Part shown: positions 1 to 64,000 of the stretch, piece by piece
Position numbering within the stretch: position 1 is the stretch's first letter
How the letters are laid out: every line of letters starts with the position of its first letter
Origin: a virus
Reading direction: 5' to 3' (one strand)
DNA length: 64,000 nt
IMG/VR virus record: IMGVR_UViG_3300044631_002636
Location: 1-64,000 of that record
Program-made: the position numbers and the translations under genes
The notes under the pieces: model-generated
Database searches by the model: none
Seen by the model: only the letters and a program-made list of their open reading frames with translations
Told to the model about the DNA's origin: nothing

Positions 1-2
1 CT

Positions 3-494
3 GCGGCAAAACCTGCATACAAACCAGCTGGTGGTGGTATGGGAGGAGGTAGAAGTTCAAAAAAACAAGGTGGAGGAATTATAGATATAAATGAAAACAC
101 TGGTTATAATATTCCTGGAGAAGGTGCGGATAGACAATTTTTACCGTTTGCTGGTGGGGGAGGTATAAGAGTTCAACCTGGAGAAAAACTTGTTGCTTTA
201 ACTAAAGATGCAGTTGACAAGGGTGGGGTTGATGCAGTTGAATCAATAAATGCACGTTTAGATCCCAATTCAAATGCTTGGAAAAGTGGAAAGTATGGAG
301 GAATAAATCCGCTACCAACAGGATCTGGTGTTAAAATGATGAATCTTCCCCCAGAAGTTCTTGATATGAGACCAAAAGCACCGACTCCATCTCCAGGAAC
401 AAAATCTGAAAACTTAAGTACTAATAGTCCATTTGGAATGGATCATAGAGAGCAAATTAAACAAAAATATTATGGGATAGGAGCAGCAGGATAA
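3..494 (+). CDS. C-terminal end of a large glycine-rich virion protein (5' truncated by window)
   Basis: The reading frame is open to the left window edge, so the gene starts upstream; the first internal ATG (39) sits inside a Gly-rich stretch and has no convincing ribosome site. The visible 164 residues are rich in Gly, Lys, Pro and Asn, contain a GEKLVALTKDAV segment and end in GIGAAG. No enzymatic motif is visible. It lies 4 nt before the tail hydrolase gene and is therefore probably part of the tail/hub operon; low-complexity Gly-rich tails of this kind are common in cyanophage tape-measure or hub proteins. The precise role is not recognisable from this fragment. Confidence 0.75.
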   Translation, partial: AAKPAYKPAGGGMGGGRSSKKQGGGIIDINENTGYNIPGEGADRQFLPFAGGGGIRVQPGEKLVALTKDAVDKGGVDAVESINARLDPNSNAWKSGKYGGINPLPTGSGVKMMNLPPEVLDMRPKAPTPSPGTKSENLSTNSPFGMDHREQIKQKYYGIGAAG

Positions 495-498
495 TATC

Positions 499-3400
499 AT
501 GGCAATCTCTTCTCAAAAACTATTCGGATCTACAGATAAAGGTGGTGGTATTGTTTTAGCAAACAGAAGTAGTGCTAGTGCCATTGTTAGAAAATCACCT
601 CTGGTTGTAAAACAAAAAACAATAAAACTACGTAATCAAAAATCAAAAGAGTCTTTTAATTTTGATAAATTAATTCCAAACTTAAAGGCGATTGACAAGA
701 GCGTTAAGTTTATTGATAAAACATTCAAAAAGATTATAGATACAAACAGTAAAATCTTATCGGAAAAAGATAAACAATCTAAAGTTAAGAGAAGAAAAAC
801 AAGAGAAGATGATCTTGAAAAACAAACTAAAAAAGAACAACAAGAAGGAAAGGGAAGTGGAATTTCTATACCTAAACCAAGTTTCTTAGATAAAATTCTA
901 AACTTCTTTTTCTGGACAATTGCTGGAAATTTATTTTTCAAATTCTTTACAAAAGAAAATATAGATAAAGCAAATAAAGCTTTTCAAACAATAATTTCTA
1001 TTGGAAAGTTTATAGGAACAGTATTTGTTAAAACTGTAGAAGGATTAGTTAATTTTATCGATTTTAGTTATGAAAAATTTGATCAAATAAGAGGATTTAT
1101 CAAAAAAGTTGGTGGCGAAGGATCTCTTAAAATATTTGATCAATTCTCTGGAATGTTGAATAAGGTTATTAATGGCGCAATTATCCTTGCGATACTACTC
1201 TCAAAATCAAAAGGTTTTGGAGGCCGCGGCGGTAGAGGAAGAGGAGGTCGTGGAGGAAGAGGAGGTCGTGGTGCTGGCGGCGGTGGTGGTGATGATGTAG
1301 GTATTACAGGTAGAAGAGCAGGAAGAACTAGAGCAGTTGATCCAGCTGCTGCTAGAAAATATGCGGAAAGATATGGTAGAGATGCTGCAATAAAGAAATT
1401 TGGAAAAGATGGCGTAAGATCTCTTGGCGGAAAGTATGGAAGATCTTCAGCGACAAATTTTGCTAGAAAAGGAGCGGTCTCACTTCTTGGTAAAGGGGGA
1501 ACAAAAGCAGCACTAAAAATTGTTAGACCTTTTGTTAAAAGATTACCTCTGATTGGAGGTCTGATTGATTTCGGTCTCTCGGTCGCAATGGGAGAACCTT
1601 TAGGAAGAGCAGCATTTAAAGGAATTGGTGCTGCTATACTTGGTGCTATTGGTACTGGTTTTGGTGGTCCTATAGGAGCTGTTCTAGGAGGATTTGCTGG
1701 AGACTGGGCAGGTGGAAAACTCTATGATATTTTCTTTGGCAATAAGAAAAATAATGCAGGGACACAGGGAAGAGTTTATGGTGGATTGATTGCTGCTCAT
1801 GCAAATGGTGGCAATATTATTGGAGAAGGTGGAAGAACTCTAAAGAAGGATGATGAGCAAACTGCAAAATTACAAAAAAGAAGAAATATTAAATCCCCCC
1901 AAAAAGTTGAAGTTGGTAAAGATGTTGGAGGAATTAATAAGGTTCAAGAACTTTTTCCTAAGAGTCCAGACCAAAATAAGAAAAGTCCATTCGATGCATT
2001 ATTATCACTTTCATATACTCTAAAGAAAATTCCTTTTATTGGAAGAATAATGGGAGCTGCCATTGATCTAGCATTAGGTCAAAGCATTACAACAGGATTC
2101 TTTAAAGAAGTTTCTGATTCCTTAATAAATCTTTATGGGGTTTTAAAGGGATCAAAAACTATTAATAGATTATATTCAGATGTTTCTAGAGATATTACTA
2201 GAATGGAAGAAGGTGGGGAAGTAAAAAGTGTTACTGCAGGAAGATATTTAAGAATTGATCAGAATAAAGGTGTAACTACAGAGGAGATGAGAAACGCTAT
2301 TGAAAATAGCTTGAGACAATCAACATCAAGAGATGTTACAAAAGCAGTAAATATTATTAGAAGACAACTTGGTTTAAAGGAAATAGGAGAACCAACCCCA
2401 AAAGATGGAGATCCTCAAGGAAAAGAAGATGAATCTGCATCTTTAGATGTTGGTGCTCCTGGAGAGGGTGGAACTGTCACTGGTGGAAATGCAGATTTTT
2501 GGACATTAGTTGCAATCTCAAGAATGGAGGATGCAGATCCTCAGGGATCTGCTGACGTTGCCCAATCAATTTATAATAGAGTTGCGTCTGGAATATATGG
2601 TGGCAAAACCATTAAAGAAATAGTTCTAAGGCAAGGTCAATATGAACCAACTTGGAAATATCCAAAAAGAGGTAGAACTGGAGTTCCAAATCCAGAATGG
2701 CATAATATTAAAGATCTTGATACTGCTTCTGCCGCAACAGGAATTTCTAAGGGAGATTTGCAAAGAACAGCAGCTGCTTTAAAAAATTCAAAATATCAAG
2801 AAGAGGCAAGAAAATTTGTTGGGGGAAGAACTGATTTTATGGGAGGTGGTAATAAAAAAGGTGCTGAAGATGTTCAGAGAACAACCAATACACCCAATAA
2901 CTTTTTTGGGTGGTTTGTAGGACCTGCAGCTAAAGCTTATGGAGCTAAAAATCCAGGTGCAGCAAAAGCTCCACAACTTGGTGATATTGTTGTTATGGGA
3001 GGAGGTGCTGGTGGTGGAAAAACTGCTGCAGGTGGAAAAACAATCGTTGAAATTGGAAAATCTTTATTAAAACAAGGATTCAAAGTAGCAGAGCATCCAG
3101 ATTTTACAAAGCATGTTGGATATACTCCAGGAAAAGGATCAGTTTCTAGTGTTCATAAAGGAAGGGGACACTATGAAGGAAGAGCACTTGATGTTACTGA
3201 CTTTAGGGGATCATTAGAAGATTCTAAAGCAAGATATCGTTCTGTCTTAAATTCTTTGTATGAGAATAGAAAAGGACAAAACATTAATATGCTAATTCAT
3301 GATAGTTGGGGAGCAATGTATGGGGCGGGGGCTCCTAAAGAGGGTCCAGGAGGACATGGACACCCAACTCACATGCACGTTGAAACGACAGGTAAACAGG

Positions 3401-3522
3401 GTGGAGGTGTTATTAATACACCATCAAGGGATCCTAATAAATATAATAGCCTCCAGAAATACCAGAGTTATGGTGGAGGATCTTCAGTGTTAGCTGTCAA
3501 AACAGTGTATATTAAGACCTAA
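499..3522 (+). CDS. Tail/hub structural protein with two cell-wall hydrolase domains
   Basis: A 1,007-residue protein. The N-terminus is Lys/Glu-rich and coiled-coil-like (about 40-120), followed by hydrophobic stretches (about 130-150 and 220-235), an Arg-Gly-Gly-rich linker (about 240-265) and a Gly/Ala-rich hydrophobic segment (about 345-405). Residues 663-820 resemble SleB-type cell-wall hydrolases (ISRME..., IYNRVASG, GQYEP). Residues 850-965 resemble M15/VanY-type D-Ala-D-Ala peptidases: H891-x2-G-x-A-x-D898 matches the SxHxxGxAxD zinc motif, and H958-x-H960 follows. Together these would cut glycan and peptide during tail penetration. The position just before the hub gene suggests a tape-measure or hub-associated lysin, which is inference. 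Start ATG follows 4 nt after the previous stop. Confidence 0.8.
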   Translation: MAISSQKLFGSTDKGGGIVLANRSSASAIVRKSPLVVKQKTIKLRNQKSKESFNFDKLIPNLKAIDKSVKFIDKTFKKIIDTNSKILSEKDKQSKVKRRKTREDDLEKQTKKEQQEGKGSGISIPKPSFLDKILNFFFWTIAGNLFFKFFTKENIDKANKAFQTIISIGKFIGTVFVKTVEGLVNFIDFSYEKFDQIRGFIKKVGGEGSLKIFDQFSGMLNKVINGAIILAILLSKSKGFGGRGGRGRGGRGGRGGRGAGGGGGDDVGITGRRAGRTRAVDPAAARKYAERYGRDAAIKKFGKDGVRSLGGKYGRSSATNFARKGAVSLLGKGGTKAALKIVRPFVKRLPLIGGLIDFGLSVAMGEPLGRAAFKGIGAAILGAIGTGFGGPIGAVLGGFAGDWAGGKLYDIFFGNKKNNAGTQGRVYGGLIAAHANGGNIIGEGGRTLKKDDEQTAKLQKRRNIKSPQKVEVGKDVGGINKVQELFPKSPDQNKKSPFDALLSLSYTLKKIPFIGRIMGAAIDLALGQSITTGFFKEVSDSLINLYGVLKGSKTINRLYSDVSRDITRMEEGGEVKSVTAGRYLRIDQNKGVTTEEMRNAIENSLRQSTSRDVTKAVNIIRRQLGLKEIGEPTPKDGDPQGKEDESASLDVGAPGEGGTVTGGNADFWTLVAISRMEDADPQGSADVAQSIYNRVASGIYGGKTIKEIVLRQGQYEPTWKYPKRGRTGVPNPEWHNIKDLDTASAATGISKGDLQRTAAALKNSKYQEEARKFVGGRTDFMGGGNKKGAEDVQRTTNTPNNFFGWFVGPAAKAYGAKNPGAAKAPQLGDIVVMGGGAGGGKTAAGGKTIVEIGKSLLKQGFKVAEHPDFTKHVGYTPGKGSVSSVHKGRGHYEGRALDVTDFRGSLEDSKARYRSVLNSLYENRKGQNINMLIHDSWGAMYGAGAPKEGPGGHGHPTHMHVETTGKQGGGVINTPSRDPNKYNSLQKYQSYGGGSSVLAVKTVYIKT

Positions 3523-3524
3523 AA

Positions 3525-4859
3525 ATGGCAGAAAAGAAGTACGCAAATACGCCAGCTGAAACTGGCCAAGCAGTAATTAGTACATATACGATCACTCCGA
3601 ATGGTGGCGGAGAAGTAATCAAGGTTTCTAATAGTCAGAATCTTGGTGGATTTGCAGAATTGCAATATTTTGAAAGCATTTTCGATACAACAATAAGAGC
3701 AACATCAAAAATTGTTGATGTAAGTGGGCCCACTGGAGGAGACCTTAATATAGTTGATAAAGCAAAGTTAACCTCTGGAGAAAAAATAAAAATATCTTTG
3801 CAGGATGGTTATAAAAATAAATTAGATTTGGATTTAATTTTAAAAAATTATAATTATGTACAGGATACTAAAGGAGTTCTTGTTGATTTGAATATGTGGT
3901 CGCCAGACATGGTTGAAAATGAAGATACTAAGAAAAGAGTAATTAAGCAATATGAAGGATTAATATCAGATTCAGTAAGTGATATATTAAAAAATACTTT
4001 AGGCACATCTCTTAAAGTTGATGTTGATACTTCACTTGGAAATTTTACATTTCAAGGAAATAAAGCGACTGCAACTCCATACGATCAATGTTTGTGGTTA
4101 GCTTCACGTTGCGTTCCTGATTTCTCTGGAGCGAAGGGAAAACTTGCTGGATACTTATTGTATCAAACCTCAGATTCTATAAAGTTTAAATCTATTGATA
4201 AATTATTTTCAGAGTCTCCAAAAGCAAAATTCATTTATAATGAAAAAGTTGAAGAAGCAGCTCCTCCTGGATATGATGCAAAAATTATGGATTATCAATT
4301 CAATAAGAGTATGGATATTGAGAACATGATGAAAGGTGGAACTTTTTCTCAATCAGAATCTATAACAGTAGATCCATATAAAACAAAATACAAAGAAGCA
4401 TCTCCTTTTGATGCAATAACTCAAAATCTAAAAAAGAATAATGCTGGAAAAGATATTCCTATTATTGCAGAGGCATTAGACTTTGCTAATAGGACATTTA
4501 AAATTAATATGAGACCTTTAGATACTGGTCAATTAAAACCTATAGACAAAAAGAAATCTAAAGAGCAAAACCTATTACCTGATGAAATTATGCGTCAAGC
4601 AAGAGCGCGTTATAATCAATTGAATACTTCAAATTTAAAAATAGTAATCCCATTAAATGTGAAACTTCACGCTGGTGATATTATCGAAGTTACTTTCCCT
4701 GAAAACAAAGGAGGAAAGGCACCACTAAAACTAACTAAACGAAAAAGTGGCAGATACATGATTGAATCTTTAGCACATAAAATTGGACTATCAAAAATGA
4801 CAAATACTGCAAATACAACTGCATTAACATTAATTAGAGACACTGAAGGTAAAAAATAG
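3525..4859 (+). CDS. Baseplate hub protein, gp27-like
   Basis: A 444-residue protein starting 2 nt after the hydrolase gene. The N-terminal half has a beta-rich pattern (LGGFAELQYFESIFD, then KLTSGEKIKISL) of the kind found in gp27/GpD-type hub proteins that form the ring holding the spike. The C-terminus (KLHAGDIIEVTFPENKG, then GRYMIESLAHKI) resembles the closing hub domain of such proteins. The gp5-like OB-fold gene follows after only one small gene, which supports hub identity. No enzymatic motif is seen. The assignment rests on pattern and synteny; a structural comparison with T4 gp27 would settle it. Confidence 0.65.
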   Translation: MAEKKYANTPAETGQAVISTYTITPNGGGEVIKVSNSQNLGGFAELQYFESIFDTTIRATSKIVDVSGPTGGDLNIVDKAKLTSGEKIKISLQDGYKNKLDLDLILKNYNYVQDTKGVLVDLNMWSPDMVENEDTKKRVIKQYEGLISDSVSDILKNTLGTSLKVDVDTSLGNFTFQGNKATATPYDQCLWLASRCVPDFSGAKGKLAGYLLYQTSDSIKFKSIDKLFSESPKAKFIYNEKVEEAAPPGYDAKIMDYQFNKSMDIENMMKGGTFSQSESITVDPYKTKYKEASPFDAITQNLKKNNAGKDIPIIAEALDFANRTFKINMRPLDTGQLKPIDKKKSKEQNLLPDEIMRQARARYNQLNTSNLKIVIPLNVKLHAGDIIEVTFPENKGGKAPLKLTKRKSGRYMIESLAHKIGLSKMTNTANTTALTLIRDTEGKK

Positions 4860-4871
4860 ATTATAATCCAT

Positions 4872-4879
4872 AATAAATA
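4872..4879 (+). promoter_or_regulatory. T4-type late promoter box AATAAATA
   Basis: One mismatch to the T4 late box TATAAATA, in the short gap between the hub gene and the CP12-like gene and about 22 nt before its ATG. The same kind of box recurs in front of most structural genes here. Confidence 0.45.
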
Positions 4880-4898
4880 AGACAAACGCTATTGTCTT
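4879..4898 (+). promoter_or_regulatory. Leader hairpin before the CP12-like gene
   Basis: AAGACAA and TTGTCTT form a 7-bp stem with a 6-nt loop, ending 2 nt before the ATG at 4901. No Shine-Dalgarno sequence is visible, so the hairpin occupies the place where a ribosome site would be. It could modulate translation; whether it lies fully inside the transcript depends on the exact late start site. Confidence 0.4.
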
Positions 4899-4900
4899 AT

Positions 4901-5122
4901 ATGGACAACAAAAGAACACTGTCTCAACATATTGAGCAAGATAAAAAAATATTAGATGATCCACAGACATCTCCACAATCACGTAGACATACTGAAGATG
5001 AATTGATTTCTTTAGAATCATACAAAGAAAATCATCCTGGAGATGAACATGACCCAACCCCTCTAGAATTATATTGTGATTCAAACCCAGAGGCTTTAGA
5101 GTGTAGAATTTATGAGGATTGA
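4901..5122 (+). CDS. cp12: CP12-like Calvin-cycle regulator
   Basis: A 73-residue acidic protein. Its C-terminus (LELYCDSNPEALECRIYED) matches the C-terminal half of cyanobacterial CP12, with the redox cysteine pair C59-x8-C68 and the acidic YED tail. CP12 bridges GAPDH and phosphoribulokinase and shuts down the Calvin cycle; cp12 is an established auxiliary metabolic gene of cyanophages. The N-terminal cysteine pair of plant-type CP12 is absent, leaving a short helical region (SRRHTEDELISLESYKE). The ATG at 4901 is preferred over the in-frame TTG at 4892, which sits in the leader hairpin. It is lodged between hub and spike genes, 5 nt before the latter. Confidence 0.8.
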   Translation: MDNKRTLSQHIEQDKKILDDPQTSPQSRRHTEDELISLESYKENHPGDEHDPTPLELYCDSNPEALECRIYED

Positions 5123-5127
5123 TTTAA

Positions 5128-7503
5128 ATGTATTTTCAGGTTGAAACATCTCAACAACAAGGAACTGCGACCAGCGGTGTCATTAGAGGCATCATTGGGA
5201 AGGAAGTAACTTGGTGTACCAATGAAGAAAGAAAAAAATGGACACAACCTGGAGTAATTACTGGGTTTGGTCAACGTTATAGAGTTCGTATCGTTGGAGT
5301 ACATGACCAAAAAGAAATACCTGATGAGAAATTGCCAGTATGTAGCGTCTTAATGCCAGTTACTGCTGGAAGTGGACATGCAAATGCTTCACAGACGGCA
5401 AATATTAAGGAAGGTACTTGGGTTAAACTTGAAGCTCAAGATGGTGCTGATGGTGCAGAATATCTTATTGTAGGTATTTTACCAAACGATTCTCAAAATC
5501 AAACTCTAGGTTCTGCTAACGATAATAAGGGATTTGATAATAAAACTGGATATGGAAAAGATCCATATAGGTCATCTGATGGAGTTGCCGAATTTGGAAT
5601 CAAAGGTGGTGGAGGAAAAACAGAATCAAATTCTGGGAGTGATACTGTAGAAAAAATTAAGATAGATGATGATCAAGAATATGATGGAAAAAAAGAAACA
5701 ACTTTACCGTCAAAAAGAAAATGTGGAGGTGATGAAACACAAGGTATTCAAATTTTTCTTCGTGATTTAATTCAAGATGTTGAAAGACTACAAGATCCTT
5801 TGAATTCTATATCAGCAAAACTTAGTGGAATTTCTGGAGGAATTGATGGACAAGCTGATGCTTTATGTCAAAAAGCATCTGATTATATTTCTGGTAAATT
5901 AAAAAATACTGTTGAAGAAATTAGAAAAAATACTTTAGATCTGATTCAGCAGAAAGTTAAAAAGGAATATGGTAAAGTCTGGGAAGAAGATAGACCTAAG
6001 TTAAAGAAAACTCAAGATAAAGTCTGGGAATTGATAAGTTGCCTTTTCAATAAATTTATCGATTCAATACCAAAAATTGTTAAAGGGATTGTATGTCCAC
6101 TATCTAAAAAACTAGTTAACGTTCCTTCATGTATTGCTCAAAATGTAGCTGGATCAATTCTTGGTCAGATTTTGGGACCTTTGATTGCTCTGATCAGTAA
6201 CCTACTACAACCTCTTTTAGCACTTCTGGGTATTGGTGGAGGAATTAGTGGTATTTTAGGTCTTATTCAAGCACTGGTTGGATTCTTCTTATGTGAAAAA
6301 GAAGAAGATTGTAAGAGTTTATTGACTTGGAGTTTGTGGGATGGCCCTGGAACGATAGCAGGAATGCAAAGTCAGTTTAATCTCACTGCAATATTTGGTG
6401 CCGCTGCTGGATTCGCAAGTCAAATTTCTGGTTTGATTGGTCAGGTTCAGAGTGCAGTTAGTAGTGCATCTGCTAATTTTGCCACAATGGTAAATATTGG
6501 AAGTGCAATATCATCTATAGTTTCTGGTGTTAAGGGATGTAGTGGTGATTCTAAAAAATGCGGACCACCTACAGTTGACTTTTTTGGACAACTTAAAAAT
6601 GCCACTGCAAATGCTGTAGTCAGTGCTGCTGGTGATTTATTAGCAGTTGATCTTGTAAATGCAGGAAGTACCTTTGGAATTAATAATTCGCCTGAAGTGA
6701 TGATTCAAGATACTTGCAGAAAAGGTTCTGGAGCAGCAGCAATCGCAGAGTTTGCACCTGCTGGAGGAGGCGCTCCTGCTGGAGGTGGCGCTCCTGCTGG
6801 AGGAGGCGTTCCTACTGGTCAGTTTGTTCTAACTAATGTTTTAATTGATACTCCTGGTGATGGATATCTGCCAAAGCCAGATGGAAGTAAAGGAGGAGAT
6901 GGGAGAGAGTGGGCAAAACCAAATCAAACCATTGTTAAAAGAGAAAATAAAGATTGGGAACGTCCTTTTTCTCCTGGACAAAAAATTATTTTAAAACCAG
7001 GAGATGAAATAACTCTTCCTGAGAATAGTAAAATAGACTTTCCAATTCCTTTATTTGGTGGAGTTACTACTGTTATTACTAAAGATATGACTACTGATGT
7101 TATGGAAATAACTGCACCTTTGCCAGTGGAACCAGAAGAAGTTCCACCTAAAGGAAATGCTGATACTTATGGCGTATTCTTAACAATATGTGATCCGAGA
7201 GTTGTAAGAAAAGGTTGGAACTATCAACCAACAGATAAAATAAAAATATATCCAGACAGTAATGGAGCGGAGTTTGAACCAGTGTTTGGTCCAAATGGAA
7301 CCTTAGAGGAGATTAGAGTCATAAATCCTGGAAATGGATTTGACTTTTGGCCAACGATATATGTTGAAAGTGACACTGGTTACAATGCAAAAATCCTCCC
7401 AAATTTTTGTGTAAATAGAGTAGACGAAGTGAAGGAAGTTCCAGCAGGAGTTCCAATCATACAAGTCGTAGATTGTGTTGGAAGACTTATCCCAGAGAAC
7501 TAA
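5128..7503 (+). CDS. Baseplate hub/spike protein, gp5-like OB-fold
   Basis: A 791-residue protein. Residues about 10-130 look like the gp5/VgrG OB-fold: a ring-forming beta barrel with YRVRIVGVHD, SVLMPVTAGSG, and EGTWVKLEAQDG followed by YLIVGILPND. The middle holds an amphipathic Lys-rich helix (about 255-310) and a long hydrophobic Gly/Ala/Leu region (about 330-520). An APAGGG tandem repeat sits near 546-560. The C-terminal 200 residues carry beta-rich modules (NAGFD/GDGYLPKP-type). I see no T4-lysozyme catalytic motif and no terminal beta-helix; the needle is encoded by the next gene. Likely role: central spike trimer of the baseplate. Confidence 0.75.
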   Translation: MYFQVETSQQQGTATSGVIRGIIGKEVTWCTNEERKKWTQPGVITGFGQRYRVRIVGVHDQKEIPDEKLPVCSVLMPVTAGSGHANASQTANIKEGTWVKLEAQDGADGAEYLIVGILPNDSQNQTLGSANDNKGFDNKTGYGKDPYRSSDGVAEFGIKGGGGKTESNSGSDTVEKIKIDDDQEYDGKKETTLPSKRKCGGDETQGIQIFLRDLIQDVERLQDPLNSISAKLSGISGGIDGQADALCQKASDYISGKLKNTVEEIRKNTLDLIQQKVKKEYGKVWEEDRPKLKKTQDKVWELISCLFNKFIDSIPKIVKGIVCPLSKKLVNVPSCIAQNVAGSILGQILGPLIALISNLLQPLLALLGIGGGISGILGLIQALVGFFLCEKEEDCKSLLTWSLWDGPGTIAGMQSQFNLTAIFGAAAGFASQISGLIGQVQSAVSSASANFATMVNIGSAISSIVSGVKGCSGDSKKCGPPTVDFFGQLKNATANAVVSAAGDLLAVDLVNAGSTFGINNSPEVMIQDTCRKGSGAAAIAEFAPAGGGAPAGGGAPAGGGVPTGQFVLTNVLIDTPGDGYLPKPDGSKGGDGREWAKPNQTIVKRENKDWERPFSPGQKIILKPGDEITLPENSKIDFPIPLFGGVTTVITKDMTTDVMEITAPLPVEPEEVPPKGNADTYGVFLTICDPRVVRKGWNYQPTDKIKIYPDSNGAEFEPVFGPNGTLEEIRVINPGNGFDFWPTIYVESDTGYNAKILPNFCVNRVDEVKEVPAGVPIIQVVDCVGRLIPEN

Positions 7504-7508
7504 TTAAC

Positions 7509-8114
7509 ATGGCAAAAAAAGAATCAAGAGATGCAGTAAGGTATGGCACTAGAAATGGTGAAATAAAATTTGGACATGTTCACAATGACCAAACTCTATC
7601 TTCTTTTATGGCAAGAAGTGGATATGATTATCGCCACTACATGACATTTGATTCTGAAGGAAAAAGAGCTGGAACAACAACAAATCGTTGCCCAAAAGTT
7701 TATCAAATTAAATGTGGAGATGATCAGAAAAAAGGTCAAACGGCAATCCTAATTGAAGCATTGAATGGTGACATTGTTTTAAATGCTCTCAATGGTGATA
7801 TAAAAATGAAAGCAAGAAATATTGATATTCTTGCAAATGAAAATGCTAGTGGTAACGATCAAGGCATTCTTACCATGGAAGCAAATGAAAAAATTATGCT
7901 TAGATCTAAAAATGTTGAACTTAATGGCAGTTCTGTGGTAAAATTCTTTTCATCAGGTGCATGTGAACTTGTAGCAAAATCATCTATGAATTTTTCTGCA
8001 GGTCTATTTGCAGCAGTTGATAACGCTTGTAGTGGAGGAAACAGTAAACCCTCCCTTTGGGATACAAATATTCAAACAAATACTCAACTTAATTCTGGAA
8101 CTATTCAAGCTTAA
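7509..8114 (+). CDS. Tail spike needle, gp5 C-terminal beta-helix-like
   Basis: A 201-residue protein. Residues about 70-130 show regularly spaced GDIVLNALNGDIKMKARNID-type strands, typical of the triple-stranded beta-helix that forms the puncturing needle of gp5 and VgrG spikes. The ATG at 7509 is chosen over an upstream in-frame ATG at 7473 that lies inside the preceding gene. In T4 the needle is the C-terminal domain of gp5; here the OB-fold and the needle are separate neighbouring genes. A 5-nt gap implies co-translation with the spike protein. Confidence 0.7.
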   Translation: MAKKESRDAVRYGTRNGEIKFGHVHNDQTLSSFMARSGYDYRHYMTFDSEGKRAGTTTNRCPKVYQIKCGDDQKKGQTAILIEALNGDIVLNALNGDIKMKARNIDILANENASGNDQGILTMEANEKIMLRSKNVELNGSSVVKFFSSGACELVAKSSMNFSAGLFAAVDNACSGGNSKPSLWDTNIQTNTQLNSGTIQA

Positions 8115-8120
8115 ATTAAT

Positions 8121-8918
8121 ATGTTATTACCAAATGTATCTGTAGGAAAAAGACTTCAAGTTGGTTTGGGAAAACCAAAACCACTAGGAATAGGAGTTAA
8201 AGAAATTAGAGGATCTGCTTATATTCAGGGTCCAATGATTTTTGGAAGTGCTACTTATTGGACTCAGGTTGGAGCGTGTGTAATGCACGCTCCATTGACG
8301 AATCCAGAGTCCCCAACCCCATCTATTCCTGGCTCAATTTCAGCTTGTGAATCCGTAAACAACAGTCCATATACTTTAGGTGTTATGGGACCATCTGCAT
8401 TTCTTGGAGCAGTTGATGTTGACCGCCAACTTACAGTCGGTGCTCAAATAAAAGCAGGAGACAATATCATATCAGCAGCACAGGTATGGTCTCATTGTGG
8501 AGGTCATAAGTTACATCAAAAGAAAAACTTTGATATTCCTCATCCAACAAAAGAAGGTTGGAGACTTACTCATACCTGTGTAGAAGGTCCAGAAGCAGCA
8601 GTTTATGTTCGCGGAAGAGTAAAAAATAAAAATGAAATTGAGTTACCAGAATATTGGACAAATCTTGTAGATCCAACATCAATCACAGTATCTTTAACTC
8701 CTATAGGGTCACATCAAAATGTGATCATAAAAAGAATAGGGGAGAATAAAGTATTTTTACAATCAAATGGTGGAATGCCTATTGATTGTTTCTATCATAT
8801 TTTTGCTGAAAGAGCAGACACTGAAAAATTAATACCAGAGTATCGAGGAACAATTGAAGATTATCCTGGAGATAATTCTCAAAGATCGATTGCTGGATAT
8901 CACTACGACAGGAGATAA
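8121..8918 (+). CDS. Virion structural protein (paralogue A)
   Basis: A 265-residue protein without recognised enzymatic motifs. Residues about 135-165 contain NFDIPHPTKEGWRLTHTCVEGP, a block also present in divergent form in the next gene (FDINHPLEETKRLRHSFIEGP), so the two share a C-terminal domain of about 110 residues. This domain has the look of cyanophage baseplate or fibre-attachment proteins. It starts 6 nt after the needle gene and is probably a baseplate component. Exact role unknown. Confidence 0.7.
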   Translation: MLLPNVSVGKRLQVGLGKPKPLGIGVKEIRGSAYIQGPMIFGSATYWTQVGACVMHAPLTNPESPTPSIPGSISACESVNNSPYTLGVMGPSAFLGAVDVDRQLTVGAQIKAGDNIISAAQVWSHCGGHKLHQKKNFDIPHPTKEGWRLTHTCVEGPEAAVYVRGRVKNKNEIELPEYWTNLVDPTSITVSLTPIGSHQNVIIKRIGENKVFLQSNGGMPIDCFYHIFAERADTEKLIPEYRGTIEDYPGDNSQRSIAGYHYDRR

Positions 8919-8923
8919 TTATC

Positions 8924-9856
8924 ATGGCAGAAGCACCCGCTGGAGTCGGAACCGTATTTGTATCAATACCTCCACAACCACTCCCACCAGATCCATATCC
9001 ATTAACGCTTAATATTTTACAACCAGAACCAGTAGGTCTTGGTTCTACTGAACCAGTTGGTATTGGAACTACAGAAAATGAGTATGAATATATCAGAAGA
9101 TATACTACCCTTGAAGGTCCAAAGGATGTTAAAAGGTTAGTTGTAGATAAACTTTGGGTTAAAAGATATGAGGTAGCAAACAAAATTTATGTTCTGCAAT
9201 ATGAGATTATTGGTGGAGGAGGAGATGGAGAAAGTGTAATTCCAGGTCTCACAGATTACCGTTTGCAAGTATATGGAAAATCATACTTTAGCGATAGAGT
9301 TTCTATTGCAGGAATTTATTCAGATGATCCTGGAGGACTATGCCCAGTACCTGGGGATGCTAAACTTTATGTAAACGGCAATACTCTAATAGAACAAAAT
9401 TTAGTTGTTCTTGGAGATTGTTGTATTGAAGGAACACTTACAAAAGGTTCTGGTACTTTTGACATCAATCACCCACTTGAAGAAACTAAAAGATTAAGAC
9501 ACTCATTCATTGAGGGTCCAAGATATGATAACATTTACAGAAATAAGGTAAGACTATCAACTGGTAAAGCAACCGTTAATCTAGACGTTGATTGTGTATC
9601 TCCAGGTGGTCAAACAATGACACCAGGAACTTGGGAAAAATTAAATAGAAACCCAGATATTTTCTTACAAAATCTTGAAGGTTGGTCTAGATTAAAAGGA
9701 AGAATTACTGGATCTATTTTAGAAATTGAATGTGAAGATGAAAATTGTACAGATTTAATTTCTTGGATAGTTGTAGCAGAGAGACAAGATGAGCATGTTA
9801 TTAATTCTGAAATGAGTGATGATGAAGGAAGATTAATTCTGGAATACGGGGCTTGA
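8924..9856 (+). CDS. Virion structural protein (paralogue B)
   Basis: A 310-residue protein. The N-terminus is Pro/Gly-rich (PPQPLPPDPYPLTL, then repeated EPVGLGSTEPVGIGT), then a beta-rich module with VYGKSYFSDRVSIAG resembling fibre-type repeats, and finally the FDINHP...FIEGP domain shared with the preceding gene. This pattern suggests a trimeric baseplate or short-fibre protein. Its last codons overlap the -35 box of the promoter at 9853. Function is inferred only from composition and neighbours. Confidence 0.7.
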   Translation: MAEAPAGVGTVFVSIPPQPLPPDPYPLTLNILQPEPVGLGSTEPVGIGTTENEYEYIRRYTTLEGPKDVKRLVVDKLWVKRYEVANKIYVLQYEIIGGGGDGESVIPGLTDYRLQVYGKSYFSDRVSIAGIYSDDPGGLCPVPGDAKLYVNGNTLIEQNLVVLGDCCIEGTLTKGSGTFDINHPLEETKRLRHSFIEGPRYDNIYRNKVRLSTGKATVNLDVDCVSPGGQTMTPGTWEKLNRNPDIFLQNLEGWSRLKGRITGSILEIECEDENCTDLISWIVVAERQDEHVINSEMSDDEGRLILEYGA

Positions 9857-9896
9857 CACGGACCATAGGACCTGCTATATTACTAAGGTAATCAAC
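9853..9896 (+). promoter_or_regulatory. Sigma70-type promoter with conserved start region
   Basis: TTGACA (9853-9858), a 17-nt spacer and TATATT (9876-9881) form a near-consensus host promoter. The sequence GGTAATCAAC (9887-9896) follows exactly 11 nt after the first base of the -10 box, the same arrangement as at 55447, 61528 and 63084. It should drive the small genes and tRNAs at 9.9-10.7 kb early in infection. Confidence 0.8.
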
Positions 9897-9906
9897 GGAT
9901 GACCAA

Positions 9907-10089
9907 ATGCAAGACGAGTACCTCTCACGTTGCGTGGTAGACCCTATCAAGCGTACAGTGTATCTGTACTCCAGTGAAGGTTCAGAAAAGCAAGTGACCT
10001 GCCAAACTGTAGATCAGTTTATGAATGTTCTTGAGGTTGTTCGTAATCAGGTACATGAAGATAATCTAGTTTATTCAAATCCTTTTTAA
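9907..10089 (+). CDS. Small hypothetical protein
   Basis: A 60-residue protein with an ordinary mixed composition (DPIKRTVYLYSSEGS; TVDQFMNVLEVVRNQV). It is the first gene behind the promoter at 9853 and ends before a terminator. The ATG at 9907 directly follows the conserved leader; no strong Shine-Dalgarno is visible. No known family recognised; its early-promoter context suggests a host-takeover or regulatory role, which is inference. Confidence 0.6.
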   Translation: MQDEYLSRCVVDPIKRTVYLYSSEGSEKQVTCQTVDQFMNVLEVVRNQVHEDNLVYSNPF

Positions 10090-10123
10090 TTTCTCAGAGA
10101 AAATCAACTTTTAATTCCATTTT

Positions 10124-10156
10124 AGGGCGAAAAAAAATTCCTCAAATTTTTGCCCT
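10124..10156 (+). terminator. Intrinsic terminator
   Basis: AGGGC and GCCCT close a stem of about 10 bp whose inner part is A-tract against T-tract, followed by a T-rich run (about 10163-10168). It ends the 9907 transcription unit; the A/T symmetry would also allow function on the opposite strand. Confidence 0.65.
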
Positions 10157-10173
10157 TATTACTTTTTTAAAGT

Positions 10174-10212
10174 GTGAGTTTTAACTCACTATCCCAACCT
10201 TCTACATATAAT
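10174..10212 (+). promoter_or_regulatory. Palindrome and -10 box before the 10229 gene
   Basis: GTGAGTT (10174-10180) and AACTCAC (10183-10189) are inverted repeats 2 nt apart, placed where the -35 box of the following TATAAT (10207-10212) would be. No good -35 is seen, so the palindrome may be an activator or repressor site. CCTTCT/AGAAGG inverted repeats also flank the -10 box, the latter doubling as ribosome site. Confidence 0.4.
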
Positions 10213-10228
10213 AGAAGGAATTGTAACT

Positions 10229-10507
10229 ATGAAGCATAAAATAACTCATAGATACTGTTGGTACAAATTTGATGAAGACCTCATAATGATTGTAAAAATG
10301 TACTTTATTAATGAAGTACCTTTTACTTTTGATGAACTTCCCGAAATTGCAACAGATGATCCAGAGATCATATCTATGGCGAATCATAATTTAATTTATG
10401 ATGCTGAAAGGTTATATAAATCTTCTGGTTATCTTATTATGGAAGAATGTCATCCATGTTTTTTCGAATTGGATCTGGAAAATCCAGAATGTCTTCCTTG
10501 TGATTAG
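10229..10507 (+). CDS. Small acidic hypothetical protein
   Basis: A 92-residue protein, Cys- and acid-rich at the C-terminus (MEECHPCFFELDLENPECLPCD), with an N-terminal KYW/YKFDEDL region. AGAAGGA lies 11 nt before the ATG. The stop codon is directly followed by tRNA-Thr at 10509, so the mRNA must be processed at the tRNA 5' end. The four C-terminal cysteines could bind a metal or form disulfides, but no known zinc-finger spacing is matched. Function unknown. Confidence 0.6.
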   Translation: MKHKITHRYCWYKFDEDLIMIVKMYFINEVPFTFDELPEIATDDPEIISMANHNLIYDAERLYKSSGYLIMEECHPCFFELDLENPECLPCD

Positions 10508-10508
10508 T

Positions 10509-10580
10509 GCCCTTGTAGCTCAGTGGTAGAGCAACGGTTTTGTAAACCGTTGGTCGCTGGTTCAAATCCAGTCGGGGGCT
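10509..10580 (+). tRNA. tRNA-Thr (UGU)
   Basis: Complete cloverleaf: acceptor GCCCTTG pairs with CGGGGGC with two G-U pairs, D-arm AGCTCAGTGGTAGAGC, anticodon stem ACGGT/ACCGT around loop TTTGTAA (anticodon TGT), T-arm with GGTTCAAATCC. CCA is not encoded. It reads ACA, a favoured codon in the AT-rich structural genes of this phage. Confidence 0.95.
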
Positions 10581-10584
10581 CTCT

Positions 10585-10666
10585 GTCGATGTGGCGGAAT
10601 TGGTATACGCGCTGGGTTTAGGTTCCAGTGGAGCAATCCTTGAAGGTTCAAGTCCTTTCATCGACA
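10585..10666 (+). tRNA. tRNA-Leu (UAG)
   Basis: Class II tRNA with acceptor GTCGATG/CATCGAC, D-arm TGGCGGAATTGGTATACGC, anticodon loop TTTAGGT (anticodon TAG), a short variable arm and T-arm GGTTCAAGTCC. CCA is not encoded. It reads CTA codons. It lies 4 nt after tRNA-Thr, so both are cut from one precursor. Confidence 0.93.
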
Positions 10667-10686
10667 TACATTAACATTAGAAGTAA

Positions 10687-10866
10687 ATGAAAATTAATTT
10701 GTGGTATTGTAAAGACATGGGGCAGTGGAGGTGGACTCTAACTGAGGACTCAAGACCCATAGTTAAACAAGAATCTGGTCAAAGACCAGATTTAAGACTC
10801 GCAATGAATGACGTTGCAAATACTGTCGAATACCTTCTAAGTAGTAAACTTGACAAAAATAATTAA
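10687..10866 (+). CDS. Small hypothetical protein
   Basis: A 59-residue frame with a plausible folded sequence (WYCKDMGQWRWTLTEDSRP, then AMNDVANTVEYLLSSKL). An alternative in-frame ATG lies at 10717. The last codons overlap the -35 box of the strong promoter at 10850. Amphipathic C-terminal helix; no family recognised. It sits between the tRNAs and the fibre locus. Confidence 0.55.
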   Translation: MKINLWYCKDMGQWRWTLTEDSRPIVKQESGQRPDLRLAMNDVANTVEYLLSSKLDKNN

Positions 10867-10878
10867 ATATCTTATAAT
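10850..10878 (+). promoter_or_regulatory. Consensus sigma70 promoter
   Basis: TTGACA (10850-10855), 17-nt spacer, TATAAT (10873-10878): a perfect match to the bacterial consensus and the best promoter in the window. It overlaps the 3' end of the 59-residue gene and points to a terminator only about 50 nt beyond the predicted start, so its product should be a short RNA. Confidence 0.85.
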
Positions 10879-10884
10879 ATATAA

Positions 10885-10950
10885 GTAGCGATACAAAAAA
10901 CCAGACCCTTCCGTGTGACTTCATGAACCTCCGAGTAATCGGGGGTTTTG
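10885..10950 (+). ncRNA. Candidate small RNA
   Basis: The region between the predicted start of the consensus promoter (about 10885) and the terminator contains no open frame of note. Transcription should give an RNA of about 65 nt ending in a GTAA-tetraloop hairpin and four U. It lies directly upstream of the late box for the 1,794-residue virion protein. It could act as an antisense or protein-binding RNA, or merely be an attenuated leader. Confidence 0.5.
10926..10949 (+). terminator. Intrinsic terminator of the candidate small RNA
   Basis: AACCTCCGA and TCGGGGGTT form a 9-bp stem (one T-G wobble) closed by a GTAA tetraloop and followed by a short T run (10946-10949). Confidence 0.75.
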
Positions 10951-10954
10951 TTGT

Positions 10955-10963
10955 GAATAAATA
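10955..10963 (+). promoter_or_regulatory. Late promoter box AATAAATA
   Basis: AATAAATA lies just behind the terminator and about 30 nt before the 10993 start codon, so late transcription of the fibre locus can begin independently of the early unit. Confidence 0.5.
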
Positions 10964-10992
10964 AACATAACAGAACATATAGCGTTAATACA

Positions 10993-13900
10993 ATGGGTCT
11001 AAGCCGCTTAGATAATTTTCTCAAGAACATCAAAGGGGAAATATTATATGTTGACCCATCAAGTCTAGATTCTACAGATAGTGTAGAAAATCAAGGCAAT
11101 TCTCTTGCTCGTCCTTTCAAAACAATTCAAAGGGCATTAATTGAAGCAGCTAGATTTTCTTATCAAAGAGGTCTGGATAATGATAGGTTTGGTAAGACAA
11201 CAATTCTCCTATATCCAGGTGATCACATTGTAGATAATAGACCTGGATGGATACCTAATGGTACAAACAATTTCTTACTTAGAAATAGTGATACCTCAAG
11301 TAATTTCCCACCATTTAGTGGAACTTCTGATTTTAATTTAAACTCTGAAGATAATCAATTATACAAGTTTAATAGTGTTCATGGTGGAGTAATTATTCCA
11401 AGAGGAACATCTATTGTTGGATTAGACCTCAGAAAAACTAGAATTAGACCAAAATACGTTCCAGATCCTCAAAATAATGAAATCGAGAGATCTGCAATTT
11501 TTAGATTAACTGGTTCTTCCTATATTTGGCAATTCACTATTCTTGATGGTGCTCCAAATGGAAACATTTATAAAGACTATACAACTAATCTATTTGTTCC
11601 AAATTTTTCTCACCACAAATTAACCGTATTTGAGTACGCTGATGGTGTTAATAATGTCAAAATCAATGATGACTTTATCAGCAATTTTAATGCTGGTAGA
11701 ACAGATCTTGACATGTATTATGAAAAAATTGGTTTGGCATATGGCGAGTCAAGTGGAAGAAATATATTTCCAGATTATCCATCAACAAGTATTGATGTTC
11801 AAACTAAAGTTGATGAATTTAGAATTGTTGGATCAACTGGAGAAGAGACATTAATATCTTCAATTTATGCAGGAAATGCAATTGATTCTAGCACAACAAT
11901 TACTGTAGAATTACAAGAACCACTTTCAGGTCTAGATGTAGATACGCCTATTCAAATTCAAAATGTTGATTCTGGTGGTTATAATGGACAATTTGTTATA
12001 AGTGAAGTTGTTAGTTCATCGGTAATTCGTTATCAAGTACAGAATCCTCCACTTATTGCTGCTCCAACTGCAGATGCAACTGCAAATGCATCTCTAGTTC
12101 TTGTTAGTGATACTGTGACCTCAGCATCTCCATACATCTTTAATATTTCACTCCGTTCAGTATTTGGCATGTGCGGATTACATGCTGATGGAAGCAAGGC
12201 AAGTGGATTCAAAAGTATGGTAGTCGCCCAATTCACTGGAATTGGTCTGCAAAAAGATGATAATGCATTTGTTCTTTATGATGATGAAACAGGATCATAT
12301 TTAGATAATACTTCTGTTTCTAACTTGTATTCTAATTCAAGAGCAAGATATAAACCAGAATCAGAAAATTTCCATATCAAAGCATCAAATAATGCTTTTA
12401 TCCAAATTGTATCAGTATTTGCAATTGGATATGCAAATCACTTTGTTGCGGAATCTGGTGGTGATCTTTCAATCACAAACTCCAACTCTAACTTTGGTGC
12501 TGTTTCTCTTGTATCCAAAGGATTTAGACCTCTTGCATTTAGAAGAGATGATTATGGATATATTACTCACGTAATTCCACCAAGAGAAAATGAGGAAAGA
12601 GAGACCTCAGTTGAATTCTATCAAATTGATATAGAAAATACTAATGCAGCAACTACTCCAGGTAGATTATATCTTTATAATCAATTAAACCAAGATATTA
12701 TCCCAGATTATATTTCTGATGGATATAGAATTGGAGCAAAGAGAAATGAATTAATCAATATTAATATTACTAAGTCTGGTTTATCTCAATTATACTCCTC
12801 AAAAGTTATAATGAGTGGCGGAAGTAATGAAAATACTTCAGAGAAAGTTTCTATTGTTTCTAAAAAAATCAATGGAGTATCTAATTCAATAACAAATAAT
12901 ATTATCACATTTAAAGCACCACATGATTTTGAAAATGGAGAGACCGTCAGGATAATGTCCGATACTGGACATCTTCCAGATGGTCTGACAAATAATAATT
13001 TGTATTATGTAATTACAAATGATGTTGCAACTGGAATTGGATCAACACAGATAAAACTTGCTAAATCATTGAATGAAGCAACTATTGGACAAGAAACGCA
13101 AATATACAGTAACGAAACATCTGAGTTAAAGTTAATCAGTAGAGTATCTGATAAAAAATCTGGTGATATTGGACATCCAATTCAATATGATTCTTCAAAT
13201 AATCAATGGTACATTCAAATATCACAAACAACTGATACAATAACAGATGCAATATCTGATCTTACATATAAAGCTACTGCAAGAACTTATATTACTCGTA
13301 CACCTGATACTAGATCATTCTCTGATTCAATTTATCGTTTAAGATATGTAATTCCAAGAGGTTTCTTACTAGCAAGACCACCACTTGATGGTTATGTTAT
13401 TCAAGAATCCAGCACCACTACAGCAGAAACAGATGAAGAAATTCTTAAGTATCTGAGTACTGATAATCAAGAATTAAATTCAACTTACGAATTAAGGAAT
13501 TTTAGATTCATTTCTAACGCTACCTGGAATTCTGGAGTTGCAACAATTACTACAGAACTTCCTCATAAATTGACAGCAGGTAACACTGTTCGCTTAAAAA
13601 ATATTTCAAGTATTGAAAATCTAAGCGCAACAGATGATCTTGGATTTAATGGAGAATTTACTGTACTGAGTGTTTCTACTAGAAGAAGATTTACAGTTGC
13701 ATTAACAACCAATCCTGGAATCTTCCAGAATGATATATCAACAAGAACAACTGCTCTTCCATATCTAACAAGAACAAAGTATAAAGAGACTTATGTCGTA
13801 TATAGAGTTCAAGAGATACAAAGTTATATACCTGGAGAAAGGGATGGTGTTTATCACCTTGTAGTAACTAATGCATCAAATTCTCCAAATATATCTCCTT

Positions 13901-16377
13901 TTGATGTATATAAGTTTGGTCAACCTATTGAAAATCTTTATCCACAAATAAACCGAGATAATTTTGATTCAGATCCTCTTCCATCTAGATCATTTGCTTC
14001 TCGATCTACAATTGGTCAGGTAGTATTAAATGATCCTCAGAGAAGCGTTACTAAAGAAACAATTAATAAGAATTTTATTGATTCTAAAAATGGAATTGAC
14101 ATTCAGAATATTGCTTCTAGTGTTGGAGGATACAATCATACAATCACCACAAAACATGATCATGGATTAAATGCAATTACAAAAGTATCCATTGCAAACT
14201 CTGGATTAAATTATGGTACAGGTATTGGAGTAAGTGAGGTATTTTATAATGCTAGACTTGTTGGATTGGGTACAACCGTTGTTGGTAGTGATGCTACTGC
14301 AATTGTAAGAATCGATAGCGTAAGTGGAGGACTTCTAGATGTTAATATTATTGATGGAGGAAGTGCTTATGGAGTTGGAAATACACTTGCAGTAGTTGGA
14401 ATTGCAACAACAACTGGACATACTATCGGTATCGTCAGTGTAACATCAATTTACAATAATGTTGGAGATGTTTTAAGTGTTCAAGGTATTATTCCTGACA
14501 CACTGGATCAATATAATACCGTATATAGAATCACAAATATATCAATTGGAGCAAGTACTTCAATTGATGTAGAGTCAGCTCATTTTGTTGAAATTGCAAA
14601 TCCTGGAACAGGTATTGGTGTTACTGCAACACTAAATGCATATGCACTTCTAGGTTCTCCATCTGTAGGAATAACATCGATCAGATATAATGTTAATACT
14701 GGAATTGCAACATTCACTTCAAGTGGTTCGCATGGTTTCGCTATCAATAATAAAGTTAAAATAGGTGGTGCTTCTATATCATCTTACAATGATGATTTTA
14801 TTGTTAAAAAAGTTATTAGTAAAACTCAATTTGAATTGAATGTTGGTGTACAAACAACTACTATTCCAACAGGAACAATATACGCATATAGAGAAGCATT
14901 AACCTCAAATGCAGGATCAGTAACTAATAAAAATGAAAATATTTCTGGCAGAATGGTTCCATATTATGCTGGAATTACTACAACACTTTATGGAGAAGTT
15001 ACAGGTCCAGACATTGATAACATTGTAATTTTTAACGCAGTTAATCTGGGTCTAAAAATTGGAGATTATCTAGCAATTGATGATGAAATTGTTAGAATTA
15101 GAGAGAATGTTACTCAGAATGAAATTCCAGTGTTTAGAGGTGTTCTTGGAACATTTAAGAGTGGACATTTAATCGGATCAAAAGTATTCAAAATAAATCC
15201 AGTTCCAATTGAACTACGTAGGAATTCAATCATCAGGGCATCTGGGCATACATTTGAATATCTGGGATTTGGACCAGGAAACTATTCAACTTCTCTTCCA
15301 GATCGTCAAGATAGAAAACTATCTGGACCAGAAGAGATTGCTGCAACTTCTTTAAAAATGGATGGTGGCGTTGCTGTTTATACAGCAATGAATGGAGAAG
15401 GTTCTTTCTTCATCGGAAATAAAAAGATTAACTCAGCAACTGGTCAGGAAGAAGTGTTTAATGCACCTGTTCCTACTGTAACTGGTGAAGATTTAGATAT
15501 TCAAGGAATTAATATTGGTTTTGATGTATTATCTCCATTAGAAGTTACAATTAGTAGATCAGTCAAAGTTGAAGGTGGACCAGACGGAAACATTATATCA
15601 AGATTTGATGGACCAGTAGTATTCTCTAACAGACTAACTTCAACATCAGATAAGGGAATTGAAGCGGTATCACTATACTTACAGGGAAATCAACTAACAT
15701 CTAAGAAATATACAGTTGGAGTTTCTGCTCCTAGTGACATTGGTTCTCCTGGCGATGTTGTATTTAATTCAAATCCCCAAAGTGGAGGTCATTTAGGATG
15801 GGTTTACACTACAGATAACGAGTGGGAACAATTTGGTGCTATTAAGGTTGGAAATACTTTTGTTGGTATTTGGTCTGGTACTTTCACTGGAGATGGATCG
15901 GGACTATTCAACGTATCCGACGTTTGGAAGAGAGACATTAGTGGAGTAGGTCTTGTTACAACATCTAGTGTTGGTATTGGTACAACTGTAGCAATTAGTG
16001 GCACTGCTTTATATGTTCAAGGAAGAACTTTAATAAATGGAATAACAACATTTGCAAATACAACAGAATCCAGTGGAATTTCTTCAGGATCTATTGTTAT
16101 CAAAGGTGGTGTTGGAATTGAAAAATCAGTTAATATTGGCGGAGACTTTTCTGTAGTTGGTGTTGCAACTTTCTCGGATATCTATGTTGATAGAATTGTT
16201 GGATACTCAACTTTCGCTGAAGACATTAGATTCTTAAAAAATATAGATGTTGATGGTGTTTTAACTACAGAGCATCTTGCTGTGACTGGTATTGCAACCA
16301 TGCAAACAAATCTTTATATTAGAAATCAAAGTATTAGAAATTTTGTCAACGGAATTTCAATTATCTTTGGTATTTGA
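10993..16377 (+). CDS. Giant virion protein, baseplate/fibre type, pectin-lyase-like N-terminus
   Basis: A 1,794-residue protein. The N-terminus (GEILYVDPSS, ARPFKTIQRALIEAA, LYPGDHIVDN) has the pattern of proteins that begin a right-handed beta-helix of the pectin-lyase type. The middle consists of repeated beta-sandwich-like modules (ITTELPHKLTAGNTVRLKNI; VTTKHDHGLN) with HGF/HGL motifs, and the last 250 residues resemble cyanophage fibre repeats (VGIGTTVAISGTALYVQG). No catalytic residues were identified. It leads the late fibre locus and is probably a baseplate wedge-to-fibre component. The T4 equivalent cannot be named from sequence alone. Confidence 0.75.
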   Translation: MGLSRLDNFLKNIKGEILYVDPSSLDSTDSVENQGNSLARPFKTIQRALIEAARFSYQRGLDNDRFGKTTILLYPGDHIVDNRPGWIPNGTNNFLLRNSDTSSNFPPFSGTSDFNLNSEDNQLYKFNSVHGGVIIPRGTSIVGLDLRKTRIRPKYVPDPQNNEIERSAIFRLTGSSYIWQFTILDGAPNGNIYKDYTTNLFVPNFSHHKLTVFEYADGVNNVKINDDFISNFNAGRTDLDMYYEKIGLAYGESSGRNIFPDYPSTSIDVQTKVDEFRIVGSTGEETLISSIYAGNAIDSSTTITVELQEPLSGLDVDTPIQIQNVDSGGYNGQFVISEVVSSSVIRYQVQNPPLIAAPTADATANASLVLVSDTVTSASPYIFNISLRSVFGMCGLHADGSKASGFKSMVVAQFTGIGLQKDDNAFVLYDDETGSYLDNTSVSNLYSNSRARYKPESENFHIKASNNAFIQIVSVFAIGYANHFVAESGGDLSITNSNSNFGAVSLVSKGFRPLAFRRDDYGYITHVIPPRENEERETSVEFYQIDIENTNAATTPGRLYLYNQLNQDIIPDYISDGYRIGAKRNELININITKSGLSQLYSSKVIMSGGSNENTSEKVSIVSKKINGVSNSITNNIITFKAPHDFENGETVRIMSDTGHLPDGLTNNNLYYVITNDVATGIGSTQIKLAKSLNEATIGQETQIYSNETSELKLISRVSDKKSGDIGHPIQYDSSNNQWYIQISQTTDTITDAISDLTYKATARTYITRTPDTRSFSDSIYRLRYVIPRGFLLARPPLDGYVIQESSTTTAETDEEILKYLSTDNQELNSTYELRNFRFISNATWNSGVATITTELPHKLTAGNTVRLKNISSIENLSATDDLGFNGEFTVLSVSTRRRFTVALTTNPGIFQNDISTRTTALPYLTRTKYKETYVVYRVQEIQSYIPGERDGVYHLVVTNASNSPNISPFDVYKFGQPIENLYPQINRDNFDSDPLPSRSFASRSTIGQVVLNDPQRSVTKETINKNFIDSKNGIDIQNIASSVGGYNHTITTKHDHGLNAITKVSIANSGLNYGTGIGVSEVFYNARLVGLGTTVVGSDATAIVRIDSVSGGLLDVNIIDGGSAYGVGNTLAVVGIATTTGHTIGIVSVTSIYNNVGDVLSVQGIIPDTLDQYNTVYRITNISIGASTSIDVESAHFVEIANPGTGIGVTATLNAYALLGSPSVGITSIRYNVNTGIATFTSSGSHGFAINNKVKIGGASISSYNDDFIVKKVISKTQFELNVGVQTTTIPTGTIYAYREALTSNAGSVTNKNENISGRMVPYYAGITTTLYGEVTGPDIDNIVIFNAVNLGLKIGDYLAIDDEIVRIRENVTQNEIPVFRGVLGTFKSGHLIGSKVFKINPVPIELRRNSIIRASGHTFEYLGFGPGNYSTSLPDRQDRKLSGPEEIAATSLKMDGGVAVYTAMNGEGSFFIGNKKINSATGQEEVFNAPVPTVTGEDLDIQGINIGFDVLSPLEVTISRSVKVEGGPDGNIISRFDGPVVFSNRLTSTSDKGIEAVSLYLQGNQLTSKKYTVGVSAPSDIGSPGDVVFNSNPQSGGHLGWVYTTDNEWEQFGAIKVGNTFVGIWSGTFTGDGSGLFNVSDVWKRDISGVGLVTTSSVGIGTTVAISGTALYVQGRTLINGITTFANTTESSGISSGSIVIKGGVGIEKSVNIGGDFSVVGVATFSDIYVDRIVGYSTFAEDIRFLKNIDVDGVLTTEHLAVTGIATMQTNLYIRNQSIRNFVNGISIIFGI

Positions 16378-16381
16378 TTTA

Positions 16382-16389
16382 CTAAATAA
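16382..16389 (+). promoter_or_regulatory. Late promoter box CTAAATAA
   Basis: A variant of TATAAATA in the 47-nt gap before the 16425 gene, at the distance seen for the other late boxes here. Confidence 0.35.
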
Positions 16390-16424
16390 TACAGATTAAT
16401 TAAAGAGAAGCATAAGGGGATTCG

Positions 16425-19400
16425 ATGGCAAGACAATTAATTTATGGTAATCAAATAATTGGTTTTACTCCTTCTGTTGGTATTATTACAGCAAAAGGAT
16501 ATGTGCCTCTTCCAAAATTATTATCCATTGTAAACTCAACCAGAAACGTTGCGGTATACAGCTTTGCAGATCCTGATACTACAGTCAGAGTAAATTACAA
16601 TGCTCCACTAAATCAAACAACGTTTGATTTATCATATAATACTGTTGGAATGGCATCTACGGATTCATTCCAAATTTATTATGAAAAAGAAGATATTGAA
16701 ATAATCCCAACTAAGCATTTACTTGATCCTGTTGGAAAATTAAGAGTATCTGAGCCACAATCCCTAATTGATACTGATTTTGAATATGGAACTCAAACTA
16801 CTAAATGGGAAACTGTTAAGTTAGTTAATAATATCCCAACTTCATATACTTCAGGTATTCCAGAAGAAAATATTGAAGCTCTTACTGTAAAAGTAGATGA
16901 TGGTAACGATTATATCGTAGTACAGACCCCAGAACCTCATAATTTAAAAATTGGTTCTGTAGTAGACATTCAAGGTCTTAAAGATCCAAAGTATGAAGGT
17001 ATCTTTATTATTAGAGATGTTCCTGATGACACAACATTTGCTGTTAAGATTCCATTTAGATCCAATAAAACTCTTCAGTTAGACACAGAGTTTACTCTTA
17101 TTTTCCCAGGATCTTTCTATACTGGATCAACAATTGAAGTTCTAGATATTCAGACAAGCACTGGCGCTGCGTCAACGTTTAGAGTTACAACAGATAATAT
17201 TCCTGGTATTGTAGAGGGAACAAAACTCTTCCTCAAGAAAAGTAGAGCAACAAAAAAATATAATTTCCAAAGTCCTACAAACGTTGAAACCCAAAACGAA
17301 ACATATTACCAATCAACAATTCCATCTCCAGGTCCTGGAGTTGCAATTACTCCAATTTCTTCAGTTTATCTTGCAAATCTTCCTTATATTGAGGATAACT
17401 GGATTGGAAGTCAAGAATGGAATGTTCCAAGAGCAAACTGGAAGATTAATGGTGAAGCAAATGCTGGAAGAATTTATATCTATAAGGATGAGCAGTATGG
17501 AAACGGCAAGAATATTCTTGTTGAAAATGATGACGTCGTTATGTTCTATACGCCCAGAGGAAACAGTTTTCCTGGACCAGGAATTTCCAGTTATCATCCA
17601 CTAAAAGTCAGTGATGTACAAGTTGGTTCTGGATATACTTTCGTTTCGTTTAGAGTTGCTGGAGATTTTAATGATCCAGCAATAACTCCAACAACTAGAG
17701 GAACTAATGATTTTGGAACTCACCGTTTAATTAAAGCAAATGGTGGTAGAATCACCCGTGTAGATAGAAGAGGAACCATTACGTTTGCAAAACCACACGG
17801 ATTGCAATACGGTGATAATATTTGCTTCTTTAGTAAGTGGAATACTGGAAATATTGGTGTTACTACTACAAGAGGAAATTGGTCGACTGATCTATACAGA
17901 ACATATAAAGTTACTGGCATCTTAAATGAGTATCAGATTAGAGTACCTGGAGCAAGATATTATAGGTACTGGTGGTGGGGTTGGTATTGGTATTACTACT
18001 GGTATTATGGATACTACCTTACCTATTACATGAATGACGATAGACTTGTTGCGGCATCTCGGGTTGTTGATCACCCACTGCAGCATTCAATCTATCTTCC
18101 TCAGGATGTAGGATTTAGCACAGAAGGTTATAGAACTGCTCAAACTGTTCGCTATACAACTAATACAGGAACTCGTGGAACTCCATCTGGATTAGCAAAT
18201 AACACAGATTATTTGATTAGAAATGTTAAGAGTGATATTGGAGATAATTGGTATGAACTCTATAATTATAGAGATGCAAGACTAAGAAACAAATTAGTTC
18301 TGAATATTCAGAATCCAAATGATTCATTTAGAACTCTTAATGGTTATCATAGATTTACATCTTCTTTAATTGGACCAAATGCATTTACAATTCGAATTAC
18401 TAATCCACCTAGAGCTGAACTAACAAACAATCAAAGACTTAGATATAATACAACCACTGGAACTCCTATAGGAGGATTAACAGCTGATAATTATTTCTAT
18501 GCAAAAACTGATGATGGTCTAATCTCAAATGATCGATTCAGAGTTGCTCGTGAACAAGAAAGTCTTGACATTTATTCCTGGAATTATTCGGGAGGATTAA
18601 GAGCAACTGCAACAATTACTTGTATTACTGGCGCTGCTCACACAGCAGGTCTATTCCGTTATGGGTATGCTCAAGTCAGTGGATATGAAGGAACTGCTGC
18701 TGAAAACGTTCTCATTCAAGGTATTCACCAGATTGTAGGAATTTCTACTGCATATTTTTATTATTACTACTATAGTAGAAGATGGAGAAGAAGATGGAGA
18801 AGAAGGTATTGGTGGTACTACTGGAGAAGATATAAAGTACGTAGAAGAAATCCATTAACTTATATTACAGTTGCTGTACCAACAACTAAGAATCGTCTTA
18901 ATGTCTTTAACAAGCGTGTAACATCCGCTTCAGTTAAGATTTGTGGAATTACATCATTTACAAGTCAAGGTGGAATTGGAACACATTCTATCACTATTGA
19001 TACCGATGGAGCTGCTGACGATACGTATGTAGTAAAAGATGTTGAAACTACTTCAACAGGATATGCTGAAAATGCATTTACACTTTATAGTACCGTAGAA
19101 GTTCCAGAAGTCATCAATACAATGTCTGGTGGAGATACTACCAGAGTTGGAATTAATTCCAATTGGCTTAGAATTATTGATCATAAACTTGCAGATGGAA
19201 CTAAAATCAGATACACTTCAAATGGATCCGCTGTTATTGGTGGTCTAACTGACAATGCTGATTATTTTGTAAGAACTCTTGATTCAAATCATATTGGTTT
19301 ATCAACAAACCAAGAACTTGCGATCAATAGATTTAATGATGTTGATAATAGTGATCTGATTGTATATACTTCTTTGGGTTCAACACTTACTCATTCATTC

Positions 19401-21623
19401 ATTTCTAGAAGTATTAAAGGATTTATTCAAGGTCCTGGTACAATTGGAATTAATACTGAGTCGGAAACAGTAACTGGAAAGAATACCAATTTCTATACTG
19501 ATTTCTCTGCTGGCGATACTTTCAGAATCTATAAGAATAGATCTGGAGTTGGTACAAACGTTGGACCAGGAACTTATTTTGAATCTAAGATTGTTCAAGT
19601 AAAGAGTAATACTGTTATTAAACTTGAGGATGAACCATCATTCTCCAATGAAAGTGCAAATTACTTCATTCCTAGTAGATTGTATGCAGTCAGTGACAGT
19701 AAAGTAATTCATAGACCATTTGACGGTGCTGTACAACTTGTTGCAGGTCTTGTTCCTAATTCTCAATTGATTAGGCAAACAAGAAAGTATTTCCGCTATC
19801 AAGCAGGAAAGGGTATTCAGTGCTCAATGGCATTGAACTTCAACCCAACATATGATATTGAAAAAGTTCAAATTCAAGGAGAAGTTGGAGTTTCAACTAA
19901 CTTGATTGTCACAACAAAATGGCCACATGGTATTTCAACTGAAGCGCCATTTGACGATGATCAGAAGTTCCAAATTCTAAATGCAACTTATCCAGTAGAA
20001 TTGAATGGTGAGTATGCAATTGAAGAAGTTATTGATGATTTTAATATTAGAATAGGAACTCCTACACCATTAAAAGATCCTAAGTTTGAAGGATTCCCTG
20101 TATTTAACGTAGTAAATTGGAGAGACGCATACCTTAAAGCTGGTATGTTTGATGATCAAAATGGATTCTTCTTCCAGTTTGATGGAGACATTCTATCTGT
20201 TGTAAGAAGATCAAATACTCAACAACTTGCTGGTTCCTTTACTTGCGAAAAAGGAGAGTATCTGATTAGAGGAAGTCGTGCAAGACTTACTACCCAACTT
20301 AGAGAGTTTGATAGAATTATTCTTAGAGGTCAAACATATAAGGTTATTAAGATCTTAGATGACGATCTAATGTATGTACAACCAGCATATAGATCTAAGA
20401 CTCTCAGTGGAGTAACCGCAAGTAAAGTTATTGATACTATTGTACCTCAAAGTGAATGGAATATTGATAGAATGGATGGAACTGGTATCAGTGGATATCA
20501 GATTGATACAAATAGAATTCAAATGCTTTACATGGATTATTCCTGGTATGGCGCTGGAACTATCAGATTTGGTATGAAGACTCAAGAGGGTGAAATTAAG
20601 TATTGTCATGAGTTTATACATAATAACCAATTCACTGAAGCATACTTTAGATCTGGTAACTTACCTGTCAGATATGAAGTTGAAACCTTAGATGACCCAT
20701 TCTTCTCACCATCACTATATCACTGGGGCGTATCTGTCATCATGGATGGCAAGTTTGACCAAGATAGAGTTTATCACTTCAGTGCAGACTCTAAGGTTCT
20801 TCCATTCACTAATGGTGGTATTGCAAACTACAATGGTGTAGTTCCAACTGGTCAGACAAGCGTAGGTTCAACTGTAGTTACATTTATTAATAGAACAGAG
20901 GGACAAACTCTAGTTGTTGGTGAAGAAATCACAGGTTCAACTACAGGTATCTTTGAAGCAGGAACTCGTATTACAGCAATTGAAATTGAGCAAGCTACTA
21001 TTACCAACCGCCAAAGAGACGATTATAGAATCTTTATGGATAAGGAAGCGTTAGTAACTAGAACTACTAACTTTGCTTTCTATGCATTCTCTGGAACTGC
21101 TGAAACTCTCAAGGAATTTATTCCTCTGGTTTCAATCAGACTTGCTCCTTCTGCGGACAATTCAACAACAGGAAAGGTTGGTTTTAGAGAAATTATTAAT
21201 AGAATGCAAATTCTACTTAAAGAAGCAAATGTTCTTACAACTCACGATTGCGAAGTTTCTCTCATCGTTAATGCTAAACTTTCTAGTGATGAATGGGAAG
21301 AAGTTGGTTCCCCAAGTTTAAGTCAATATTGTCAACATGAAGTTGGAGACACTTATTCTAGTGGTCAGGTTGTCTATTCATTCAGAGCTCAAGGTGGAGC
21401 TTCACTTGAAGGAGTTACTCTCAAGAGAGGACTGAACGGAACAACTGTAGGTCTTGATGGAGTTGCAACACTTGGAAACTCTGTACTTGGTGGTGATGGA
21501 CTTTATCCAGATGGTCCAGATGTATTAACTCTTGCAGTTAAACCTATCGATACCGCATTGATTAGAGGTTCATCTCCATTCTTGGTATCTGGTCGTATTA
21601 CTTGGATTGAAACACAAGCATAA
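16425..21623 (+). CDS. Giant virion structural protein with Trp/Tyr and Arg/Trp tracts
   Basis: A 1,732-residue protein, second of the giant virion proteins. It is mostly beta-rich with repeated 'HGL/HGI ... F.I.' modules (TPEPHNLKIGSVVDIQGL; KWPHGISTEAP) like those of the preceding protein, so the two share an ancestry. Two compositionally extreme segments interrupt it: residues 512-535, almost only Trp and Tyr, and residues 777-808, a Tyr run followed by Arg/Trp alternation (SRRWRRRWRRRYWWYYWRR). The latter resembles cationic membrane-active peptides. The C-terminal 300 residues look like a globular cap. Probably a baseplate or long-fibre component exposed at the virion surface. Confidence 0.75.
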   Translation: MARQLIYGNQIIGFTPSVGIITAKGYVPLPKLLSIVNSTRNVAVYSFADPDTTVRVNYNAPLNQTTFDLSYNTVGMASTDSFQIYYEKEDIEIIPTKHLLDPVGKLRVSEPQSLIDTDFEYGTQTTKWETVKLVNNIPTSYTSGIPEENIEALTVKVDDGNDYIVVQTPEPHNLKIGSVVDIQGLKDPKYEGIFIIRDVPDDTTFAVKIPFRSNKTLQLDTEFTLIFPGSFYTGSTIEVLDIQTSTGAASTFRVTTDNIPGIVEGTKLFLKKSRATKKYNFQSPTNVETQNETYYQSTIPSPGPGVAITPISSVYLANLPYIEDNWIGSQEWNVPRANWKINGEANAGRIYIYKDEQYGNGKNILVENDDVVMFYTPRGNSFPGPGISSYHPLKVSDVQVGSGYTFVSFRVAGDFNDPAITPTTRGTNDFGTHRLIKANGGRITRVDRRGTITFAKPHGLQYGDNICFFSKWNTGNIGVTTTRGNWSTDLYRTYKVTGILNEYQIRVPGARYYRYWWWGWYWYYYWYYGYYLTYYMNDDRLVAASRVVDHPLQHSIYLPQDVGFSTEGYRTAQTVRYTTNTGTRGTPSGLANNTDYLIRNVKSDIGDNWYELYNYRDARLRNKLVLNIQNPNDSFRTLNGYHRFTSSLIGPNAFTIRITNPPRAELTNNQRLRYNTTTGTPIGGLTADNYFYAKTDDGLISNDRFRVAREQESLDIYSWNYSGGLRATATITCITGAAHTAGLFRYGYAQVSGYEGTAAENVLIQGIHQIVGISTAYFYYYYYSRRWRRRWRRRYWWYYWRRYKVRRRNPLTYITVAVPTTKNRLNVFNKRVTSASVKICGITSFTSQGGIGTHSITIDTDGAADDTYVVKDVETTSTGYAENAFTLYSTVEVPEVINTMSGGDTTRVGINSNWLRIIDHKLADGTKIRYTSNGSAVIGGLTDNADYFVRTLDSNHIGLSTNQELAINRFNDVDNSDLIVYTSLGSTLTHSFISRSIKGFIQGPGTIGINTESETVTGKNTNFYTDFSAGDTFRIYKNRSGVGTNVGPGTYFESKIVQVKSNTVIKLEDEPSFSNESANYFIPSRLYAVSDSKVIHRPFDGAVQLVAGLVPNSQLIRQTRKYFRYQAGKGIQCSMALNFNPTYDIEKVQIQGEVGVSTNLIVTTKWPHGISTEAPFDDDQKFQILNATYPVELNGEYAIEEVIDDFNIRIGTPTPLKDPKFEGFPVFNVVNWRDAYLKAGMFDDQNGFFFQFDGDILSVVRRSNTQQLAGSFTCEKGEYLIRGSRARLTTQLREFDRIILRGQTYKVIKILDDDLMYVQPAYRSKTLSGVTASKVIDTIVPQSEWNIDRMDGTGISGYQIDTNRIQMLYMDYSWYGAGTIRFGMKTQEGEIKYCHEFIHNNQFTEAYFRSGNLPVRYEVETLDDPFFSPSLYHWGVSVIMDGKFDQDRVYHFSADSKVLPFTNGGIANYNGVVPTGQTSVGSTVVTFINRTEGQTLVVGEEITGSTTGIFEAGTRITAIEIEQATITNRQRDDYRIFMDKEALVTRTTNFAFYAFSGTAETLKEFIPLVSIRLAPSADNSTTGKVGFREIINRMQILLKEANVLTTHDCEVSLIVNAKLSSDEWEEVGSPSLSQYCQHEVGDTYSSGQVVYSFRAQGGASLEGVTLKRGLNGTTVGLDGVATLGNSVLGGDGLYPDGPDVLTLAVKPIDTALIRGSSPFLVSGRITWIETQA

Positions 21624-21640
21624 TTCTTTTGTTATTCTAC

Positions 21641-21648
21641 TATAAATA
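21641..21648 (+). promoter_or_regulatory. Late promoter TATAAATA (exact)
   Basis: Exact match to the T4 late promoter box, 38 nt before the 21687 start codon, in a gap between two structural genes. Confidence 0.7.
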
Positions 21649-21686
21649 AACCATAAGAGTAAAAAAACAGATTACTACACAATACT

Positions 21687-23480
21687 ATGTCTATAATTCA
21701 GGTTAATACAATCAGAAGTAAATCTGGAAGTTCATCTCCAACCTTTGATCAAGGTCTCGTAGTTTCTGGGGTAACTGGAGTAACAACTTTAGGTACGGTA
21801 AAAGTAACTGCTGGTTTTATAACAGCAACATCTGATTCTTTATCTGGAATTGTTACTTATTATGGAGATGGTCGATATTTACAAAATGCTGGTGTTGCTG
21901 TAACATATATCCCAAATAATCTGAGAATTGTTGGAGTCACAACCATCGATTCTCAGCTTCAGGTTGGATCTGGAGTTACAGTTAATGCTCAAGGATTAAG
22001 AGCAACTGGTATTGTCACTGCTCTCTCTTATAGAGGAGATGGTAGATCTCTTACTGGAATTGTAACTCAAATTGTTGCTGGAACAAATATCACCATTGTT
22101 TCATCTGGAACATCAGCAGGATCTGGAATTGTAACTATTAGTGCATTTGATGAGCAAAATTACTTCCAACAAACAGCAACAGGTGTTCATACGACTGCTA
22201 ATGTTGGAATTGGAACAACCAATTCTCCATGGAAATTAACAGTACAAGGAAATGCGAATATTAGTGGCGTAGTTACTGCCACTGGCGGATTTGTTGGCAG
22301 TTTAACTGGAACAGCGAGTAACGCAACAACTGCAACTATTGTTGGTGCAAGTACTGACTCTGGAGCACACTACATTACTTTTGTAAATGGAGCAACTGGA
22401 GCAGAAGAATTAAGAACAGATACTAATTTAAATTATTCCCCAGATACTGATCAGTTAAACGTAGGTATTCTTAATGCTTACACTGACGTTCAAGTTCCAA
22501 AAATTACGGTTGGATCTGGAGGAACAGTTATCACTGCAACTGCAGATGGTAAGGTTGGAATTGGTTCAACAACTATTCCAAATTATGTATTAGAAGTTGG
22601 ATATCCAGGTCTTAAAGGAACAACAGAATATGTAAATGGAGACTTAGAAACAAGTCAACATATTAGAATTGGCGCAAGTGCAAATATTACAGGTGTTATT
22701 ACAGCAACAACATTTTATGGAAACGGTTCTGGTCTAGTTGGTGTTGCTAGCACCGTTCAAACTTATCTGCAAGAATTTACTTCTTCTGGTACATTCAATC
22801 AAGCATCGCTTCCATTTAGAGCAAATTGGATATATGTTCAGTGTGTTGGTGGAGGAGGAGCGGGAAATTCAAGATCTACCTGTTCTGGAGGAGGAGCTGG
22901 AGGTGTAGTTGAACGATTATTCAGAGCAAAAGATTTGCCAGATGTTTCCTCTGTAATTGTAGGACTAGGAGGAACAAATTCTACAACAACTACTGGTCAA
23001 GATGGTGGACCAAGTTCTTTTGAAGTTGCAGCAGATAACTTTGTAAGAGCTGGTGGTGGTGGCGGAGCTAGAAATACTAATTTTGGAGGTGGTTATGGTG
23101 GCGATGGAAATCTTCAATATGCTGGAGATTTTTATATCACAGCACCTTCAGCAGCAGTAAACACAGGTTGTCATGGTTATTCTTCAGCAGCTGGAGCTGG
23201 TGGAGGCACCGCATCAGTATCTTCTCGTGGAGGAAGTTCCGTAATTGGACCTGGAGCGGGAGGAGCAGCAAACGCAGGAATTGGAGGAACTTCTCTAAGA
23301 AGAGGTGGACCTTTAGGTGGTCTTTATGCTTCATCTATGGGTGCGGGCGGAAATGGTGGAAATAGTTCCACTCTTCCAACTAACGGAGGATTTCCTGGTG
23401 GTGGAGGAGGGGGAAATACTGTTCCAGGATCTCCTTCTGGCGCTGGTGGAAATGGTGTTGTCCGTGTTTGGGCATGGTAA
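21687..23480 (+). CDS. Tail fibre protein with Gly-rich tip domain
   Basis: A 597-residue protein. Residues 1-360 are cyanophage fibre repeats (VGIGTTNSPWKLTVQGNANISGVVTATG; FYGNGSGLVGV), which form trimeric shafts. From about 365 a distinct domain starts (FTSSGTFNQ...WIYVQCVGGGGAG) and continues as polyglycine-rich stretches to GGNGVVRVWAW at the end. Such Gly-rich tips fold as polyglycine-II sandwiches in T4-like adhesins and bind the receptor, with specificity set by the loops between Gly runs. A likely receptor-binding fibre. Promoted by the exact late box upstream and followed by an assembly-chaperone gene. Confidence 0.8.
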   Translation: MSIIQVNTIRSKSGSSSPTFDQGLVVSGVTGVTTLGTVKVTAGFITATSDSLSGIVTYYGDGRYLQNAGVAVTYIPNNLRIVGVTTIDSQLQVGSGVTVNAQGLRATGIVTALSYRGDGRSLTGIVTQIVAGTNITIVSSGTSAGSGIVTISAFDEQNYFQQTATGVHTTANVGIGTTNSPWKLTVQGNANISGVVTATGGFVGSLTGTASNATTATIVGASTDSGAHYITFVNGATGAEELRTDTNLNYSPDTDQLNVGILNAYTDVQVPKITVGSGGTVITATADGKVGIGSTTIPNYVLEVGYPGLKGTTEYVNGDLETSQHIRIGASANITGVITATTFYGNGSGLVGVASTVQTYLQEFTSSGTFNQASLPFRANWIYVQCVGGGGAGNSRSTCSGGGAGGVVERLFRAKDLPDVSSVIVGLGGTNSTTTTGQDGGPSSFEVAADNFVRAGGGGGARNTNFGGGYGGDGNLQYAGDFYITAPSAAVNTGCHGYSSAAGAGGGTASVSSRGGSSVIGPGAGGAANAGIGGTSLRRGGPLGGLYASSMGAGGNGGNSSTLPTNGGFPGGGGGGNTVPGSPSGAGGNGVVRVWAW

Positions 23481-23488
23481 TAATTTTA

Positions 23489-23496
23489 TATAAATC
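23489..23496 (+). promoter_or_regulatory. Late promoter-like box TATAAATC
   Basis: One mismatch to TATAAATA, 20 nt before the 23517 start; an AAAGGAGC ribosome site lies between them. Confidence 0.4.
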
Positions 23497-23516
23497 TAAA
23501 AAGGAGCATTAAAAAA

Positions 23517-23891
23517 ATGGCAATCAAAATTTATGCAATTGTAGAAAACGAAGTAGTTGTCAATATGACAGCTGCTGAACCATCACATGCAAAGAATTAT
23601 CCAAACTGGGTCGATGTTGAAACATCAACAGTTGCGGGTGTTGGAATGGGGTGGTCATATATTAATGGCGAATTTGTTGCTCCAGTTGAAGATTTAGATC
23701 TTGCATGGGCAGAAGTTAGAAAAGAGAGAGATCAACTTCTTACAAATTGCGACTGGGTTGTATTAAAAGCAAAAGAATGTGGAACTAACATTCCAACATC
23801 ATGGAAAACATATCGTCAAGAATTGAGAGATATTACAACTACTTTTTCTTCACCTGAAGAAGTAGTTTTTCCAGAACCTCCAACTGCATAA
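23517..23891 (+). CDS. Tail fibre assembly chaperone-like protein
   Basis: A 124-residue protein. The C-terminal half (WAEVRKERDQLLTNCDWVV, then SWKTYRQELRDI and a Pro-rich end) has the W..R..RD.LL...DW.....W..YRQ.LRDI pattern of phage tail-assembly chaperones that accompany fibre genes. The N-terminus (IYAIVENEVVVNMTAAE) is a small beta domain. A strong AAGGAG site precedes the ATG. Position directly after the Gly-rich-tip fibre suggests it folds or attaches that fibre. Confidence 0.7.
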   Translation: MAIKIYAIVENEVVVNMTAAEPSHAKNYPNWVDVETSTVAGVGMGWSYINGEFVAPVEDLDLAWAEVRKERDQLLTNCDWVVLKAKECGTNIPTSWKTYRQELRDITTTFSSPEEVVFPEPPTA

Positions 23892-23894
23892 ATA
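23887..23894 (+). promoter_or_regulatory. Late promoter-like box CATAAATA
   Basis: One mismatch to TATAAATA, overlapping the stop codon of the chaperone gene and 41 nt before the next start. Confidence 0.45.
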
Positions 23895-23934
23895 ATAAGA
23901 AGTTACGAGGGGACAGTGAACCTCAGGAGTATCA

Positions 23935-26718
23935 ATGGGCGTAAATAAGAATTTCGTCGTAAAGAATGGTCTTGAGGTAGATACAAGTCTCATTCTTGCA
24001 AACGCAGATACTAATAGAGTTGGAATTGGCACAAGTCTTCCAACTCATTTGTTGCATGTCAATGGTGGCATTGCAGCAACACACATAAGTGTAAGTGGCG
24101 TCACAACTATCAATTCTCTTGTTCTTACAGGATCTGTTAGTATTGCCAACACTTCTGGTCAAGCATATCAATATTTAAGAGCAACTGGTACTGGTGGAAT
24201 AGAGTGGGCATCTCTTCCAGACCTAAGAACCTCTGTTGTTTATACAGCAACTGAAGATCAAATTGATTTTGATTACACATCAGTTGCTGCTTTCATTGAT
24301 GTATACGTTAATGGTGTAAAATTAACGGAGAATAGTTACACATATATTCCTGGAGTAAAGGTAAGATTAAACGATCCTGCATTTGTAGATGACATTGTTG
24401 AAATTATTGGATATACTTCCGATACAGTAGGAACTTCAACTGGTGGAGCAACTATTGGTGGAATTACAGTATATGAAAATAATACTTTAAAAGGTATTGC
24501 TGGACTTGTAACCTCTATTAATTTTGTCGGACCAACGGTAGGAGTTACAACTACTGGATATGGAGTAACTGTCTATAGTGCTGGTGGAGGAGGTGGAGAA
24601 TCTTATTGGCAACAAACCGCAACTGGAATCCACACAACTTCTAATATTGGAATAGGAACTACTAATTCTCCCAATAGATTAACAGTAGTTGGAAACGCAT
24701 CAATTTCTGGATTCACTACGCTTGGTATTGCAACAGTTGGAACTTCATCTACACAAATTTCTCTATATGTTAATGGGGGAATTAGTGCAACTGGAGTAGT
24801 AACTGCTAATCAATTTATTGGCGATGGTTCTGGATTAACGAATATCACAGCAGCGGCACTTGATACTGGGTGGATTAATACTCCATCAGTAGGAATTGGA
24901 ACAACTGCAAATGTTGGAATAGGAACTACAAATCCACAGTATCAACTCGAAGTTGGATCATTTGGAGATACTACAACTCAATTATATGTTCGTGGTGGAA
25001 TTGAAGCAACTTCAAATATAAGTATTGGTGGAAGTTTAACAGCATCTGGAGGAATTGGTGCTGGTAATATTGTTATTGACAGTTCTTTAATCAATGCTCC
25101 AGGGCTTATTTCAGTCGGTGGAACTGCAGTAAGAATTCTTGGTAATTTATATGTAGATGGAACCAGAACAGAAACTAGTTCTGTAAACCTACAAGTTACC
25201 GATAAAATCGTAGGTCTCGGAACTACTTCAACTCCAAATGATATTGGAGCAGATGGTGGAGGAATAATTCTCTATGGTGATACAAATAAACAATTCTTAT
25301 GGGATTATACTAATAATGCTTGGACATCTAATGTAAATATTGGTCTTTCGTCTAATAGATCATATCAAATTAATGGTGAACAAAGACTTTCTTATGGATT
25401 ACTATCTGTTCCAAATGCGGCAATCACTGGTGTAGTTACTGCAACAACAGTTTCTGCTGGTATAATAACAGCAGCAAATAGTATCTATTCTCCAGTCTAT
25501 ACTGGAAGTGGAAATGCGCTTTCTGGTATTGTAACCTCTATTATTGCTGGAACTAATATTACTATTAGTGGATCAACTGGAAGAGTTGTTATTAATGCAT
25601 CTGGAGGAGGTGGCGGTGGTGGAGGTTCCAACGTATCAATTTCAGATACTGCACCATCTTCACCATTTAGCGGAGATCTTTGGTACTCTTCAATGCTAGG
25701 AAGAGGATTTATATATTATGTTGATGATGATAGTTCACAGTGGGTAGATTTTTCTCCAAATGGTGGAGTTCAATCAAACACTGTTACTGTTTCAAACAAT
25801 GGTGTTCCACTTACTCAAGCAATTTCAAATATTAATTTCACTGGAAATGTAAGTATTAGTACTTCTATTGCAGGTATTGCTACAATTGGAATTAATACTG
25901 ATATTAATGTTATATACACTAGTATAGCAGGCATTGCAACTTACGCAACAACTGCAGGAATAGCAACTCAAGCAACTTATTCAGTAACCGCTGGTATTGC
26001 TACCTATTCAACAACTGCTGGAATTGCTACTTATGCAGGAACTGCTGGTATTGCTACCTATTCAACAACTGCTGGTATTGCTACTTATGCAGGAACCGCT
26101 GGAATTGCTACTTATGCAGGAACTGCTGGAATCGCAACACAAGCAACTTATGCTGCAACTTCTGGAATAGCAACCTCAGTTGTTGGAGGAATATCCTCAG
26201 TAACTCAGTTAAGAGTTTCAGGAATTTCTACATTTAACAATGTTATTAATGTTGGAACAGGAGGGACAATACTTACATCCACAGTTAATGGATCTATTGG
26301 TATTGGTTCTACTCAGCCAACAGTAACTCTTGATGTTGTTGGTAATGTAAAAGCATCCACATTCTATGGAGATGGTTCTGGTTTAACTGGAGTTACTGGA
26401 GGAGTAAGTCTTCAGCAAAGTAAATTTCCAGTAGGAACAGCGACAACAATTAACTTTGAGGGTAATGCCGATGTTCTTGTAACTTCAGGAATTGCTACTA
26501 TTAGTATTACGAATTACTGGGAACCTTCAGCAACTGGAATTGGCACAACAGCAAATGTTGGTATTGGAACCACAAATGCGACAAGTGCTCTTACTGTTAT
26601 TGGTGACGTTAAAGTTGGTGTTAATACCTCAACTGGAATAATTCTCACTTCTCCAGGAGGAACTCAATATCGTCTCATTGTCAATGACTCTGGTAATTTA
26701 AGTACTGTTGCGGTCTAA
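23935..26718 (+). CDS. Tail fibre protein with TAGIATY tandem repeats
   Basis: A 927-residue protein. The N-terminus (NKNFVVKNGLEVDTSLILANADTN) and the numerous VGIGTTNP and GDGSGLT motifs are typical of cyanophage fibres, which trimerise into beta shafts. Residues about 570-600 form a small globular module (SISDTAPSSPFSGDLWYSS). Residues about 664-745 are a nine-residue tandem repeat (TAGIATYST / TAGIATYAG). CAGGAG precedes the ATG. The end (TVAV) has no S74 chaperone domain, so folding may need a separate chaperone. Confidence 0.8.
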   Translation: MGVNKNFVVKNGLEVDTSLILANADTNRVGIGTSLPTHLLHVNGGIAATHISVSGVTTINSLVLTGSVSIANTSGQAYQYLRATGTGGIEWASLPDLRTSVVYTATEDQIDFDYTSVAAFIDVYVNGVKLTENSYTYIPGVKVRLNDPAFVDDIVEIIGYTSDTVGTSTGGATIGGITVYENNTLKGIAGLVTSINFVGPTVGVTTTGYGVTVYSAGGGGGESYWQQTATGIHTTSNIGIGTTNSPNRLTVVGNASISGFTTLGIATVGTSSTQISLYVNGGISATGVVTANQFIGDGSGLTNITAAALDTGWINTPSVGIGTTANVGIGTTNPQYQLEVGSFGDTTTQLYVRGGIEATSNISIGGSLTASGGIGAGNIVIDSSLINAPGLISVGGTAVRILGNLYVDGTRTETSSVNLQVTDKIVGLGTTSTPNDIGADGGGIILYGDTNKQFLWDYTNNAWTSNVNIGLSSNRSYQINGEQRLSYGLLSVPNAAITGVVTATTVSAGIITAANSIYSPVYTGSGNALSGIVTSIIAGTNITISGSTGRVVINASGGGGGGGGSNVSISDTAPSSPFSGDLWYSSMLGRGFIYYVDDDSSQWVDFSPNGGVQSNTVTVSNNGVPLTQAISNINFTGNVSISTSIAGIATIGINTDINVIYTSIAGIATYATTAGIATQATYSVTAGIATYSTTAGIATYAGTAGIATYSTTAGIATYAGTAGIATYAGTAGIATQATYAATSGIATSVVGGISSVTQLRVSGISTFNNVINVGTGGTILTSTVNGSIGIGSTQPTVTLDVVGNVKASTFYGDGSGLTGVTGGVSLQQSKFPVGTATTINFEGNADVLVTSGIATISITNYWEPSATGIGTTANVGIGTTNATSALTVIGDVKVGVNTSTGIILTSPGGTQYRLIVNDSGNLSTVAV
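25920..26170 (+). repeat. 27-nt tandem repeat within fibre gene
   Basis: About eight imperfect copies of a 27-nt unit encoding TAGIATYST or TAGIATYAG. Length changes in multiples of 27 nt would keep the reading frame and lengthen or shorten the shaft. Confidence 0.8.
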
Positions 26719-26724
26719 TCTTTC

Positions 26725-26732
26725 AATAAATA
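26725..26732 (+). promoter_or_regulatory. Late promoter box AATAAATA
   Basis: One mismatch to TATAAATA, 21 nt before the GTG start at 26753. Confidence 0.45.
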
Positions 26733-26752
26733 ACTAATAAAGGGCGAATAAA

Positions 26753-29257
26753 GTGGCACTAAATTTTCCAAATTCTCCAGCACTAGATGAAGTTTATACT
26801 ACCCCAGATGGTTCTTCTTTTATCTGGAATGGAGTTCAGTGGGTTGGTTTTAGTTCTTCTGTAATTTTGGTACAAAATACAGTGCCACTAACAGTAGAAG
26901 ATAATGGCACTGTTGTTGGAACTGGAATAACATCAATAAATTTTGGAAATTATCTAGGAGTTGCATATACCTCAAATAGAGTTACCGTAGATGTAAATGC
27001 AATTTGGACTGAAGTTGAATCTGGAATCTATAGATTATCTGATGTTGGTATAGGAACAACCAATCCAAGATTTAAATTAGAAGTTGGCACAATTGGATAT
27101 GGTGGCACTGCTCTTTATGTTAATGGAGGTATAAACAATACAGGAATGGTGACATTCACCACTGCGGCTGATAGTGATTATGATTATCGTGGTTATATTA
27201 CAATAGGTGGAGAAAATATTAATACTGGTTTAACATTAGGATATAGAGGCAATAAGGGAAATATAATTTTTGGTAAGAGATCTGGATTTTCTTTAGACAG
27301 TACTGCAAGAAGAAACGTATTCATAGGAGAAGAGACTGGATCAAGTTTTACAAATCTAGGTTCCAGTGATAATGTTTTTGTAGGAGCATATGCTGGTAAC
27401 TCATATGCAGACTCTAATAATAATATATTCATTGGAAATGGAGTAGGATATAATCCATCTAATCCTGGATTAACTGGATCATATAATGTTATGATCGGAC
27501 CAACTGGAGCAGATGGTGATGTATTTGACGTTAATCCAGATTCTGTTCTTAAAACTCCTCCTATTTTAGAAGGATCACATCAACTTGTGATTGGTGCTGG
27601 AAACACTGCTTGGTTGTATGGAAACAATTCTTTTTATGTCGGCATAGGTACAAATGCAGCTGAAGAAAAGTTGCATGTAGATGGTGGTCTTAAAGTTATT
27701 GGAGTTACAACTTCGGGAAGAATTAGCGTAGGACTTGGATATACTTATATTGGAATTAATACCACTAGTATTAATTTGCATTTGAATCAATCAAATGAAA
27801 GTACCAAGATTAATTTTTACTCATACTATGCTGGTGAAGATCCACATGTAATTTCTCTACTTGCTCCAGATGGATCTGATAACTATACTTTACGTTTACC
27901 AACTAATAATGGATCTCAATATGATGCTTTAACATCGGATGGAGATGGAAATCTTTCATGGGCATATCCATCTAAGTGGTATCCAACATCAACTGGCATT
28001 CATACTACATCATCTGTAAGTGTCGGTACAAATATTCCAGTAGCTACACTTACAGTAAGTGGAAATGCTTATGTTAGTGGCGCTTTGACAGCAACTTCAT
28101 TTAGAGGTGAAGGATCAAGTATCACTGGTATCGTAACAACACTCGTAGCAGGTACTAATGTTTCTATCAGCACCTCATACGGTCAAGTTATAGTTAATGC
28201 GCTACTATCAGAACCTTTATATTGGAATCCAACAGCAACAGGAATTAATACAACTTCTAAGGTTGGAATTGGTACTACAAATGCAACATCAGAACTTACT
28301 GTAAGTGGAAGAGGTGAATTTACTAACTTATCAGTTTCTGGTGTAGGAACTATTACAACATTAAATATTGCGACTGGAATAGTTACTTCATTAACAGCGT
28401 CTTCTGGTATCATTACTAGTTTCACTAGCACTGATTTTACAAGTTCTTTCTCAACTACTACTTCTTTAACTGCAACTCACACATCTACAACAAATCTTTC
28501 CGCAGGAATTGCAACTGCGACAACTTTAAATGTTGGAGCAGCAGGGACTATTATAAGAACAACTAATAATGGATTTGTTGGAGTAGGAACAACAACTCCA
28601 GCAGCAAGATTATCTGTTGGCGGATCCCTAAGTATTATAGGAATTTCAACTTTTTATGATGTGGTTAGAGTTGGAGAAGTTGGTCTTGGACTGGGATCAA
28701 CTGCTGGCACATTAATTGATCCATCAAATGGTCAGATTGTTTCAAACAACACTGGAGTTTCTGGAGGTATCTACCTAAGAACAAGTGGAACAAACAGATG
28801 GTATGTTGATTATCAGTCAAATCAATTCAATACTGGAAAGATTGAAGTTGGTCCAACTGTTGCATCTCCACAAACTGTCATTTATAACAGTGGAGATGCA
28901 CAATTCTCAGGAATTGTGACTGCAGCAACTCTTGCAGATTCTAAGGGAGATCTTAGAACATTACCTCAGAATGCTCGTGCATCTGCTTATGTTCTTGTAA
29001 AATCAGATGTTGGAAAACATGTTGCAATTAGCACTGGAGGAGTCACAATTCCTCAGGGCATATTTGCAACAGGAGATATTGTAACCATATACAACAATAG
29101 TGCTTCTGTTCAAATGCTAACTCCATCTGCTGGCGTAACCTTAAGAAGAGCTGCTATTGGCGATACAGGACCAAGAGGATTAAATTCATATGCTCTGGCA
29201 ACTATTTTATGCGTTGGGACGAATAGTTTTGCTCTTACTGGTGCGGGAGTTACCTAA
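26753..29257 (+). CDS. Tail fibre protein (GTG start)
   Basis: An 834-residue protein starting at GTG behind AAAGGGCGA. The N-terminus (ALNFPNSPALDEVY...FIWNGVQWVG) is the small tryptophan-rich module seen at the start of many phage fibre and collagen-like proteins. It continues with VGIGTTNPRFKLEVG shaft repeats, a segment with FIGEETGSSF and NNIFIGNGVGYN (beta-helix-like, residues 180-260), and more shaft. The C-terminus (GDIVTIYNNSASVQMLTPSAGVTLRRA...) is a small beta domain. Its stop codon shares one base with the start of the alpha/beta-hydrolase gene, so the two are translationally coupled. Confidence 0.8.
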   Translation: MALNFPNSPALDEVYTTPDGSSFIWNGVQWVGFSSSVILVQNTVPLTVEDNGTVVGTGITSINFGNYLGVAYTSNRVTVDVNAIWTEVESGIYRLSDVGIGTTNPRFKLEVGTIGYGGTALYVNGGINNTGMVTFTTAADSDYDYRGYITIGGENINTGLTLGYRGNKGNIIFGKRSGFSLDSTARRNVFIGEETGSSFTNLGSSDNVFVGAYAGNSYADSNNNIFIGNGVGYNPSNPGLTGSYNVMIGPTGADGDVFDVNPDSVLKTPPILEGSHQLVIGAGNTAWLYGNNSFYVGIGTNAAEEKLHVDGGLKVIGVTTSGRISVGLGYTYIGINTTSINLHLNQSNESTKINFYSYYAGEDPHVISLLAPDGSDNYTLRLPTNNGSQYDALTSDGDGNLSWAYPSKWYPTSTGIHTTSSVSVGTNIPVATLTVSGNAYVSGALTATSFRGEGSSITGIVTTLVAGTNVSISTSYGQVIVNALLSEPLYWNPTATGINTTSKVGIGTTNATSELTVSGRGEFTNLSVSGVGTITTLNIATGIVTSLTASSGIITSFTSTDFTSSFSTTTSLTATHTSTTNLSAGIATATTLNVGAAGTIIRTTNNGFVGVGTTTPAARLSVGGSLSIIGISTFYDVVRVGEVGLGLGSTAGTLIDPSNGQIVSNNTGVSGGIYLRTSGTNRWYVDYQSNQFNTGKIEVGPTVASPQTVIYNSGDAQFSGIVTAATLADSKGDLRTLPQNARASAYVLVKSDVGKHVAISTGGVTIPQGIFATGDIVTIYNNSASVQMLTPSAGVTLRRAAIGDTGPRGLNSYALATILCVGTNSFALTGAGVT

Positions 29258-30312
29258 TGTCAATTCAAGGATTGTTTTTATCTGAGGATAATTCTCCGAT
29301 ATTAAATATATCTCATAATACTATTTCTGGAGTTACTCAAAATTTATTAAATCTAGATGTATATCATCTAAATGAAGGAATTTATGGAAATAGACCTGTC
29401 ATTTTCTGGGTTCATGGTGGAGCATGGACAGTTGGTGATAAAGGATCATCAACATATTCTAAAGCGAGATTTTTCAATTCTTTGGGTTATATTTTTGTAA
29501 CGGTAAATTATAGATTAAGCCCAATACCATCTACAAATATTGGAACTTGGGCGACAAATAGAGTACGTCATCCAAATCATATAAATGATGTGGTTACTGC
29601 TTTGAGGTGGACTTTTGAAAATGTTAATCGTTTTGGAGGAAATCCAAACAAAATTGTTGCTGCTGGGCATAGTGCTGGAGCACATTTAGTTTCACTATTA
29701 TGCACAAATACAACTTATATTAATAGTGCATATACTACAACTGCACAGAGAAATGCTTTGAGATCTGCTATTAAAGGATGCATTTCTTTAGATACTGATG
29801 GATATGATATTGAAACAATTATTCGGGATACTAACACTGATGTAGGTGGATCTAATATTAAATCTCAAATTGTATATGCAAACGCTTTTGCAATTCCACC
29901 AATACCAATTGGAGGAACAACATATACTACAGATTATCCAAATTCAACAACAGGAAGACAAAATTGTTTGATTTTTTATCAAGCAGCATCTCCCTTTAGA
30001 AGTGCTTCTTCGGCATTTTGTCCTTTTTTGGTTGTCACTAGAGGAGCAACAGATAGATTTGAACGCGCAAGAACATTTTACGATGCACTTCCATCTGAAA
30101 TTAAATCTAATTCTACATTTGCTCTATATTTGAATAGTACTGATGTTGCAACTGCAGAAATATATGCTCATGAAGATTTAAATTTCTATCTTGGTGATGT
30201 AAATGATCCACCTATCGCAATCAATCCAGATGCAAATGCTTTATCTTTAGGAGCAACAACAAATAAGTTGACAGATCAAGTAACCTCATTTGTCACTGCA
30301 CGTTTAAGTTAA
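29257..30312 (+). CDS. Alpha/beta-hydrolase (carboxylesterase/arylformamidase-like)
   Basis: A 351-residue enzyme. H53-G-G-A-W57 is the oxyanion-hole motif and matches the HGGxW form of kynurenine formamidase-like esterases; G-H-S139-A-G-A carries the nucleophile; VTRGATDRFE and YAHEDLNFYLG near the C-terminus supply the likely catalytic Asp and His. The reaction should be hydrolysis of an ester or amide, for example removal of acetyl groups. The gene begins in the stop codon of a fibre gene and is followed by another fibre, so the protein may be virion-associated and trim acetylated surface glycan of the host. Alternative: an intracellular formamidase. No signal peptide is seen. Confidence 0.85.
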   Translation: MSIQGLFLSEDNSPILNISHNTISGVTQNLLNLDVYHLNEGIYGNRPVIFWVHGGAWTVGDKGSSTYSKARFFNSLGYIFVTVNYRLSPIPSTNIGTWATNRVRHPNHINDVVTALRWTFENVNRFGGNPNKIVAAGHSAGAHLVSLLCTNTTYINSAYTTTAQRNALRSAIKGCISLDTDGYDIETIIRDTNTDVGGSNIKSQIVYANAFAIPPIPIGGTTYTTDYPNSTTGRQNCLIFYQAASPFRSASSAFCPFLVVTRGATDRFERARTFYDALPSEIKSNSTFALYLNSTDVATAEIYAHEDLNFYLGDVNDPPIAINPDANALSLGATTNKLTDQVTSFVTARLS

Positions 30313-30322
30313 TTTACCATCT

Positions 30323-30330
30323 AATAAATA
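30323..30330 (+). promoter_or_regulatory. Late promoter box AATAAATA
   Basis: One mismatch to TATAAATA, 24 nt before the 30355 start, allowing late expression of the fibre and RCC1 genes apart from the hydrolase. Confidence 0.45.
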
Positions 30331-30354
30331 AATCTATAAGAAACCCTCAGCAGA

Positions 30355-32370
30355 ATGACTAATAATAGAGAGTTATCGCAAATAGCAAATCTTATTGAGG
30401 TATTAGATACCAGTAAACATATCAATATTAAAAGTCAAGAGGGACAAAATATTGGTATTGGAACTACTATTCCAAATGCAAAAGTTGAAGTTGTTGGTAA
30501 TGTTAATGTTACTGGTATTTTAACAGCACAATCTATTGTTTCTTCAAATACTAATACATTACGGAATTTAAATGCTACTGGAATAATCACATCAGTTAAT
30601 GTAAATGTCACTGGTATTGCCACTGCACAAAATTTAAGGGTAGTTGGCGTTTCAACCTTCCAAAATCACGCTTATTTTGGTGATAATGATACTTTATACT
30701 TTGGTGATGGAAATGATCTTCAAATTTTCCATAACGGAGCAAATAATAATAGTTATATTACAAATGCTGCTGCAAATTTATATTTAATCAGTAATACTAG
30801 CGTTAATATTATAACACCTAGCGGAGAAAACTCAGCAATTTTTAATGGAAATGGTTCAGTAGAACTTTATCATGATAATGTAAAGAAATTTCAAACAACT
30901 GCTGGTGGTGCAATTGTTACTGGTATTTTAACAGCAACAACATTAGTTGGTAGTGTTTCTTATGCAGCATCAACTGGATTCTCTACAACATCCAGTTATG
31001 CGACTGTTGCAGGTCTTTCTACATCAGCAACATCAGCAACATCAGCAACTTACGCAGTAACTGCTGGATTTGCTACACAAACAACATATTCAACTACATC
31101 TGGAGTTTCAACTGCAGTAAACGGAACTGTAGATGTTACTCTATTAAGATCTGCAGGAATTTCAACATTTACAAATGGACCAATTTTGATTGGTTCTGGA
31201 ACTTCAACTGGAACCGCATCACAAACACTTCAAGTTACTGGTGGTGCTTATGTAAGTAATAATCTTGGTATAGGAACCACAAATCCAACATCTAGACTTT
31301 TTGTAACACAATCAGGAACAAATCCTTCTACTGCTGGTGAATCTGGAGCACACGCATTTGCGCTTTCTTCTGGAAATACTGGAAGAACTATGTGGATGGG
31401 ATATGATGATAATATTGATGCTGGTTATATTAATGTTGCAAAAACAGGACAGTCCAGACCAATTTATCTTCAAACCAGAAACTTAACAAATGCTACAACA
31501 GTATTTGTTGGTATTGGAACTACACAGGGAACTGGAACTGCAAATCAATATCTTCAAGTTGGTGGTGGTGCTTATGTTTCTGGCAATCTGGGTATAGGAA
31601 CCACAAATCCAGTTGAAAAGTTTCATGTTCAAGGGAATTCTTACTTTAATGGAAATGTAGGATTTAATACCACCATTATTAATGGTTCTACACAAGTAGA
31701 TTTTGGAAATAGTAACGCTTACTTTGGTGGATATGTTAATGTTGGATTGGGAATTACTTTAGCGAACGTTGCAAGAGTTAATTTTATTGGAGGAGTAAGT
31801 AATTCTGGTGGTGTTGGGCATCTTTTAGTAACTTCTAATAATACTGATATACCAACGACAATTTTTTCGGGAAGTAATGGAGGAAGATTATCAATCTTTG
31901 CTGGAGGAATGACTTCCTCTTCACAAAGAGGTGGTCAAATTGATTTTGTTGGTGGAGCGTCATCAACTTATCCAGGAGAACTTTTATTCAGAACTGGTAT
32001 TGGAACATTAGGAACTGAGCAACCTATTACAGCAAGACTTGATACTTCAGGTATAATGTATGCAAATACATTTACTTCAACCTCCGATGAAAGACTCAAA
32101 GCGAATATTGAAAGAATTGATGATCCATTTGTGATCTTAAATGAAGTTAAAGGTGTAAGATTTAATTGGAAAGATGGTGGAGATCCTTCGGTTGGTGTAA
32201 TTGCACAAGATGTAGAAAAGGTTCTACCAGAAGCAGTTAAGACAGACCCAGAAGGAATGAAATCAGTTTGCTATGATATGCTGATTGGTGTTCTGATAGA
32301 GGCGATTAAAGATCAGCAGAAGAGAATTGATGATCTGGAGGCGCGTCTAGATGCCCACGAACAACTTTAG
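30355..32370 (+). CDS. Tail fibre with C-terminal peptidase S74 chaperone
   Basis: A 671-residue fibre. Residues 1-560 are shaft repeats (NIGIGTTIPNAKVEVVGNV; LGIGTTNP) with a module at about 115-180 (TLYFGDGNDLQIFHNG). From about 572 the intramolecular chaperone of endosialidase (S74) begins: TSTS577-D-E-R-L-K582-A-N-I, then VIAQDVEKVLPEAV and a C-terminal helix. S74 domains trimerise the shaft and then cut themselves off at the Ser of SDERLK, with the Lys assisting. The last 20 nt overlap the first RCC1 gene in another frame. Confidence 0.88.
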   Translation: MTNNRELSQIANLIEVLDTSKHINIKSQEGQNIGIGTTIPNAKVEVVGNVNVTGILTAQSIVSSNTNTLRNLNATGIITSVNVNVTGIATAQNLRVVGVSTFQNHAYFGDNDTLYFGDGNDLQIFHNGANNNSYITNAAANLYLISNTSVNIITPSGENSAIFNGNGSVELYHDNVKKFQTTAGGAIVTGILTATTLVGSVSYAASTGFSTTSSYATVAGLSTSATSATSATYAVTAGFATQTTYSTTSGVSTAVNGTVDVTLLRSAGISTFTNGPILIGSGTSTGTASQTLQVTGGAYVSNNLGIGTTNPTSRLFVTQSGTNPSTAGESGAHAFALSSGNTGRTMWMGYDDNIDAGYINVAKTGQSRPIYLQTRNLTNATTVFVGIGTTQGTGTANQYLQVGGGAYVSGNLGIGTTNPVEKFHVQGNSYFNGNVGFNTTIINGSTQVDFGNSNAYFGGYVNVGLGITLANVARVNFIGGVSNSGGVGHLLVTSNNTDIPTTIFSGSNGGRLSIFAGGMTSSSQRGGQIDFVGGASSTYPGELLFRTGIGTLGTEQPITARLDTSGIMYANTFTSTSDERLKANIERIDDPFVILNEVKGVRFNWKDGGDPSVGVIAQDVEKVLPEAVKTDPEGMKSVCYDMLIGVLIEAIKDQQKRIDDLEARLDAHEQL

Positions 32371-33574
32371 AACTCCAGAAGGAGACTTAGAAAACCAAAC
32401 TTACATTACCGAATCCTGGTTAGTAGACCAATGGATTGGTGATCAACTTTGGACTTGGGGATATAATTTATATGGACAACTTGGAATTAATAATATTGTC
32501 GTAACAAAATCAACTCCAGTTACTACTCTCGCTGGAGGAACTAATTGGAAACAAGTTGATGGTGGATTGGGGCATTCTGCTGCAATTAAAACTGATGGAA
32601 CTTTATGGTTGTGGGGAGATAATAGTAATGGGCAACTTGGAATTAACTTAAGTGGAGTAAACCCAAATGCAGCACGTTCTACTCCAGTAACAACATTTGC
32701 TGGAGGAACCAACTGGAAACAAGTTTCTTGTGGCAATTATCATACTGCAGCAATCAAAACTGACGGAACATTATGGATGTGGGGAAGTAATAGTGTTGGA
32801 CAACTGGGAATTAATTTATTTCCAGCGGCTCCAAATTCAGCTCGTTCTACTCCAGTAACAACATTTGCTGGAGGAAATAATTGGAAACAAGTTGTATGTT
32901 CTTCAGATCATACAGCAGCAATCAAAACTGATGGAACTTTATGGACTTGGGGTTCTGGAGATTTTGGGCAACTTGGAGACAATACAGTAACTCAAAGACT
33001 TACTCCAATAACTACATTTGCTGGAGGAACTAATTGGAAACAAGTTGCTGGAAATACTGGAGCATATCATGTAGCAGCAATCAAAACTGATGGAACTTTA
33101 TGGACTTGGGGAACAAATATTTCAGGAGAATTGGGAACAAATGACAATCTTTATAGATCTATACCAGTACAAGTATTTGGAAATACTAATGATTGGAAAC
33201 AAGTTGCTGTAAGTAGAGACCAAACTGCAGCAATTAAAACTAATGGAACCCTATGGACTTGGGGAGATAATACTGTAAATCGAGCTGGATCTATAGGTGA
33301 CAATACAATAATAGGTAGATCTACTCCAGTCACAACATTTGCTGGAGGAAATAATTGGAAGCAAGTTGCATGTGGATATTCTTTTAAGTCTGCAATAAAA
33401 ACCGATGGAACTTTGTGGTCTTGGGGTGGAGATTATTATTCACAATTAGGCACTATCAATCCAACTTCATATAGACCCACTCCAGTCACTACATTTGCTG
33501 GAGGAAATAATTGGAGACAAGTTGCATGTGGATATGAATTTGCTATGGCAGTAACATCAGGACCAGATTACTAA
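32351..33574 (+). CDS. RCC1-like seven-bladed propeller protein 1
   Basis: A 407-residue protein with seven RCC1-type repeats of about 52 residues, each with an LWTWGxNxxGQLG core and an NWKQVxCGxxHTAAIKTDG segment. RCC1 and BLIP-II folds use such repeats as seven-bladed beta-propellers for protein or ligand binding. A 35-residue N-terminal extension (NNFRTPEGDLENQTYITES) is shared almost exactly with the next gene and may anchor the propeller to a fibre or baseplate. Location among fibres points to an adhesin. Start ATG overlaps the end of the S74 fibre gene. Binding partner unknown. Confidence 0.85.
   Translation: MPTNNFRTPEGDLENQTYITESWLVDQWIGDQLWTWGYNLYGQLGINNIVVTKSTPVTTLAGGTNWKQVDGGLGHSAAIKTDGTLWLWGDNSNGQLGINLSGVNPNAARSTPVTTFAGGTNWKQVSCGNYHTAAIKTDGTLWMWGSNSVGQLGINLFPAAPNSARSTPVTTFAGGNNWKQVVCSSDHTAAIKTDGTLWTWGSGDFGQLGDNTVTQRLTPITTFAGGTNWKQVAGNTGAYHVAAIKTDGTLWTWGTNISGELGTNDNLYRSIPVQVFGNTNDWKQVAVSRDQTAAIKTNGTLWTWGDNTVNRAGSIGDNTIIGRSTPVTTFAGGNNWKQVACGYSFKSAIKTDGTLWSWGGDYYSQLGTINPTSYRPTPVTTFAGGNNWRQVACGYEFAMAVTSGPDY
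32360..32452 (+). repeat. 93-bp direct repeat, copy 1
   Basis: Identical over 93 bp to 33585-33677. It encodes the N-terminal anchor segment and the first residues of the propeller of RCC1 protein 1, in the same reading frame as copy 2. Confidence 0.92.
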
Positions 33575-33575
33575 A

Positions 33576-34772
33576 ATGCCAATAAACAACTTTAGAACTC
33601 CAGAAGGAGACTTAGAAAACCAAACTTACATTACCGAATCCTGGTTAGTAGACCAATGGATTGGTGATCAACTTTGGGTTTGGGGAGACAATACTTCTGG
33701 ACAGCTTGGGCAAAATTTAATTTCATCCAGCAGATCAACACCAATCACAACGCTTCCTGGTGGAAATAATTGGAAACAGATTTCTTGTGGAGAAAGTCAC
33801 AGTGCAGCAATCAAAACTGATGGAACTTTATGGACTTGGGGATTAAATTCTTATGGACAATTGGGAAATAATTTAGGAACAGGTGCAGGAACTGCCAATA
33901 GATCCACGCCAGTCACAACATTTGCTGGAGGAACTAACTGGAAACAAGTTTCTTGTGGAAGACTTTTTACTACAGCAATCAAAACTGATGGGACCCTATG
34001 GACTTGGGGGAGAAATCAATTTGGTCAGTTGGGAACTAACAATTCTGTAGATCGTTCAACTCCAGTTACAACATTTACTGGAGGTAATAATTGGAAACAA
34101 ATTAGTGGAGGATTTAATCATACTGCAGCAGTTAAAACTGATGGAACTTTATGGGGGTGGGGACGTAATTCTTATGCTCAACTAGGAGTCAATGATACAA
34201 CGGATAGATTTTCTCCAGTAGAAACATCAGCTGCAGGAACTAATTGGAAACAAGTTGCATGTGGATCTGAATTTACAGCAGCAATTAAAACAGACGGCAC
34301 TTTATGGGCATGGGGAAATGGAACTGCTGGAATACTTGGAAATAATCAATTTAATAATAGATCTACGCCAGTAACAACTTTTGCTGGAAATACCAACTGG
34401 AAACAAGTTTCATGTGGCATTTTGCATATGGCAGCAATAAAAACAGATGGAACTTTATGGGCTTGGGGAAGTAATTTTAGTGGAATGCTGGGCATTAATG
34501 ACAATAATCCTGGAGGTATTTTAACCCCTGTAACAACATTTTCTGGAGGAAATAACTGGAAACAAGTAAGTTGTGGAACTAATTTTTCTGCAGCAATCAA
34601 AACTGACGGAACATTATGGTTATGGGGTCAAAATAATACTGGACAATTGGGAAATGGTAATACTGTAAACCGTTCAACTCCAGTTACAACATTTGCTGGC
34701 GGAAATAATTGGAAACAAGTATCTACTGGACAAGGACATACTATGGTAGTAACATCAGGACCAGAATACTAA
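33576..34772 (+). CDS. RCC1-like seven-bladed propeller protein 2
   Basis: A 398-residue paralogue of the preceding gene, starting 1 nt after its stop. It has seven RCC1 repeats (LWVWGDNTSGQLG to LWLWGQNNTGQLG), the same N-terminal anchor through the 93-bp repeat, and the same C-terminal TSGPxY end. The blades differ mainly in the loops and in the residues after LGxN, where binding specificity of propellers resides. It is a whole-gene tandem duplicate that has diverged; likely role as for protein 1. Confidence 0.85.
   Translation: MPINNFRTPEGDLENQTYITESWLVDQWIGDQLWVWGDNTSGQLGQNLISSSRSTPITTLPGGNNWKQISCGESHSAAIKTDGTLWTWGLNSYGQLGNNLGTGAGTANRSTPVTTFAGGTNWKQVSCGRLFTTAIKTDGTLWTWGRNQFGQLGTNNSVDRSTPVTTFTGGNNWKQISGGFNHTAAVKTDGTLWGWGRNSYAQLGVNDTTDRFSPVETSAAGTNWKQVACGSEFTAAIKTDGTLWAWGNGTAGILGNNQFNNRSTPVTTFAGNTNWKQVSCGILHMAAIKTDGTLWAWGSNFSGMLGINDNNPGGILTPVTTFSGGNNWKQVSCGTNFSAAIKTDGTLWLWGQNNTGQLGNGNTVNRSTPVTTFAGGNNWKQVSTGQGHTMVVTSGPEY
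33585..33677 (+). repeat. 93-bp direct repeat, copy 2
   Basis: Identical to 32360-32452. Recombination between the copies would delete RCC1 gene 1 and leave one intact in-frame RCC1 gene. Confidence 0.92.
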
Positions 34773-34776
34773 ATAA
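34769..34776 (+). promoter_or_regulatory. Late promoter-like box CTAAATAA
   Basis: Variant late box overlapping the stop codon of RCC1 gene 2, about 14 nt before the next start; weak on its own. Confidence 0.3.
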
Positions 34777-34789
34777 TTAAAAAAAGTAT

Positions 34790-35443
34790 ATGTACGCTCT
34801 AGTAGACGGTTCAATGGTCTTGTTAGGACCAATTCCATTTAATTACAGAATGATTAATTCTGTTTTAGAAGATGATCTAGAATTGGATCAGCGTGTATCT
34901 TCAATTGACGAGGCAAGAGTTCCTTTTAATATTACGGACACTGTAAGAATTGTTCCAGCAAAAAATGAGTACTCTCCGTTTTATAATGCCAAATATCATG
35001 AGCATACGGGACCATCAGTAGGAATTTTCCAAAATGAAGTGGTATTTCTTTATGGTACAAGAGATAAGTCTATTGATCAAGTAAAAGCGGAAAGAAAAGT
35101 AGAAATTGCTCCAGTCAGAAAAGAGAAAGAAAATACTGAGATTAATCTAACTATAAACGGAACGGAAGTAAAGATATCAACCAGCAGAGATAATCGTCTC
35201 TCATTAGCATCAAAAGCAATGAGTGGTGTTGGTCCTTACAATTTTAAATTTGATAATCAGACTTGGGTGGAGATTACAAAAACTGATATTGAATATATTT
35301 TACAGCAAATTGATCTAAAAGTACAAGAAGCATTTGATTGGGAACTTGCAAAAAACCAAGAGATTGATGCATGTCAAACAATAGATGAGGTTTATGAAGT
35401 TGTCATTAGACCTCCAGTAGTAATCGGATCCTACGAGGATTAA
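34790..35443 (+). CDS. Fibre assembly-like protein (DUF4376-type C-terminus)
   Basis: A 217-residue protein. The N-terminal third resembles fibre-associated small proteins (MYALVDGSMVLLGPIPFNYR). The C-terminal half (NLTINGTEVKISTSRDNRLSL, then WVEITKTDIEYILQQIDLKVQEAFDWELAKNQEID) has the pattern of DUF4376 domains found in tail-fibre assembly proteins: a beta hairpin, then a long helix with QxAFxxE...I. It ends in GSYED, and the DNA coding this end recurs at the end of the next gene. Probably helps assemble the adjacent RCC1 proteins; inference from position. Confidence 0.6.
   Translation: MYALVDGSMVLLGPIPFNYRMINSVLEDDLELDQRVSSIDEARVPFNITDTVRIVPAKNEYSPFYNAKYHEHTGPSVGIFQNEVVFLYGTRDKSIDQVKAERKVEIAPVRKEKENTEINLTINGTEVKISTSRDNRLSLASKAMSGVGPYNFKFDNQTWVEITKTDIEYILQQIDLKVQEAFDWELAKNQEIDACQTIDEVYEVVIRPPVVIGSYED
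35427..35443 (+). repeat. 17-bp direct repeat, copy 1
   Basis: Identical to 36636-36652 (one mismatch extends the match to 21 bp on the left). It codes SYED-stop at the end of the assembly-like gene; together the copies bracket RCC1 gene 3. Confidence 0.85.
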
Positions 35444-35446
35444 GAA

Positions 35447-36652
35447 ATGATCTCAACAACTAATTTCATAGGATCAGATGGAGTTGATGTAGGATCTAAA
35501 CTCCTAGAGAAAGAATACTTTAATAGTGTTTATTTAAACATTGCGAATCGATATATTACCCCAGAGTTATGGGGATGGGGATTTGGTGTTGATGGGCAAT
35601 TAGGGACAAATGATATAGAATCCAAATCTACTCCAATCACAACATTTGCAGGTGGTGCCAACTGGAAACAAGTTGCTTGCGGAAGACACCATACAACTGC
35701 AATAAAAAATGATGGTACTTTATGGATTTGGGGTGGAAATAATTCTCTTTATCTTAGTCTTGGAACAAATAATATAGGCAATTCTAGAACTCCAATCACT
35801 ACATTTTCTGGAGGAACAAATTGGAAACAAATAAGTTGCGGTCCTTTTCATAATGCAGCAATTAAAACGGATGGATCTCTATGGTCATGGGGAAACAACT
35901 CTTATGGAAAACTTGGAATAAATTCCAATATTGTTGTTTCTACACCAGTTACTACATTTGCGGGGGGTAATAATTGGAAACAAGTGAGTTGTGGATTTAA
36001 TCATACTGCAGCAGTAAAAACTGATGGATCTTTATGGTTATGGGGTCAAAATACTAATGGACAATTAGCAAATAATACTGCAGCAAATAGATCTACACCA
36101 GTAACTACATTTGCTGGAGGTAATGATTGGAAACAAGTTTCTTGCGGATCTCTTCATACTGCAGCGGTTAAAACTGATGGAACTTTATGGTTATGGGGTA
36201 GTAATGCTATTGGACAACTTGGACAACCTTCCCCTCAACCCAACCGTTCAACTCCAATAACAACATTTGGTGGGGGAAATAATTGGAGACAGGTTAGCTG
36301 TGGGTATTACCATACCACAGCAATTAAAACTGATGGAACTTTATGGGGTTGGGGATTGAATGGTAGTGGTCAACTTGGTACTAATACTGTATCTAACGCA
36401 TTAACTCCAGTCACAACATTTGCTGGAGGAAACAATTGGAAACAGATTTCTTGCGGAGGGAATAGCACTGCAGCGATTAAAACAGATGGGACGTTATGGA
36501 TTTGGGGATTTAATAATTTTGGACAACTTGGAATTAATAATACAACTTTAAGATTAACGCCAGTCACAACATTCATAGGTGGAAATAATTGGAAATCTGT
36601 GAGTTTTAATGACAATGCAACTGTTTTTGCAATCAGATCCTACGAGGATTAA
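35447..36652 (+). CDS. RCC1-like seven-bladed propeller protein 3
   Basis: A 401-residue protein with seven RCC1 repeats (LWGWGFGVDGQLG to LWIWGFNNFGQLG). Its N-terminal extension (MISTTNFIGSDGVDVGSKLLEKEYFN) differs from that of proteins 1 and 2, suggesting a different attachment point, while its blades remain close to theirs. The C-terminus SYED and its coding DNA duplicate the end of the preceding gene. It starts 3 nt after that gene. Probably another adhesin or fibre accessory. Confidence 0.85.
   Translation: MISTTNFIGSDGVDVGSKLLEKEYFNSVYLNIANRYITPELWGWGFGVDGQLGTNDIESKSTPITTFAGGANWKQVACGRHHTTAIKNDGTLWIWGGNNSLYLSLGTNNIGNSRTPITTFSGGTNWKQISCGPFHNAAIKTDGSLWSWGNNSYGKLGINSNIVVSTPVTTFAGGNNWKQVSCGFNHTAAVKTDGSLWLWGQNTNGQLANNTAANRSTPVTTFAGGNDWKQVSCGSLHTAAVKTDGTLWLWGSNAIGQLGQPSPQPNRSTPITTFGGGNNWRQVSCGYYHTTAIKTDGTLWGWGLNGSGQLGTNTVSNALTPVTTFAGGNNWKQISCGGNSTAAIKTDGTLWIWGFNNFGQLGINNTTLRLTPVTTFIGGNNWKSVSFNDNATVFAIRSYED
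36636..36652 (+). repeat. 17-bp direct repeat, copy 2
   Basis: Second copy of the repeat at 35427-35443, forming the 3' end of RCC1 gene 3. Confidence 0.85.
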
Positions 36653-36659
36653 ATAAATA
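36652..36659 (+). promoter_or_regulatory. Late promoter box AATAAATA
   Basis: One mismatch to TATAAATA, touching the stop of RCC1 gene 3 and 20 nt before the first gene of the glycan operon, suggesting that the glycan genes are expressed late. Confidence 0.45.
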
Positions 36660-36679
36660 GATAAAACTGATTTATATCT

Positions 36680-38032
36680 ATGAATCCACTTGAGTTGGTA
36701 GCAAAAACATTACATTCGTTTAGTGAAAAAGAACTAACTTATCAATTGTTGGATGCCTTTGGGAAAAGAGCGCAAACAGTCCAACAATATGATGATGTTG
36801 CAAAGATATTTTTTGAAGTCAAAAACTTTCCCAAAGCAATTGAATATGGGGAAAAGGCACTTCAACAAGCAAAGACAAAACAAGAAAGATATATCCTTTC
36901 AAAAAATTTAATTAATGCGTATAATCAGTCAAATTATCCAGAAAAAGCACTTACTCAAATAGAGTTTTGTAAGAAAATAAATCCACAGGATTCAGAATTA
37001 TTATTGGAAGAAACTTTTGCATACTCGGCATTAGGACAGAAAGATAAATCTGAAAAACTATTATTCAATCTTCTTCAAAAGAAACTGCCAGAAGAGATTG
37101 AAAGAAAAGCATATCACAATCTATCTGGACATTACTTTAGAAAGAATGATATAAAAACTGCATTAAAGCATTTTTTAAGAGCTGGTGAAATTGAAGCATA
37201 TAAGAATCAAAAACTACCCGAATATGAAAAGTGGGACGGAACTGTTACTCCAGGAAGAACTATTATTATTGATAACCAATGCGGAGCTGGTGATGAAGTG
37301 ATTCATATTCGCTTCATGAAACATCTTAAAGAATTGGGAATGAAACCAATTTGGAATTCTACCCGAAGGGAACTTGTAGAATTATTCAATTACAATGGAT
37401 ATGATGCAGTCTGTTGTTGGGATAAACCACAATTTCCTAAAGATTCTTGTTGGGTTTATGGTCTAGCACTGCCTTATCATCTAGACTTGAATGTTGAAGA
37501 ACTTGGAAAGCATCCTTATCTGAAACCAATTGCAGAAATTGATGAGAAGTGGAAATGGATGCATAAAGACGAAGGTTTTAAAGTAGGATTATTTTGGGCA
37601 TCAAGTTCTGGATATGAACAGAATCAGTTTAGAAGCGTAAGTCTTGATGATTATATGAGTGTTCTTAAGAACAAAAACATTTCACTCTATTCATTACAAA
37701 CACATGCTGACAATAAAGACGCAGACAAATATCCAGAAATAAAACAATCTTTATCTATTCCCGATAGAGAATATGCGGATACTTTCTCAATCATCAATAA
37801 CCTAGATCTTATAATCACATCATGTAGTTTTACTGCTCATGTTGCAGCATCTTTAGGAAAAGAAGTTTGTGTATTTGTTCCTATTATGGAATATTATGTT
37901 TGGATACATGAATCAGGAAAGTCTGCTTGGTATGGAGACAATGTTCATATATTTAAGCAAGTAAAACCTAGAGATTGGAAAGGTCCAATAAATAAGTTGA
38001 GTGAATTTTTAATGAATAGAGGGTTAACTTGA
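36680..38032 (+). CDS. TPR protein with GT-B glycosyltransferase domain
   Basis: A 450-residue protein. Residues about 1-175 are helical TPR-like repeats (FFEVKNFPKAIEYGEKALQQAKT; AYHNLSGHYFRKNDIKTALKHFLRA). From about 190 a heptosyltransferase/GT9-like GT-B fold follows: IIIDNQCGAGDEVIHIRFMKHL (N-terminal Rossmann Gly loop), then KVGLFWASSSGYEQNQFRS and SIINNLDLIITSCSFTAHVAASLGK, the last being the typical acceptor/donor pocket of this family. It transfers sugar from an activated nucleotide to glycan or protein; the TPR part probably binds the acceptor. First gene of an operon whose members overlap by 4 nt. Substrate unknown. Confidence 0.8.
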   Translation: MNPLELVAKTLHSFSEKELTYQLLDAFGKRAQTVQQYDDVAKIFFEVKNFPKAIEYGEKALQQAKTKQERYILSKNLINAYNQSNYPEKALTQIEFCKKINPQDSELLLEETFAYSALGQKDKSEKLLFNLLQKKLPEEIERKAYHNLSGHYFRKNDIKTALKHFLRAGEIEAYKNQKLPEYEKWDGTVTPGRTIIIDNQCGAGDEVIHIRFMKHLKELGMKPIWNSTRRELVELFNYNGYDAVCCWDKPQFPKDSCWVYGLALPYHLDLNVEELGKHPYLKPIAEIDEKWKWMHKDEGFKVGLFWASSSGYEQNQFRSVSLDDYMSVLKNKNISLYSLQTHADNKDADKYPEIKQSLSIPDREYADTFSIINNLDLIITSCSFTAHVAASLGKEVCVFVPIMEYYVWIHESGKSAWYGDNVHIFKQVKPRDWKGPINKLSEFLMNRGLT

Positions 38033-38715
38033 GATTTCATACATTTTGTACAGAAAATATTCCAAATCAAATCTTAGAAGATCATAAAAAATGTTGTGAT
38101 AAACTTGACTTAGAAGTAGTCTATCACAAAGAAAAGTTTTATGATGATTACAATGCAGTTTATACTGCACATGGCAACTTCATGACTTCTATTTTAGAAG
38201 AAGAAAAAGATACTGCCTGTTTTTTAGATATTGATTGCCTTCCATATAAAAAGGAAGTCTTAGAAAAAGCATATAACTGGGCAAAAATCAATAAATCTTT
38301 TGTTGGTCATGCTCAAAATATTTCTCACACTAATATGAGAAATCACATTTATGCTGCGGCTTCATGTTTATTTGTGAATAAAACTGCGTGGCAATCACTA
38401 GGATCGCCAAGTCTTTCTTGGTTTATTCAGAATGAAAATCAAATTGATACCGCACAAATACTAACTTTGAGAGCAAATCAAATAGGAATGAACTATCAAC
38501 TCATGTATCCTTACGGATGGGATGAGGGAGAAGGTTATAAACTATCAGGATACGGAATGTATGGAACTGGGACTTGGTATCCAGGAGCATGGCATTATTT
38601 TAGAATTAGTAAGTTTAAAGAAGAAATCCCAGAACTCTGGTCAAACAGAGTTGAAGATTTTCTAAATGATCATTCAACATCACCAAATTATCTTTCATCA
38701 TTCTATGGACTATAA
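38029..38715 (+). CDS. Glycosyltransferase-like protein (GT-A, TTG start)
   Basis: A 228-residue protein. CFLDIDCLPYKK at about 64-75 contains a DxD motif as used by GT-A glycosyltransferases to hold the nucleotide sugar through a divalent metal. The segment AASCLFVNKTAWQSLGSPSLSW is compatible with an acceptor region. The start is TTG at 38029, which overlaps the TGA of the preceding gene (TTGA); no ATG is available upstream. Specificity cannot be deduced. Confidence 0.65.
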   Translation: MRFHTFCTENIPNQILEDHKKCCDKLDLEVVYHKEKFYDDYNAVYTAHGNFMTSILEEEKDTACFLDIDCLPYKKEVLEKAYNWAKINKSFVGHAQNISHTNMRNHIYAAASCLFVNKTAWQSLGSPSLSWFIQNENQIDTAQILTLRANQIGMNYQLMYPYGWDEGEGYKLSGYGMYGTGTWYPGAWHYFRISKFKEEIPELWSNRVEDFLNDHSTSPNYLSSFYGL

Positions 38716-39475
38716 ATTTTTATTTTTAGTTGGTTCTGCCGTTGAGCATTTTAAATCAAATGATTTTAGTTATTTTACTGCTGAGCAACGTTTTGAACAA
38801 ACTTTAGAAACAATCAGATCAGTAAAAGAAAAAGTTCCAGATGCTTACATTTGTGTTTATGAAGTATCTCCAATAAAGATTAGTGAAAAGTATAGAGAAA
38901 GATTTATTGAAGAGTCTGATCTATTTTTAGAATTTTATGGAGAGCCAGGAATCCAACTTCTTTATGATAATCTAAACAAGCAACCAGACCGCTTTGTTTA
39001 TGGCAAGTCAATGCTTGAGTGTAGAGCACTCTTAAACGTGTTTGAATACATGAAGACTCATAATATTTTCTCAGATGTAACTCGTGTCTTTAAAATCAGC
39101 GGACGTTACACTCTGAATAATTATTTCAACATTGAAGATTATAAGACCAGTTTCCTTCAAAATTATTATGTCGCCAAACTTTATTCTTATGATAGTAAGA
39201 GATTTGAAGATACTGAAAATATATACTTAGATCTTTACGCAGCAAAAGGAATGGTTGTAACTGGATTATGGTCATTTGATCGGTTCCTTTTTGGTGATGT
39301 TGTTGATGCTTTAGAAAAAAGTTTTGGTTATATGGAAAGAGCAATTCAATATACTGCAGGAATTGATATAGAACATTCTCTTTATCATTTCTTAGATAGG
39401 AATAAAATTTTAAACATTCCAACTTTGGGTCTAGATGTTCTTAAAGGAATGGATGGAGATTCATATTCACTATGA
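38705..39475 (+). CDS. Glycosyltransferase-like protein (possibly WavE-type)
   Basis: A 256-residue protein. The ATG at 38705 gives MDYKFLFLVGSAVEHF, a plausible Rossmann first strand, and overlaps the previous gene by 11 nt; a more upstream ATG at 38666 would overlap by 50 nt. TRVFKISGRYTLN resembles the K(I/L)R.DRY motif of WavE-like lipopolysaccharide synthesis proteins. No clear DxD motif was found. Surrounded by glycosyltransferases, it very likely belongs to the same pathway; the enzymatic activity itself is uncertain. Confidence 0.5.
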   Translation: MDYKFLFLVGSAVEHFKSNDFSYFTAEQRFEQTLETIRSVKEKVPDAYICVYEVSPIKISEKYRERFIEESDLFLEFYGEPGIQLLYDNLNKQPDRFVYGKSMLECRALLNVFEYMKTHNIFSDVTRVFKISGRYTLNNYFNIEDYKTSFLQNYYVAKLYSYDSKRFEDTENIYLDLYAAKGMVVTGLWSFDRFLFGDVVDALEKSFGYMERAIQYTAGIDIEHSLYHFLDRNKILNIPTLGLDVLKGMDGDSYSL

Positions 39476-40143
39476 AAATTGCAATCTTCTATCACGTATT
39501 TCAGAATGGAATAAGTGCATTTATTTACCAACAACAAATCCATCGTTTATGTGCATCTGGTCTTGTTAAAGCAGCAGACCTAATTCATATTGGAGTTAAT
39601 GGTTCAAATGAATTATTCAATATTCCAGATAATGCGAGAGTTGTTTATAATGAGAATCAAAAAGAAGAGACAGATACTCTGTGCTCTTTAAGAGATTTTT
39701 GTAAGGAAAATGGAGATTATAAAGTTCTTTATTTTCATTTAAAGGGAGGAAGTAAACAAACTCTCCATCACGATTCGTGGAGACTTATGATGGAATATTT
39801 TGTCATTGACCGTTGGAAAGAATGTGTCACAGCACTAGAAGAAGGATATGATTGTGCTGGACAAACATGGGAACCATTGGGAGATACTGTATGGTCTGAT
39901 GGATCTAGAACTTCAAATGAAGGCGTAGGATTTTATCCAGGAAACTTTTGGTGGGCAAATGCATCTTATATTAATACACTAGATAATAAGTATTTGGAAA
40001 GTGGTTATCGTCTTGATCGTGAATTTTGGATAGGTTCAAATAAAAACCATAAGGCAAAATCATTGAACAAGTGGAAAGATAATTATTGTATAGAAAATGA
40101 TCTAGATACTTATTATTTTTCAGAGAAAGAATACATGCTATGA
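39472..40143 (+). CDS. Glycosyltransferase-like protein, YFHLKG type
   Basis: A 223-residue protein. LYFHLKGGSKQTLHHDSWRLMMEYFVI, GYDCAGQTW and FYPGNFWWANASYINTL match the Y.HTKG...WR..M......W..C...L..GYD..G...GN.WWA pattern seen in polysaccharide-biosynthesis proteins related to rhamnan-synthesis glycosyltransferases. It overlaps both neighbours by 4 nt. Likely adds a sugar in the surface-glycan pathway; donor and acceptor unknown. Confidence 0.65.
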   Translation: MKIAIFYHVFQNGISAFIYQQQIHRLCASGLVKAADLIHIGVNGSNELFNIPDNARVVYNENQKEETDTLCSLRDFCKENGDYKVLYFHLKGGSKQTLHHDSWRLMMEYFVIDRWKECVTALEEGYDCAGQTWEPLGDTVWSDGSRTSNEGVGFYPGNFWWANASYINTLDNKYLESGYRLDREFWIGSNKNHKAKSLNKWKDNYCIENDLDTYYFSEKEYML

Positions 40144-40511
40144 GAGAATGTGGAGATTGCACAGCATGTTGCACTTGGTTAATTGGTAATGCTTATGGTT
40201 ATGATTTTGGCAATGGAAAATCCTGCAAGTTTTTATGCGGGTCTGGATGCAGTGTCCATAAAGCAAGACCAAATGTTTGCATGAATTACTTTTGTGCTTG
40301 GGCTCAAGAAGTGTTACCTATTGAAATGAGACCTGATAGATGTAAGTTTTTAGTTTCAGTTGAAAACAAAGAAGAAAAACAATACTTAAAAATTTTACCT
40401 ATAGAGAATCAGGAAATAAATACTAATACATTAGATTGGTTTAAAATCTGGAGTTCTTTAATGAATACTCCAGTCATTTACTTGAAAGAAAATAACTGGA
40501 TAGAGCTCTAA
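40140..40511 (+). CDS. YkgJ-like zinc/iron-chelating protein
   Basis: A 123-residue protein with an N-terminal cysteine cluster C4-x2-C7-x2-C10-C11, C29, C33, C37, C47 and C52 (CGDCTACCTWL ... GCSVHKARPNVCMNYFC). This is the pattern of the YkgJ family of putative zinc- or iron-chelating proteins, whose function is undefined. It is coupled to the glycosyltransferase before it and ends 1 nt before RCC1 gene 4. It may be a metallochaperone or a modifying enzyme for one of the glycan products. Confidence 0.75.
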   Translation: MRECGDCTACCTWLIGNAYGYDFGNGKSCKFLCGSGCSVHKARPNVCMNYFCAWAQEVLPIEMRPDRCKFLVSVENKEEKQYLKILPIENQEINTNTLDWFKIWSSLMNTPVIYLKENNWIEL

Positions 40512-40512
40512 A

Positions 40513-41745
40513 ATGTCAGGTAAATTTAATTTCACACAAAACGGACAAGAAGTAGCATTTGATGATGTCTTTGTATCAGCAAGATTGTTTCAGCAGGGAA
40601 CTGCTTGGAACTGGGGACTCAATGTAAACGCGCAATTGGGAACTAATGATTTAATAACCAGAAGTAGTCCAGTTATTATGTTATCTGGAGCACAATATTG
40701 GAATGATATATGCAATGGTCGTTTTAGTGGATATGGAATAGCGGCTGACGGACAAATGTTCGTTTGGGGAAACAATAGTTATGGACAATTAGGGACAAAT
40801 GGGGTTCCTGTTCAAGCAACAACTCCAACTGTAATTAGTGGAGATAAAACTTGGAGAAGTCTTTCTACTGGAGCAGAAACATTTGTTGCTGCAATTAAAA
40901 CTGATGGTTCCCTATGGACTTGGGGACAAAATCAGTTTGGACAATTAGGAATAGGAATCACTGTTACACGTTCAACTCCAGTTACAACATTTGCTGGGGG
41001 AAATAACTGGAAGCAAGTTTCTTGTGGAAGACATTTTGCAGCAGCTGTTAAAACTGACGGAAGTTTGTGGGTTTGGGGAAATAATTATGGAGCAAGACTT
41101 GGAATAGGAACATATACATTTCCTGGACCAGATCTTATTAGATCAACTCCAGTAACCACATTTGCTGGTGGAAATGATTGGAAGTCAGTTGATTGTGGTT
41201 ACGGACACGCATTAGCAATTAAAAATGATGGAAAATTATATGCATGGGGAGTAAATGATGGAGCTCAATGTGGAAAAAATCCATCAATCCTTTTTGTAAC
41301 TATTCCAACTGAAGTTGAACCAGGATTTGTTTGGAGAACAGCATCAGCGGGAAGATCTCACAGTGCTGCAATTAAAGATAATGGTTCTTTATGGGTATGG
41401 GGAATAAACAGTGATGGTCAGTTAGGCGTTGGCGTAACAAATAACTCAATTTATACATCACCATTCCAATTATATGGAGCTGATTTTAATAATAATTATG
41501 GATCAGGTAATTGGAAAGATGTTTCATGTGGACAATATCATACCGTTGCTTTGAAATCAGATGGCACATTATGGGCATGGGGATTAAATAGTAACGGTCA
41601 AGTTGGTATTGGCAATACTTTAATTCAAAGAGTTTCATTCCCAACACAAGTGACAACAAATACTGATTGGAGAAAGATATCAGTTGGTCCAATGTCACAA
41701 TGGACTCTAGCAAACAAATATGACGGAACAGTATTATACCCATAA
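40513..41745 (+). CDS. RCC1-like seven-bladed propeller protein 4
   Basis: A 410-residue protein with seven RCC1 repeats (AWNWGLNVNAQLG to LWAWGLNSNGQVG). The N-terminal extension (SGKFNFTQNGQEVAFDDVFVSARLFQQG) is unlike those of the other three copies and its blades are more diverged. It is embedded in the glycan operon, between the YkgJ-like gene and the sulfotransferase, with gaps of 1-3 nt. Such embedding hints that the propeller and the glycan enzymes serve one purpose, for example a propeller that is itself glycosylated or one that recognises the modified glycan. Confidence 0.85.
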   Translation: MSGKFNFTQNGQEVAFDDVFVSARLFQQGTAWNWGLNVNAQLGTNDLITRSSPVIMLSGAQYWNDICNGRFSGYGIAADGQMFVWGNNSYGQLGTNGVPVQATTPTVISGDKTWRSLSTGAETFVAAIKTDGSLWTWGQNQFGQLGIGITVTRSTPVTTFAGGNNWKQVSCGRHFAAAVKTDGSLWVWGNNYGARLGIGTYTFPGPDLIRSTPVTTFAGGNDWKSVDCGYGHALAIKNDGKLYAWGVNDGAQCGKNPSILFVTIPTEVEPGFVWRTASAGRSHSAAIKDNGSLWVWGINSDGQLGVGVTNNSIYTSPFQLYGADFNNNYGSGNWKDVSCGQYHTVALKSDGTLWAWGLNSNGQVGIGNTLIQRVSFPTQVTTNTDWRKISVGPMSQWTLANKYDGTVLYP

Positions 41746-41748
41746 ATT

Positions 41749-42540
41749 ATGAAAAATTCTTTGTTATTTCTATCTGGTCTTCCAAGATCAGGATCTACAC
41801 TTCTTGGGTCGATTTTAAATCAGCACCCAGATATTCATGTAACTCCAACAAGTCCATTATCAGACTTACTTTGTTTAGTTGATGAAAACTTTTCTAGATT
41901 AGATATTCAATATACTTATGATAAAATAAATATTACTCATAATACATATTCATCTATACTTAATAATTTTTATTCCCATATACCTAAAGAATATGTGATT
42001 GATAAACATAGAGCATGGCCTAGAAATGTAAATTCAGTTAAAAAATTCTTAGGAAAAGATCCAAAAATTATCTGCACAAACAGAAGAATTAGTGAAGTAA
42101 TTGCTTCATACATTACATTAATTAAAAAAAATAATCAACAAGATAATTTTGTTGACAATTATCTAAGATCAATTGGAAAAGAAATTACACTAGACAATAG
42201 AGTTGAATGTCTATGGAGAAATTATATTTCTGACCCATATGAAAGTACAGTATTTGGACTGAGTAACTTTCGTAGCAATATTCATTTGGTTGATTATAAT
42301 AACCTAACTAACGATCCACAGAAAGAATTAGAAAAGATTTATAATTTTTTGCAGATAGAATCCTTTGACCACGACTTTAATAACATTCTAAATACATGTG
42401 CAGAAGAAAAAGATGCTGCTTGGGGATTAGAAAATCTTCATAAAATCCGCTCCAAACTTGGTAGAACTAATCTTCCACCAGAAGAAGTTATAGGAAAAGA
42501 AAATACAGATCTCTTTGACAAATTTAATATTAATCTATGA
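41749..42540 (+). CDS. PAPS-dependent sulfotransferase
   Basis: A 263-residue enzyme. The N-terminal LSGLPRSGSTLLGSIL (residues 8-23) is the 5'-phosphosulfate-binding P-loop of sulfotransferases; TNRRISEVIASY near residue 110 fits the 3'-phosphate site (R...R...S). It transfers sulfate from PAPS to a hydroxyl or amine of a glycan or protein. The C-terminus (DPQKELEKIYNFLQIESFD) matches the typical helical end of the family. Overlaps the following methyltransferase by 4 nt. The phage would rely on host PAPS. Confidence 0.85.
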   Translation: MKNSLLFLSGLPRSGSTLLGSILNQHPDIHVTPTSPLSDLLCLVDENFSRLDIQYTYDKINITHNTYSSILNNFYSHIPKEYVIDKHRAWPRNVNSVKKFLGKDPKIICTNRRISEVIASYITLIKKNNQQDNFVDNYLRSIGKEITLDNRVECLWRNYISDPYESTVFGLSNFRSNIHLVDYNNLTNDPQKELEKIYNFLQIESFDHDFNNILNTCAEEKDAAWGLENLHKIRSKLGRTNLPPEEVIGKENTDLFDKFNINL

Positions 42541-43223
42541 AATCATTAATTGAAATCTTTAAGCAAAATAATGATAGACCAATTCATAAATGGTTACATT
42601 ATTTCGACTTATATGAGAGGCACTTATCTAAGTATAGAAATAAACCTATAAAATTACTTGAAATTGGCGTTCAAGGTGGTGGTTCCCTGCAAATGTGGAA
42701 ACAGTATTTTGGACCCGACTCTGAAATTTTAGGAATTGATATTCATGAAGAATTTAAATTTGCTGAGGATCAAATTACTGTAGAGATTGGAGACCAATCA
42801 GATGAGATTTTTCTAAAAAGAATATGCGAAGAGCATGGTCCTTTTGATATTATCATTGATGATGGAAGTCACATTCAATCCGATGTTCTAAATTCTTTTT
42901 TCTTTTTGTATCCAACTCTGAATAATGGTGGATGTTATATTGTAGAAGATACTCACACCGCTTATTTTAATATATTTCAAGGAGGATTGAGATCTAATAC
43001 AAATTCAATTTCTGTTTTTAGTAACTTTGTTCATAACATGAATATTGAATACATGGAAGAACCATTTAATCCAGTAATAGAAAACCTATCAGGATTATCT
43101 TTTTACAACTCAATGATAGTCTTTGAAAAAGAAAGTTTCAAAGACAAGTATGTGATGAAAGTATCTAAAGAAGAAAAAACTATTCAAACAGCAAAAGAAT
43201 TTTTTGGGAACATGGCAAAATGA
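42537..43223 (+). CDS. Class I SAM-dependent methyltransferase (CmcI/MycE-like)
   Basis: A 228-residue enzyme. E42-I-G-V-Q-G-G-G49 is motif I of class I methyltransferases; ILGIDIHEE is motif II; FDIIIDDGSHIQSDVLNSFFFLYPTLNNGGCYIVEDTH is the metal- and SAM-binding region typical of CmcI/MycE-type sugar O-methyltransferases. Likely O-methylates a sugar of the glycan built by this operon. Overlaps both neighbours by 4 nt. Confidence 0.8.
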   Translation: MKSLIEIFKQNNDRPIHKWLHYFDLYERHLSKYRNKPIKLLEIGVQGGGSLQMWKQYFGPDSEILGIDIHEEFKFAEDQITVEIGDQSDEIFLKRICEEHGPFDIIIDDGSHIQSDVLNSFFFLYPTLNNGGCYIVEDTHTAYFNIFQGGLRSNTNSISVFSNFVHNMNIEYMEEPFNPVIENLSGLSFYNSMIVFEKESFKDKYVMKVSKEEKTIQTAKEFFGNMAK

Positions 43224-43936
43224 AAAAGGTTGAAGTATTTTTACGTCATTGCTTTTACTCTAAGTTGCAAGAGCAACCATCAAGATCTAGACCATCTTGG
43301 TGGGATAAAGAAAAAGTATTTGAAAATTTTAAAAGAACTCTTGATCCAGAACTGATCAATTATACCATCATATATGATGAACATTATGGAAAAATTGAAG
43401 ATACATTTTTAAAAGATGAAGAAGGTTTAGTAAAAATTAACGAAGGTGGAGAAGCAAAAAGTTTCCTAAAAACCTTAGAATATGTTGATAGTCAAAACTT
43501 TGATGATAATACAATCATTTACTTTCTAGAAGATGATTATGTTCATAGAGATAATTGGACTCAAGTTTTAATTGAAGGATTTGATATTAAAGTGAATGAA
43601 AAGGACACGGTGAAATACATTACATTGTATGATCATGGGGACAAATACAGTGGAATGTATTCAAGTCTAATGTCCAGAGTTTTAATCACAGAAAATTCTC
43701 ATTGGAGACCTGTTCCTTCAACTACAAATACCTTCGCTACTACCTTTGGTAATTTAAAAGATGACTTAGATATCCATGTTAAATACTCAACGGATGTTGA
43801 ACCATCCAATGATCATATTAAATTTCTTGAATTAAGTCAAAAAGGAAAATATTTGGCATCATCTATACCTGGATATTCCACACATTGTCACTCAGAATTT
43901 CTATCACCTTGTATTGATTGGGAGAAGTACCTATGA
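43220..43936 (+). CDS. Glycosyltransferase-like protein (GT-A)
   Basis: A 238-residue protein. IIYFLEDDYVHRDNW at about 96-110 is an EDD/DxD-type metal and nucleotide-sugar site preceded by a hydrophobic strand, as in GT-A folds. TTNTFATTFGNLKDD and a C-terminal HCHSEFLSP segment follow. The family is not recognised precisely, but the operon context and DxD motif support glycosyl transfer. Confidence 0.6.
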   Translation: MKKVEVFLRHCFYSKLQEQPSRSRPSWWDKEKVFENFKRTLDPELINYTIIYDEHYGKIEDTFLKDEEGLVKINEGGEAKSFLKTLEYVDSQNFDDNTIIYFLEDDYVHRDNWTQVLIEGFDIKVNEKDTVKYITLYDHGDKYSGMYSSLMSRVLITENSHWRPVPSTTNTFATTFGNLKDDLDIHVKYSTDVEPSNDHIKFLELSQKGKYLASSIPGYSTHCHSEFLSPCIDWEKYL

Positions 43937-45474
43937 AAGTAAGTTTATATTCTATCGCAAAAAATGAAGAAAAGAATATTGAAAAGTTTCTAAAGAATGC
44001 GGAAAAATTTGATGAGGTTGTTGTAGTTGATACTGGTAGTATTGACAATACAGTTCAGTTGCTGAGGGATGCTGGAATTACTGTTTATGAGCATCCACAA
44101 TCTAGAGATGAGTTTGATTTTTCAGTAGCAAGAAATCAGGCACTTTCATATGCAACAAATGATTGGTGCTTGAGTTTAGATTTCAATGAAGATATTGACG
44201 ATTACTTTGCAGATGGTTTAGATCAGATTGAAGATCAATTCAGCGCATTTAAGCATCTTAGATTTGATGATAAAGACGGACAAATTTATCCATCAAATGA
44301 AGTTCACATTCGTTTTCATAGAAAAGAAAATTATAAGTGGGTTAATGCTGTTCATGAAACTCCAATTTTTGTAGCAACGGAAAACTTTCCAAAAGAAAAT
44401 GTAGTAGATGTCACTACGAAAATTACAAAGTTAATTAATAAAAGTGTAGATAAAGAACTTTTTTACCTTTCAATTTGTGAGAGAGAACTTAAGACTAATC
44501 CTACAAATTGGTATTACATTTGGTTTGTTTTCAATCATCATCTAACTGTAAAAAATTATGAACTAGCTTTAGATTATGGACAGCAATTCTTAACTTGCAC
44601 TCAAGCATATTTTAATAGTTTTAGAGTAAAAGTGTTTGTTGAATGTAGTAAAATATTTTTCCAGAATGGAGATATTCAAAGATCTGCAAATTATCTTATT
44701 CATTCAATGAGTGAGTCTTTGATGCTTGGGGAACCGTTTGCAATCGAATCTTTCCAAAATCTTTTTGGTTTCAGTAAAGAAATTGGAAATCTGGATCTTA
44801 CTGTATTCTCAACTGCTTTTATTCCAGAATTAAGAGAATCTTCAGCAAGAAGTGAGGCAATCAAAGAGTTGAGCAGAAAAAACTATGAGGATATTCATAG
44901 TTGCTGGAAAGGACACAAGAATTTTGCAAAGTGGTTGGTATCTACAATTAAACCTGAGGTTGTGGTCGATCTTGGTGTTGATCATGGATATTCTACATTT
45001 GTATTTGGAACACCTAAGGTTGGACAAAAAGTATATGGAGTTGATACCTTCGAAGGTGATCAATATGCGGGCGCAAGAGATTCTAACCAACTGTTTGAAT
45101 TTGTCACTCAGAAAGCGCGTGAGACTGGTCTAGATGACTCTGTAACCTTCATTAAAGGTACTTTTGATGATGTTGCTAAGACTTGGGATAAAAAGATTAA
45201 TCTGCTCCATATAGACGGGGATCATGCATATGAATCAGTAAAGAATGATTATGAGACATGGAGTAAATTCTTAGACGATGATGGTATTATTCTATTTCAT
45301 GATACTATGGTTGAAAATATTAACGGTAATGAATATGGGGTAAAAAGATTCTTTGAGGAATTAGACTTACCAAAAGTCAATTTTACTCATACATTTGGAT
45401 TGGGAATAGTTTCTAAGAATGAAAAATTAATTGAGTTCATTAAAACTAATATTAATCTTGATGCTCCATTATGA
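43933..45474 (+). CDS. Family-2 glycosyltransferase fused to a SAM methyltransferase
   Basis: A 513-residue fusion. The N-terminus (SLYSIAKNEEKNIEKFL, VVVVDTGSIDNTVQLL, WCLSLDFNEDI) is a GT2 fold in which the DxD position reads DFNED; residues about 170-310 are helical and TPR-like. From about 340 a class I methyltransferase of the Methyltransf_24 kind follows (VVVDLGVDHGYSTFVF, VYGVDTFEGD, INLLHIDGDHAYESV, GIILFHDTM). One chain could thus add and then methylate a sugar. The ATG at 43933 overlaps the previous stop (ATGA); an ATG at 43918 is less likely. Confidence 0.8.
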   Translation: MKVSLYSIAKNEEKNIEKFLKNAEKFDEVVVVDTGSIDNTVQLLRDAGITVYEHPQSRDEFDFSVARNQALSYATNDWCLSLDFNEDIDDYFADGLDQIEDQFSAFKHLRFDDKDGQIYPSNEVHIRFHRKENYKWVNAVHETPIFVATENFPKENVVDVTTKITKLINKSVDKELFYLSICERELKTNPTNWYYIWFVFNHHLTVKNYELALDYGQQFLTCTQAYFNSFRVKVFVECSKIFFQNGDIQRSANYLIHSMSESLMLGEPFAIESFQNLFGFSKEIGNLDLTVFSTAFIPELRESSARSEAIKELSRKNYEDIHSCWKGHKNFAKWLVSTIKPEVVVDLGVDHGYSTFVFGTPKVGQKVYGVDTFEGDQYAGARDSNQLFEFVTQKARETGLDDSVTFIKGTFDDVAKTWDKKINLLHIDGDHAYESVKNDYETWSKFLDDDGIILFHDTMVENINGNEYGVKRFFEELDLPKVNFTHTFGLGIVSKNEKLIEFIKTNINLDAPL

Positions 45475-45830
45475 AAATAACTATTCCAATTTCGGTTGGC
45501 GAACTTCTAGACAAAATAAGCATACTTCAAATAAAGTTTCAAAAAACCTCAAGTGAATATGTAGAAAAAGAATTAAATGAACTCATAAACATTGCAATAG
45601 CAAATAATGTTTATGAGATAAGTTTAATTTATAAACTAAAGAATGTAAACAAAAATCTTTGGGAGGTTGAGAATGAAGTAAGAAGATTTGAATCTTCTCA
45701 AAATTTTTGTGCTAGGTTCATTGAACTTGCACGTTCGGTCTATAAATTAAACGATGAAAGATCAAAGATTAAAAAAGAAATTAATAATTCATATAATTCA
45801 GAATTTCGTGAAATAAAAATATATCAATGA
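45471..45830 (+). CDS. DUF6165 family protein
   Basis: A 119-residue helical protein. ISVGELLDKISILQIK, LKNVNKNLWEVENEVRRFE and FIELARSVYKLNDERSKIKKEIN follow the DUF6165 pattern, found in bacterial polysaccharide-biosynthesis loci next to glycosyltransferases. Its biochemical role is unknown. Last gene of the glycan operon, overlapping the GT2-methyltransferase gene by 4 nt and ending in a palindrome and terminator. Confidence 0.75.
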   Translation: MKITIPISVGELLDKISILQIKFQKTSSEYVEKELNELINIAIANNVYEISLIYKLKNVNKNLWEVENEVRRFESSQNFCARFIELARSVYKLNDERSKIKKEINNSYNSEFREIKIYQ

Positions 45831-45847
45831 CAGTTTAGAAAGTGTCA
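45828..45847 (+). repeat. Operon-end palindrome (imperfect copy)
   Basis: TGACA...TGTCA arms starting at the stop codon of the DUF6165 gene. Member of a family of such elements (50047, 54845, 55397, 61477, 63032) placed at operon boundaries. Confidence 0.55.
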
Positions 45848-45850
45848 CAC

Positions 45851-45878
45851 ACCCCGCTCAGATATCTCTGGGTGGGGT
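45851..45878 (+). terminator. Terminator of the glycan operon
   Basis: A 12-bp stem ACCCCGCTCAGA / TCTGGGTGGGGT with a 4-nt loop and two wobbles. The T-run behind it is short (TTATTG), so read-through into the next unit is possible. Confidence 0.75.
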
Positions 45879-45884
45879 TATTGT

Positions 45885-46010
45885 ATGTGGAGTTTCATCT
45901 TTCTCATGAAATTTTCAAACTTAGAACGTTTGATTTTTGTAGGATCTCTTATGCTACTAATGAATTGGGGAGTCCGTTTAACTTATATTATTCTTGATGG
46001 TCTGGTCTAA
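45885..46010 (+). CDS. Small membrane peptide
   Basis: A 41-residue frame whose middle (LERLIFVGSLMLLMNWGVRLTYIIL) is hydrophobic and could span a membrane once. Its TAA overlaps the ATG of the metallopeptidase gene (TAATG), which argues for real, coupled translation. An inner ATG at 45906 is possible. Function unknown. Confidence 0.45.
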   Translation: MWSFIFLMKFSNLERLIFVGSLMLLMNWGVRLTYIILDGLV

Positions 46011-46465
46011 TGCTTACATTGTATATCTCTGGACGCAACTATAGCAAGAAACGTTGTATTAACGCTACAGAGTGGTTTATTGCAAAGTATCTACCAAGAC
46101 ATAAACTTGAGATAGAAATCAATCATCGCGGATTGATGCGTGAAGGAGTTTATGGATGGTGTACGGTTATGGATTGCAATTACCGTCCTAGAGAGTTTGA
46201 AATTGAGATTCATAATCGTATGAATTCAGATCACTATCTCAAAACTTTGTTTCATGAACTATGGCATGTCTATCAGCATGTTATGGGCAATCTTAAAGAC
46301 AAACATGGTAAACGTCTTTGGAGAGGTATAGATTATACTGAAACTGAGTATGAAAATCAACCATGGGAAATTGAAGCAAGACAAATGGAAGAACTTTTGT
46401 ATATCGAATATCTTGGTTTAAATGACTTTGTGTATTCTTTTCCAAACCGCTTGACACACCCCTAA
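46010..46465 (+). CDS. HExxH zinc metallopeptidase-like protein
   Basis: A 151-residue protein. H82-E-L-W-H86 (HExxH) follows TLFHELWHVYQHV, and a distal acidic residue in PWEIEARQMEEL could be the third zinc ligand, as in gluzincin-like proteases. The N-terminal part is beta-rich (MDCNYRPREFEIEIHNRM). Without a SprT-type His the substrate class is uncertain; it may cut a host or virion protein. Downstream promoter TTGACA at 46451 overlaps its 3' end. Confidence 0.75.
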   Translation: MLTLYISGRNYSKKRCINATEWFIAKYLPRHKLEIEINHRGLMREGVYGWCTVMDCNYRPREFEIEIHNRMNSDHYLKTLFHELWHVYQHVMGNLKDKHGKRLWRGIDYTETEYENQPWEIEARQMEELLYIEYLGLNDFVYSFPNRLTHP

Positions 46466-46480
46466 GATTTCCCTTATAAT
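46451..46480 (+). promoter_or_regulatory. Sigma70 promoter of the helicase-methyltransferase gene
   Basis: TTGACA (46451-46456), 18-nt spacer, TATAAT (46475-46480): consensus boxes with spacing one above optimum. The leader contains TCAAGG and TTGATGACC, similar to other early leaders here. Confidence 0.8.
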
Positions 46481-46517
46481 CTGCCTTGTCAAGGTTGATG
46501 ACCATTCTTTAAGACTA

Positions 46518-49500
46518 ATGAAAAACATTTACTTTATCACTCCCAACTTTGAAATGCCTCATCTGATTATCGGATGCGGTGAGACTGAACAAGATCTTGT
46601 GAATGGTCGTCTTTCTATGGGGGATCACTCCAAAGCAAGGGCAATGCTTGAAGCAATTTCACCTGATGGTAATGGGGATTATAGAGTTATTGCTTTCTTT
46701 AAAGACTTTGATGGTCGTGATCACGATATCCATGCTTTTTTGAAGACTCTTCCATATTCAAAAAAGCATAAAGAAATTTTTGCTTTTCGTGGAGATCACT
46801 CATACACTGAAGAAATTATTGTAGATATGTGCTGTAAGCAGTTTTCTCTTGATGGGAAAATTCTTGATGAGAAAGTAAAGTTTACTCCTCGTCCTTATCA
46901 AGTGGAGTTTATTAAGAAAGCAAATAAGGAATATTGTGAGTTTCTTTTGTGGGCAAAGTGTCGCGCAGGTAAATCAGTGATGGTTCTTTCCCACATTCTA
47001 GATCGCAAGTTTAAGATTTCTTTGATTGTTTCTCGTAGCAAGTCTCCAGAACAATCTTGGAAAGAAGATTCTGAGAACTTTATAGACTTTGATCACTTTA
47101 GATATATCTGTCTTGCTGATAAAAATTGGAAAGAACAATTAGAATACTGGTCGCAAGTTGAAGGTATTCAAGTTATTCTTTGGTCTACAATTCAGGGTCT
47201 TGTGAATAAAATCCAAGACATTCATCAAGTAGATTTTCTTTGTTATGATGAATGCCATATCGGATATGGTGCTAAGCAGTGGAAAGAGATTCGTTCTAAG
47301 TTAAAGAACGTTCCTTGCATGTATGTGTCTGGAACTGCTTTCAAACTAGCATCTGATTTCTCTCAAGAGAACACTTTCATTTACACATACTTTGATGAGC
47401 AACTTGACGTTCAGCGCGGTGTTTTTCATCGTGGCAAAATGCATGTAATCCTCGCAAAGTATGAGTCTCAAGAGTATCGTAAAATCTTTGGTGACTTGCC
47501 TGATGCAATGAACAACATCTTTTCTATTAAAGATGGTAAGTTTGAACATGAGAGTCTGGTAATTGACTTTGTGCATAACTATCTTTCTACTCAGCGTCAC
47601 ATTCGTAATCCAAAAGATCGCCTTCTAAATGATACTCAACATGCATATTTGCTGATGCCTAGTGCAGAAGCATGTGTACTGATTGCAGACTATATTAAGG
47701 ACTATTCTCCTCTTGTTGCAATCGGTGAGTCTGGTGTTGATGCGGACATGATTCGCAAGCATGTTGCTGAGAATACTAAGACTATGATTATTACTCGTTG
47801 GGCAAATGTTCTTGGGGTAACTGTCAAAGATATTGATACGGTTATTAATTGCTCTGATGGCAAATCTACTGAGTTTTGGATTCAAGGTGCATCGCGTGGT
47901 GGGTCGGGTGATCATGATTACAATGTGATTGAATTTTCCCCCCAAAAGTGTCTAGAATCTATTCGTTTATCTTATTCTATTGCTTGCGATAGTAATCCAG
48001 AACTTTTGAACTATCAGTCAATTGAATTTGTTGCAATTTCAGAGTGGGCAGATAAGTTTGTTCATATGACTCAAGATCAAATCAATCAGATCACTGCATG
48101 TGATATTGCTGATACACGTTCTTTGATCGCAAGTGCGGTGTATCATATTGATATGGAGAAACTGAATGAATTTGAGATGAACTTGGATCTCAAATCTTCT
48201 ACTTCAGACCTCGCAAAAAGTGCTGAAGTGAATGATAATGGTGCAAATGGTAAGACAAATACAAAAGTAGAAGGTAAATCTCCTGCTGCTCATAATAAAG
48301 AACTCAGTCGCAAAAAAGAATCCATTAAGTCTATTTTGGAAGCAATTCCTCTGACAATTCTTTATGAAATGCGTAATGGTAAAAATGTAAATTCTGTTGA
48401 TAACGTTCTGAAGTCTGATTATTACATCAGTTCTACTGGTGATAATCAGAATATTATTGAACGTTGCCTTGATGACGGTCTTCTGAACTACAATCGTCTA
48501 ATGCATCGTATCTCTCAGGTATCGACAGATATTGCCCTTGCTATGAAGAATTCCTTCGCAGATACTCTGGATACACTTTCAGTCTCATCAAAAGAACATC
48601 GCAGCATTCCTTATGACATGTTCTCTGAAATGATCGGAGATTATGTTCAACCTCACCACAAAATTCTTGTGATTTGTGATCCTTCTGGGTCGCAAGTTGC
48701 CTATCTGATTGAGAAGTGTGGCGTCCCTGCCCAGAATATCTGGGTCTGGGAGTCTTGCCAAACTCACCTGTTTAGGGTAGAATGTGTGGATAGTGCAATC
48801 AACGTGGTCTCTGACCTGGAGGGTCTGATGGGTAAAATCCAATTTGATGGCGTAATTTCAAATCCTCCGTATTCAATCAATTCCCACAAAACAGGTAAGT
48901 CTGCTTATGGAGATTTTGCGGAACTTGGTTACAATCTGCTGAAAGAGGGTGGTTATGGTATCATGGTGCATCCTCCTGGTCTACGGAAACCTACCAATAA
49001 GCGTCACTATCTGATGCGTGATGTTCAGGTAGAAAAACTTTCTATTCATTCTTCTAAGGAAGGTGTTAAAGTTTTCAATGCTAACACTTCTTATGATTGG
49101 TATTCATACTGCAAAGAGGAGCGCACTGGTCCTACTAAAGTCCGCTTTCAAGCATCTGAAGAGTGGGTTGATGTAGACTTCCGTGATTATCCTTTTGTAC
49201 CAAATCACAGTCTAGATCTACTTCAAAAGTATCTGAATACTGATGCATCTATTCCCCGTCTGAATGCTGCTGTTGGACGCGCTCCACGTTTCAAAGATAA
49301 GAAAAATCCCAATAAGTTTGATCCTACTGTTTACTTTGAAGGTTGCTATGTAAATGTAAACAAAACTACTCCTAACGGAGAACCTGAGTTTGTTTATGAT
49401 AAGAAACCTCAACCATACTATCAGCAAAAGAAAGTCATCTTTAAGGAAGGTGGTAACTTTTACCCCTACTATGATGATGGTAAGTATGGTGTGACAGATA

Positions 49501-49676
49501 ATAGTATGTACATACTAGTTGACAGTGAGGAGGAGGGTCATGCTATTATGGAGTTTCTCAACTCTGAGGAGGCAAACACCTACCGCGAGGCATGTCAGTT
49601 GAGTGGTGGTTTCCGAACTGTTTGCTCTATGTTAAATGTCATCCCCAATCCTTACTATGTCAACAAAGCAAACTAA
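46518..49676 (+). CDS. SF2 helicase fused to N6-adenine DNA methyltransferase (single-chain R-M-like)
   Basis: A 1,052-residue protein. Residues 1-110 form a small domain (NIYFITPNFEMPHLIIGCGETE) that I cannot assign with confidence; it has a faint GIY-YIG/T5orf172 look. Residues about 120-520 are an SF2 helicase: RPYQVEFI, Walker A AKCRAGKS near 147, DECH box near 242, SGTA motif III, and a C-terminal RecA domain ending in QGASRGG. From about 690 a methyltransferase follows with degenerate motif I (VICDPSGSQ near 716) and N6-adenine motif IV ISNPPYS near 780. The C-terminal 160 residues may be the target-recognition domain. The order nuclease?-helicase-MTase-TRD resembles type ISP R-M enzymes. 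Confidence 0.8.
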   Translation: MKNIYFITPNFEMPHLIIGCGETEQDLVNGRLSMGDHSKARAMLEAISPDGNGDYRVIAFFKDFDGRDHDIHAFLKTLPYSKKHKEIFAFRGDHSYTEEIIVDMCCKQFSLDGKILDEKVKFTPRPYQVEFIKKANKEYCEFLLWAKCRAGKSVMVLSHILDRKFKISLIVSRSKSPEQSWKEDSENFIDFDHFRYICLADKNWKEQLEYWSQVEGIQVILWSTIQGLVNKIQDIHQVDFLCYDECHIGYGAKQWKEIRSKLKNVPCMYVSGTAFKLASDFSQENTFIYTYFDEQLDVQRGVFHRGKMHVILAKYESQEYRKIFGDLPDAMNNIFSIKDGKFEHESLVIDFVHNYLSTQRHIRNPKDRLLNDTQHAYLLMPSAEACVLIADYIKDYSPLVAIGESGVDADMIRKHVAENTKTMIITRWANVLGVTVKDIDTVINCSDGKSTEFWIQGASRGGSGDHDYNVIEFSPQKCLESIRLSYSIACDSNPELLNYQSIEFVAISEWADKFVHMTQDQINQITACDIADTRSLIASAVYHIDMEKLNEFEMNLDLKSSTSDLAKSAEVNDNGANGKTNTKVEGKSPAAHNKELSRKKESIKSILEAIPLTILYEMRNGKNVNSVDNVLKSDYYISSTGDNQNIIERCLDDGLLNYNRLMHRISQVSTDIALAMKNSFADTLDTLSVSSKEHRSIPYDMFSEMIGDYVQPHHKILVICDPSGSQVAYLIEKCGVPAQNIWVWESCQTHLFRVECVDSAINVVSDLEGLMGKIQFDGVISNPPYSINSHKTGKSAYGDFAELGYNLLKEGGYGIMVHPPGLRKPTNKRHYLMRDVQVEKLSIHSSKEGVKVFNANTSYDWYSYCKEERTGPTKVRFQASEEWVDVDFRDYPFVPNHSLDLLQKYLNTDASIPRLNAAVGRAPRFKDKKNPNKFDPTVYFEGCYVNVNKTTPNGEPEFVYDKKPQPYYQQKKVIFKEGGNFYPYYDDGKYGVTDNSMYILVDSEEEGHAIMEFLNSEEANTYREACQLSGGFRTVCSMLNVIPNPYYVNKAN

Positions 49677-50070
49677 GGTAAAAAACATTGGGTCTGATAT
49701 TGAAAGAACAAAAGATAGAATTGACAATACTGGAGAGGTTTTTACTCCTCCAGATCTTGTCAATGATATGCTTGATCAGATTCCATTGGATAAACTAAAA
49801 GATCCTAATGCTAAATTTTTGGATCTTTGTGCTGGATCTGGCAATTTTTCTATCAGACTCAAAGAACTTTTATGTCAATATCATGATGAACAGCATGTTT
49901 TGGATAACATGCTTTATGTGATAGAATTTCAAGAAGATAATCATAAAGAACTATGTGAGCGTCTGGGAGTTTCAATAACTCATCCTCACTATGTAAAAGC
50001 AGATGCTCTAACTTATCATTACCGCTTTGACGGAACACCTGCTGAGGTGACACTGGACCAGTTCTTCTAG
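49657..50070 (+). CDS. Truncated N6-adenine DNA methyltransferase half
   Basis: A 137-residue protein. GEVFTPPDLVNDMLDQI is motif X, FLDLCAGSGNFSIRL is motif I (SAM binding), YVIEFQEDN is motif II and VKADALTYH is motif III, in canonical order. The protein then ends where motif IV (NPPY/DPPY) would begin, so the catalytic motif is missing; a typical enzyme would be at least twice as long. Motif I here is intact whereas that of the preceding gene is degenerate, so the two could complement each other. ATG at 49657 overlaps the preceding gene by 20 nt; terminator follows directly. Confidence 0.8.
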   Translation: MSTKQTKVKNIGSDIERTKDRIDNTGEVFTPPDLVNDMLDQIPLDKLKDPNAKFLDLCAGSGNFSIRLKELLCQYHDEQHVLDNMLYVIEFQEDNHKELCERLGVSITHPHYVKADALTYHYRFDGTPAEVTLDQFF

Positions 50071-50076
50071 TGTCAC
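50047..50076 (+). repeat. Operon-end palindrome (8-bp perfect arms)
   Basis: GTGACACT (50047-50054) and AGTGTCAC (50069-50076) are perfect inverted repeats around a 14-nt loop spanning the methyltransferase stop codon. Confidence 0.7.
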
Positions 50077-50078
50077 AT

Positions 50079-50102
50079 AGACCCTCTATGGGGGGTCTTT
50101 TT
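50079..50102 (+). terminator. Strong intrinsic terminator
   Basis: AGACCCTC and GGGGGTCT form an 8-bp stem (one T-G pair) with a 4-nt loop, followed by five T (50098-50102). It separates the methyltransferase unit from the GC-rich helicase. Confidence 0.85.
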
Positions 50103-50106
50103 GCCG

Positions 50107-50112
50107 TATAAT
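50107..50112 (+). promoter_or_regulatory. -10 box TATAAT before the GC-rich helicase
   Basis: Exact -10 box directly after the terminator T-run and 16 nt before the ATG at 50128. The -35 position lies in the terminator hairpin and shows no match, so it may depend on an activator. The leader would be very short. Confidence 0.5.
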
Positions 50113-50127
50113 AACTTTATTGAATTG

Positions 50128-51369
50128 ATGACCGCTGTGATTCCTCTCCTCCGCCCCCATCAAGAACGTGGCACCGCTGCTATGCTGCAGCACCGTAAGG
50201 GTCAGATCATCGTGCCCACTGGCGGTGGCAAGACTCTCAAGATGATTGTTGATACGCTACGCCTGCTTGAGTCCGAGACTCCTAAAACTATTGTAGTTGT
50301 TGCTCCGCGCATTCTGCTCGCTGAGCAACTGTCTAGTGAGTTTCTTGAGCATGTTACCAATGCTCATGTTTTCCACGTTCACAGTGGCGAGACTCATCAC
50401 GAGTCTTCTACTCGCCCTTATGTGATCCGTCAGTGGGTTGAGAGCAATTCTTCTGCTCACAAACTGATCTTTACGACCTATCATTCTCTGAACCGTCTGC
50501 AGGCAGCAGACATTCATGTTGATACCATTTACTTTGATGAGGCACATAACTCTGTTCAACGTCATTTCTTCCCTGCCACCGAGCATTTCTCTTCTGCTGC
50601 TGACCGCTGCTATTTCTTCACTGCTACTCCTAAGCATTCTGCCACTGTTTTCAAACCTGGCATGAATGATGCTGCTGTCTATGGTCAAGTGATCTGTAAA
50701 GTTCCTGCTCCTGAACTTGTGCAGGGTGGTTTCATTGTTCCTCCTAAGGTTGCAGTCAAGCAACTTCCCCTTGTTCCTAAGGGTATGCAAGTTGCTGAGG
50801 TTGATTCTGAGAATCTGCTGGAAACCATTGATGAGCATGGTGTTGGTAAGATCCTGATCTGTGCTAAGGCAGTCAAGCAAATTGTCAGTCTTGTCTCTGA
50901 GTCTGATTTCTGTCAGCAACTTGCTGATCGTGGGTATTCCTACATGTATATCAGTGCTAAGACTGGTGGTGTGATTGATGGTCAAAAGGTCAACCGTGAA
51001 GTCTTCTTTGACACTCTAAGTGCTTGGGGTAAGGATAACGACAAGAAGTTTGTTGTTCTTCACCACAGTATCCTCAGTGAAGGTATCAACGTGTCTGGTC
51101 TTGAGGCGGTGGTCTTCATGCGCTCTATGGATTACATTGGCATCAGTCAGACTATTGGGCGTGTGATCAGGTTGCATCATGATGACGCAAAGGGTCTTCG
51201 TGATGGTTCAATCCAACCTGGCAACCTGGATCAGTATTCCAAATCCTTTGGTCTGGTGTGCGTCCCCGTTTTCAACAAGGTCGGGATCAGCACCGCTAAG
51301 AAGGTTCAGGCAGTGGTGGATACCATTTTTGAGCGCGGTGAGGCGGCAGTTTCCGTGATCAAGCGTTGA
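50128..51369 (+). CDS. SF2 DEAH-box helicase
   Basis: A 413-residue helicase. PTGGGKT near 30-36 is Walker A, YFDEAH near 137 is the DEAH box, FFTATPKH is motif III; SEGINVSGLEAVVFM and IGISQTIGRVIRLHH are motifs V and VI. It resembles UvsW-like and type III/ISP R-M helicases. The ATG at 50128 is preferred over a TTG at 50101 that lies inside the promoter. Its third codon positions are clearly richer in G/C than those of its neighbours (frequent CTG, CTC, GTC), indicating different origin or selection for expression. Possibly replication/recombination helicase; a link with the neighbouring methyltransferases is possible. Confidence 0.88.
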   Translation: MTAVIPLLRPHQERGTAAMLQHRKGQIIVPTGGGKTLKMIVDTLRLLESETPKTIVVVAPRILLAEQLSSEFLEHVTNAHVFHVHSGETHHESSTRPYVIRQWVESNSSAHKLIFTTYHSLNRLQAADIHVDTIYFDEAHNSVQRHFFPATEHFSSAADRCYFFTATPKHSATVFKPGMNDAAVYGQVICKVPAPELVQGGFIVPPKVAVKQLPLVPKGMQVAEVDSENLLETIDEHGVGKILICAKAVKQIVSLVSESDFCQQLADRGYSYMYISAKTGGVIDGQKVNREVFFDTLSAWGKDNDKKFVVLHHSILSEGINVSGLEAVVFMRSMDYIGISQTIGRVIRLHHDDAKGLRDGSIQPGNLDQYSKSFGLVCVPVFNKVGISTAKKVQAVVDTIFERGEAAVSVIKR

Positions 51370-51395
51370 TTATCGTCCATTTTCCCCTATAAATG
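51366..51395 (+). promoter_or_regulatory. Promoter TTGATT-N16-TATAAA (also late-box-like)
   Basis: TTGATT (51366-51371) and TATAAA (51388-51393) are spaced by 16 nt. TATAAATG at the same place is also one mismatch from the late box, so the timing is ambiguous. Confidence 0.45.
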
Positions 51396-51405
51396 CAGAT
51401 AAATT

Positions 51406-51597
51406 ATGGCAAAACAGTCTAAGTTCATCGAAGGTTTTATCACAGATGATGGATATGCGGCGGTTCCTTATGGAAACCAATTAATCGTGATTTTCAATGG
51501 GGAGCAGTTGCAACTGTGCCGCACCGTCAGTTCCGCCCGCAATTTTATTAAAAAGCACCGAACCACTCCCCAAACTGGCACAGTATTTGTTAAATAG
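51406..51597 (+). CDS. Small hypothetical protein
   Basis: A 63-residue protein that looks like a small beta domain (FITDDGYAAVPYGNQLIVIFNGEQLQLC) followed by a helix with ARNFIKKH. No family recognised. First gene of the small-gene block, with its own promoter. Confidence 0.65.
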   Translation: MAKQSKFIEGFITDDGYAAVPYGNQLIVIFNGEQLQLCRTVSSARNFIKKHRTTPQTGTVFVK

Positions 51598-51602
51598 TAT
51601 CA

Positions 51603-51842
51603 ATGGCATCCTACACTAAATCCAGTCCAACAAAAACCGTGACAAAAATGAAACGCAAATTTGTAAATGTTACTCCGTTGAGTTCAAAAGCAAAGAATCG
51701 TTTTGTTAACATCATGAATAACTTTCATTCATGTGAAGTTGAACAGGAAACGAATGATAAACTCTTTTTGGTCTCTCTAAACAGACAATACTGCTTCTGG
51801 ATTCAAAAGTCTGGAAATGAGCATTGGAAGATTGAAAAATAG
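51603..51842 (+). CDS. Small hypothetical protein
   Basis: A 79-residue basic protein (SSPTKTVTKMKRKFVNVTPLSSKAKNRF N-terminus) with a C-terminal beta-hairpin (KLFLVSLNRQYCFWIQKSG). The basic N-terminus could bind nucleic acid; that is inference. It starts 5 nt after the preceding gene. Confidence 0.65.
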   Translation: MASYTKSSPTKTVTKMKRKFVNVTPLSSKAKNRFVNIMNNFHSCEVEQETNDKLFLVSLNRQYCFWIQKSGNEHWKIEK

Positions 51843-51889
51843 AATATAAGTGCTATAATGACCTAAATATAGAAAATATTTGGGTCATT
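51832..51889 (+). promoter_or_regulatory. Promoter overlapped by a 14-bp palindrome
   Basis: TTGAAA (51832-51837), 16-nt spacer and TATAAT (51854-51859) form a good promoter. A perfect-length inverted repeat with one T-G position (51857-51870 and 51876-51889, 5-nt loop) covers the -10 end, the start site and the leader up to the ATG at 51890. As DNA it is a plausible operator; in read-through RNA it would hide the start codon. Confidence 0.6.
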
Positions 51890-52216
51890 ATGCTATCAAC
51901 TCAATATCGCCTGCGATTGGAGGAAATCTGTAGAAAGATCGTCCTACATGAATCCGTAGGGTTAGAGGATATGATTTGGGCAGAGAAACTTGCTAAAGCA
52001 AATAGATCAGCTGGAACTATGCTACGTCAAGCGAGACGTAAATCTGAAAATCCAGATATGCAAGATGGTGATATGGATGACTTTTTAAATCAACTTGACA
52101 TTGGTGGTCTTGGTAATGAAAGATTTGGTCTAAGGGGATTTAATAGTGTTGATGATATTGTAGATTTTTTCAGTGACGGAAGAGATAAACCTGATGATTG
52201 GAGGCAAAGAGACTGA
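51890..52216 (+). CDS. Hypothetical protein, acidic C-terminus
   Basis: A 108-residue protein. The N-terminal 60 residues are helical (YRLRLEEICRKIVLHESVGLEDMIWAEKLAKANRSAGTMLRQARRK), basic and Arg-rich; the rest is acidic and flexible (DGDMDDFLNQLDIGG; DDIVDFFSDG). The start lies directly behind the large palindrome without a Shine-Dalgarno sequence. If the palindrome is an operator, this helical protein is a candidate autoregulator; inference only. Stop overlaps the next start (ATGA). Confidence 0.7.
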   Translation: MLSTQYRLRLEEICRKIVLHESVGLEDMIWAEKLAKANRSAGTMLRQARRKSENPDMQDGDMDDFLNQLDIGGLGNERFGLRGFNSVDDIVDFFSDGRDKPDDWRQRD

Positions 52217-52416
52217 TGACATACGAAGAGTTTCTTGATCTTCCTACATCGGTTGTTGATGATCTTTGTAAACTTGTCTCAATTAAAAATAAGTATGATC
52301 TTGATTTTACTGACGAAGAAAAAGAATTAGGGCAACATCTTTTAACTTATTGGGAAGAGATGAAAACTAATGAGTCGAGATATAAACTTGAAAAGTGCTG
52401 GGAAATTGGAGAATGA
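52216..52416 (+). CDS. Small acidic hypothetical protein
   Basis: A 66-residue helical protein (TYEEFLDLPTSVVDDLCKLVSIKNKYDLDFTDEEKELGQHLL). The ATG at 52216 overlaps the preceding stop; an in-frame TTG at 52198 is less likely. No family recognised. Confidence 0.6.
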   Translation: MTYEEFLDLPTSVVDDLCKLVSIKNKYDLDFTDEEKELGQHLLTYWEEMKTNESRYKLEKCWEIGE

Positions 52417-52625
52417 AACACGCTTTAATACTATCATTATGCTTCTTACCTCTGGCCATAATTTATGTTATTATGAAAGTATCGGTATGGTTGTCTTCTA
52501 GTCTAACAGAAATCGATTATGTCAGAAAAGATTCCAAACGACCACATGGACCATACTTGGAAAACCCATATGAGGATCTTGATGAAGAGGATGAAGAGTA
52601 TGGAAGTCGCTCAGATTATAGATGA
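52413..52625 (+). CDS. Small membrane protein
   Basis: A 70-residue protein with one N-terminal transmembrane helix (ALILSLCFLPLAIIYVIMKVSVWL) and a charged tail ending in an acidic run (DLDEEDEEYGS). The ATG at 52413 overlaps the previous stop (ATGA). Likely inserted in the host inner membrane with the tail in the cytoplasm; function unknown. Confidence 0.6.
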   Translation: MKHALILSLCFLPLAIIYVIMKVSVWLSSSLTEIDYVRKDSKRPHGPYLENPYEDLDEEDEEYGSRSDYR

Positions 52626-52737
52626 AACTCTCTGGAAATATTATTTCGAAAAAGGATTGGAAGTTCCAAACTGGAAAATGAATAAAGATCCTCAGTGGTG
52701 GGTTGACTATTTGGAATCTCTTGACAAACAGGAATAG
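52600..52737 (+). CDS. Small hypothetical protein
   Basis: A 45-residue frame (MEVAQIIDETLWKYYFEKGLEVPNW...) overlapping the preceding gene by 26 nt. Earlier in-frame ATGs (52570, 52582, 52591) exist, but their added residues read like a shadow of the other frame. GAGGATGAAGAG could serve as ribosome site. Its last part contains the -35 box of the next promoter. Confidence 0.5.
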   Translation: MEVAQIIDETLWKYYFEKGLEVPNWKMNKDPQWWVDYLESLDKQE

Positions 52738-52749
52738 ATACCCTATACT
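52721..52749 (+). promoter_or_regulatory. Sigma70 promoter TTGACA-N17-TATACT
   Basis: TTGACA (52721-52726) and TATACT (52744-52749) with optimal spacing, inside the 3' end of the preceding gene and 23 nt before the 52772 ATG. Confidence 0.8.
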
Positions 52750-52771
52750 CAAACAACATAAACATCACATC

Positions 52772-52978
52772 ATGGCTCACTACAAACCATATTCGGCAGA
52801 GTGGACTCGCAGGAGGTATCTTGCTGAGGCAATTGAAAGTTACTTTGACGCTGGATTATCCGCAAAGAGTGTCTATATTGACATTGAGGATATTTTAAAT
52901 GAAAAAATAGAAACTCATCTGGATAAGGTTAATAGTAGTGTTGAATTAAAAGGTTTAATCAATGACGCAAAGATTTAA
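52772..52978 (+). CDS. Small hypothetical protein
   Basis: A 68-residue mostly helical protein (YSAEWTRRRYLAEAIESYFDAGLSAKSVYIDIEDILNEKIETHLDKV). The ATG at 52772 lies just after the promoter; upstream in-frame starts are before the -10 box and cannot be used from it. Function unknown. Confidence 0.65.
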   Translation: MAHYKPYSAEWTRRRYLAEAIESYFDAGLSAKSVYIDIEDILNEKIETHLDKVNSSVELKGLINDAKI

Positions 52979-53144
52979 TTGCACTTCCGCAGAACCTTAC
53001 ATTAGACACTATTATAAGGTTCATTTTTTTAATAAAAAATCCATGAAATTTGAACATTGGGAAGATGTTCAGGATTATTGGTTTGATAACTGCGATAAAG
53101 AAAAATATTTAAAGTATATTACAGTAGAAGATAGAAAGAAATAA
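52962..53144 (+). CDS. Small hypothetical protein
   Basis: A 60-residue protein rich in Tyr, Phe and Lys (EPYIRHYYKVHFFNKKSMKFEHWEDVQDYWFDN), overlapping the previous gene by 17 nt. No family recognised. Confidence 0.55.
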   Translation: MTQRFNCTSAEPYIRHYYKVHFFNKKSMKFEHWEDVQDYWFDNCDKEKYLKYITVEDRKK

Positions 53145-53154
53145 TCATTTGAGA

Positions 53155-53162
53155 TATAAATA
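53155..53162 (+). promoter_or_regulatory. Late promoter TATAAATA (exact)
   Basis: Exact T4-late box within the otherwise early-looking small-gene block, 24 nt before the 53186 gene. Confidence 0.6.
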
Positions 53163-53185
53163 AGACCAAACAAAGCCATGAAGAC

Positions 53186-53383
53186 ATGGGATCATTGTTT
53201 TTAGCAACCATTATATCATGCACTCAATTTAAAGAAATTGGACATAAATTGTTTAGTCAATTTAATGGACTCTCTCTGCAACAAAAGTATGAAATTATCA
53301 ATGAGTTGAAAAAGGTAGTTCCATCTTGTCCAATAACGATAAAGGATTCTAATAATGAATCAAAAAGAAATTCAGGCTCTTGA
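53186..53383 (+). CDS. Small hypothetical protein
   Basis: A 65-residue protein with a hydrophobic N-terminus (GSLFLATIISCTQF) that could be a short signal or membrane anchor, then a helix (LSLQQKYEIINELKKVV). The only gene of the block led by an exact late box. Overlaps the next gene by 29 nt. Confidence 0.5.
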   Translation: MGSLFLATIISCTQFKEIGHKLFSQFNGLSLQQKYEIINELKKVVPSCPITIKDSNNESKRNSGS

Positions 53384-53519
53384 TCTAATGATTGAGGATC
53401 TTCATAAAAAACATACAGATATTCGCTTCCTTGCAAAGGAAATGGAATGCGAAAGTGAATTAGAAGATATTAAAAATTATATTATAAATCATCTTATAGA
53501 AAAGAGAGATGAAAAATAA
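53355..53519 (+). CDS. Small hypothetical protein
   Basis: A 54-residue charged helical protein (NQKEIQALDLMIEDLHKKHTDI; ESELEDIKNYIINHLIEKRDEK). Overlaps the preceding gene by 29 nt and ends 3 nt before the next. Coding character is supported by the even amino-acid use and packing between neighbours. Confidence 0.5.
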   Translation: MNQKEIQALDLMIEDLHKKHTDIRFLAKEMECESELEDIKNYIINHLIEKRDEK

Positions 53520-53522
53520 TTT

Positions 53523-53750
53523 ATGTACTATTATATTCTCTTAACTGTATTCGCAGTTATATGCTACATGATAATTGTAGACCCTAATGTTGCGGAATAT
53601 ATTGATTTGCAAAGAAAGATATTGATTTTAAATATTAATAGATTTTATTGGTTAGTTAAATTTCATCCAAGAAATCCAATTACTAACTTGATTAGAAAGA
53701 TTGAACATGCTAAAATGTTAAGAGAACTTGAAAAAGACATGAGAAAATAA
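53523..53750 (+). CDS. Small membrane protein
   Basis: A 75-residue protein with an N-terminal transmembrane helix (YYYILLTVFAVICYMIIV) and a basic C-terminal tail (LIRKIEHAKMLRELEKDMRK). Function unknown. Confidence 0.6.
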   Translation: MYYYILLTVFAVICYMIIVDPNVAEYIDLQRKILILNINRFYWLVKFHPRNPITNLIRKIEHAKMLRELEKDMRK

Positions 53751-53906
53751 ATGTCTGATACTGATCCAACCTCACCATGGTTTGAATTTATTTCTTACAT
53801 TAGGTGTTGTGAAAGCCTAGAAATTCCAGTATCTTTAACTAGGTTCTTTGCATATCAAAAATATTATAAAAGCGTACATAATGAAAAAAATCAAGCGATG
53901 GTTTAA
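53751..53906 (+). CDS. Small hypothetical protein
   Basis: A 51-residue protein (SDTDPTSPWFEFISYIRCCESLEI...) starting immediately after the preceding stop codon. Overlaps the next gene by 26 nt. No family recognised. Confidence 0.45.
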   Translation: MSDTDPTSPWFEFISYIRCCESLEIPVSLTRFFAYQKYYKSVHNEKNQAMV

Positions 53907-54237
53907 TTCACTACTGAATGATTATGTTAGATATGATCATGAGTATGAACTTGAAATGTCTTCCCTTTATGATCAAATTTGCGATCTTAAACTTAGAGTT
54001 CTAAAATTAGAAGATGAAAATATTTCATTGTGCAATGAACTTTATAGGCTTGAAAATTCTTTAGATTCGAGAATAGATATTTTAATTTCAAAGTTGAACT
54101 TGCCAAATGATAGTCTTTCTTATCCGTATGATGGAGATTATACTGAAGAATATGTAAAATCTAATAATATAGAAGCAAACCCAGAAGACTGGATATCTAA
54201 TGAAAAAGACCAAAATACAAACGTGCGGAAGTTTTGA
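53881..54237 (+). CDS. Coiled-coil hypothetical protein
   Basis: A 118-residue protein. Residues about 20-75 have leucine-rich heptads (LEMSSLYDQICDLKLRVLKLEDENISLCNELYRLENSL), predicting a coiled coil and oligomerisation; the C-terminus is acidic. ATG at 53881 is preferred over an upstream in-frame TTG/ATA region. Role unknown. Confidence 0.6.
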   Translation: MKKIKRWFNSLLNDYVRYDHEYELEMSSLYDQICDLKLRVLKLEDENISLCNELYRLENSLDSRIDILISKLNLPNDSLSYPYDGDYTEEYVKSNNIEANPEDWISNEKDQNTNVRKF

Positions 54238-54388
54238 TGGTGAATTTTATAGCATAACAATTTCATATAATAACTTTCATACAACAACTATTGATGGACT
54301 TTCTAAAGAAGATATGTTAGAATTACAATCATGCGTAAATTGTATGTTAATTGAGGATGAATTAGATGGCTCTGGGATCGCAAGTTGA
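54200..54388 (+). CDS. Small hypothetical protein
   Basis: A 62-residue protein with alternating polar and hydrophobic residues (GEFYSITISYNNFHTTTIDGLSKEDMLELQSCVNCML), overlapping its neighbours by 38 and 23 nt. The latter part is an amphipathic helix. Unknown function. Confidence 0.5.
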   Translation: MKKTKIQTCGSFDGEFYSITISYNNFHTTTIDGLSKEDMLELQSCVNCMLIEDELDGSGIAS

Positions 54389-54590
54389 AGAATCGTTAAA
54401 AGAAGCAGAAGCAAGTCTTCGCAATGCACTTGCGTATGCTGCAAGACAAGAACGCCCTATGGTCTGTAGCGTCATTGCTGATCTTATCAGTCGTATTGAA
54501 TCCTTACAGACTACTGATTCTCTTCTTGATAAATTGGAGAATAGGAAGTTTGGCGATAGTGGATCATTTGGATCATTCTTTGATAAGTAA
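54366..54590 (+). CDS. Small helical hypothetical protein
   Basis: A 74-residue helical protein (QVEESLKEAEASLRNALAYAARQERPMVCSVIADLISRIESL) with a flexible Gly/Ser end (FGDSGSFGSFFDK). Better codon use than its immediate upstream neighbours. A 19-codon frame follows at 54594-54653 and may be a leader peptide. Confidence 0.6.
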   Translation: MALGSQVEESLKEAEASLRNALAYAARQERPMVCSVIADLISRIESLQTTDSLLDKLENRKFGDSGSFGSFFDK

Positions 54591-54683
54591 AGAAATGTTA
54601 CAACAGTCTAAAAACAATATTAAGCAATCTAGTTTTCGTGGTAAATACTGTTAGGATACGCTCACATATACAGGAGCATCACT

Positions 54684-54848
54684 ATGACTTACTCTGAAAG
54701 AAAACTGAATAGACTTTCTGATTCAGAATGGTCGGAAATGAATGCACTGAGGCAAGCAATTAATGAACTTCCACAATCAGTGTCTCCAGATAAAATGGAG
54801 CAATTTACTGAATATTTTGTTAGAAGTCTTAAAGAAAAAGGACAGTGA
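54684..54848 (+). CDS. Small hypothetical protein
   Basis: A 54-residue helical protein (SERKLNRLSDSEWSEMNALRQAINELP...). AGGAG lies 7-11 nt before the ATG, one of the clearest ribosome sites of the block. Its TGA is inside a perfect palindrome at 54845. Function unknown. Confidence 0.6.
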   Translation: MTYSERKLNRLSDSEWSEMNALRQAINELPQSVSPDKMEQFTEYFVRSLKEKGQ

Positions 54849-54866
54849 CAGTTTTAGAACTGTCAC
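54845..54866 (+). terminator. Operon-end palindrome, perfect 9-bp hairpin
   Basis: GTGACAGTT and AACTGTCAC with a 4-nt loop, starting in the stop codon of the preceding gene. Best-preserved member of the palindrome family; it may terminate transcription or bind a protein, since no T-run follows. Confidence 0.65.
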
Positions 54867-54872
54867 ATTAGG

Positions 54873-54901
54873 GTGACAACCTTCTTTTTTTTGTGTATAA
54901 T
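54873..54901 (+). promoter_or_regulatory. Promoter GTGACA-N17-TATAAT
   Basis: GTGACA (54873-54878) and TATAAT (54896-54901) at optimal spacing, with a T-rich spacer; start predicted near 54908, just before the 54924 gene. Confidence 0.7.
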
Positions 54902-54923
54902 ATTAAAAAGTTTCAAAACAGTC

Positions 54924-55226
54924 ATGGCACGTTGGGTTGCAAAATGTTGGTTGGGATCCCAAGCTGGATACCAAGAATGTGAAGTTGATGCTGCAACTAT
55001 TGGTGGAGCAAAGCAACAACTGCAACGCATATATGGTGCTGAACAAATTATAAACTTGAGAGAAGTTAGGGGATCTGGATCTTCTGGTGGGAGTTCTTTT
55101 GATCTTGGACCTTTTGTTTGGATTCTTTTGATTCTTTTTGGAATAGGTCTAATTGTTCAATACTGGTATATTGCACTTCCCATAATTGCTCTTCTAGTCG
55201 CATTGGCAATTTATGGTATGATGTAA
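54924..55226 (+). CDS. Membrane protein, two C-terminal helices
   Basis: A 100-residue protein. A soluble N-terminus (WVAKCWLGSQAGYQECEVDAATIGGAKQQLQRIYGAEQIINLREV) precedes a Gly/Ser linker and two hydrophobic helices (FVWILLILFGIGLIVQYW and IALPIIALLVALAIYG). ATG at 54924 is behind the promoter; the longer in-frame version starts before it. Unknown role in the host membrane. Confidence 0.65.
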   Translation: MARWVAKCWLGSQAGYQECEVDAATIGGAKQQLQRIYGAEQIINLREVRGSGSSGGSSFDLGPFVWILLILFGIGLIVQYWYIALPIIALLVALAIYGMM

Positions 55227-55244
55227 AGATTTTATTGGAAAAAA

Positions 55245-55394
55245 ATGAAAGCAAATCTCATGATTACTAACTTGTCTTACGAAGAAATTGTTCTTCTTCA
55301 GCAAATTATGATTGATATTGATGAAAAAGGTTTGTTTATTGAGCATGATACAGATATTTTAGATTCCTTGTATGAAAAAGTAATGAATGCTTAG
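55245..55394 (+). CDS. Small acidic hypothetical protein
   Basis: A 49-residue helical acidic protein (SYEEIVLLQQIMIDIDEKGLFIEHDTDILDSLYEKV). Ends just before the next palindrome/terminator unit. Confidence 0.5.
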   Translation: MKANLMITNLSYEEIVLLQQIMIDIDEKGLFIEHDTDILDSLYEKVMNA

Positions 55395-55418
55395 CAGACA
55401 CTCTAAAAACTGTCCACT

Positions 55419-55444
55419 GGGTCTCCTGGTTCTCTAGGGGACCC
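55419..55444 (+). terminator. Intrinsic terminator merged with a promoter
   Basis: GGGTCTCC and GGGGACCC form an 8-bp stem with a 10-nt loop, followed by CTTATA. The hairpin contains the TCCTGG box of the promoter at 55424, so termination and initiation signals are superposed. Confidence 0.65.
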
Positions 55445-55467
55445 CTTATAATATAAAGGTAATCAAC
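55424..55467 (+). promoter_or_regulatory. Promoter TCCTGG-N17-TATAAT with conserved start region
   Basis: TATAAT (55447-55452) and, 11 nt from its first base, GGTAATCAAC (55458-55467). TCCTGG occupies the -35 position and recurs at the same distance in the 61528 promoter. Confidence 0.75.
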
Positions 55468-55477
55468 AAAACGCTTC

Positions 55478-55891
55478 ATGGCAACCCGCTCCCGCATCGG
55501 TATTGAACTTTCTGATGGTTCCATTCTGTCTGCATATTCTCACTGGGATGGTTATCCTGAATGGATGGGTCGCATTCTTCGTACCCATTACAACACCAAA
55601 GAGAAAGTTGCTGAACTGATTGATGGTGGAGATATGAGTTCTCCTTGGACTACTTCTCGTTGGGATACTAAACTTAATGAAGAGTATGGTCCCGAATACT
55701 ACTCTCAGCGTGGTGATAATTGCCCTCCCCGTCTTGATGCTGACCTGTGTGAGTATCTTCTTCCTGATAACAGTGAAGAGTATGCTTATGTGTTCCGTAA
55801 TGGCGAATGGGTTTGCTACAATATGAATCAGTTTGACGATGCCAAACTCCCCGAAATCGTTGAAATTCCCTCTGCTGCCCTTGCCGTATGA
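55478..55891 (+). CDS. Conserved phage hypothetical protein
   Basis: A 137-residue protein. The N-terminus (ATRSRIGIELSDGSILSAYSHWDGYPEWMGRILRTHYN) belongs to a small-protein type that I know from many phages, with the RIGIEL...Y.HWDGYP core, but no function is established. C-terminal NSEEYAYVFRNGEWVCYN looks like a beta-hairpin. GC somewhat higher than neighbours. Led by a strong early-type promoter, so probably expressed early and abundantly. Confidence 0.7.
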   Translation: MATRSRIGIELSDGSILSAYSHWDGYPEWMGRILRTHYNTKEKVAELIDGGDMSSPWTTSRWDTKLNEEYGPEYYSQRGDNCPPRLDADLCEYLLPDNSEEYAYVFRNGEWVCYNMNQFDDAKLPEIVEIPSAALAV

Positions 55892-56043
55892 ATGATCAAA
55901 CAAAACTGATCCTTGCGAATATGCAAGTGGATAATATTGTCAGTTTGATGGCAGGCAATGAATGGGAAAAGTATTTTGTTTCTCATCTCATTCCCATTAA
56001 ATATGAGATCGAGAGGCAACTTTCTCTTTACAAAAAGTCCTGA
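55888..56043 (+). CDS. Small hypothetical protein
   Basis: A 51-residue helical protein (NDQTKLILANMQVDNIVSLMAGNEWEKYFVSHLIPIKYEIERQ), coupled to the previous gene by an ATGA overlap. Its 3' end contains the -35 box of the next promoter. Confidence 0.55.
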   Translation: MNDQTKLILANMQVDNIVSLMAGNEWEKYFVSHLIPIKYEIERQLSLYKKS

Positions 56044-56055
56044 ACATACTATACT
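56027..56055 (+). promoter_or_regulatory. Sigma70 promoter TTTACA-N17-TATACT
   Basis: TTTACA (56027-56032) and TATACT (56050-56055) with 17-nt spacing; CGGAGG about 10 nt before the next start indicates a well-translated message. Confidence 0.75.
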
Positions 56056-56095
56056 AACTACATAACTACCAATTACGGAGGTATCACTTACTACA

Positions 56096-56344
56096 ATGAA
56101 ATTTCTTTATCTTATTGACTACTGGGTTCCTTTTCCTGCATCTGAGTATGGTGGGACTATTTCTGTAGTTGCCCATGATGACGATGAGTGTTTTGACATC
56201 CTTTCTCAAGCATCTTCCGAGTTTGGGGAGATTGATGCGGAAAAATATAAGCATCTAATTGCCCCTAAGGTTGCAACTGCTCAACGGTTTGAACTTGCGA
56301 ATAATGATGAGGAATGTGGTATTGTTGATGCATTTACAACTTGA
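56096..56344 (+). CDS. Small acidic hypothetical protein
   Basis: An 82-residue protein (FLYLIDYWVPFPASEYGGTISVVAHDDDECFDIL...). A beta-alpha-beta pattern with an acidic surface; good codon use. Possibly a DNA-mimic-like or regulatory protein, but no family was recognised. Confidence 0.65.
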   Translation: MKFLYLIDYWVPFPASEYGGTISVVAHDDDECFDILSQASSEFGEIDAEKYKHLIAPKVATAQRFELANNDEECGIVDAFTT

Positions 56345-56349
56345 TAACT

Positions 56350-56511
56350 ATGGAAAAACTGTATCGCATTGAAGAGTTGGGAACAACTGGTTGGGAACTT
56401 ATTGAGCATGACGCTTGTAAACTAACTAAATCTGAAACTGTACAAAAATTGGAAAGTTTTTTGGGTCAAGGTTGCAGTCCTGATCGTATTCGTGCAGTTT
56501 CTGATGATTGA
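56350..56511 (+). CDS. Small hypothetical protein
   Basis: A 53-residue protein (EKLYRIEELGTTGWELIEHDACKLTKSETVQKLESFLGQGCSPDRIRAV). The YRIEELGTTGWELIE...C..L(T/S)K...  pattern is common in small T4-like cyanophage proteins of unknown role. Overlaps the next gene by 8 nt. Confidence 0.6.
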   Translation: MEKLYRIEELGTTGWELIEHDACKLTKSETVQKLESFLGQGCSPDRIRAVSDD

Positions 56512-56788
56512 TTTTCCCCACAATCCTCCAGAAGGATACTCATACATCTATGAGCAATACAATACAAGATTGATTTCAATCTGGTTAATGTGTCATAGAA
56601 AATTTGATTATAATAATGGGAAACTGACAAAAACAATCTGGGGATTTTATAGTCCAAAGAAAAAAGAATACTACGCACCAATTAATTCATCAAAGGTTGG
56701 TAGCAAAGTAAACATTGAAAACACGAGGGCATATACTGCAATGCCTCTCAATCAAAATCCTCTGGAGACTCTTCTTTATGCATCTTAG
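56504..56788 (+). CDS. Hypothetical protein
   Basis: A 94-residue Tyr-rich protein (DFPHNPPEGYSYIYEQYNTRLISIWLMCHRKFDYNNG). The ATG at 56504 is preferred over a GTG-type start at 56492. Beta-rich prediction; function unknown. Confidence 0.6.
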   Translation: MIDFPHNPPEGYSYIYEQYNTRLISIWLMCHRKFDYNNGKLTKTIWGFYSPKKKEYYAPINSSKVGSKVNIENTRAYTAMPLNQNPLETLLYAS

Positions 56789-56963
56789 TACAGATAAAGA
56801 TTATACAATCTATCTGATTGAAGAAAATTATTGTCATCGTTTAGAAGTTCTTGTTGAAGAAGAACTTTTTGACGATGCACACTCTCTTTTTGAAGAGTTT
56901 GTAATTGATTCTGAAGAACCTGAAGAATGGTTGTTTATTCCTTACTTTAAAAATGTTTGCTGA
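56778..56963 (+). CDS. Small acidic hypothetical protein
   Basis: A 61-residue acidic protein (DYTIYLIEENYCHRLEVLVEEELFDDAHSLFEEFVID). ATG at 56778 overlaps the previous gene by 11 nt; the longer frame from 56715 lies inside that gene. Unknown function. Confidence 0.55.
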   Translation: MHLSTDKDYTIYLIEENYCHRLEVLVEEELFDDAHSLFEEFVIDSEEPEEWLFIPYFKNVC

Positions 56964-57129
56964 AAAATCAGAAGTTTCCTATAAAGGATTATATGGGACA
57001 ATTAAATTTATTTGCTCCTCATATGTTGTAATTTCTCTTACTCCTGCACAGGGAAGACAACCTCCACTTGTTATAGTGTACCCTTCTGATTATTCTAAAA
57101 TTCAAGTTCTTAAGGATAGTGAAAAATGA
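56953..57129 (+). CDS. Small hypothetical protein
   Basis: A 58-residue beta-rich protein (YKGLYGTIKFICSSYVVISL...PPLVIVYPSDYSKIQVL), possibly a small OB/SH3-like barrel. Overlaps both neighbours by 4-11 nt. Confidence 0.55.
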   Translation: MFAEKSEVSYKGLYGTIKFICSSYVVISLTPAQGRQPPLVIVYPSDYSKIQVLKDSEK

Positions 57130-57272
57130 TCTTTGAAGTCCGTTACCTTCAACCTAAGAAAAAAGGTTTTTCTAAACAAGTAGCAACGTTTCTGAAATTA
57201 GATGATGCAATTTTTTGGGAATCTTACATTAAAAATAATGGGGCAAAAGATATTATTATCTGTCCCAAGTAA
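57126..57272 (+). CDS. Small hypothetical protein
   Basis: A 48-residue protein (FEVRYLQPKKKGFSKQVATFLKLDDAIFWESYIKNNGAKD) coupled by ATGA overlap to the previous gene and overlapping the next zinc-ribbon gene by 35 nt. Unknown function. Confidence 0.5.
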   Translation: MIFEVRYLQPKKKGFSKQVATFLKLDDAIFWESYIKNNGAKDIIICPK

Positions 57273-57414
57273 ATATACTTGTCAGTTTTGCAAGGAAGAA
57301 AAACCTTTAGACTCTGATAATTTTCAAACAGTAAAATCATTCAAATCTGGATATTCTACAGTTTGTTTGGAGTGTTCTAAACCGAAGCAAAGAGATGAAA
57401 AAGAAAAAAAATAA
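57238..57414 (+). CDS. Small zinc-ribbon protein
   Basis: A 58-residue protein with two CxxC knuckles: TCQFCKEEKPLDSDNF and STVCLECSKPK, spaced about 22 residues, as in treble-clef or ribbon zinc fingers associated with phage endonuclease VII and HNH proteins. Basic C-terminus (RDEKEKK). Probably binds DNA or RNA. ATG at 57238 is chosen because earlier residues read as a shadow of the upstream gene. Confidence 0.6.
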   Translation: MGQKILLSVPSKYTCQFCKEEKPLDSDNFQTVKSFKSGYSTVCLECSKPKQRDEKEKK

Positions 57415-57616
57415 AACAATATGGAGAATTTGGGCAAAGGCACTTGGGGAAAAGGGGTCTAAATGTGATAGAGAAGCAGATATAATTGCTATTGTACGAA
57501 CTTTTATATTCTTCACTTATCTTATTACTAATGTTGCTATTGTTGCTAACGCAGTAAGACATTGGAATGATGAACCGTCCAAAATATACATAAAGGAAGA
57601 AATAAAAAGTACCTAA
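57395..57616 (+). CDS. Small membrane protein
   Basis: A 73-residue protein: basic N-terminus (KKKKNKTIWRIWAKALGEKGSKCDREADI), one transmembrane helix (IVRTFIFFTYLITNVAIVAN) and a charged tail. Overlaps the zinc-ribbon gene by 20 nt. A cyanophage-type conserved small membrane protein of unknown role. Confidence 0.6.
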   Translation: MKKKKNKTIWRIWAKALGEKGSKCDREADIIAIVRTFIFFTYLITNVAIVANAVRHWNDEPSKIYIKEEIKST

Positions 57617-57619
57617 ATC

Positions 57620-58024
57620 ATGATTCACTCTAAAGCAGTTTTGTCTACAGATAAAAAATTATCTACCAAGTTAAACTGGTGGGAATATTGGATTGGTCAT
57701 TGTTGGATGACTGGATGGCAAAATATTCGAGGATCTTTCCGTATTTGGTGCGATCTGATGACGGATAATTATTCCGATTATTCTTTGATACATACTGATG
57801 ATCCATTCGAAGAATGTTATGAGTGGTTCTGGGTATCTCTTGGAGAGGATGAATGTTACCCTAAAGAGTTTCTTGAATATCTGATGCAGTTAGCATATGA
57901 TGTTGAAACTGGTAAAGAAAAATTAATTCCAATTGATGAAGACTTCATGAAACGTTTGCAAGATCTCACTGATGATGTAGAATTATCATTAGATGATTAC
58001 TTGGGATTGGAGGGCGAAGACTGA
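57620..58024 (+). CDS. Acidic Trp-rich hypothetical protein
   Basis: A 134-residue protein: Trp-rich N-terminal half (LNWWEYWIGHCWMTGWQNIRGSFRIW) and a strongly acidic C-terminal half (DEDFMKRLQDLTDDVELSLDDYLGLEGED). Overlaps the next gene by 1 nt. No known family. Confidence 0.65.
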   Translation: MIHSKAVLSTDKKLSTKLNWWEYWIGHCWMTGWQNIRGSFRIWCDLMTDNYSDYSLIHTDDPFEECYEWFWVSLGEDECYPKEFLEYLMQLAYDVETGKEKLIPIDEDFMKRLQDLTDDVELSLDDYLGLEGED

Positions 58025-58419
58025 TGGGAATGTTCGACTATTTTAGATCTTCATACAATCTTGGAGAACAGTTTACAAATGTAGTGTGTCAAACCAAAGA
58101 TATTGAAGATTGTATTGGAGGAACAATGACTCACTACTGGTTAGATCCCAGTGGCCAATTGTGGTATCCAAATTATACTGGCACAAATACTTTTGAGATC
58201 ATTAGGGAAAATGATCCTCGTTATAATCATGATAGAAAGTTTTTAAACTTTGAATGGATTCCAACAGGTGAGCATGGTAAATATGTACCACATCATATTA
58301 CCAAATATGTTGAGGTATATCCCGAAAATTGGAAGGGTAAATGGGAAGATTGGCCACGTTTAAATCTACATTTTAGAAATGGTGTGCTAAAAGATTATGA
58401 AGATGTGACAGGACGATGA
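58024..58419 (+). CDS. Conserved T4-like hypothetical protein
   Basis: A 131-residue protein. The N-terminus GMFDYFRSSYNLGEQFTNVVCQTKDIEDCIGGTMTHYWLD is a signature that I recognise from small proteins in many phages (MGMFDxI.S..dLG..FT...QTKd..), of unknown function. ATGA coupling on both sides. Confidence 0.7.
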   Translation: MGMFDYFRSSYNLGEQFTNVVCQTKDIEDCIGGTMTHYWLDPSGQLWYPNYTGTNTFEIIRENDPRYNHDRKFLNFEWIPTGEHGKYVPHHITKYVEVYPENWKGKWEDWPRLNLHFRNGVLKDYEDVTGR

Positions 58420-58691
58420 AACTATTTCAATTTAATAAAAGATATGATTTTGGACATGAGATTTATTTTTCATTTCTGACACTTGGAGAGTACTCTCTCC
58501 TTCAAGTGTCCTTTGATTATAATGAATATGGTGGTTGGCCATATGTACAAATTACGTCAGGGAATGGTAGAATCTTTAGTTTTCTTATGACCCTGTGGCG
58601 GTTTGGATTCTGTCTTGACCTGCTTGCGCGGCACTGGAACTGGTGCTATGATACTAACATAACTTTGGATGAACTTCGCAATGGCAACTGA
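58416..58691 (+). CDS. Hypothetical protein
   Basis: A 91-residue aromatic-rich protein (QFNKRYDFGHEIYFSFLTLGEYSLLQVSFDYNEYGGWPYVQI; FCLDLLARHWNWCYD). Beta-hairpins followed by a helix. Overlaps neighbours by 4-11 nt; unknown role. Confidence 0.6.
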   Translation: MKLFQFNKRYDFGHEIYFSFLTLGEYSLLQVSFDYNEYGGWPYVQITSGNGRIFSFLMTLWRFGFCLDLLARHWNWCYDTNITLDELRNGN

Positions 58692-59520
58692 AGGTTACAT
58701 CAAATTTGAATACTTTAGTAAGGGTGTTCCTCCTTACTATAGCAAAAATTCATTTCCAGAACTTCTTGATGATGAGAGTATTGTCATTCAGACACCTAAC
58801 ATTGAGATGAATTATCATCAGTATTTTGGACTGTTCAGAAAGTTCTTGATGTCTGTTGGTTTCAGTGAAAAGAACATTATGCAGGGTGCCTGTAATCTCG
58901 CATTCAATGAAATGAATGATGAGAAAACCATGCGTGAAGTTGCTGAAGAATATGAACTGATTATGTCAGAACAACTTCCTGACATCATTGAAGATCGTAA
59001 AAAGTTGGATAATGAATGGATTGAAAAAAATAATCCACATTGGGAAGAAAGATATTGGGCAGTTTATCATAAACTGGTATCTCTTGAAAATGAAAAAAGG
59101 GCAAATGATACCATGCCTTCATTAGGACATAGTGATATAGAAGCACTGAAATATACTGACGCTGAAATGGATGCAATGTGCGACAAAGCGGCATCTGACG
59201 AAGAAAAGCAAAAGTGTCATGAGTATAATCTGCGTGAAGCAGAATATTATATGACCACTCCTGATCAGGAACCCATCACTGAAAAAGTAAAGCGTGGTTA
59301 TGATTACTGGGAAGAGGACATCTCCAACAAAGATATGTGGGATCAGGGTATGATGAAAGTCACTACTAATGAACCCGCTAAAGCATGGAATGGTCTTATT
59401 CCTGGATCTATTGAGGCAAGAGAAGCAGGATGTATCTGCCCTATTCTTGATAATGAAGAAATGCCCGATGATAAAAAATGGATTGACGTCGAGTGTTCAA
59501 TTCACGGAAGGCAAAAATGA
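58681..59520 (+). CDS. Hypothetical protein, largest of the small-gene block
   Basis: A 279-residue acidic helical protein. Residues 1-40 are a beta region (GYIKFEYFSKGVPPYYSKNSFPELLDD), then an alpha region with EEYELIMSEQLPDI and KWEERYWAVYHKL..., and a C-terminal Cys/His set (GCICPILDN...VECSIHGRQK). The last C.C...C..H set could bind zinc. The ATG at 58681 overlaps the previous gene; a TTG-type start at 58669 is possible. No family recognised. Confidence 0.65.
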   Translation: MATEGYIKFEYFSKGVPPYYSKNSFPELLDDESIVIQTPNIEMNYHQYFGLFRKFLMSVGFSEKNIMQGACNLAFNEMNDEKTMREVAEEYELIMSEQLPDIIEDRKKLDNEWIEKNNPHWEERYWAVYHKLVSLENEKRANDTMPSLGHSDIEALKYTDAEMDAMCDKAASDEEKQKCHEYNLREAEYYMTTPDQEPITEKVKRGYDYWEEDISNKDMWDQGMMKVTTNEPAKAWNGLIPGSIEAREAGCICPILDNEEMPDDKKWIDVECSIHGRQK

Positions 59521-59735
59521 TTAACAAAAGGGTCAGTGATCAAAATCTTGAAGTAAAACCTTTTCATGAAACTTTCCCATATGCCTTAGAATGGTTTATA
59601 AAGGACGGAAAGAAAAAACTACAACACAACGCATATTTTCCATACGATGACTACCGAGACAACTACGCAAGAAAACTCAAAGGAACTGGAGCAATTGGGA
59701 TCCGAAGATTTAAAACAAAAAGGAGAACTGATTGA
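59517..59735 (+). CDS. Small basic hypothetical protein
   Basis: A 72-residue basic protein (VKPFHETFPYALEWFIKDGKKKLQHNAYFPYDDYRDNYARK). The ATG at 59517 overlaps the previous stop (ATGA). Its 3' third overlaps the next gene by 89 nt in another frame, and both readings look protein-like. Confidence 0.5.
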   Translation: MINKRVSDQNLEVKPFHETFPYALEWFIKDGKKKLQHNAYFPYDDYRDNYARKLKGTGAIGIRRFKTKRRTD

Positions 59736-59922
59736 CAATTGCTTTTATATTGAACAAAAAAAGTATGGACTTTGGTACTCGGTTGACACTGATGGGAAGG
59801 GACTTATCACATCTCTCACTAAAGAGCAATGTATTTCAGCAACCCGTTTTTACCTTAAAGGGCGGCAGGAAGGTTTCTCTGAATCCAAAACTTATGAGGG
59901 GAAAGTTGGAGGAAAACTATGA
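59647..59922 (+). CDS. Conserved cyanophage-type hypothetical protein
   Basis: A 91-residue protein. LIDNCFYIEQKKYGLWYSVDTDGKGLITSLTKEQCISATRFYLKGRQEGF forms a compact beta-alpha pattern known to me from small cyanophage proteins without function. The N-terminal 25 residues (TTETTTQENSKELEQ) overlap the previous gene; a start inside 59725 would avoid overlap but cut the conserved region. ATGA overlap with the dehydratase gene. Confidence 0.6.
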   Translation: MTTETTTQENSKELEQLGSEDLKQKGELIDNCFYIEQKKYGLWYSVDTDGKGLITSLTKEQCISATRFYLKGRQEGFSESKTYEGKVGGKL

Positions 59923-60947
59923 GTAAACGTGTATTGGTAACTGGCGGTGCTGGTTTTATTGCCCATCATCTTATTGGTCAGATTCTAAAACTTACTGATT
60001 GGGAAGTTGTTAGTCTTGATCGTTTGGATTATAGTGGAAATCTAAACAGGCTTCATGATTTGCTTATGACGAATCATGATGAAGAAACACGTAAACGGGT
60101 AAAGATTGTCTTTCATGATCTGAAAGCAGAAATCAATCCACTGGTAAAAGCAAATATTGGAGAAGTTAATTACATTCTTCATCTTGCCGCAGGATCTCAT
60201 GTTGATCGCAGCATTCTTTATCCTATGGAGTTTGTTCTTGATAATGTTGTGGGAACCTGCAATATTCTTGAATATGCAAGAACTCAAGACAATCTTGAGA
60301 GATTTGTATATTTCAGTACTGATGAAGTATTTGGACCAGCACCAGATGGTATTAAGTTTGAAGAAAATGATAGGTACAATTCAACAAATCCTTATAGTGC
60401 AACAAAAGCAGGTGGAGAAGAATTAGCAGTAGCGTATCACAACACATATAATCTACCCGTCTATATTACCCATACAATGAATGTATTTGGGCAGAGACAA
60501 CATCCTGAAAAATATATTCCAATGTGTATTCGTAAGGTGCGTGATGGTGAAGTTGTCACTATTCATAGCGACTCTACAAAAACAGTACCTGGATCAAGGC
60601 ATTATATTCATGCAGAGGATGTTGCGTCTGCTATTATGTTTCTAATAAACAAAACTGAAATTACACAAAATGTTTGGGGAGGTGCAAAGTGCCCCAAGTT
60701 TAATATTGTTGGATCTGAGGAACTTAATAATCTTGAACTTGCGCGTATTATTGCTGAAGTTCAAGATAAAGAACTTAAGTATCAATTTGTAGATTTTCAT
60801 TCTTCACGTCCTGGTCATGATTTGCGTTATGCACTTGATGGTGATAAAATGAAAGTTATGGGGTGGGTTCCTAAAAAATCAGTTAAAGAACGCATTTCAG
60901 AAGTTGTAAACTGGACTCTTAAAAACGATAGGTGGATTGAATTATGA
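59919..60947 (+). CDS. NDP-sugar 4,6-dehydratase (RmlB-like extended SDR)
   Basis: A 342-residue extended short-chain dehydrogenase. T8-G-G-A-G-F-I14 binds NAD; LHLAAGSHVDRSI is the second NAD contact; STDEVFG near 133 carries the Thr-Asp-Glu of 4,6-dehydratases; YSATKAG near 159 gives the catalytic Tyr and Lys. It converts an NDP-glucose (dTDP- or similar) to the 4-keto-6-deoxy sugar, the entry to deoxysugars such as rhamnose. It could feed the glycan operon at 36.7-45.8 kb with donor sugars. Coupled to neighbours by 4-nt overlaps. Confidence 0.88.
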   Translation: MSKRVLVTGGAGFIAHHLIGQILKLTDWEVVSLDRLDYSGNLNRLHDLLMTNHDEETRKRVKIVFHDLKAEINPLVKANIGEVNYILHLAAGSHVDRSILYPMEFVLDNVVGTCNILEYARTQDNLERFVYFSTDEVFGPAPDGIKFEENDRYNSTNPYSATKAGGEELAVAYHNTYNLPVYITHTMNVFGQRQHPEKYIPMCIRKVRDGEVVTIHSDSTKTVPGSRHYIHAEDVASAIMFLINKTEITQNVWGGAKCPKFNIVGSEELNNLELARIIAEVQDKELKYQFVDFHSSRPGHDLRYALDGDKMKVMGWVPKKSVKERISEVVNWTLKNDRWIEL

Positions 60948-61087
60948 CAACAAGAACTTATGTAACTAAATCTGGGGATACATATGAATGGGAAGAGACT
61001 CCAGAAGTTTTGGAGGCTCTTAAAAATTTGCATCAGACATATGGAAATACTAACGGGCAATCAGAGAGTCCTAAGGCAAAAATCTAA
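60944..61087 (+). CDS. Small hypothetical protein
   Basis: A 47-residue protein (TTRTYVTKSGDTYEWEETPEVLEALKNLHQTYGNT), coupled by ATGA to the dehydratase gene and overlapping the deformylase gene by 47 nt. Unknown function. Confidence 0.55.
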   Translation: MTTRTYVTKSGDTYEWEETPEVLEALKNLHQTYGNTNGQSESPKAKI

Positions 61088-61472
61088 AAGAATTTCAAAG
61101 GTTGATGATAGTATAAGAACAATTTGTTCATCAATGGTTGAAGTAATGCTTTCCTCTGGAGGAATAGGTCTTGCAGGAAATCAAGTAGGAATTTTAAAAC
61201 GTATAATCATTATTCTTCACGAAGATGTTCCAATTGTAATGATAAATCCAGAAATTGTTAAAATTTCTGAAGAATTTGAATATGGAAATGAAGGTTGTTT
61301 ATCAATTCCAGAAACATACATTGATCTTAAAAGACACAAAGAGGTTGTAGTAAAGTATAGAGATACAAAAGGAAAACCTCATTTTGAGACTTATAGTGGA
61401 TTAAGTGCAAGGATCGTTCAACATGAAATAGAGCATCTTGATGGTATATTAATGACTGATCATATAGAGTAA
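61041..61472 (+). CDS. def: Peptide deformylase
   Basis: A 143-residue enzyme. Three family motifs are present: GIGLAGNQ at 41-48, EGCLSIPE near 83, and QHEIEH near 128; the metal ligands are Cys of motif 2 and both His of HExxH. It removes the N-formyl group from nascent proteins. Phage-encoded deformylase is known from cyanophages, where it is thought to speed maturation of photosystem proteins. ATG at 61041 gives the usual EILTG..RVLRQKSK start; the longer version overlaps more of the preceding gene. The short C-terminus is typical for phage forms. Confidence 0.9.
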   Translation: MEILTGNQRVLRQKSKRISKVDDSIRTICSSMVEVMLSSGGIGLAGNQVGILKRIIIILHEDVPIVMINPEIVKISEEFEYGNEGCLSIPETYIDLKRHKEVVVKYRDTKGKPHFETYSGLSARIVQHEIEHLDGILMTDHIE

Positions 61473-61476
61473 AGTA

Positions 61477-61498
61477 GACGCTTTTAAAAGTGGCACAC
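61477..61498 (+). repeat. Operon-end palindrome (degenerate copy)
   Basis: CTTTTAAAAG core (61481-61490) followed by TGGCACACAG, at the same place relative to the next promoter as the other copies. Confidence 0.45.
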
Positions 61499-61504
61499 AG
61501 GCGC

Positions 61505-61548
61505 TCCTGGATGGGTCTCAGTGAGTTTATAATATAGGGGTAGTCAAG
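61505..61548 (+). promoter_or_regulatory. Promoter TCCTGG-N17-TATAAT with conserved start region
   Basis: TCCTGG (61505-61510), TATAAT (61528-61533), then GGTAGTCAAG (61539-61548) 11 nt from the start of the -10 box, matching the 55447 promoter box for box. Confidence 0.8.
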
Positions 61549-61555
61549 AAAACCA

Positions 61556-61747
61556 ATGACTGTTTCATTTCCTTCTCGGGCACATCACGTTGCTGCTCTC
61601 TACGATGCATGTAAACTGATTATTGATACTTACTGCAATACTGACATGTTTGATCTTTATGAAGATCATAAACTTAATGATCCTTATGTACTGCAAGTAA
61701 CATGCCGTGAAATTTTGAATCTTATCGCTGAAGGTGAAATCAAATGA
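61556..61747 (+). CDS. Small hypothetical protein
   Basis: A 63-residue helical protein (SRAHHVAALYDACKLIIDTYCNTDMFDLYEDHKLNDPYVLQVTCREILNLIAEGE), first gene behind the conserved promoter at 61528. No family recognised; ATGA overlap with the next gene. Confidence 0.65.
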   Translation: MTVSFPSRAHHVAALYDACKLIIDTYCNTDMFDLYEDHKLNDPYVLQVTCREILNLIAEGEIK

Positions 61748-61920
61748 AACCCTATCCTCTTGGTGTTGACAATCCGTATGTTATTCGTGGTATGATTGGC
61801 ACATCACGTTGGGGATTGTATAGGCGCAATCCTTTCCAAAAGATTGCTGAGTTTGCTTCTGAATTTCAAGCATACGATGCCCGACGAGCAATTCTAAAAT
61901 CAGAAGGATATGATGTATGA
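61744..61920 (+). CDS. Small basic hypothetical protein
   Basis: A 58-residue basic protein (VDNPYVIRGMIGTSRWGLYRRNPFQKIAEFASEFQAYDARRAIL) with Arg/Trp-rich centre and a C-terminal helix. ATGA-coupled on both sides. Unknown function. Confidence 0.6.
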   Translation: MKPYPLGVDNPYVIRGMIGTSRWGLYRRNPFQKIAEFASEFQAYDARRAILKSEGYDV

Positions 61921-62072
61921 TAGACAAAAAGCACCCAGCATATGAAATATATGTTCAATACTTTCAAAAAGAACCAGATGAAAAAGATGAAGACTGGCAA
62001 ACTTTTAAATTAAACTTTGATGTTGGTGTTGAATCTGCTAAAAACTTTTTGAAATTTGGAGAAGAATCTTGA
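61917..62072 (+). CDS. Small acidic hypothetical protein
   Basis: A 51-residue acidic protein (HPAYEIYVQYFQKEPDEKDEDWQTFKLNFDVGVESAKNFLKFG), coupled to the preceding gene. Unknown function. Confidence 0.55.
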   Translation: MIDKKHPAYEIYVQYFQKEPDEKDEDWQTFKLNFDVGVESAKNFLKFGEES

Positions 62073-62194
62073 TTACTTTCCTTTTTGCTTTCACTGGATC
62101 TATGATTGGTGGAATATTCATCAATTATGTGCTCAATGCAAATAGTCCCAATTGGGAAGAACCAATTTCCACAAAACCGAAGGAAAAAAGTTGA
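62069..62194 (+). CDS. Small membrane peptide (TTG start)
   Basis: A 41-residue frame with one hydrophobic helix (ITFLFAFTGSMIGGIFINYVL) and a polar tail. A TTG start at 62069 gives the TTGA overlap with the previous stop; an ATG at 62102 would truncate the helix. The stop overlaps the ATG of the next gene (TGATG). Confidence 0.45.
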   Translation: MITFLFAFTGSMIGGIFINYVLNANSPNWEEPISTKPKEKS

Positions 62195-62385
62195 TGACTG
62201 ACACTACCGTTAATGTTCATACTCTCATTTCTTTAAATGAGAATGAACTACAAATTCTTCTATCTGCACTGAATAGTCTTGATAAAAGAAATGAAAATAC
62301 CCTTACAAATCAATATGGATCTGTAAGTTCCCTTTATAATAAACTTTTCACAAAACAAGAACATCTGAATTACGTTAAGATTTGA
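62194..62385 (+). CDS. Small hypothetical protein
   Basis: A 63-residue protein (NVHTLISLNENELQILLSALNSLDKRNENTLTNQYGSVSSLYNKL). The ATG at 62194 is coupled to the membrane peptide before it; a longer in-frame start at 62152 lies inside that peptide gene. Unknown function. Confidence 0.6.
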   Translation: MTDTTVNVHTLISLNENELQILLSALNSLDKRNENTLTNQYGSVSSLYNKLFTKQEHLNYVKI

Positions 62386-62388
62386 ATT

Positions 62389-62796
62389 ATGACTCGTTAT
62401 AATGATCCCAACACTCCTGTTGCTATTGCTCTTGGTGGTGGAGTTGTAGTTGTTGTTGCTCTGTTATTCTTTGGTGGACCACTCTATAATGTGTGGCAAC
62501 AATCTCTTGCTGGTAAAGCAGAACTGCAGAAGGCAGAATATACTCGCCAGGTAGCAGTTCTTGAAGCTCAGGCAAAGAAAGATTCAGCACAACAACTTGC
62601 TGATGCTGAAATTATCCGTGCTACTGGTGTTGCTAAAGCAAACCAAATCATCGGTGATTCGCTGAAAGATAACCGTGAGTATCTTCAGTATCTGTATATC
62701 ACTGGTTTGGAAGATGGCAGTAAGAATGGTAACGTGACCATCTATGTTCCCACAGAAGGTGGAATGCCCGTCCCTACTCTCCAAATGAACAAATGA
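62389..62796 (+). CDS. SPFH/prohibitin tail-like membrane protein
   Basis: A 135-residue protein: one N-terminal transmembrane helix (VAIALGGGVVVVVALLFF), then a charged coiled coil (GKAELQKAEYTRQVAVLEAQAKKDSAQQLADAEIIRATGVAKANQIIGDSL) and YLYITGLEDG...VTIYVPTEGGMPVP. The latter two parts match the C-terminal region of SPFH/prohibitin-type proteins (HflK/HflC), while the SPFH core itself is missing. It may interfere with the host FtsH/HflKC complex, for example protecting photosystem proteins from turnover; inference. Good codon use. Confidence 0.7.
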   Translation: MTRYNDPNTPVAIALGGGVVVVVALLFFGGPLYNVWQQSLAGKAELQKAEYTRQVAVLEAQAKKDSAQQLADAEIIRATGVAKANQIIGDSLKDNREYLQYLYITGLEDGSKNGNVTIYVPTEGGMPVPTLQMNK

Positions 62797-63014
62797 ATCG
62801 TAAGTATGTTATCGCTGGATTGATTGGATTCTTATCTATTATTGGTTGGAATGTATTTTTAATCCAGCGTGATGACAATCTTTACAAATCATATTATAAA
62901 CAACAAGCAATGGAAAATCTTAAGAGTTCACCAAGTTCTGAAATTGGTTATTCTGCAAAAGAAAAGTTCTGCAAATCTCAAGCAAAATGGCATTCTGATT
63001 GTAATGTTGAATAA
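62793..63014 (+). CDS. Small membrane protein
   Basis: A 73-residue protein with an N-terminal transmembrane helix (YVIAGLIGFLSIIGWNVFLI) and a polar tail with two Cys (KEKFCKSQAKWHSDCNVE) that could form a disulfide if the tail is periplasmic. ATGA-coupled to the SPFH-like gene and perhaps its partner. Confidence 0.6.
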   Translation: MNRKYVIAGLIGFLSIIGWNVFLIQRDDNLYKSYYKQQAMENLKSSPSSEIGYSAKEKFCKSQAKWHSDCNVE

Positions 63015-63031
63015 CTAAAGAACATGATCAA

Positions 63032-63053
63032 GTGACACTTGAAAAACTGGCAC
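63032..63053 (+). repeat. Operon-end palindrome (imperfect copy)
   Basis: GTGACACTT (63032-63040) and AACTGGCAC (63045-63053), two mismatches from a perfect inverted repeat; same family as 54845. Confidence 0.55.
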
Positions 63054-63079
63054 ACCTTCTATTGTGGAGGGTGTGTTTT
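63051..63079 (+). terminator. Intrinsic terminator
   Basis: CACACCTTC and GAGGGTGTG form a 9-bp stem (one T-G pair) with a 7-nt loop, followed by TTTT (63076-63079). Confidence 0.75.
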
Positions 63080-63104
63080 GCTCTATACTATAAAGGTAGT
63101 CAAG
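63062..63104 (+). promoter_or_regulatory. Promoter TTGTGG-N16-TATACT with conserved start region
   Basis: TATACT (63084-63089) followed by GGTAGTCAAG (63095-63104), again 11 nt from the start of the -10 box. The weak -35 TTGTGG lies in the loop of the terminator hairpin. Confidence 0.7.
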
Positions 63105-63116
63105 GGAACGCCTCAA

Positions 63117-63251
63117 ATGCTTGAAGAGATCCAAGACATGCCTGGTGAAATCTTCGACATCTCTGATGAAGATCTTGAAGAAATGGCAAAAGTATTTGCT
63201 ATGACTGAAGAAGAATATTACTATTATTGGAATCCTGAGACAGTTTCTTAA
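63117..63251 (+). CDS. Small acidic hypothetical protein
   Basis: A 44-residue, strongly acidic protein (EEIQDMPGEIFDISDEDLEEMAKVFAMTEEEYYYYWNPE). The ATG at 63117 is behind the promoter; the longer frame begins before it. Acidity suggests a binding or mimic role, without further evidence. Confidence 0.6.
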   Translation: MLEEIQDMPGEIFDISDEDLEEMAKVFAMTEEEYYYYWNPETVS

Positions 63252-63252
63252 A

Positions 63253-63435
63253 ATGAACTACTTGTGTTTGGTTGATGGTGTTGTAGAATATGGCAGCACC
63301 GATCTTGATGACTTTGATCATTACCGATTGGTTTATGCCGAAGAACACCGAGATGCTAATGTCCAGTATCTTACTCTAACTGACGAAGAGTATGATGCTA
63401 TGTTCCCTGTAGAAGAAGAATTGGAGGAAGAATGA
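63253..63435 (+). CDS. Small acidic hypothetical protein
   Basis: A 60-residue acidic protein (YLCLVDGVVEYGSTDLDDFDHYRLVYAEEHRDANVQYLTLTDEEYDAMFP) with a small beta-alpha pattern and an acidic C-terminal run. One nt after the previous gene, 4-nt overlap with the next. Confidence 0.65.
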   Translation: MNYLCLVDGVVEYGSTDLDDFDHYRLVYAEEHRDANVQYLTLTDEEYDAMFPVEEELEEE

Positions 63436-63719
63436 GTTTCACAAAGACCATTTCAACTGTTGCTGCCCTTGCGAGTATTTTTGCTGCTGCTGCTGCTGGA
63501 TGGAAACTTACTGAAGCAAGCTCACAACAATCATCAACTGAATTAGATCAGAAACTGATCCAACTGGATCAGAAACTCGAAGACCTTTCCAAACCAGCAC
63601 CCGTGACGCTGCCTGAGACCGCCCCAGAAGCGTCTGTGCTGACCCCAGAACCTCAAACTACCACACTGCCACCTGTGGCACCCCCTGCACCGCCTGTGAC
63701 GACGGAGGAGCAACCATGA
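63432..63719 (+). CDS. Exported or membrane-anchored proline-rich protein
   Basis: A 95-residue protein: a hydrophobic N-terminal helix (TVAALASIFAAAAAGWKLTEA) that may be a signal anchor, a short coiled coil (STELDQKLIQLDQKLEDL) and a Pro/Thr-rich tail (TTTLPPVAPPAPPVTTEEQ). A Rz- or spanin-like elongated periplasmic shape is conceivable, but there is no lysis gene nearby in the window. Confidence 0.6.
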   Translation: MSFTKTISTVAALASIFAAAAAGWKLTEASSQQSSTELDQKLIQLDQKLEDLSKPAPVTLPETAPEASVLTPEPQTTTLPPVAPPAPPVTTEEQP

Positions 63720-64000
63720 GCGGAGGCCACTTTGGAGATTGTGGTTACGATTACTACAAGGTATCACAGTTTGCTGATGAGTTGGAAGAAGAAATCCTCA
63801 ACAACGGTAAAGTAAAAGATGATAGTGGATACTATGGTGAGAAATGGTATCCTAACCATGATCCTGATGTAATTGAGTATCTGAAAGAACAACTGCCCAA
63901 AATGCGTAAGATGTCAGAGATTATGCGTCACATTGATTATCTGTATAGTGGTGATCATGGTGATGATAGTTTCATAGAGCGTGTGAAAGAAGTAGAAGAG
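63716..64000 (+). CDS. Conserved hypothetical protein (3' truncated by window)
   Basis: The frame is open through the last base, so only 95 residues are visible (SGGHFGDCGYDYYKVSQFADELEEEI...). The SGGHF.D.GY.YYK...FADELE pattern is one that I know from small conserved phage proteins without function. ATGA overlap with the previous gene. Acidic, helical. Confidence 0.65.
   Translation, partial: MSGGHFGDCGYDYYKVSQFADELEEEILNNGKVKDDSGYYGEKWYPNHDPDVIEYLKEQLPKMRKMSEIMRHIDYLYSGDHGDDSFIERVKEVEE

Follow-up and report, generated by a model that had tools for sequence, protein, structure and literature searches.

CP12 is a largely disordered protein that acts as a brake on host carbon fixation and is carried by many cyanobacterial viruses; its C-terminal disulfide-forming cysteine pair is how it docks into GAPDH. 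Cyanophages and cyanobacteria are known exceptions to the classical form of the protein, which the marine picoplanktonic group lacks (PMC3906501). A position of the phage gene "near gp5" was already described by Sullivan 2010 (PMC3037559), and in the transcriptome of P-HM2, cp12 falls with other auxiliary genes in a middle cluster that is strongly expressed in light (PMC5082946). For the middle genes of cyanophages, combinations of early and late promoters have been suggested (PMC2984593), and psbA of S-PM2 combines sigma-70 motifs with a late gp55 site and a hairpin in the 5' UTR (PMC5931967). A more distant precedent for control at the leader is gene e of T4, of which the read-through RNA is poorly translated and the late RNA well translated (PMC3014915).

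Against this background we examined a cp12 gene in a viral window, by which we mean the whole stretch of 64,000 nucleotides that was analysed; it covers positions 1-64000 of a virus record of 64,785 bases that is itself probably a fragment. The reading that we favor, with a probability of roughly 0.85, is that of an ordinary cyanophage cp12 in a standard slot, a Calvin-cycle brake whose own gp55-type promoter would drive it late and whose translation from read-through RNA is possibly gated by a hairpin. The features of the locus are as follows.

3525..4859, + strand: gp27-like baseplate hub / tail protein gene, the upstream neighbor (phrog_350 "tail protein", 1.3e-64)
4862..4867, + strand: TATAAT hexamer, a possible host-type -10 element (a weak candidate, from sequence only)
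4873..4879, + strand: late-type (gp55) promoter box ATAAATA, 28 nt before the ATG and conserved upstream of cp12
4877..4900, + strand: leader hairpin predicted by folding, with a perfect 9-bp stem (4877-4885/4892-4900) and a 6-nt loop; not in relatives
4901..5122, + strand: cp12, encoding a 73-aa CP12 carbon-metabolism regulator (PF02672, phrog_627, 365 phage records, solved CP12 chains)
5128..7503, + strand: gp5-like baseplate hub / tail lysozyme gene, the downstream neighbor (phrog_1922 "baseplate hub subunit and tail lysozyme", 1.1e-59)

The cp12 gene and its family

The open reading frame starts with ATG, encodes 73 residues ending in CDSNPEALECRIYED, and is present in a single copy in the record. 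Residues 7-72 of the product match the Pfam CP12 profile (PF02672) over positions 5-70 of 70, with 49.8 bits (E 6.1e-13) against a gathering score of 22.7 bits for this family, and the PHROGs match is to phrog_627 (3.7e-29). All seven matches to solved structures are CP12 chains, including a CBS-CP12 fusion, and the part that aligns is the C-terminal segment; the protein is encoded in 365 public phage records, all of them cyanophages or marine virus fragments. The original prediction of a CP12-like gene with a C-x8-C redox pair is thus borne out: C59 (codon 5075-5077) and C68 (codon 5102-5104) flank the eight residues DSNPEALE, and the best matches go to CP12 rather than to any unrelated family. 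Judged by its sequence, the product is a genuine CP12, and at this level the family can be considered settled.

When aligned with CP12 copies of phages and hosts, the protein shows 38-54% identity to those of marine picocyanobacterial hosts, and the C-terminal cysteine pair in the GAPDH-docking segment, which also aligns with the solved CP12 chains, does not vary among the aligned phage and host sequences. Inclusion of one classical CP12, the first few residues of which are unreliable, such that the argument uses the part covered by the solved-chain alignment, leaves D51, L55-E56-L57, C59, P63, E67, and C68 as kept positions. C59 and C68 are the sole cysteines of the 73-aa protein, which accordingly lacks the N-terminal cysteine pair; the AWD_VEE core is absent too, with HTEDELISLE at that site. 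The same two elements are missing from the other phage CP12s and from those of marine Synechococcus and Prochlorococcus in the alignment. On a tree of 94 sequences, with few columns and many open forks, the host and phage copies are split at 100/98, and the window copy lies within the phage clade, its nearest sister being a hub-type locus (L045). One phage-type CP12 (L179, WTIV01000171.1) sits on a contig binned as a Euryarchaeota MAG, which is probably a misbinned phage contig. Most likely, the window protein binds host GAPDH, and putatively PRK as well; binding to host GAPDH would hinder the Calvin cycle and thereby leave more NADPH and sugar phosphate for making nucleotides.

The baseplate hub junction and the late-type promoter

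The matches of the two neighbors to phrog_350 and phrog_1922 are consistent with the labels gp27-like and gp5-like, and the product of 3525-4859 is homologous to the "tail protein" / T4-GC15 encoded just ahead of cp12 in reference cyanophages. The original prediction took this position as an insertion of a metabolic gene, due early in infection, into the baseplate hub operon, and from this it derived unusual timing control or a second role for the small protein. The hub location and the late-type box are both real, but the anomaly disappears on comparison, because cp12 lies at the gp27/gp5 junction in 15/18 reference records examined. In DSL-LC02, DSL-LC03, S-T4, Sf-CH8, S-RSM4, S-SM2, S-MbCM7 (where the gene downstream of cp12 carries another label), and S-CAM4 it stands directly between the gp27 and gp5 counterparts, and in S-SZBM1, S-RIM8, S-CREM1, Syn9, P-SSM4, P-RSM6, and S-SSM5 the same junction has small genes or tRNAs between cp12 and gp5. 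P-HM1, where it adjoins talC, S-TIM5, and S-SRM01 have it at other sites. Among 80 cp12 loci in IMG/VR, 43 show the hub arrangement, 34 are non-hub, and 3 could not be placed; searching instead from the gp27-like gene, we found cp12 in 48 of 72 complete junctions, with gp27 joined straight to gp5 in the remaining 24. The hub junction is therefore one of the standard sites of cp12, and the setting is ordinary.

The gene is not tied to the hub, since other sites are occupied with the same box, and the tree implies at least four switches between hub and non-hub sites on well-supported branches. The notion that talC or psbA are the usual neighbors of non-hub cp12 was rejected: talC adjoins it only in S-TIM5 and P-HM1 and is absent from the IMG/VR loci. 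Searches with the gp27-like and gp5-like proteins found no close relatives of the window genome. The surroundings of the hub genes include a 1007-aa protein (499-3522) with a weak Hydrolase_2 (cell-wall hydrolase) match and a C-terminal HGHPTHMHVE, encoded by a variable hub-associated lysin gene, and, downstream, tRNA-Thr and tRNA-Leu (10509-10878) with a perfect TTGACA-17-TATAAT promoter-like site at 10850-10878.

The box at 4873-4879 matches the cyanophage late consensus NATAAATA (PMC2984593), and, as in T4-type late genes, a TATAAATA/NATAAATA box stands at promoter distance from the start codon. The window has 12 copies of its heptamer, ATAAATA, all on the + strand, whereas 28 would be expected over the two strands combined; 8 of these 12 precede a gene start by 27-47 nt. 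The hexamer TATAAT at 4862-4867 has no good -35 element, and a sigma-70 scan gives no + strand promoter there, so the late-type box is the sole convincing cp12 promoter in the window. Across 96 cp12 loci, which are related and hence not independent, TAAATA is found 24-33 nt before the start in 73, whereas first-order resampled leaders give a mean of 2.6 and a maximum of 7 of 96. Broken down by class, it is present in 37/38 non-hub loci and in 36/38 hub loci with an intergenic gap of at least 16 nt, as compared to 1/20 hub loci in which cp12 overlaps or nearly abuts gp27. Thus, cp12 brings along a late-type promoter of its own, and this promoter does not belong to the hub operon itself.

One could suppose that the box serves the gp5-like gene and those after it, with cp12 a mere passenger heading the transcript. 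The next late-type box on the + strand comes only at 10957, so that the promoter at 4873 could drive gp5 and downstream genes, and it may well serve both cp12 and the gp5-like gene. However, the box is found in just 1 of the 24 gp27/gp5 junctions that lack cp12, nearly all of which are overlapping or abutting, and it recurs in 37/38 of the cp12 loci elsewhere. Being frequent at cp12 in both types of site and nearly absent without it, the box belongs to cp12 and not to gp5, which makes the passenger role unlikely. The single exception among the cp12-free junctions (L121, from IMG/VR) has a 19-nt gap and has perhaps lost cp12 and kept the promoter.

It is chiefly this linkage of the box to cp12 that renders the setting ordinary. 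The late-type box that the original prediction took as part of an unexpected setting does exist but is a conserved feature of cp12 in hub and non-hub loci alike. Capture by the operon with a second, virion-related role is accordingly very improbable: hub site and box are typical of cp12 throughout the cyanomyoviruses, cp12 elsewhere has the same box, the GAPDH-docking pair is kept in the sequence, and the protein has no match to a structural-protein family in Pfam or PHROGs. The occurrence of cp12 within a tail operon is thus no sign of a second function, and the second role once proposed for it is unsupported. The missing Shine-Dalgarno motif fares likewise as a sign of special control: it is indeed absent at cp12, but also from 35 of the 54 window genes in which the 20 nt before the start were checked, and its absence is therefore uninformative.

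We favor, on the evidence of the promoter, that cp12 is most likely made in the late or middle-to-late phase, driven by the gp55-type promoter that travels with it. The expectation of early expression conflicts with the published pattern, in which the cp12 of P-HM2 belongs to the middle cluster (PMC5082946). In P-HM1, the sister of P-HM2, TTGACATAAATAC upstream of cp12 joins a sigma-70-like -35 (TTGACA) to a late-type box; as this promoter set and the talC site differ from those seen here, the timing may vary among phages. Host CO2 fixation stops at ~2 h with S-RSM4, in which cp12 occupies the hub slot, against ~4 h with S-PM2, which lacks the gene (PMC10452541, PMC3037559). This contrast fits a metabolic role and does not require early expression, and the two phages differ in other genes too. 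More generally, an own promoter at the gp27/gp5 junction or other sites suggests that many cyanophages shut off carbon fixation in the late or middle-to-late phase.

A leader hairpin over the promoter and start codon

The only unusual feature of cp12 here is a hairpin folded over its promoter and reaching its start codon. The 5' arm of the stem overlaps the late box, the 3' arm abuts the ATG, and an outer helix (4868-4872/4900-4904) includes the start codon. In this respect the original prediction was right, the stem being perfect over 9 bp and none of 3000 dinucleotide shuffles folding as stably (MFE z -3.7 to -4.1), and the leader is the most stable among the 96 cp12 leaders. As a general cp12 feature the hairpin was rejected, given a mean z of ~0 over these leaders: it is absent from the other 95 and from that of the sister L045, and the exact pattern was not found in IMG/VR.

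According to the folding, the start codon is paired in read-through RNA and freed in RNA begun at the late promoter, the start of which we take, by the spacing in T4, to lie near 4885. Because the late box overlaps the 5' arm, a transcript from there would lack this arm, and the hairpin would form only in read-through RNA from the gp27-like gene, covering the 3' part of the promoter and the start codon; translation of cp12 may thereby be coupled to the late promoter of the gene. In the late RNA, folding predicts a different, weak hairpin around the AUG, and relief may therefore be partial. That the hairpin gates read-through translation of cp12 is a tentative proposal, which we consider possible rather than probable. 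The "unusual timing control" originally suggested thus survives in a narrow sense, as a non-conserved hairpin laid out like the late gate of T4 gene e, and not as a consequence of an anomalous setting. Were the gate real, it would show how such a phage times the arrest of host carbon fixation, but its advantage is less clear than in T4, since read-through here comes from a late operon.

A palindrome arisen by chance or mutation, for instance as a template-switch product, and devoid of regulatory effect has nearly an even chance of being the explanation. The lack of the stem in the 95 other leaders and in that of the sister accords with this, and so does the fact that, in absolute terms, 11% of the window's 55-nt stretches are equally stable when folded. 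When the layout is scored more strictly, the level of the cp12 stem is reached in 0.7% of shuffled leaders, the window having 13 leaders. The shuffle result stands against it, as do a second, stronger hairpin of like layout in the same genome and a similar stem over the start of an HNH endonuclease gene in DSL-LC03. The former is located as follows.

51853-51892: 17-bp stem, z -5.0, with the late-type box CTAAATA in the 5' arm and the AUG in the 3' arm
51890-52216: conserved phrog_507 gene, with its start codon within this stem

The layout scores of both this stem and that of the HNH gene are rarer in shuffles than that of the cp12 stem. At phrog_507 loci, the box is kept in 76/81 and the stem is not, so a hairpin conserved on this gene was rejected as well; in DSL-LC03, the phrog_507 gene comes after a recombination endonuclease subunit gene. 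The HNH case in DSL-LC03 (OR003938.1, L283:40809-40848) places the start codon in the 3' arm of a 12-bp stem enclosing TATAAATA, which recalls I-TevI of T4. A weaker like layout is found in the window at 36656-36682, where a 7-8-bp stem of TAAATAGATA...TATCTATG spans a late box and the start codon at 36680, and a strong GTGACAGTTTTAGAACTGTCAC stem at 54844-54873 lies just before a possible GTG start (54873) and has no late box.

It is conceivable, if somewhat doubtful, that late promoters in this lineage are embedded in hairpins that sequester start codons (cp12 at 4901, phrog_507 at 51890, and perhaps 36680), such that the Calvin-cycle inhibitor is translated only from its own late transcript. 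This would amount to a gate of the T4 gene e type on an auxiliary metabolic gene, so that carbon fixation would be shut off only once DNA replication had begun. The hairpin might instead stabilize the mRNA or end the upstream transcript, and here the late gp55 site and the 36-bp inverted repeat in the 5' UTR of S-PM2 psbA, proposed for light-dependent control of mRNA (PMC5931967), provide a parallel. However, the 5' arm would be missing from a transcript begun at the late box, and an intrinsic terminator was rejected because the stem is not followed by the T run of a typical one; on balance, such roles appear improbable.

Comparison with known systems

Among known systems, the window protein is closest to the cyanophage CP12s (phrog_627; PF02672; T4-GC 337; e.g., DSL-LC02, S-T4, S-RSM4, and Syn9), which it resembles in length, in the C-x8-C pair, and in the missing N-terminal pair, with 66% identity to DSL-LC02 and 67% to S-T4 and with the hub location and the late-type box common to both sides. 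Its start, MDNKRTL, is a few residues longer than in most of them and similar to that of DSL-LC02, and the leader hairpin sets its gene apart from other cyanophage cp12. The CP12s of marine Synechococcus and Prochlorococcus hosts, at 38-54% identity, have the same architecture without the N-terminal pair and AWD_VEE but form a clade separate from all phage copies (100/98). With classical CP12 (N/C type, e.g., 6gfo_E) it shares the C-terminal YCDxNPxAxECRIYxD segment that docks in GAPDH, whereas the N-terminal cysteine pair and AWD core of that form are both lacking.

The hairpin finds its closest likeness in the late-gated leaders of T4 genes e, soc, 49, and I-TevI (PMC3014915), which likewise have the late box in the 5' arm and a 3' arm reaching the start codon; in contrast to these, the hairpin here is a predicted one, lacks conservation and a Shine-Dalgarno motif, and stands before a metabolic gene in a late operon. 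The psbA leader of S-PM2 (PMC5931967) also joins a metabolic gene to a late gp55 site and a 5'-UTR hairpin, but it has sigma-70 motifs too and a longer inverted repeat, and this repeat is not described as overlapping the late promoter. The identity of this cp12 and its hub and late setting thus belong to a pattern already known, to which the hairpin adds one modest lead.

Follow-up and report, generated by a model that had tools for sequence, protein, structure and literature searches.

Eleven genes lie on the same strand between positions 36680 and 45830 of the window, by which we mean the whole 64,000-nucleotide stretch of viral DNA that was analysed. Ten are enzyme-like and one encodes an RCC1 propeller (Table 1). 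The genome that carries this cassette is that of a T4-like freshwater cyanophage, kin of Synechococcus phage S-SRM01. Eight of the ten gene junctions overlap, mostly by 4 nt, and the RCC1 gene is set off on its two sides by spacers of 1 and 3 nt. A preliminary description of this DNA had proposed a glycan-type enzyme operon within the tail locus, and the gene content and arrangement bear this out. It had also placed adhesin genes directly against the operon, which is true of the 5' edge, where the gap is 27 nt, but not of the 3' edge, which has a terminator-like hairpin and no adhesin genes. In the upstream group, RCC1 a and RCC1 b share the same N-terminal anchor as tandem duplicates, and the place of the DUF4376/tail-fibre-like gene between RCC1 slots b and c is conserved.

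Table 1. Features of the cassette and its surroundings in the window
Feature	Position	Strand	Evidence or remark
RCC1 propeller a	32351..33574	+	translation; PHROG RCC1 families
RCC1 propeller b, slot-b anchor NNFRTPEGDLENQTYITESWLVDQWIGDQLW	33576..34772	+	PHROG RCC1 families
DUF4376/tail-fibre-like protein	34790..35443	+	phrog_10508 tail fiber, 1e-5
RCC1 propeller c, slot-c anchor	35447..36652	+	PHROG RCC1 families
ATAAATA, degenerate late-promoter-like element	36653..36659	+	7-mer enriched in + strand intergenic DNA
P1, TPR domain and GT-B glycosyltransferase	36680..38032	+	TPR by Pfam; GT-B fold by AF2, pLDDT 88; present in 32/36 lineages
P2, orphan, invariant DxD-like motif (LDIDC)	38029..38715	+	present in 16/36 lineages
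P3, orphan	38705..39475	+	present in 32/36 lineages
P4, NDP-sugar-transferase-superfamily (GT-A-like) fold	39472..40143	+	AF2 pLDDT 87, pTM 0.87
P5, YkgJ-like cysteine-cluster protein	40140..40511	+	conserved Cys
RCC1 propeller d, inside cassette	40513..41745	+	PF25390, 5.5e-77; slot-d anchor 40513-40614
P6, sulfotransferase	41749..42540	+	Sulfotransfer_3, 4e-18; 66.9 vs cut-off 27 bits
P7, methyltransferase, accessory	42537..43223	+	Methyltransf_24, 4e-6; present in 1/36 lineages
P8, orphan, invariant EDD motif	43220..43936	+	present in 31/36 lineages
P9, GT2 domain, helical region, Methyltransf_24	43918..45474	+	GT2 3.5e-13; Methyltransf_24 2.5e-23
P10, DUF6165	45471..45830	+	Pfam 1e-10; 41.9 vs 27 bits gathering score
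Terminator-like hairpin closing cassette	45851..45878	+	12-bp stem, 7 GC pairs
NDP-sugar epimerase	59919..60947	+	annotation; 81% identity; behind the DUF6165 gene in S-SRM01

The late box said to precede the operon is matched only approximately. The exact T4-type sequence, TATAAATA, is absent upstream of the cassette and occurs in the window only at 21641 and 53155, but ATAAATA lies just ahead of P1. This heptamer clusters strongly in + strand DNA between genes, with 7 of its 11 sites falling within 1,776 noncoding bases and zero on the - strand (p = 4e-8), which makes a degenerate late motif plausible. In 12 of 14 cassette loci TAAATA lies no more than 60 nt ahead of P1; S-SRM01 and L004 lack the late motif. 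A perfect sigma-70 promoter is found only after the cassette.

The cassette consists of transferases only, without sugar production: a Pfam domain search of 36680-45830 returned no sugar-nucleotide production enzyme. The NDP-sugar epimerase gene lies 14 kb away in the window, and directly behind the DUF6165 gene in S-SRM01. The cassette proteins have no transmembrane segments, and none was recognised as a flippase, polymerase or lipid-carrier enzyme.

Predicted functions of the cassette proteins

The AF2 model of P1 has an N-terminal TPR superhelix and a C-terminal GT-B domain, the architecture of OGT, SPINDLY and FlmG. Foldseek matches the model to SPINDLY/OGT at 2.7e-9 with TM-scores of only ~0.3, and P1 has no Pfam match to GT41 (Glyco_transf_41) at E<=0.1. 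The GT-B domain also resembles the GT9 heptosyltransferases of LPS, and one homologue has a weak GT9 match. Flagellin linkage of the alphaproteobacterial TPR-GT homologues provides weak support, because it comes down to one close pair, a Beijerinckiaceae homologue ~1.8 kb from a flagellin gene, and most genomes of the same order are without the homologue.

The GT-B and GT-A enzymes announced in the preliminary description were recovered in part. P1, P4 and P9 fit as GT-B, GT-A-like and GT2 proteins, whereas P2, P3 and P8 (38029-39475 and 43220-43936) have no family match in Pfam, NCBIfam, PHROG or PDB sequence searches. Judged by their invariant motifs, P2 and P8 are probably GT-A enzymes; weak PDB matches of P8 (IpaD, 0.007) were dismissed as chance. 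The P4 model resembles IspD, GtrB and GlmU (Foldseek TM ~0.5), and this predicted fold assigns it to the GT-A/nucleotidyltransferase superfamily at large and does not tell which type of member it is. Comparison by hhalign of P2, P4 and P8 with the GT2 protein, using shallow alignments, found nothing. Orthologue starts indicate that P3 probably begins at 38705 (MDYKFLF) and not at 38666.

P9 probably starts at 43933. Its best PDB profile matches are GmaR (4e-10) and SunS (4e-8), a ranking biased by the small number of LPS GT2 enzymes in the PDB, and its match to the NCBIfam SunS model (7e-9) falls under that model's cut-off. The GT2 domain has an invariant DFNE where DxD is usual. Cellular relatives of P10 are found next to or fused with a TPR-GT in 11 of 80 loci, and in some bacteria DUF6165 adjoins genes that, judged by eye, resemble LPS-core genes.

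Pfam upheld the sulfotransferase, the two methyltransferase domains and the DUF6165 protein of the preliminary description. For its YkgJ-like protein, P5, 8 of 10 orthologues match PF03692 (YkgJ / CxxCxxCC) weakly (best E 0.0023), but the window protein itself is unmatched in Pfam. P6 contains the PAPS-binding loop motif PRSGSTL, in which RSG..T is invariant. Its nearest PDB match is tyrosylprotein sulfotransferase (profile against TPST1, 1.5e-9), and it also resembles NoeE, a glycan sulfotransferase. The Glu-Glu motif of TPST1 holds the catalytic Glu; in P6 this pair is absent and aligns to Pro-Thr. A proposed check for degenerate active sites found none, as PRSGSTL, the SAM motif and the acidic motifs of the GTs have all been retained, the GT2 DFNE aside.

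Conservation and selection

The gene order of the cassette is found again in S-SRM01 and across 36 IMG/VR lineages, with YkgJ identity as low as 48%. An arrangement shared by dozens of lineages cannot be due to chance, and the synteny rules out a one-off horizontal island. In all 52 testable loci the YkgJ-like gene immediately precedes RCC1 d, and in 51 of the 52 the sulfotransferase gene immediately follows it. The accessory genes (P2, P7, GT25, 2OG oxygenase) vary across lineages. A distant marine virus, AG-345-E08, carries RCC1, TPR-GT (22% identical), P2-like, RCC1, sulfotransferase, GT25 and YkgJ genes beside its tail genes. In naturally reduced forms the adhesin pairing survives where a glycan pathway is lacking: BUCT-ZZ01 carries just a tail fibre, RCC1 and TPR-GT, and L191 keeps YkgJ-RCC1-sulfotransferase with no recognised GT, the TPR-GT being absent from its 89-kb contig. 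In L263, RCC1 d and the sulfotransferase have been lost together.

The cassette enzymes are under purifying selection, with dN/dS mostly 0.02-0.2, and are near-constant. The RCC1 proteins evolve several times faster, retaining slot-specific N-terminal anchors despite variable bodies.

Candidate substrates

Of the two hypotheses first put forward, virion decoration has gained support. With moderate confidence, we favour the reading that the tail-embedded cassette decorates RCC1-propeller adhesins of the phage itself, and perhaps the neighbouring fibres, over host-surface remodelling. The support is indirect: it draws on synteny, on the reduced variants, on the classes of enzyme and on the patterns of selection. 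The recurrent gene order in dozens of related viruses suggests that their own host-binding proteins are coated, and not that the host alone is repainted. The enzyme types (TPR plus GT-B, a GT2 domain nearest GmaR/SunS, a TPST-like sulfotransferase) lean to protein modification, and near-constant enzymes beside variable RCC1 bodies are what a phage-encoded substrate with fixed anchors would predict. The lack of transmembrane segments, flippase, polymerase and lipid-carrier enzyme also counts for decoration, as do the late-like motif upstream, the terminator downstream and the position of the sigma-70 promoter. So do the RCC1 virion proteins of phage W70 (PMC11370258) and the RCC1 protein reported in the virion of phage GAP32 (PMC5259590). 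Against decoration count the GT9-like GT-B domain, the LPS-like contexts of DUF6165, the low TM-scores to OGT/SPINDLY, the missing Glu-Glu pair and NoeE likeness of P6, and the loci that lack the late motif.

Decoration would take place in the host cytoplasm before assembly, from a cassette that is probably expressed late. The TPR domain of P1 would bind a tail protein and its GT-B domain would attach the first sugar, as FlmG does with flagellin; the GT-A and GT2 enzymes may then extend the glycan, and the sulfotransferase and methyltransferase domains could either cap it or act on side chains. The slot-d adhesin may be acted on or matured by the YkgJ-like protein. The benefit could be the tuning of receptor binding, or the shielding or stabilising of the tail. 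More tentatively, we propose that the cassette is devoted to virion modification and tied to the adhesins, and that its core is the YkgJ-RCC1-sulfotransferase triplet. In this system a TPR-guided GT, accessory GTs, the sulfotransferase and the cysteine-cluster protein would furnish fast-evolving RCC1 adhesins with a sulfated, and sometimes methylated, glycan or would sulfate them directly. We know of no phage precedent for sulfation of a phage's own host-binding proteins. If true, a widespread freshwater, and probably also marine, group of cyanophages chemically modifies these proteins, sulfation included, and sequence alone would be insufficient to read adhesin specificity.

Host-surface remodelling, in which LPS or exopolysaccharide is rebuilt or capped to keep related phages from adsorbing or progeny from sticking to debris, we regard as less likely, although the literature by default reads the GTs among pelagimyophage and cyanomyophage tail-fibre genes in this way (PMC7029224), and P-SSM2-type clusters too (PMC7824862). 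LPS is a cyanophage receptor, and cyanobacterial EPS bears sulfate and methyl groups (PMC4390846). The GT9-like fold, the LPS-like contexts of DUF6165 and the epimerase adjoining the S-SRM01 cassette point the same way. However, P-SSM2-type LPS clusters are sporadic and polymorphic and contain sugar-production enzymes (PMC7824862), whereas this cassette lacks them and keeps its order; a glycan cluster with an NDP-sugar synthase stands apart in S-SRM01, close to its photosynthesis genes; the reduced variants, down to a single GT or no GT, still show the adhesin pairing; and variable host polysaccharides fit poorly with fixed enzymes.

It is improbable that both substrates are involved, with one glycan on virion and host surface (e.g. 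molecular mimicry) or host LPS modified to match the phage adhesins: the mixed signatures, GT9-like GT-B and GT25 alongside a GmaR/SunS-like GT2, and the adhesin linkage agree with it, but two substrate classes are required. Least probable is that unrelated accessory genes piled up as cargo in a hypervariable tail hotspot and adjoin adhesins incidentally, since, although tail regions of these phages have been described as hyperplastic (PMC7029224) and the accessory genes do vary, the order is fixed in 36 lineages at YkgJ identities down to 48%, recurs in the distant marine virus and is accompanied by strong purifying selection.

Relation to known systems

The S-SRM01 tail region (NC_070963, gp335-gp349) has the same order: RCC1, DUF4376-like, RCC1, TPR protein, P2-P5, RCC1, sulfotransferase, P8, GT2-MT and DUF6165. 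Its TPR-GT is gp338, its YkgJ-like protein gp343 and its sulfotransferase gp345. It differs in having its own 2OG oxygenase, the adjoining epimerase and no P7. Its annotation is piecemeal, and a term search of the S-SRM01 paper for sulfotransferase, RCC1 and LPS came back empty. With this phage, cultured on Synechococcus KCZYC6, the role of tail-region glycosyltransferases in cyanophages and pelagiphages is directly testable by mass spectrometry.

The preliminary description overstated the case in calling the operon a substantial unreported capability, because host remodelling has long been proposed, GTs in marine-phage tail regions and the anti-superinfection idea being published (PMC7029224, PMC7824862), and because phage-encoded GTs are reported to glycosylate virion proteins in the mycobacteriophages Che8, Corndog and Myrna (PMC12363180). 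Matches of P9 to mycobacteriophage proteins were dropped as a link to virion glycosylation, since they vanish when the GT2 domain alone is the query.

FlmG of Caulobacter likewise has an N-terminal TPR domain that binds the substrate and a C-terminal GT-B domain (PMC7591256); it is bacterial, has 596 aa and acts on another substrate, and the likeness of P1 to it is one of architecture. GmaR and SunS are GT2 protein or peptide glycosyltransferases, which the GT2 domain of P9 resembles, but P9 has an extra C-terminal methyltransferase, and DFNE replaces DxD. P-SSM2-type clusters and the pelagimyophage HRC likewise have GTs and methyltransferases among tail-fibre genes or close to them, and GTs in or next to a hypervariable tail region are common to P-SSM2-type clusters and the window cassette. 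In contrast to the P-SSM2 type, the window cassette is conserved in order and adhesin-centred and includes a sulfotransferase; what is new is this conserved adhesin-centred architecture with a sulfotransferase and a TPR-GT.

Gene layout and transcription signals

The window covers most of a 64,785 bp IMG/VR virus record, and its tail genes place the virus among the T4-like cyanophages, the closest annotated genome being that of Synechococcus phage S-SRM01 (Kyanoviridae, 240,842 bp). The cassette is a tight run of mostly overlapping genes, as the preliminary description held; it comprises eleven same-strand genes, ten of them enzyme-like plus RCC1 d, with overlaps at 8 of 10 junctions and a largest gap of 3 nt. 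The starts chosen for P3 and GT2-MT rest on orthologues. Transmembrane segments are absent from all of the cassette proteins.

Coordinates of the cassette and associated features (window positions unless a locus is named)
Feature	Position	Content
Upstream genes		RCC1 a, RCC1 b, DUF4376-like tail protein, RCC1 c, in order
Cassette	36680-45830	TPR plus GT-B protein (TPR-GT), P2, P3, P4, YkgJ-like, RCC1 propeller d, sulfotransferase, Methyltransf_24 (P7), P8, GT2 plus Methyltransf_24 (GT2-MT), DUF6165, in order
P3 start	38705	probable, from orthologues
GT2-MT start	43933	probable, from orthologues
Esterase	29257-30312	alpha/beta-hydrolase (phrog_3341)
RCC1 a and b	32351-34772	tandem
ATAAATA	36653	before cassette
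Hairpin	45851-45878	12 bp, terminator-like, 3' of DUF6165
Small protein	46010-46465	HELWH zinc-protease-like motif; phrog_10499, no function assigned to family
Sigma-70 promoter	46451-46480	perfect
Helicase-methyltransferase	46518-49676	1052 aa
Replacement protein	L217 10033-10635; L263 9369-9983	~200 aa
Second lineage	L039 979-12149; L041 4572-12143	TPR-GT, sulfotransferase, two GT25-like genes
Cellular DUF6165/TPR-GT pairs	L112 5306-15565 (Rhizobium); L059 3860-14328 (Prochlorococcus MAG)	close to very long repeat-rich proteins
Second S-SRM01 glycan cluster	L002 1-9029; NC_070963 195660-205028	NDP-sugar synthase, fucosyltransferase, GTs

The late box previously described before the cassette is absent in its exact form (TATAAATA), yet an ATAAATA is present there. 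Within the first 45.8 kb all 11 copies of this motif are on the + strand, none on the - strand, and 7 of them fall within the 1,776 noncoding bases (p = 4e-8). In 12 of 14 cassette loci a TAAATA precedes TPR-GT by at most 60 nt; S-SRM01 and L004 lack it in that interval. The terminator-like hairpin follows the last cassette gene, and a perfect sigma-70 promoter appears only after the cassette. From these boundary signals we infer that cassette transcription would be late. Directly behind that promoter sits a gene whose product resembles a helicase joined to an adenine-type DNA methyltransferase (NPPY motif), and which likewise follows the cassette in L195; a small protein is encoded between the cassette and this gene. 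The esterase gene lies inside the tail-fibre genes, and its product might remove acetyl groups from host polysaccharide.

Conservation and reduced forms

IMG/VR proteins were scanned with TPR-GT, sulfotransferase, the slot-d anchor and YkgJ as queries, and fetched loci were annotated with profiles. YkgJ adjoining RCC1 d was represented by 44 distinct sequences, which group into 36 clusters at a 90% identity level; the most divergent is 48% identical. Counts among the 36, many of them cut by contig ends, were as follows: TPR-GT, sulfotransferase, P3 and P4 were each found in 32 clusters, P8 and GT2-MT in 31, DUF6165 in 28, P2 in 16, GT25 in 3 and P7 in 1, while a 2OG-Fe(II) oxygenase that the window lacks was found in 25. 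A search seeded with nothing but the 34-residue RCC1 d anchor gave 52 testable loci: YkgJ is the next gene upstream in all 52, and the sulfotransferase the next gene downstream in 51. Many of these loci are near-duplicates rather than independent events.

Among natural reductions, L017 retains TPR-GT, YkgJ, RCC1, sulfotransferase and DUF6165. L191 retains RCC1 b, DUF4376, RCC1 c, YkgJ, RCC1 d and sulfotransferase; a GT was not recognised at the locus, nor is there a TPR-GT in its incomplete 89-kb contig. RCC1 d and sulfotransferase are lost together in L263, a 204-residue protein taking their place. In L217 RCC1 d is still present, and a protein of similar size stands in place of the sulfotransferase; these replacements are possibly alternative modifying enzymes. 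The order in Synechococcus phage BUCT-ZZ01 is tail fibre, small protein, RCC1/BNR protein, TPR-GT (profile 6e-50), with no further cassette genes at the locus. In marine virus AG-345-E08, whose TPR-GT is 22% identical, the order beside tail genes is RCC1, an intervening protein, RCC1, TPR-GT, P2-like, RCC1, sulfotransferase, GT25, YkgJ, P4-like and epimerase. What these forms have in common is the RCC1 protein accompanied by one transferase or two, rather than a complete glycan pathway.

A few kb 5' of the second-lineage groups lie a collagen-like protein (L039) and two RCC1 genes (L041). The additional S-SRM01 glycan cluster is separate, near hli and psbA.

Adhesins or host surface as proposed substrate

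We favour modification of the phage's own tail proteins as the putative function of the cassette. The RCC1 bodies are variable, but their N-terminal anchors are slot-specific and are preserved from lineage to lineage in b, c and d, as expected of adhesins fixed at set sites. Purified coliphage W70 virions contain three RCC1 proteins (PMC11370258), and one is reported structural in GAP32 (PMC5259590). Pairwise dN/dS is mostly 0.02-0.2 for core enzymes and about 0.3-0.6 for RCC1 c and d, with DUF6165 and YkgJ between. RCC1 a and b share one N-terminal anchor; since a single gene fills this slot in most relatives, the tandem may be a recent duplication.

Remodelling of the host surface by these enzymes is a plausible but less favoured alternative: it is the published view of such tail regions (PMC7029224, PMC7824862), LPS is a cyanophage receptor (PMC4390846), and both GT9 and DUF6165 have LPS associations. 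However, it is hard to invoke where a lone TPR-GT, or a sulfotransferase without any GT, is kept beside RCC1. Enzymes that stay constant beside changing adhesins are also more in keeping with a substrate encoded by the phage than with a host polysaccharide that varies.

Enzymes and known systems

Degenerate active sites had been named as grounds for refutation; the PAPS motifs of the sulfotransferase are intact. It matches TPST1 (1.5e-9) yet lacks the TPST Glu-Glu pair, and NoeE is a further weak match, so the acceptor could be protein or glycan. P4 has an NDP-sugar-transferase superfamily fold. The GT2 protein best matches GmaR (4e-10) and SunS (4e-8) among PDB profiles, and SunS in NCBIfam (7e-9, under cut-off). 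Cellular DUF6165 adjoins or is fused to TPR-GT in 11/80 loci, which links the first and last cassette genes; other cellular copies lie among apparent LPS-core genes, judged by eye. Some cellular pairs are near repeat-rich proteins resembling surface proteins, a possible hint of cellular substrates.

The earlier proposal that the capability is unreported is overstated: cyanophages and pelagiphages are already known to carry glycosyltransferases in their hypervariable tail region (PMC7029224, PMC7824862), and glycosylation of mycobacteriophage virions by phage enzymes (PMC12363180) is in print. The S-SRM01 paper lists glycosyltransferases at other genome positions, and none of the terms sulfotransferase, RCC1 and LPS turned up in a search of its text. 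In the searchable literature, which covers few subscription journals, we came across no description of a conserved cassette that is centred on RCC1 and includes TPR-GT and sulfotransferase.

The AlphaFold2 model of TPR-GT (pLDDT 88) combines ten TPR-type helices with a GT-B domain. In the PDB its fold comes closest to SPINDLY and OGT (E 3e-9 and weaker, TM only ~0.3), and viral folds matched include GT9 and an Aah/TibC-like protein. The domain arrangement is like that of Caulobacter FlmG, which O-glycosylates flagellins and binds its substrate through the TPR domain (PMC7591256).

Follow-up and report, generated by a model that had tools for sequence, protein, structure and literature searches.

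Under the usual naming of methyltransferase motifs, motifs X and I to III make up the SAM side and motif IV is catalytic. M.TaqI, CamA and M.BseCI are complete single chains with a canonical motif I, and in beta-class enzymes NPPY comes first and the SAM part last. Type I restriction-modification (R-M) systems combine a constant methyl-donor part, an exchangeable specificity part (HsdS) and an SF2 motor, motifs I and IV both being held by HsdM. In type ISP enzymes such as LlaGI and LlaBIII, an Mrr-family nuclease, an SF2 motor, a gamma N6-adenine methyltransferase and a target domain follow one another in one chain, which translocates and cleaves upon collision. The working mode proposed below is modelled on these enzymes as presented in part of PMC4666363. 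Natural methyltransferases of two polypeptides are found among the C5-cytosine enzymes, the small subunit of M.AquI and M.EcoHK31I holding motif IX or IX-X (passages of PMC3404938). Adenine methylases of jumbo phages, some of them circularly permuted, are described in PMC7824862, of which section 3.4.7 describes no two-gene split, shared small subunit or helicase fusion, unlike the proteins reported here. Among open-licence titles and abstracts, no description of an adenine methyltransferase cut between motifs III and IV was found, which does not imply its absence from print.

The window, that is the whole stretch of 64,000 nucleotides analysed here, comes from a virus record of 64,785 bases. 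Most likely it represents a fragment of a T4-like cyanophage, since its proteins include the tail lysozyme, tail fibre and UvsW-like helicase families and since the one stretch tested (499-4859) gave weak DNA matches to cyanophages. The original prediction placed in this phage a single-chain helicase-adenine methyltransferase of 1,052 residues, composed in order of a small domain at the N-terminus, an SF2 motor with a DECH box, an NPPY methyltransferase and a putative target domain. The open reading frame, the motifs and their order were confirmed (Table 1), Pfam ResIII and Eco57I being matched above cut-off, as was the phage setting; the family also occurs in 10 phage records. Overlooked, by contrast, were the small overlapping gene for MtA and the loss of GxG from motif I of the large chain, P0001. 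Taken together, the sequence comparisons below lead us to read P0001 and MtA as one phage-encoded N6-adenine R-M-like system with a split methyltransferase, in which MtA is constant and the other halves, motors and nucleases are exchanged; we put the probability of this reading at about 0.55.

Table 1. Position of the large chain, MtA and other features in the window.
Feature	Position	Strand	Extent in protein	Remarks
Two tRNA genes, Thr(tgt) and Leu(tag)	10509-10667	+		
Methyltransf_24 domain fused to glycosyltransferase family 2	43918-45830	+		DUF6165/DUF4254 protein next
SprT-like metallopeptidase-like protein	46010-46465	+		Just 5' of the P0001 gene; PHROG 10499; Pfam SprT-like below cut-off
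P0001, large chain	46518-49676	+	1052 aa	ORF exact, no internal stop
GIY-YIG-like (T5orf172-type) N-terminal domain	46518-46862	+	Residues 1-115	
SF2 helicase-like motor	46875-48032	+	Residues ~120-505	Ends approximate; motif I, DECH, SGTA, atypical motif VI
Motor motif VI, Q...R.GSGD	47883-47912		Residues 456-465	
Degenerate motif X-like SIPYDMFSEM, motif I CDPSGSQ, motif II WVWES	48603-48755	+	Residues 696-746	
Catalytic motif IV, NPPY	48861-48872	+	Residues 782-785	
TaqI-like target recognition region	49170-49673	+	Residues ~885-1052	Start approximate; TaqI_C below cut-off; structure match
MtA	49636-50070	+	144 aa	Overlaps 3' end of the P0001 gene; motifs X-III, stops before motif IV
MtA motif X, GEVFTP	49732-49749	+		
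MtA motif I, FLDLCAGSGNF	49816-49848	+		
MtA motif II, YVIEFQEDN	49915-49941	+		
MtA motif III	49999-50031	+		
UvsW-like SF2 helicase	50101-51369	+		Immediately 3' of MtA
Nucleotide-sugar epimerase-like gene	59919-60947			

P0001 consists, in order, of a GIY-YIG-like domain, an SF2 motor, a TaqI-like methyltransferase fold with a degenerate SAM motif and a target domain. Its residues 3-706 were matched by PHROG 22930 (2e-201), and the family was recovered from 70 IMG/VR loci as well as the phage records, the cyanophages S-CAM7, MA01, MA10, ME01, MC09 and ACG-2014f carrying relatives of 36-38% identity. Searched as a single sequence against solved structures, P0001 gave a chance match only (0.1), and NCBIfam returned nothing useful. 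The layout of the relatives varies between a single chain of about 1040-1100 aa, two genes of about 700 and 330 aa, and two genes of about 598 and 468 aa. The single chain is thus not the unit kept by this family, many relatives having it in two genes.

The N-terminal domain had been described as not of the Mrr type, in agreement with the Pfam search (no Mrr match in P0001 at E ≤ 1), and a relation to GIY-YIG had been offered as a guess, which gained ground for the family and stayed weak for P0001 itself. When 46 members were scanned individually, MUG113 was matched by 8 of 46 (best 1.9e-7), T5orf172 by 8 of 46 (best 6.8e-7) and GIY-YIG by 3 of 46 (0.028), and the T5orf172 cut-off of 20 bits was reached by three relatives (L090, 30.2 bits; L075, 26.0 bits; L173, 21.5 bits); P0001's own N-terminus matched none of these three Pfam families. 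Following division of the members by eye into groups of 38 and 8, hhalign of the KIG-type group of 8 (L090 and others, with L090 and L075 the two of the 8 scanned individually) against the other 38 gave P 1e-4 at a probability of just 58%. A structure was predicted for residues 1-127 (pLDDT 81.5, pTM 0.75). Foldseek returned no match to this model at E ≤ 0.001; comparison with 573 chains placed the GIY-YIG nucleases HIGLE and Slx1 in the top three positions (Z 5.6, 5.3 and 5.0, the next at 4.0), with rmsd 3.5-3.7 over 95-103 aligned residues, such Z values below 8 being weak. The best match of the N-terminal profile in the PDB was at 0.31.

GIY-YIG nucleases use two Tyr, an Arg and a metal-binding Glu. 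In the alignment of 46 members, G21, D68 and E86 were invariant and Y5, T23 and D36 nearly so, Y5 being kept in at least 90% of the aligned domains. The second Tyr is absent, and all 46 members have Asp (Asp68) at the candidate metal position. The domain is taken as GIY-YIG-like, of the T5orf172 type, in which Asp stands in for the metal Glu, and as a putative nuclease.

In the motor, motif I (AKCRAGKS, residues 146-153), YDECH (243-247), SGTA (271-274) and a motif VI starting at Q456 were recognized, and ResIII matched residues 122-273 at 1.1e-6. The usual SF2 motif VI has a second Arg. This residue was missing from nine of nine aligned chains, which carry an invariant Ser (S463) instead, so that the motor may be inactive or operate in an unusual way. 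The helicase part also matched the UvsW-type PHROG 16 (1e-13), a UvsW-like gene adjoins, and Slx1 ranks near the top in the structural comparison of the N-terminal domain, as would suit a UvsW/Slx1-like repair or recombination helicase-nuclease acting on branched phage DNA, the methyltransferase part serving as a targeting fold. Against this reading, which we consider highly improbable, stand the conservation of NPPY and the target domain, their exchange between isolates along with other R-M-like genes, and MtA, which stays constant and keeps its SAM motif intact.

The C-terminal part of P0001 was matched by Pfam Eco57I (residues 771-823, 1.1e-5) and, below cut-off, by TaqI_C (0.0086). An AlphaFold model of residues 700-1052 (pLDDT 87.8, pTM 0.83) shows a whole M.TaqI-like domain that includes the segment with the degenerate motifs, here called the DPxG segment after its motif I (DPSG in P0001). 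The model matches M.TaqI over its full length (Z 21.4, rmsd 4.0, 329 aligned), which indicates that P0001 keeps a complete-looking fold with a degenerate SAM motif. P0001 resembles M.TaqI, CamA and M.BseCI in its Rossmann fold, NPPY and C-terminal target domain and differs from them in that the canonical motifs X-III lie in another protein. Assessed as a gamma-class enzyme, the chain thus has NPPY, the Rossmann fold and the target domain, and a canonical SAM motif I is absent from it.

The predicted resemblance to type ISP enzymes held for the order of domains and for the fold, the C-terminal model matching LlaGI at Z 15.2 and LlaBIII at Z 14.6, and an SF2 ATPase is present in the same chain (ResIII and motifs I-III, with an atypical motif VI). 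It did not extend to membership, which was ruled out by the lack of an Mrr nuclease and of a complete methyltransferase, as judged by motif I, in one chain. Unlike LlaGI and LlaBIII, the P0001 family is GIY-YIG-like at its N-terminus, has a degenerate SAM motif and nearly always an adjacent MtA, is often spread over two or three genes and is phage-borne.

A profile of 46 halves matched the solved structures of CamA, M.TaqI, type I HsdM, BsaXI and BrxX, the best stretch always running from profile position 49 onward; the DPxG segment was therefore never aligned to a solved structure. GxG was replaced by DPxG in all 56 such halves listed, 26 of them fused to a P0001-type helicase and 30 separate. 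DPxG and VWE are conserved across halves, which is not random decay. If the chain were instead a complete enzyme by itself, of the type ISP kind and with DPxG as an unusual SAM site, MtA being accessory or regulatory or serving other halves only, this would account for this conservation and for the full-length match to M.TaqI; the uniform loss of GxG and the unaligned segment speak against it. We regard it as the likeliest of the alternatives and nevertheless as unlikely.

MtA carries the motifs that are degenerate in the large chain. It matched PHROG 4376, a family of no stated function, at 1e-52 and Pfam N6_Mtase weakly; judged from relatives, its likely start is a later in-frame ATG at 49657. 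Its residues D63, G67, G69 and E97 were shared by all 37 members in the alignment. In profile searches of the PDB, MtA and the NPPY half covered successive parts of the same proteins: residues 25-82 versus 138-298 of CamA, 145-247 versus 247-400 of StySJI M, and 357-423 versus 513-628 of BsaXI. Similarly, the PADLOC mad2 model was covered by MtA at 269-351 and by the large chain at 346-405. By these alignments MtA and the large chain of the family together cover the conserved methyltransferase motifs, P0001 retaining a degenerate second copy of X-III. The original view of a single-chain enzyme fell short here, given the degenerate motif I, the presence of motifs X-III in the overlapping MtA and the frequent division of the chain in relatives; P0001 is probably not self-sufficient. 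MtA was found in 56 phage records (43 at ≥80% coverage) and in 532 IMG/VR stretches. Only three relatives were recovered from the genome-contig collection, all on MAG contigs, so no bacterial parent was found.

Linkage between MtA and halves carrying NPPx was assessed in 73 distinct MtA genes chosen by MtA similarity alone, a set drawn partly from the best 80 of the 532 IMG/VR stretches and therefore leaning to close relatives. An NPPx half lay within 1.5 kb of 65 of them, as opposed to 8 of 42 control ORFs from the same loci; of the remaining eight, five were close to an edge and three had a half by a looser rule. Conversely, all 36 phage records with an NPPx half also carried MtA.

After entries with identical last 330 bases had been counted once, 130 distinct MtA-domain entries remained, 107 with an adjacent partner, 8 inside chains of at least 300 aa and 15 without a partner by the 1.5-kb rule. 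Among these 15, a half lay slightly farther off in L004, L028, L154 and L156, was detected by profile without the exact motif in L173 and, in L029, L037 and L039, was present elsewhere in the record at a distance of about 100 kb; it was cut in L201 and L204, and L019, L133, L180 and L203 end too near the gene. L033 has MtA and no half within its 23-kb fragment. The adjacent partners comprised, besides the fused (26) and separate (30) halves with DPxG, 24 that begin at motif IV, 20 others and 7 that fit a crude GxG pattern.

The partners beginning at motif IV have no residues able to hold SAM motifs. In one subfamily, some halves beside MtA have the DPxG segment and others lack it, yet the two sorts share 70-94% identity from motif IV onward, which further argues against a self-sufficient chain. 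In its favour, some partners with a near-canonical motif I (L013, L017, L018 and L020) also adjoin MtA; under the split reading these would fit a series from intact through degenerate to lost, following recruitment of MtA. Two halves followed by one MtA were found in L057, L059, L061 and L064. Single chains of about 415 aa from Aeromonas phages hold both halves, with NPPY at around residue 9 and the MtA-like part C-terminal. This permuted order is that of beta-class enzymes. It resembles the order of the methylases in the part of PMC7824862 cited above. In S-SKS1, the protein 5' of MtA begins with an FYIGQT region that passes, without an intervening helicase, into a methyltransferase half (NYPY).

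Exchange of modules was followed in near-identical cyanophages. In S-CAM7 isolates, MtA is 93-95.5% identical, the halves just 24-25%, and neighbour genes differ at the same kind of place; in ACG-2014f isolates C24 and C90 the corresponding values are 98.5% and 26.5%. By these comparisons, MtA is constant while the NPPx half and nearby nuclease and helicase genes get replaced. Leaving out four RefSeq duplicates, 24 ACG-2014f isolates were MtA-positive: 2 with GIY/helicase and half, 13 with a PD-(D/E)XK-like gene (by eye; Pfam Mrr_cat just 0.12), half and helicase, 5 that have a different nuclease-like gene (by eye) but lack a half nearby, and 4 in which MtA likewise has no half nearby (two inspected, two inferred from the match pattern). 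A 301-aa half starting at motif IV, about 100 kb from MtA, was present in 24 of 24 MtA-positive and 0 of 17 MtA-negative isolates, and the whole genomes of 4 of these 17, searched with half and MtA profiles, gave no match. A tree built from 9 of the 41 isolates placed the four MtA-negative ones in a single clade (support 1.000); the co-occurrence may hence reflect a single joint loss or gain and was not counted as independent evidence.

These loci also bear on whether DNA is cut at all. If the system were for modification only, the split methyltransferase would shield phage DNA from host restriction, the motor would give access to sites and the nuclease-like domain would be inactive or DNA-binding. 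The missing Arg of motif VI and the altered GIY-YIG residues are compatible with this, as are several MtA loci that have the half alone without a P0001-type helicase and the second-locus halves of ACG-2014f, which adjoin ordinary adenine methylase genes. However, D68, E86 and Y5 are still conserved, and other locus versions carry nuclease-like genes together with a helicase, which points to restriction. This reading, too, we judge improbable.

In the split-enzyme reading that we prefer, MtA would bind SAM through motifs X and I-III, and the large chain, in physical complex with it, would contribute catalysis through its NPPY loop and recognition through its target domain, both linked to the SF2 motor and the GIY-YIG-like domain. 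Since AlphaFold folds the DPxG segment into the whole domain, MtA would have to displace this segment or bind otherwise. NPPx/target halves, motors and nucleases are swapped around a constant MtA, and one MtA can be accompanied by two tandem halves or by halves elsewhere in the genome. The sequences themselves show the architecture, the linkage of the genes, the complementary motifs and the exchange of modules. Such an R-M-like machine would work like a type ISP enzyme without being one: we infer that the phage probably marks its own DNA by methylation, in one sequence context or in several, and cuts unmarked host or rival DNA after translocation. Counting against the split reading are the whole-domain fold, the conserved DPxG and VWE, the near-canonical partners, the atypical motif VI and GIY-YIG residues, the absence of a GIY-YIG Pfam match from P0001's own N-terminus, and L033.

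Like M.AquI and M.EcoHK31I, the proposed enzyme would be one methyltransferase made of two polypeptides; unlike them, it would be an N6-adenine enzyme, divided after motif III and before motif IV, whose SAM half is shared and whose catalytic halves can be exchanged. With type I systems it shares a constant methyl-donor part, an exchangeable specificity part and an SF2 motor, but its motif IV belongs to the specificity half. More tentatively, at somewhat less than even odds, aquatic phages may keep one standing SAM half-enzyme that powers any catalytic/target half nearby or elsewhere, and change or add specificities of methylation (and restriction) by swapping or stacking halves. If correct, the split would divide an adenine methyltransferase into SAM binding on one side and catalysis and target choice on the other, giving a function to the small gene family PHROG 4376, with its relatives in 532 IMG/VR stretches. 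It would also offer phages a plug-in route to changed DNA specificity, provide a natural split m6A writer usable as a tool, and predict, for T4-like cyanophages, which of the genes annotated as hypothetical belong to restriction-modification systems, a prediction testable in culture.

Some further genes were noted beside MtA and its halves. In L005, a 484-kb uncultured phage, a 256-aa protein (6003-6773), PD-(D/E)XK-like by eye and without a Pfam match, separates the NPPY half from the SAM half. Small PD-(D/E)XK-like proteins, similar by eye, occur in L036 (6479-7081), L028 (2655-3266) and L031 (5448-6011), where they accompany another helicase and an NPPx half near MtA, resembling a dispersed version of the same machine. 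A gene similar to the UvsW-like one of the window is also found right after MtA in L007 and a few genes later in L006.
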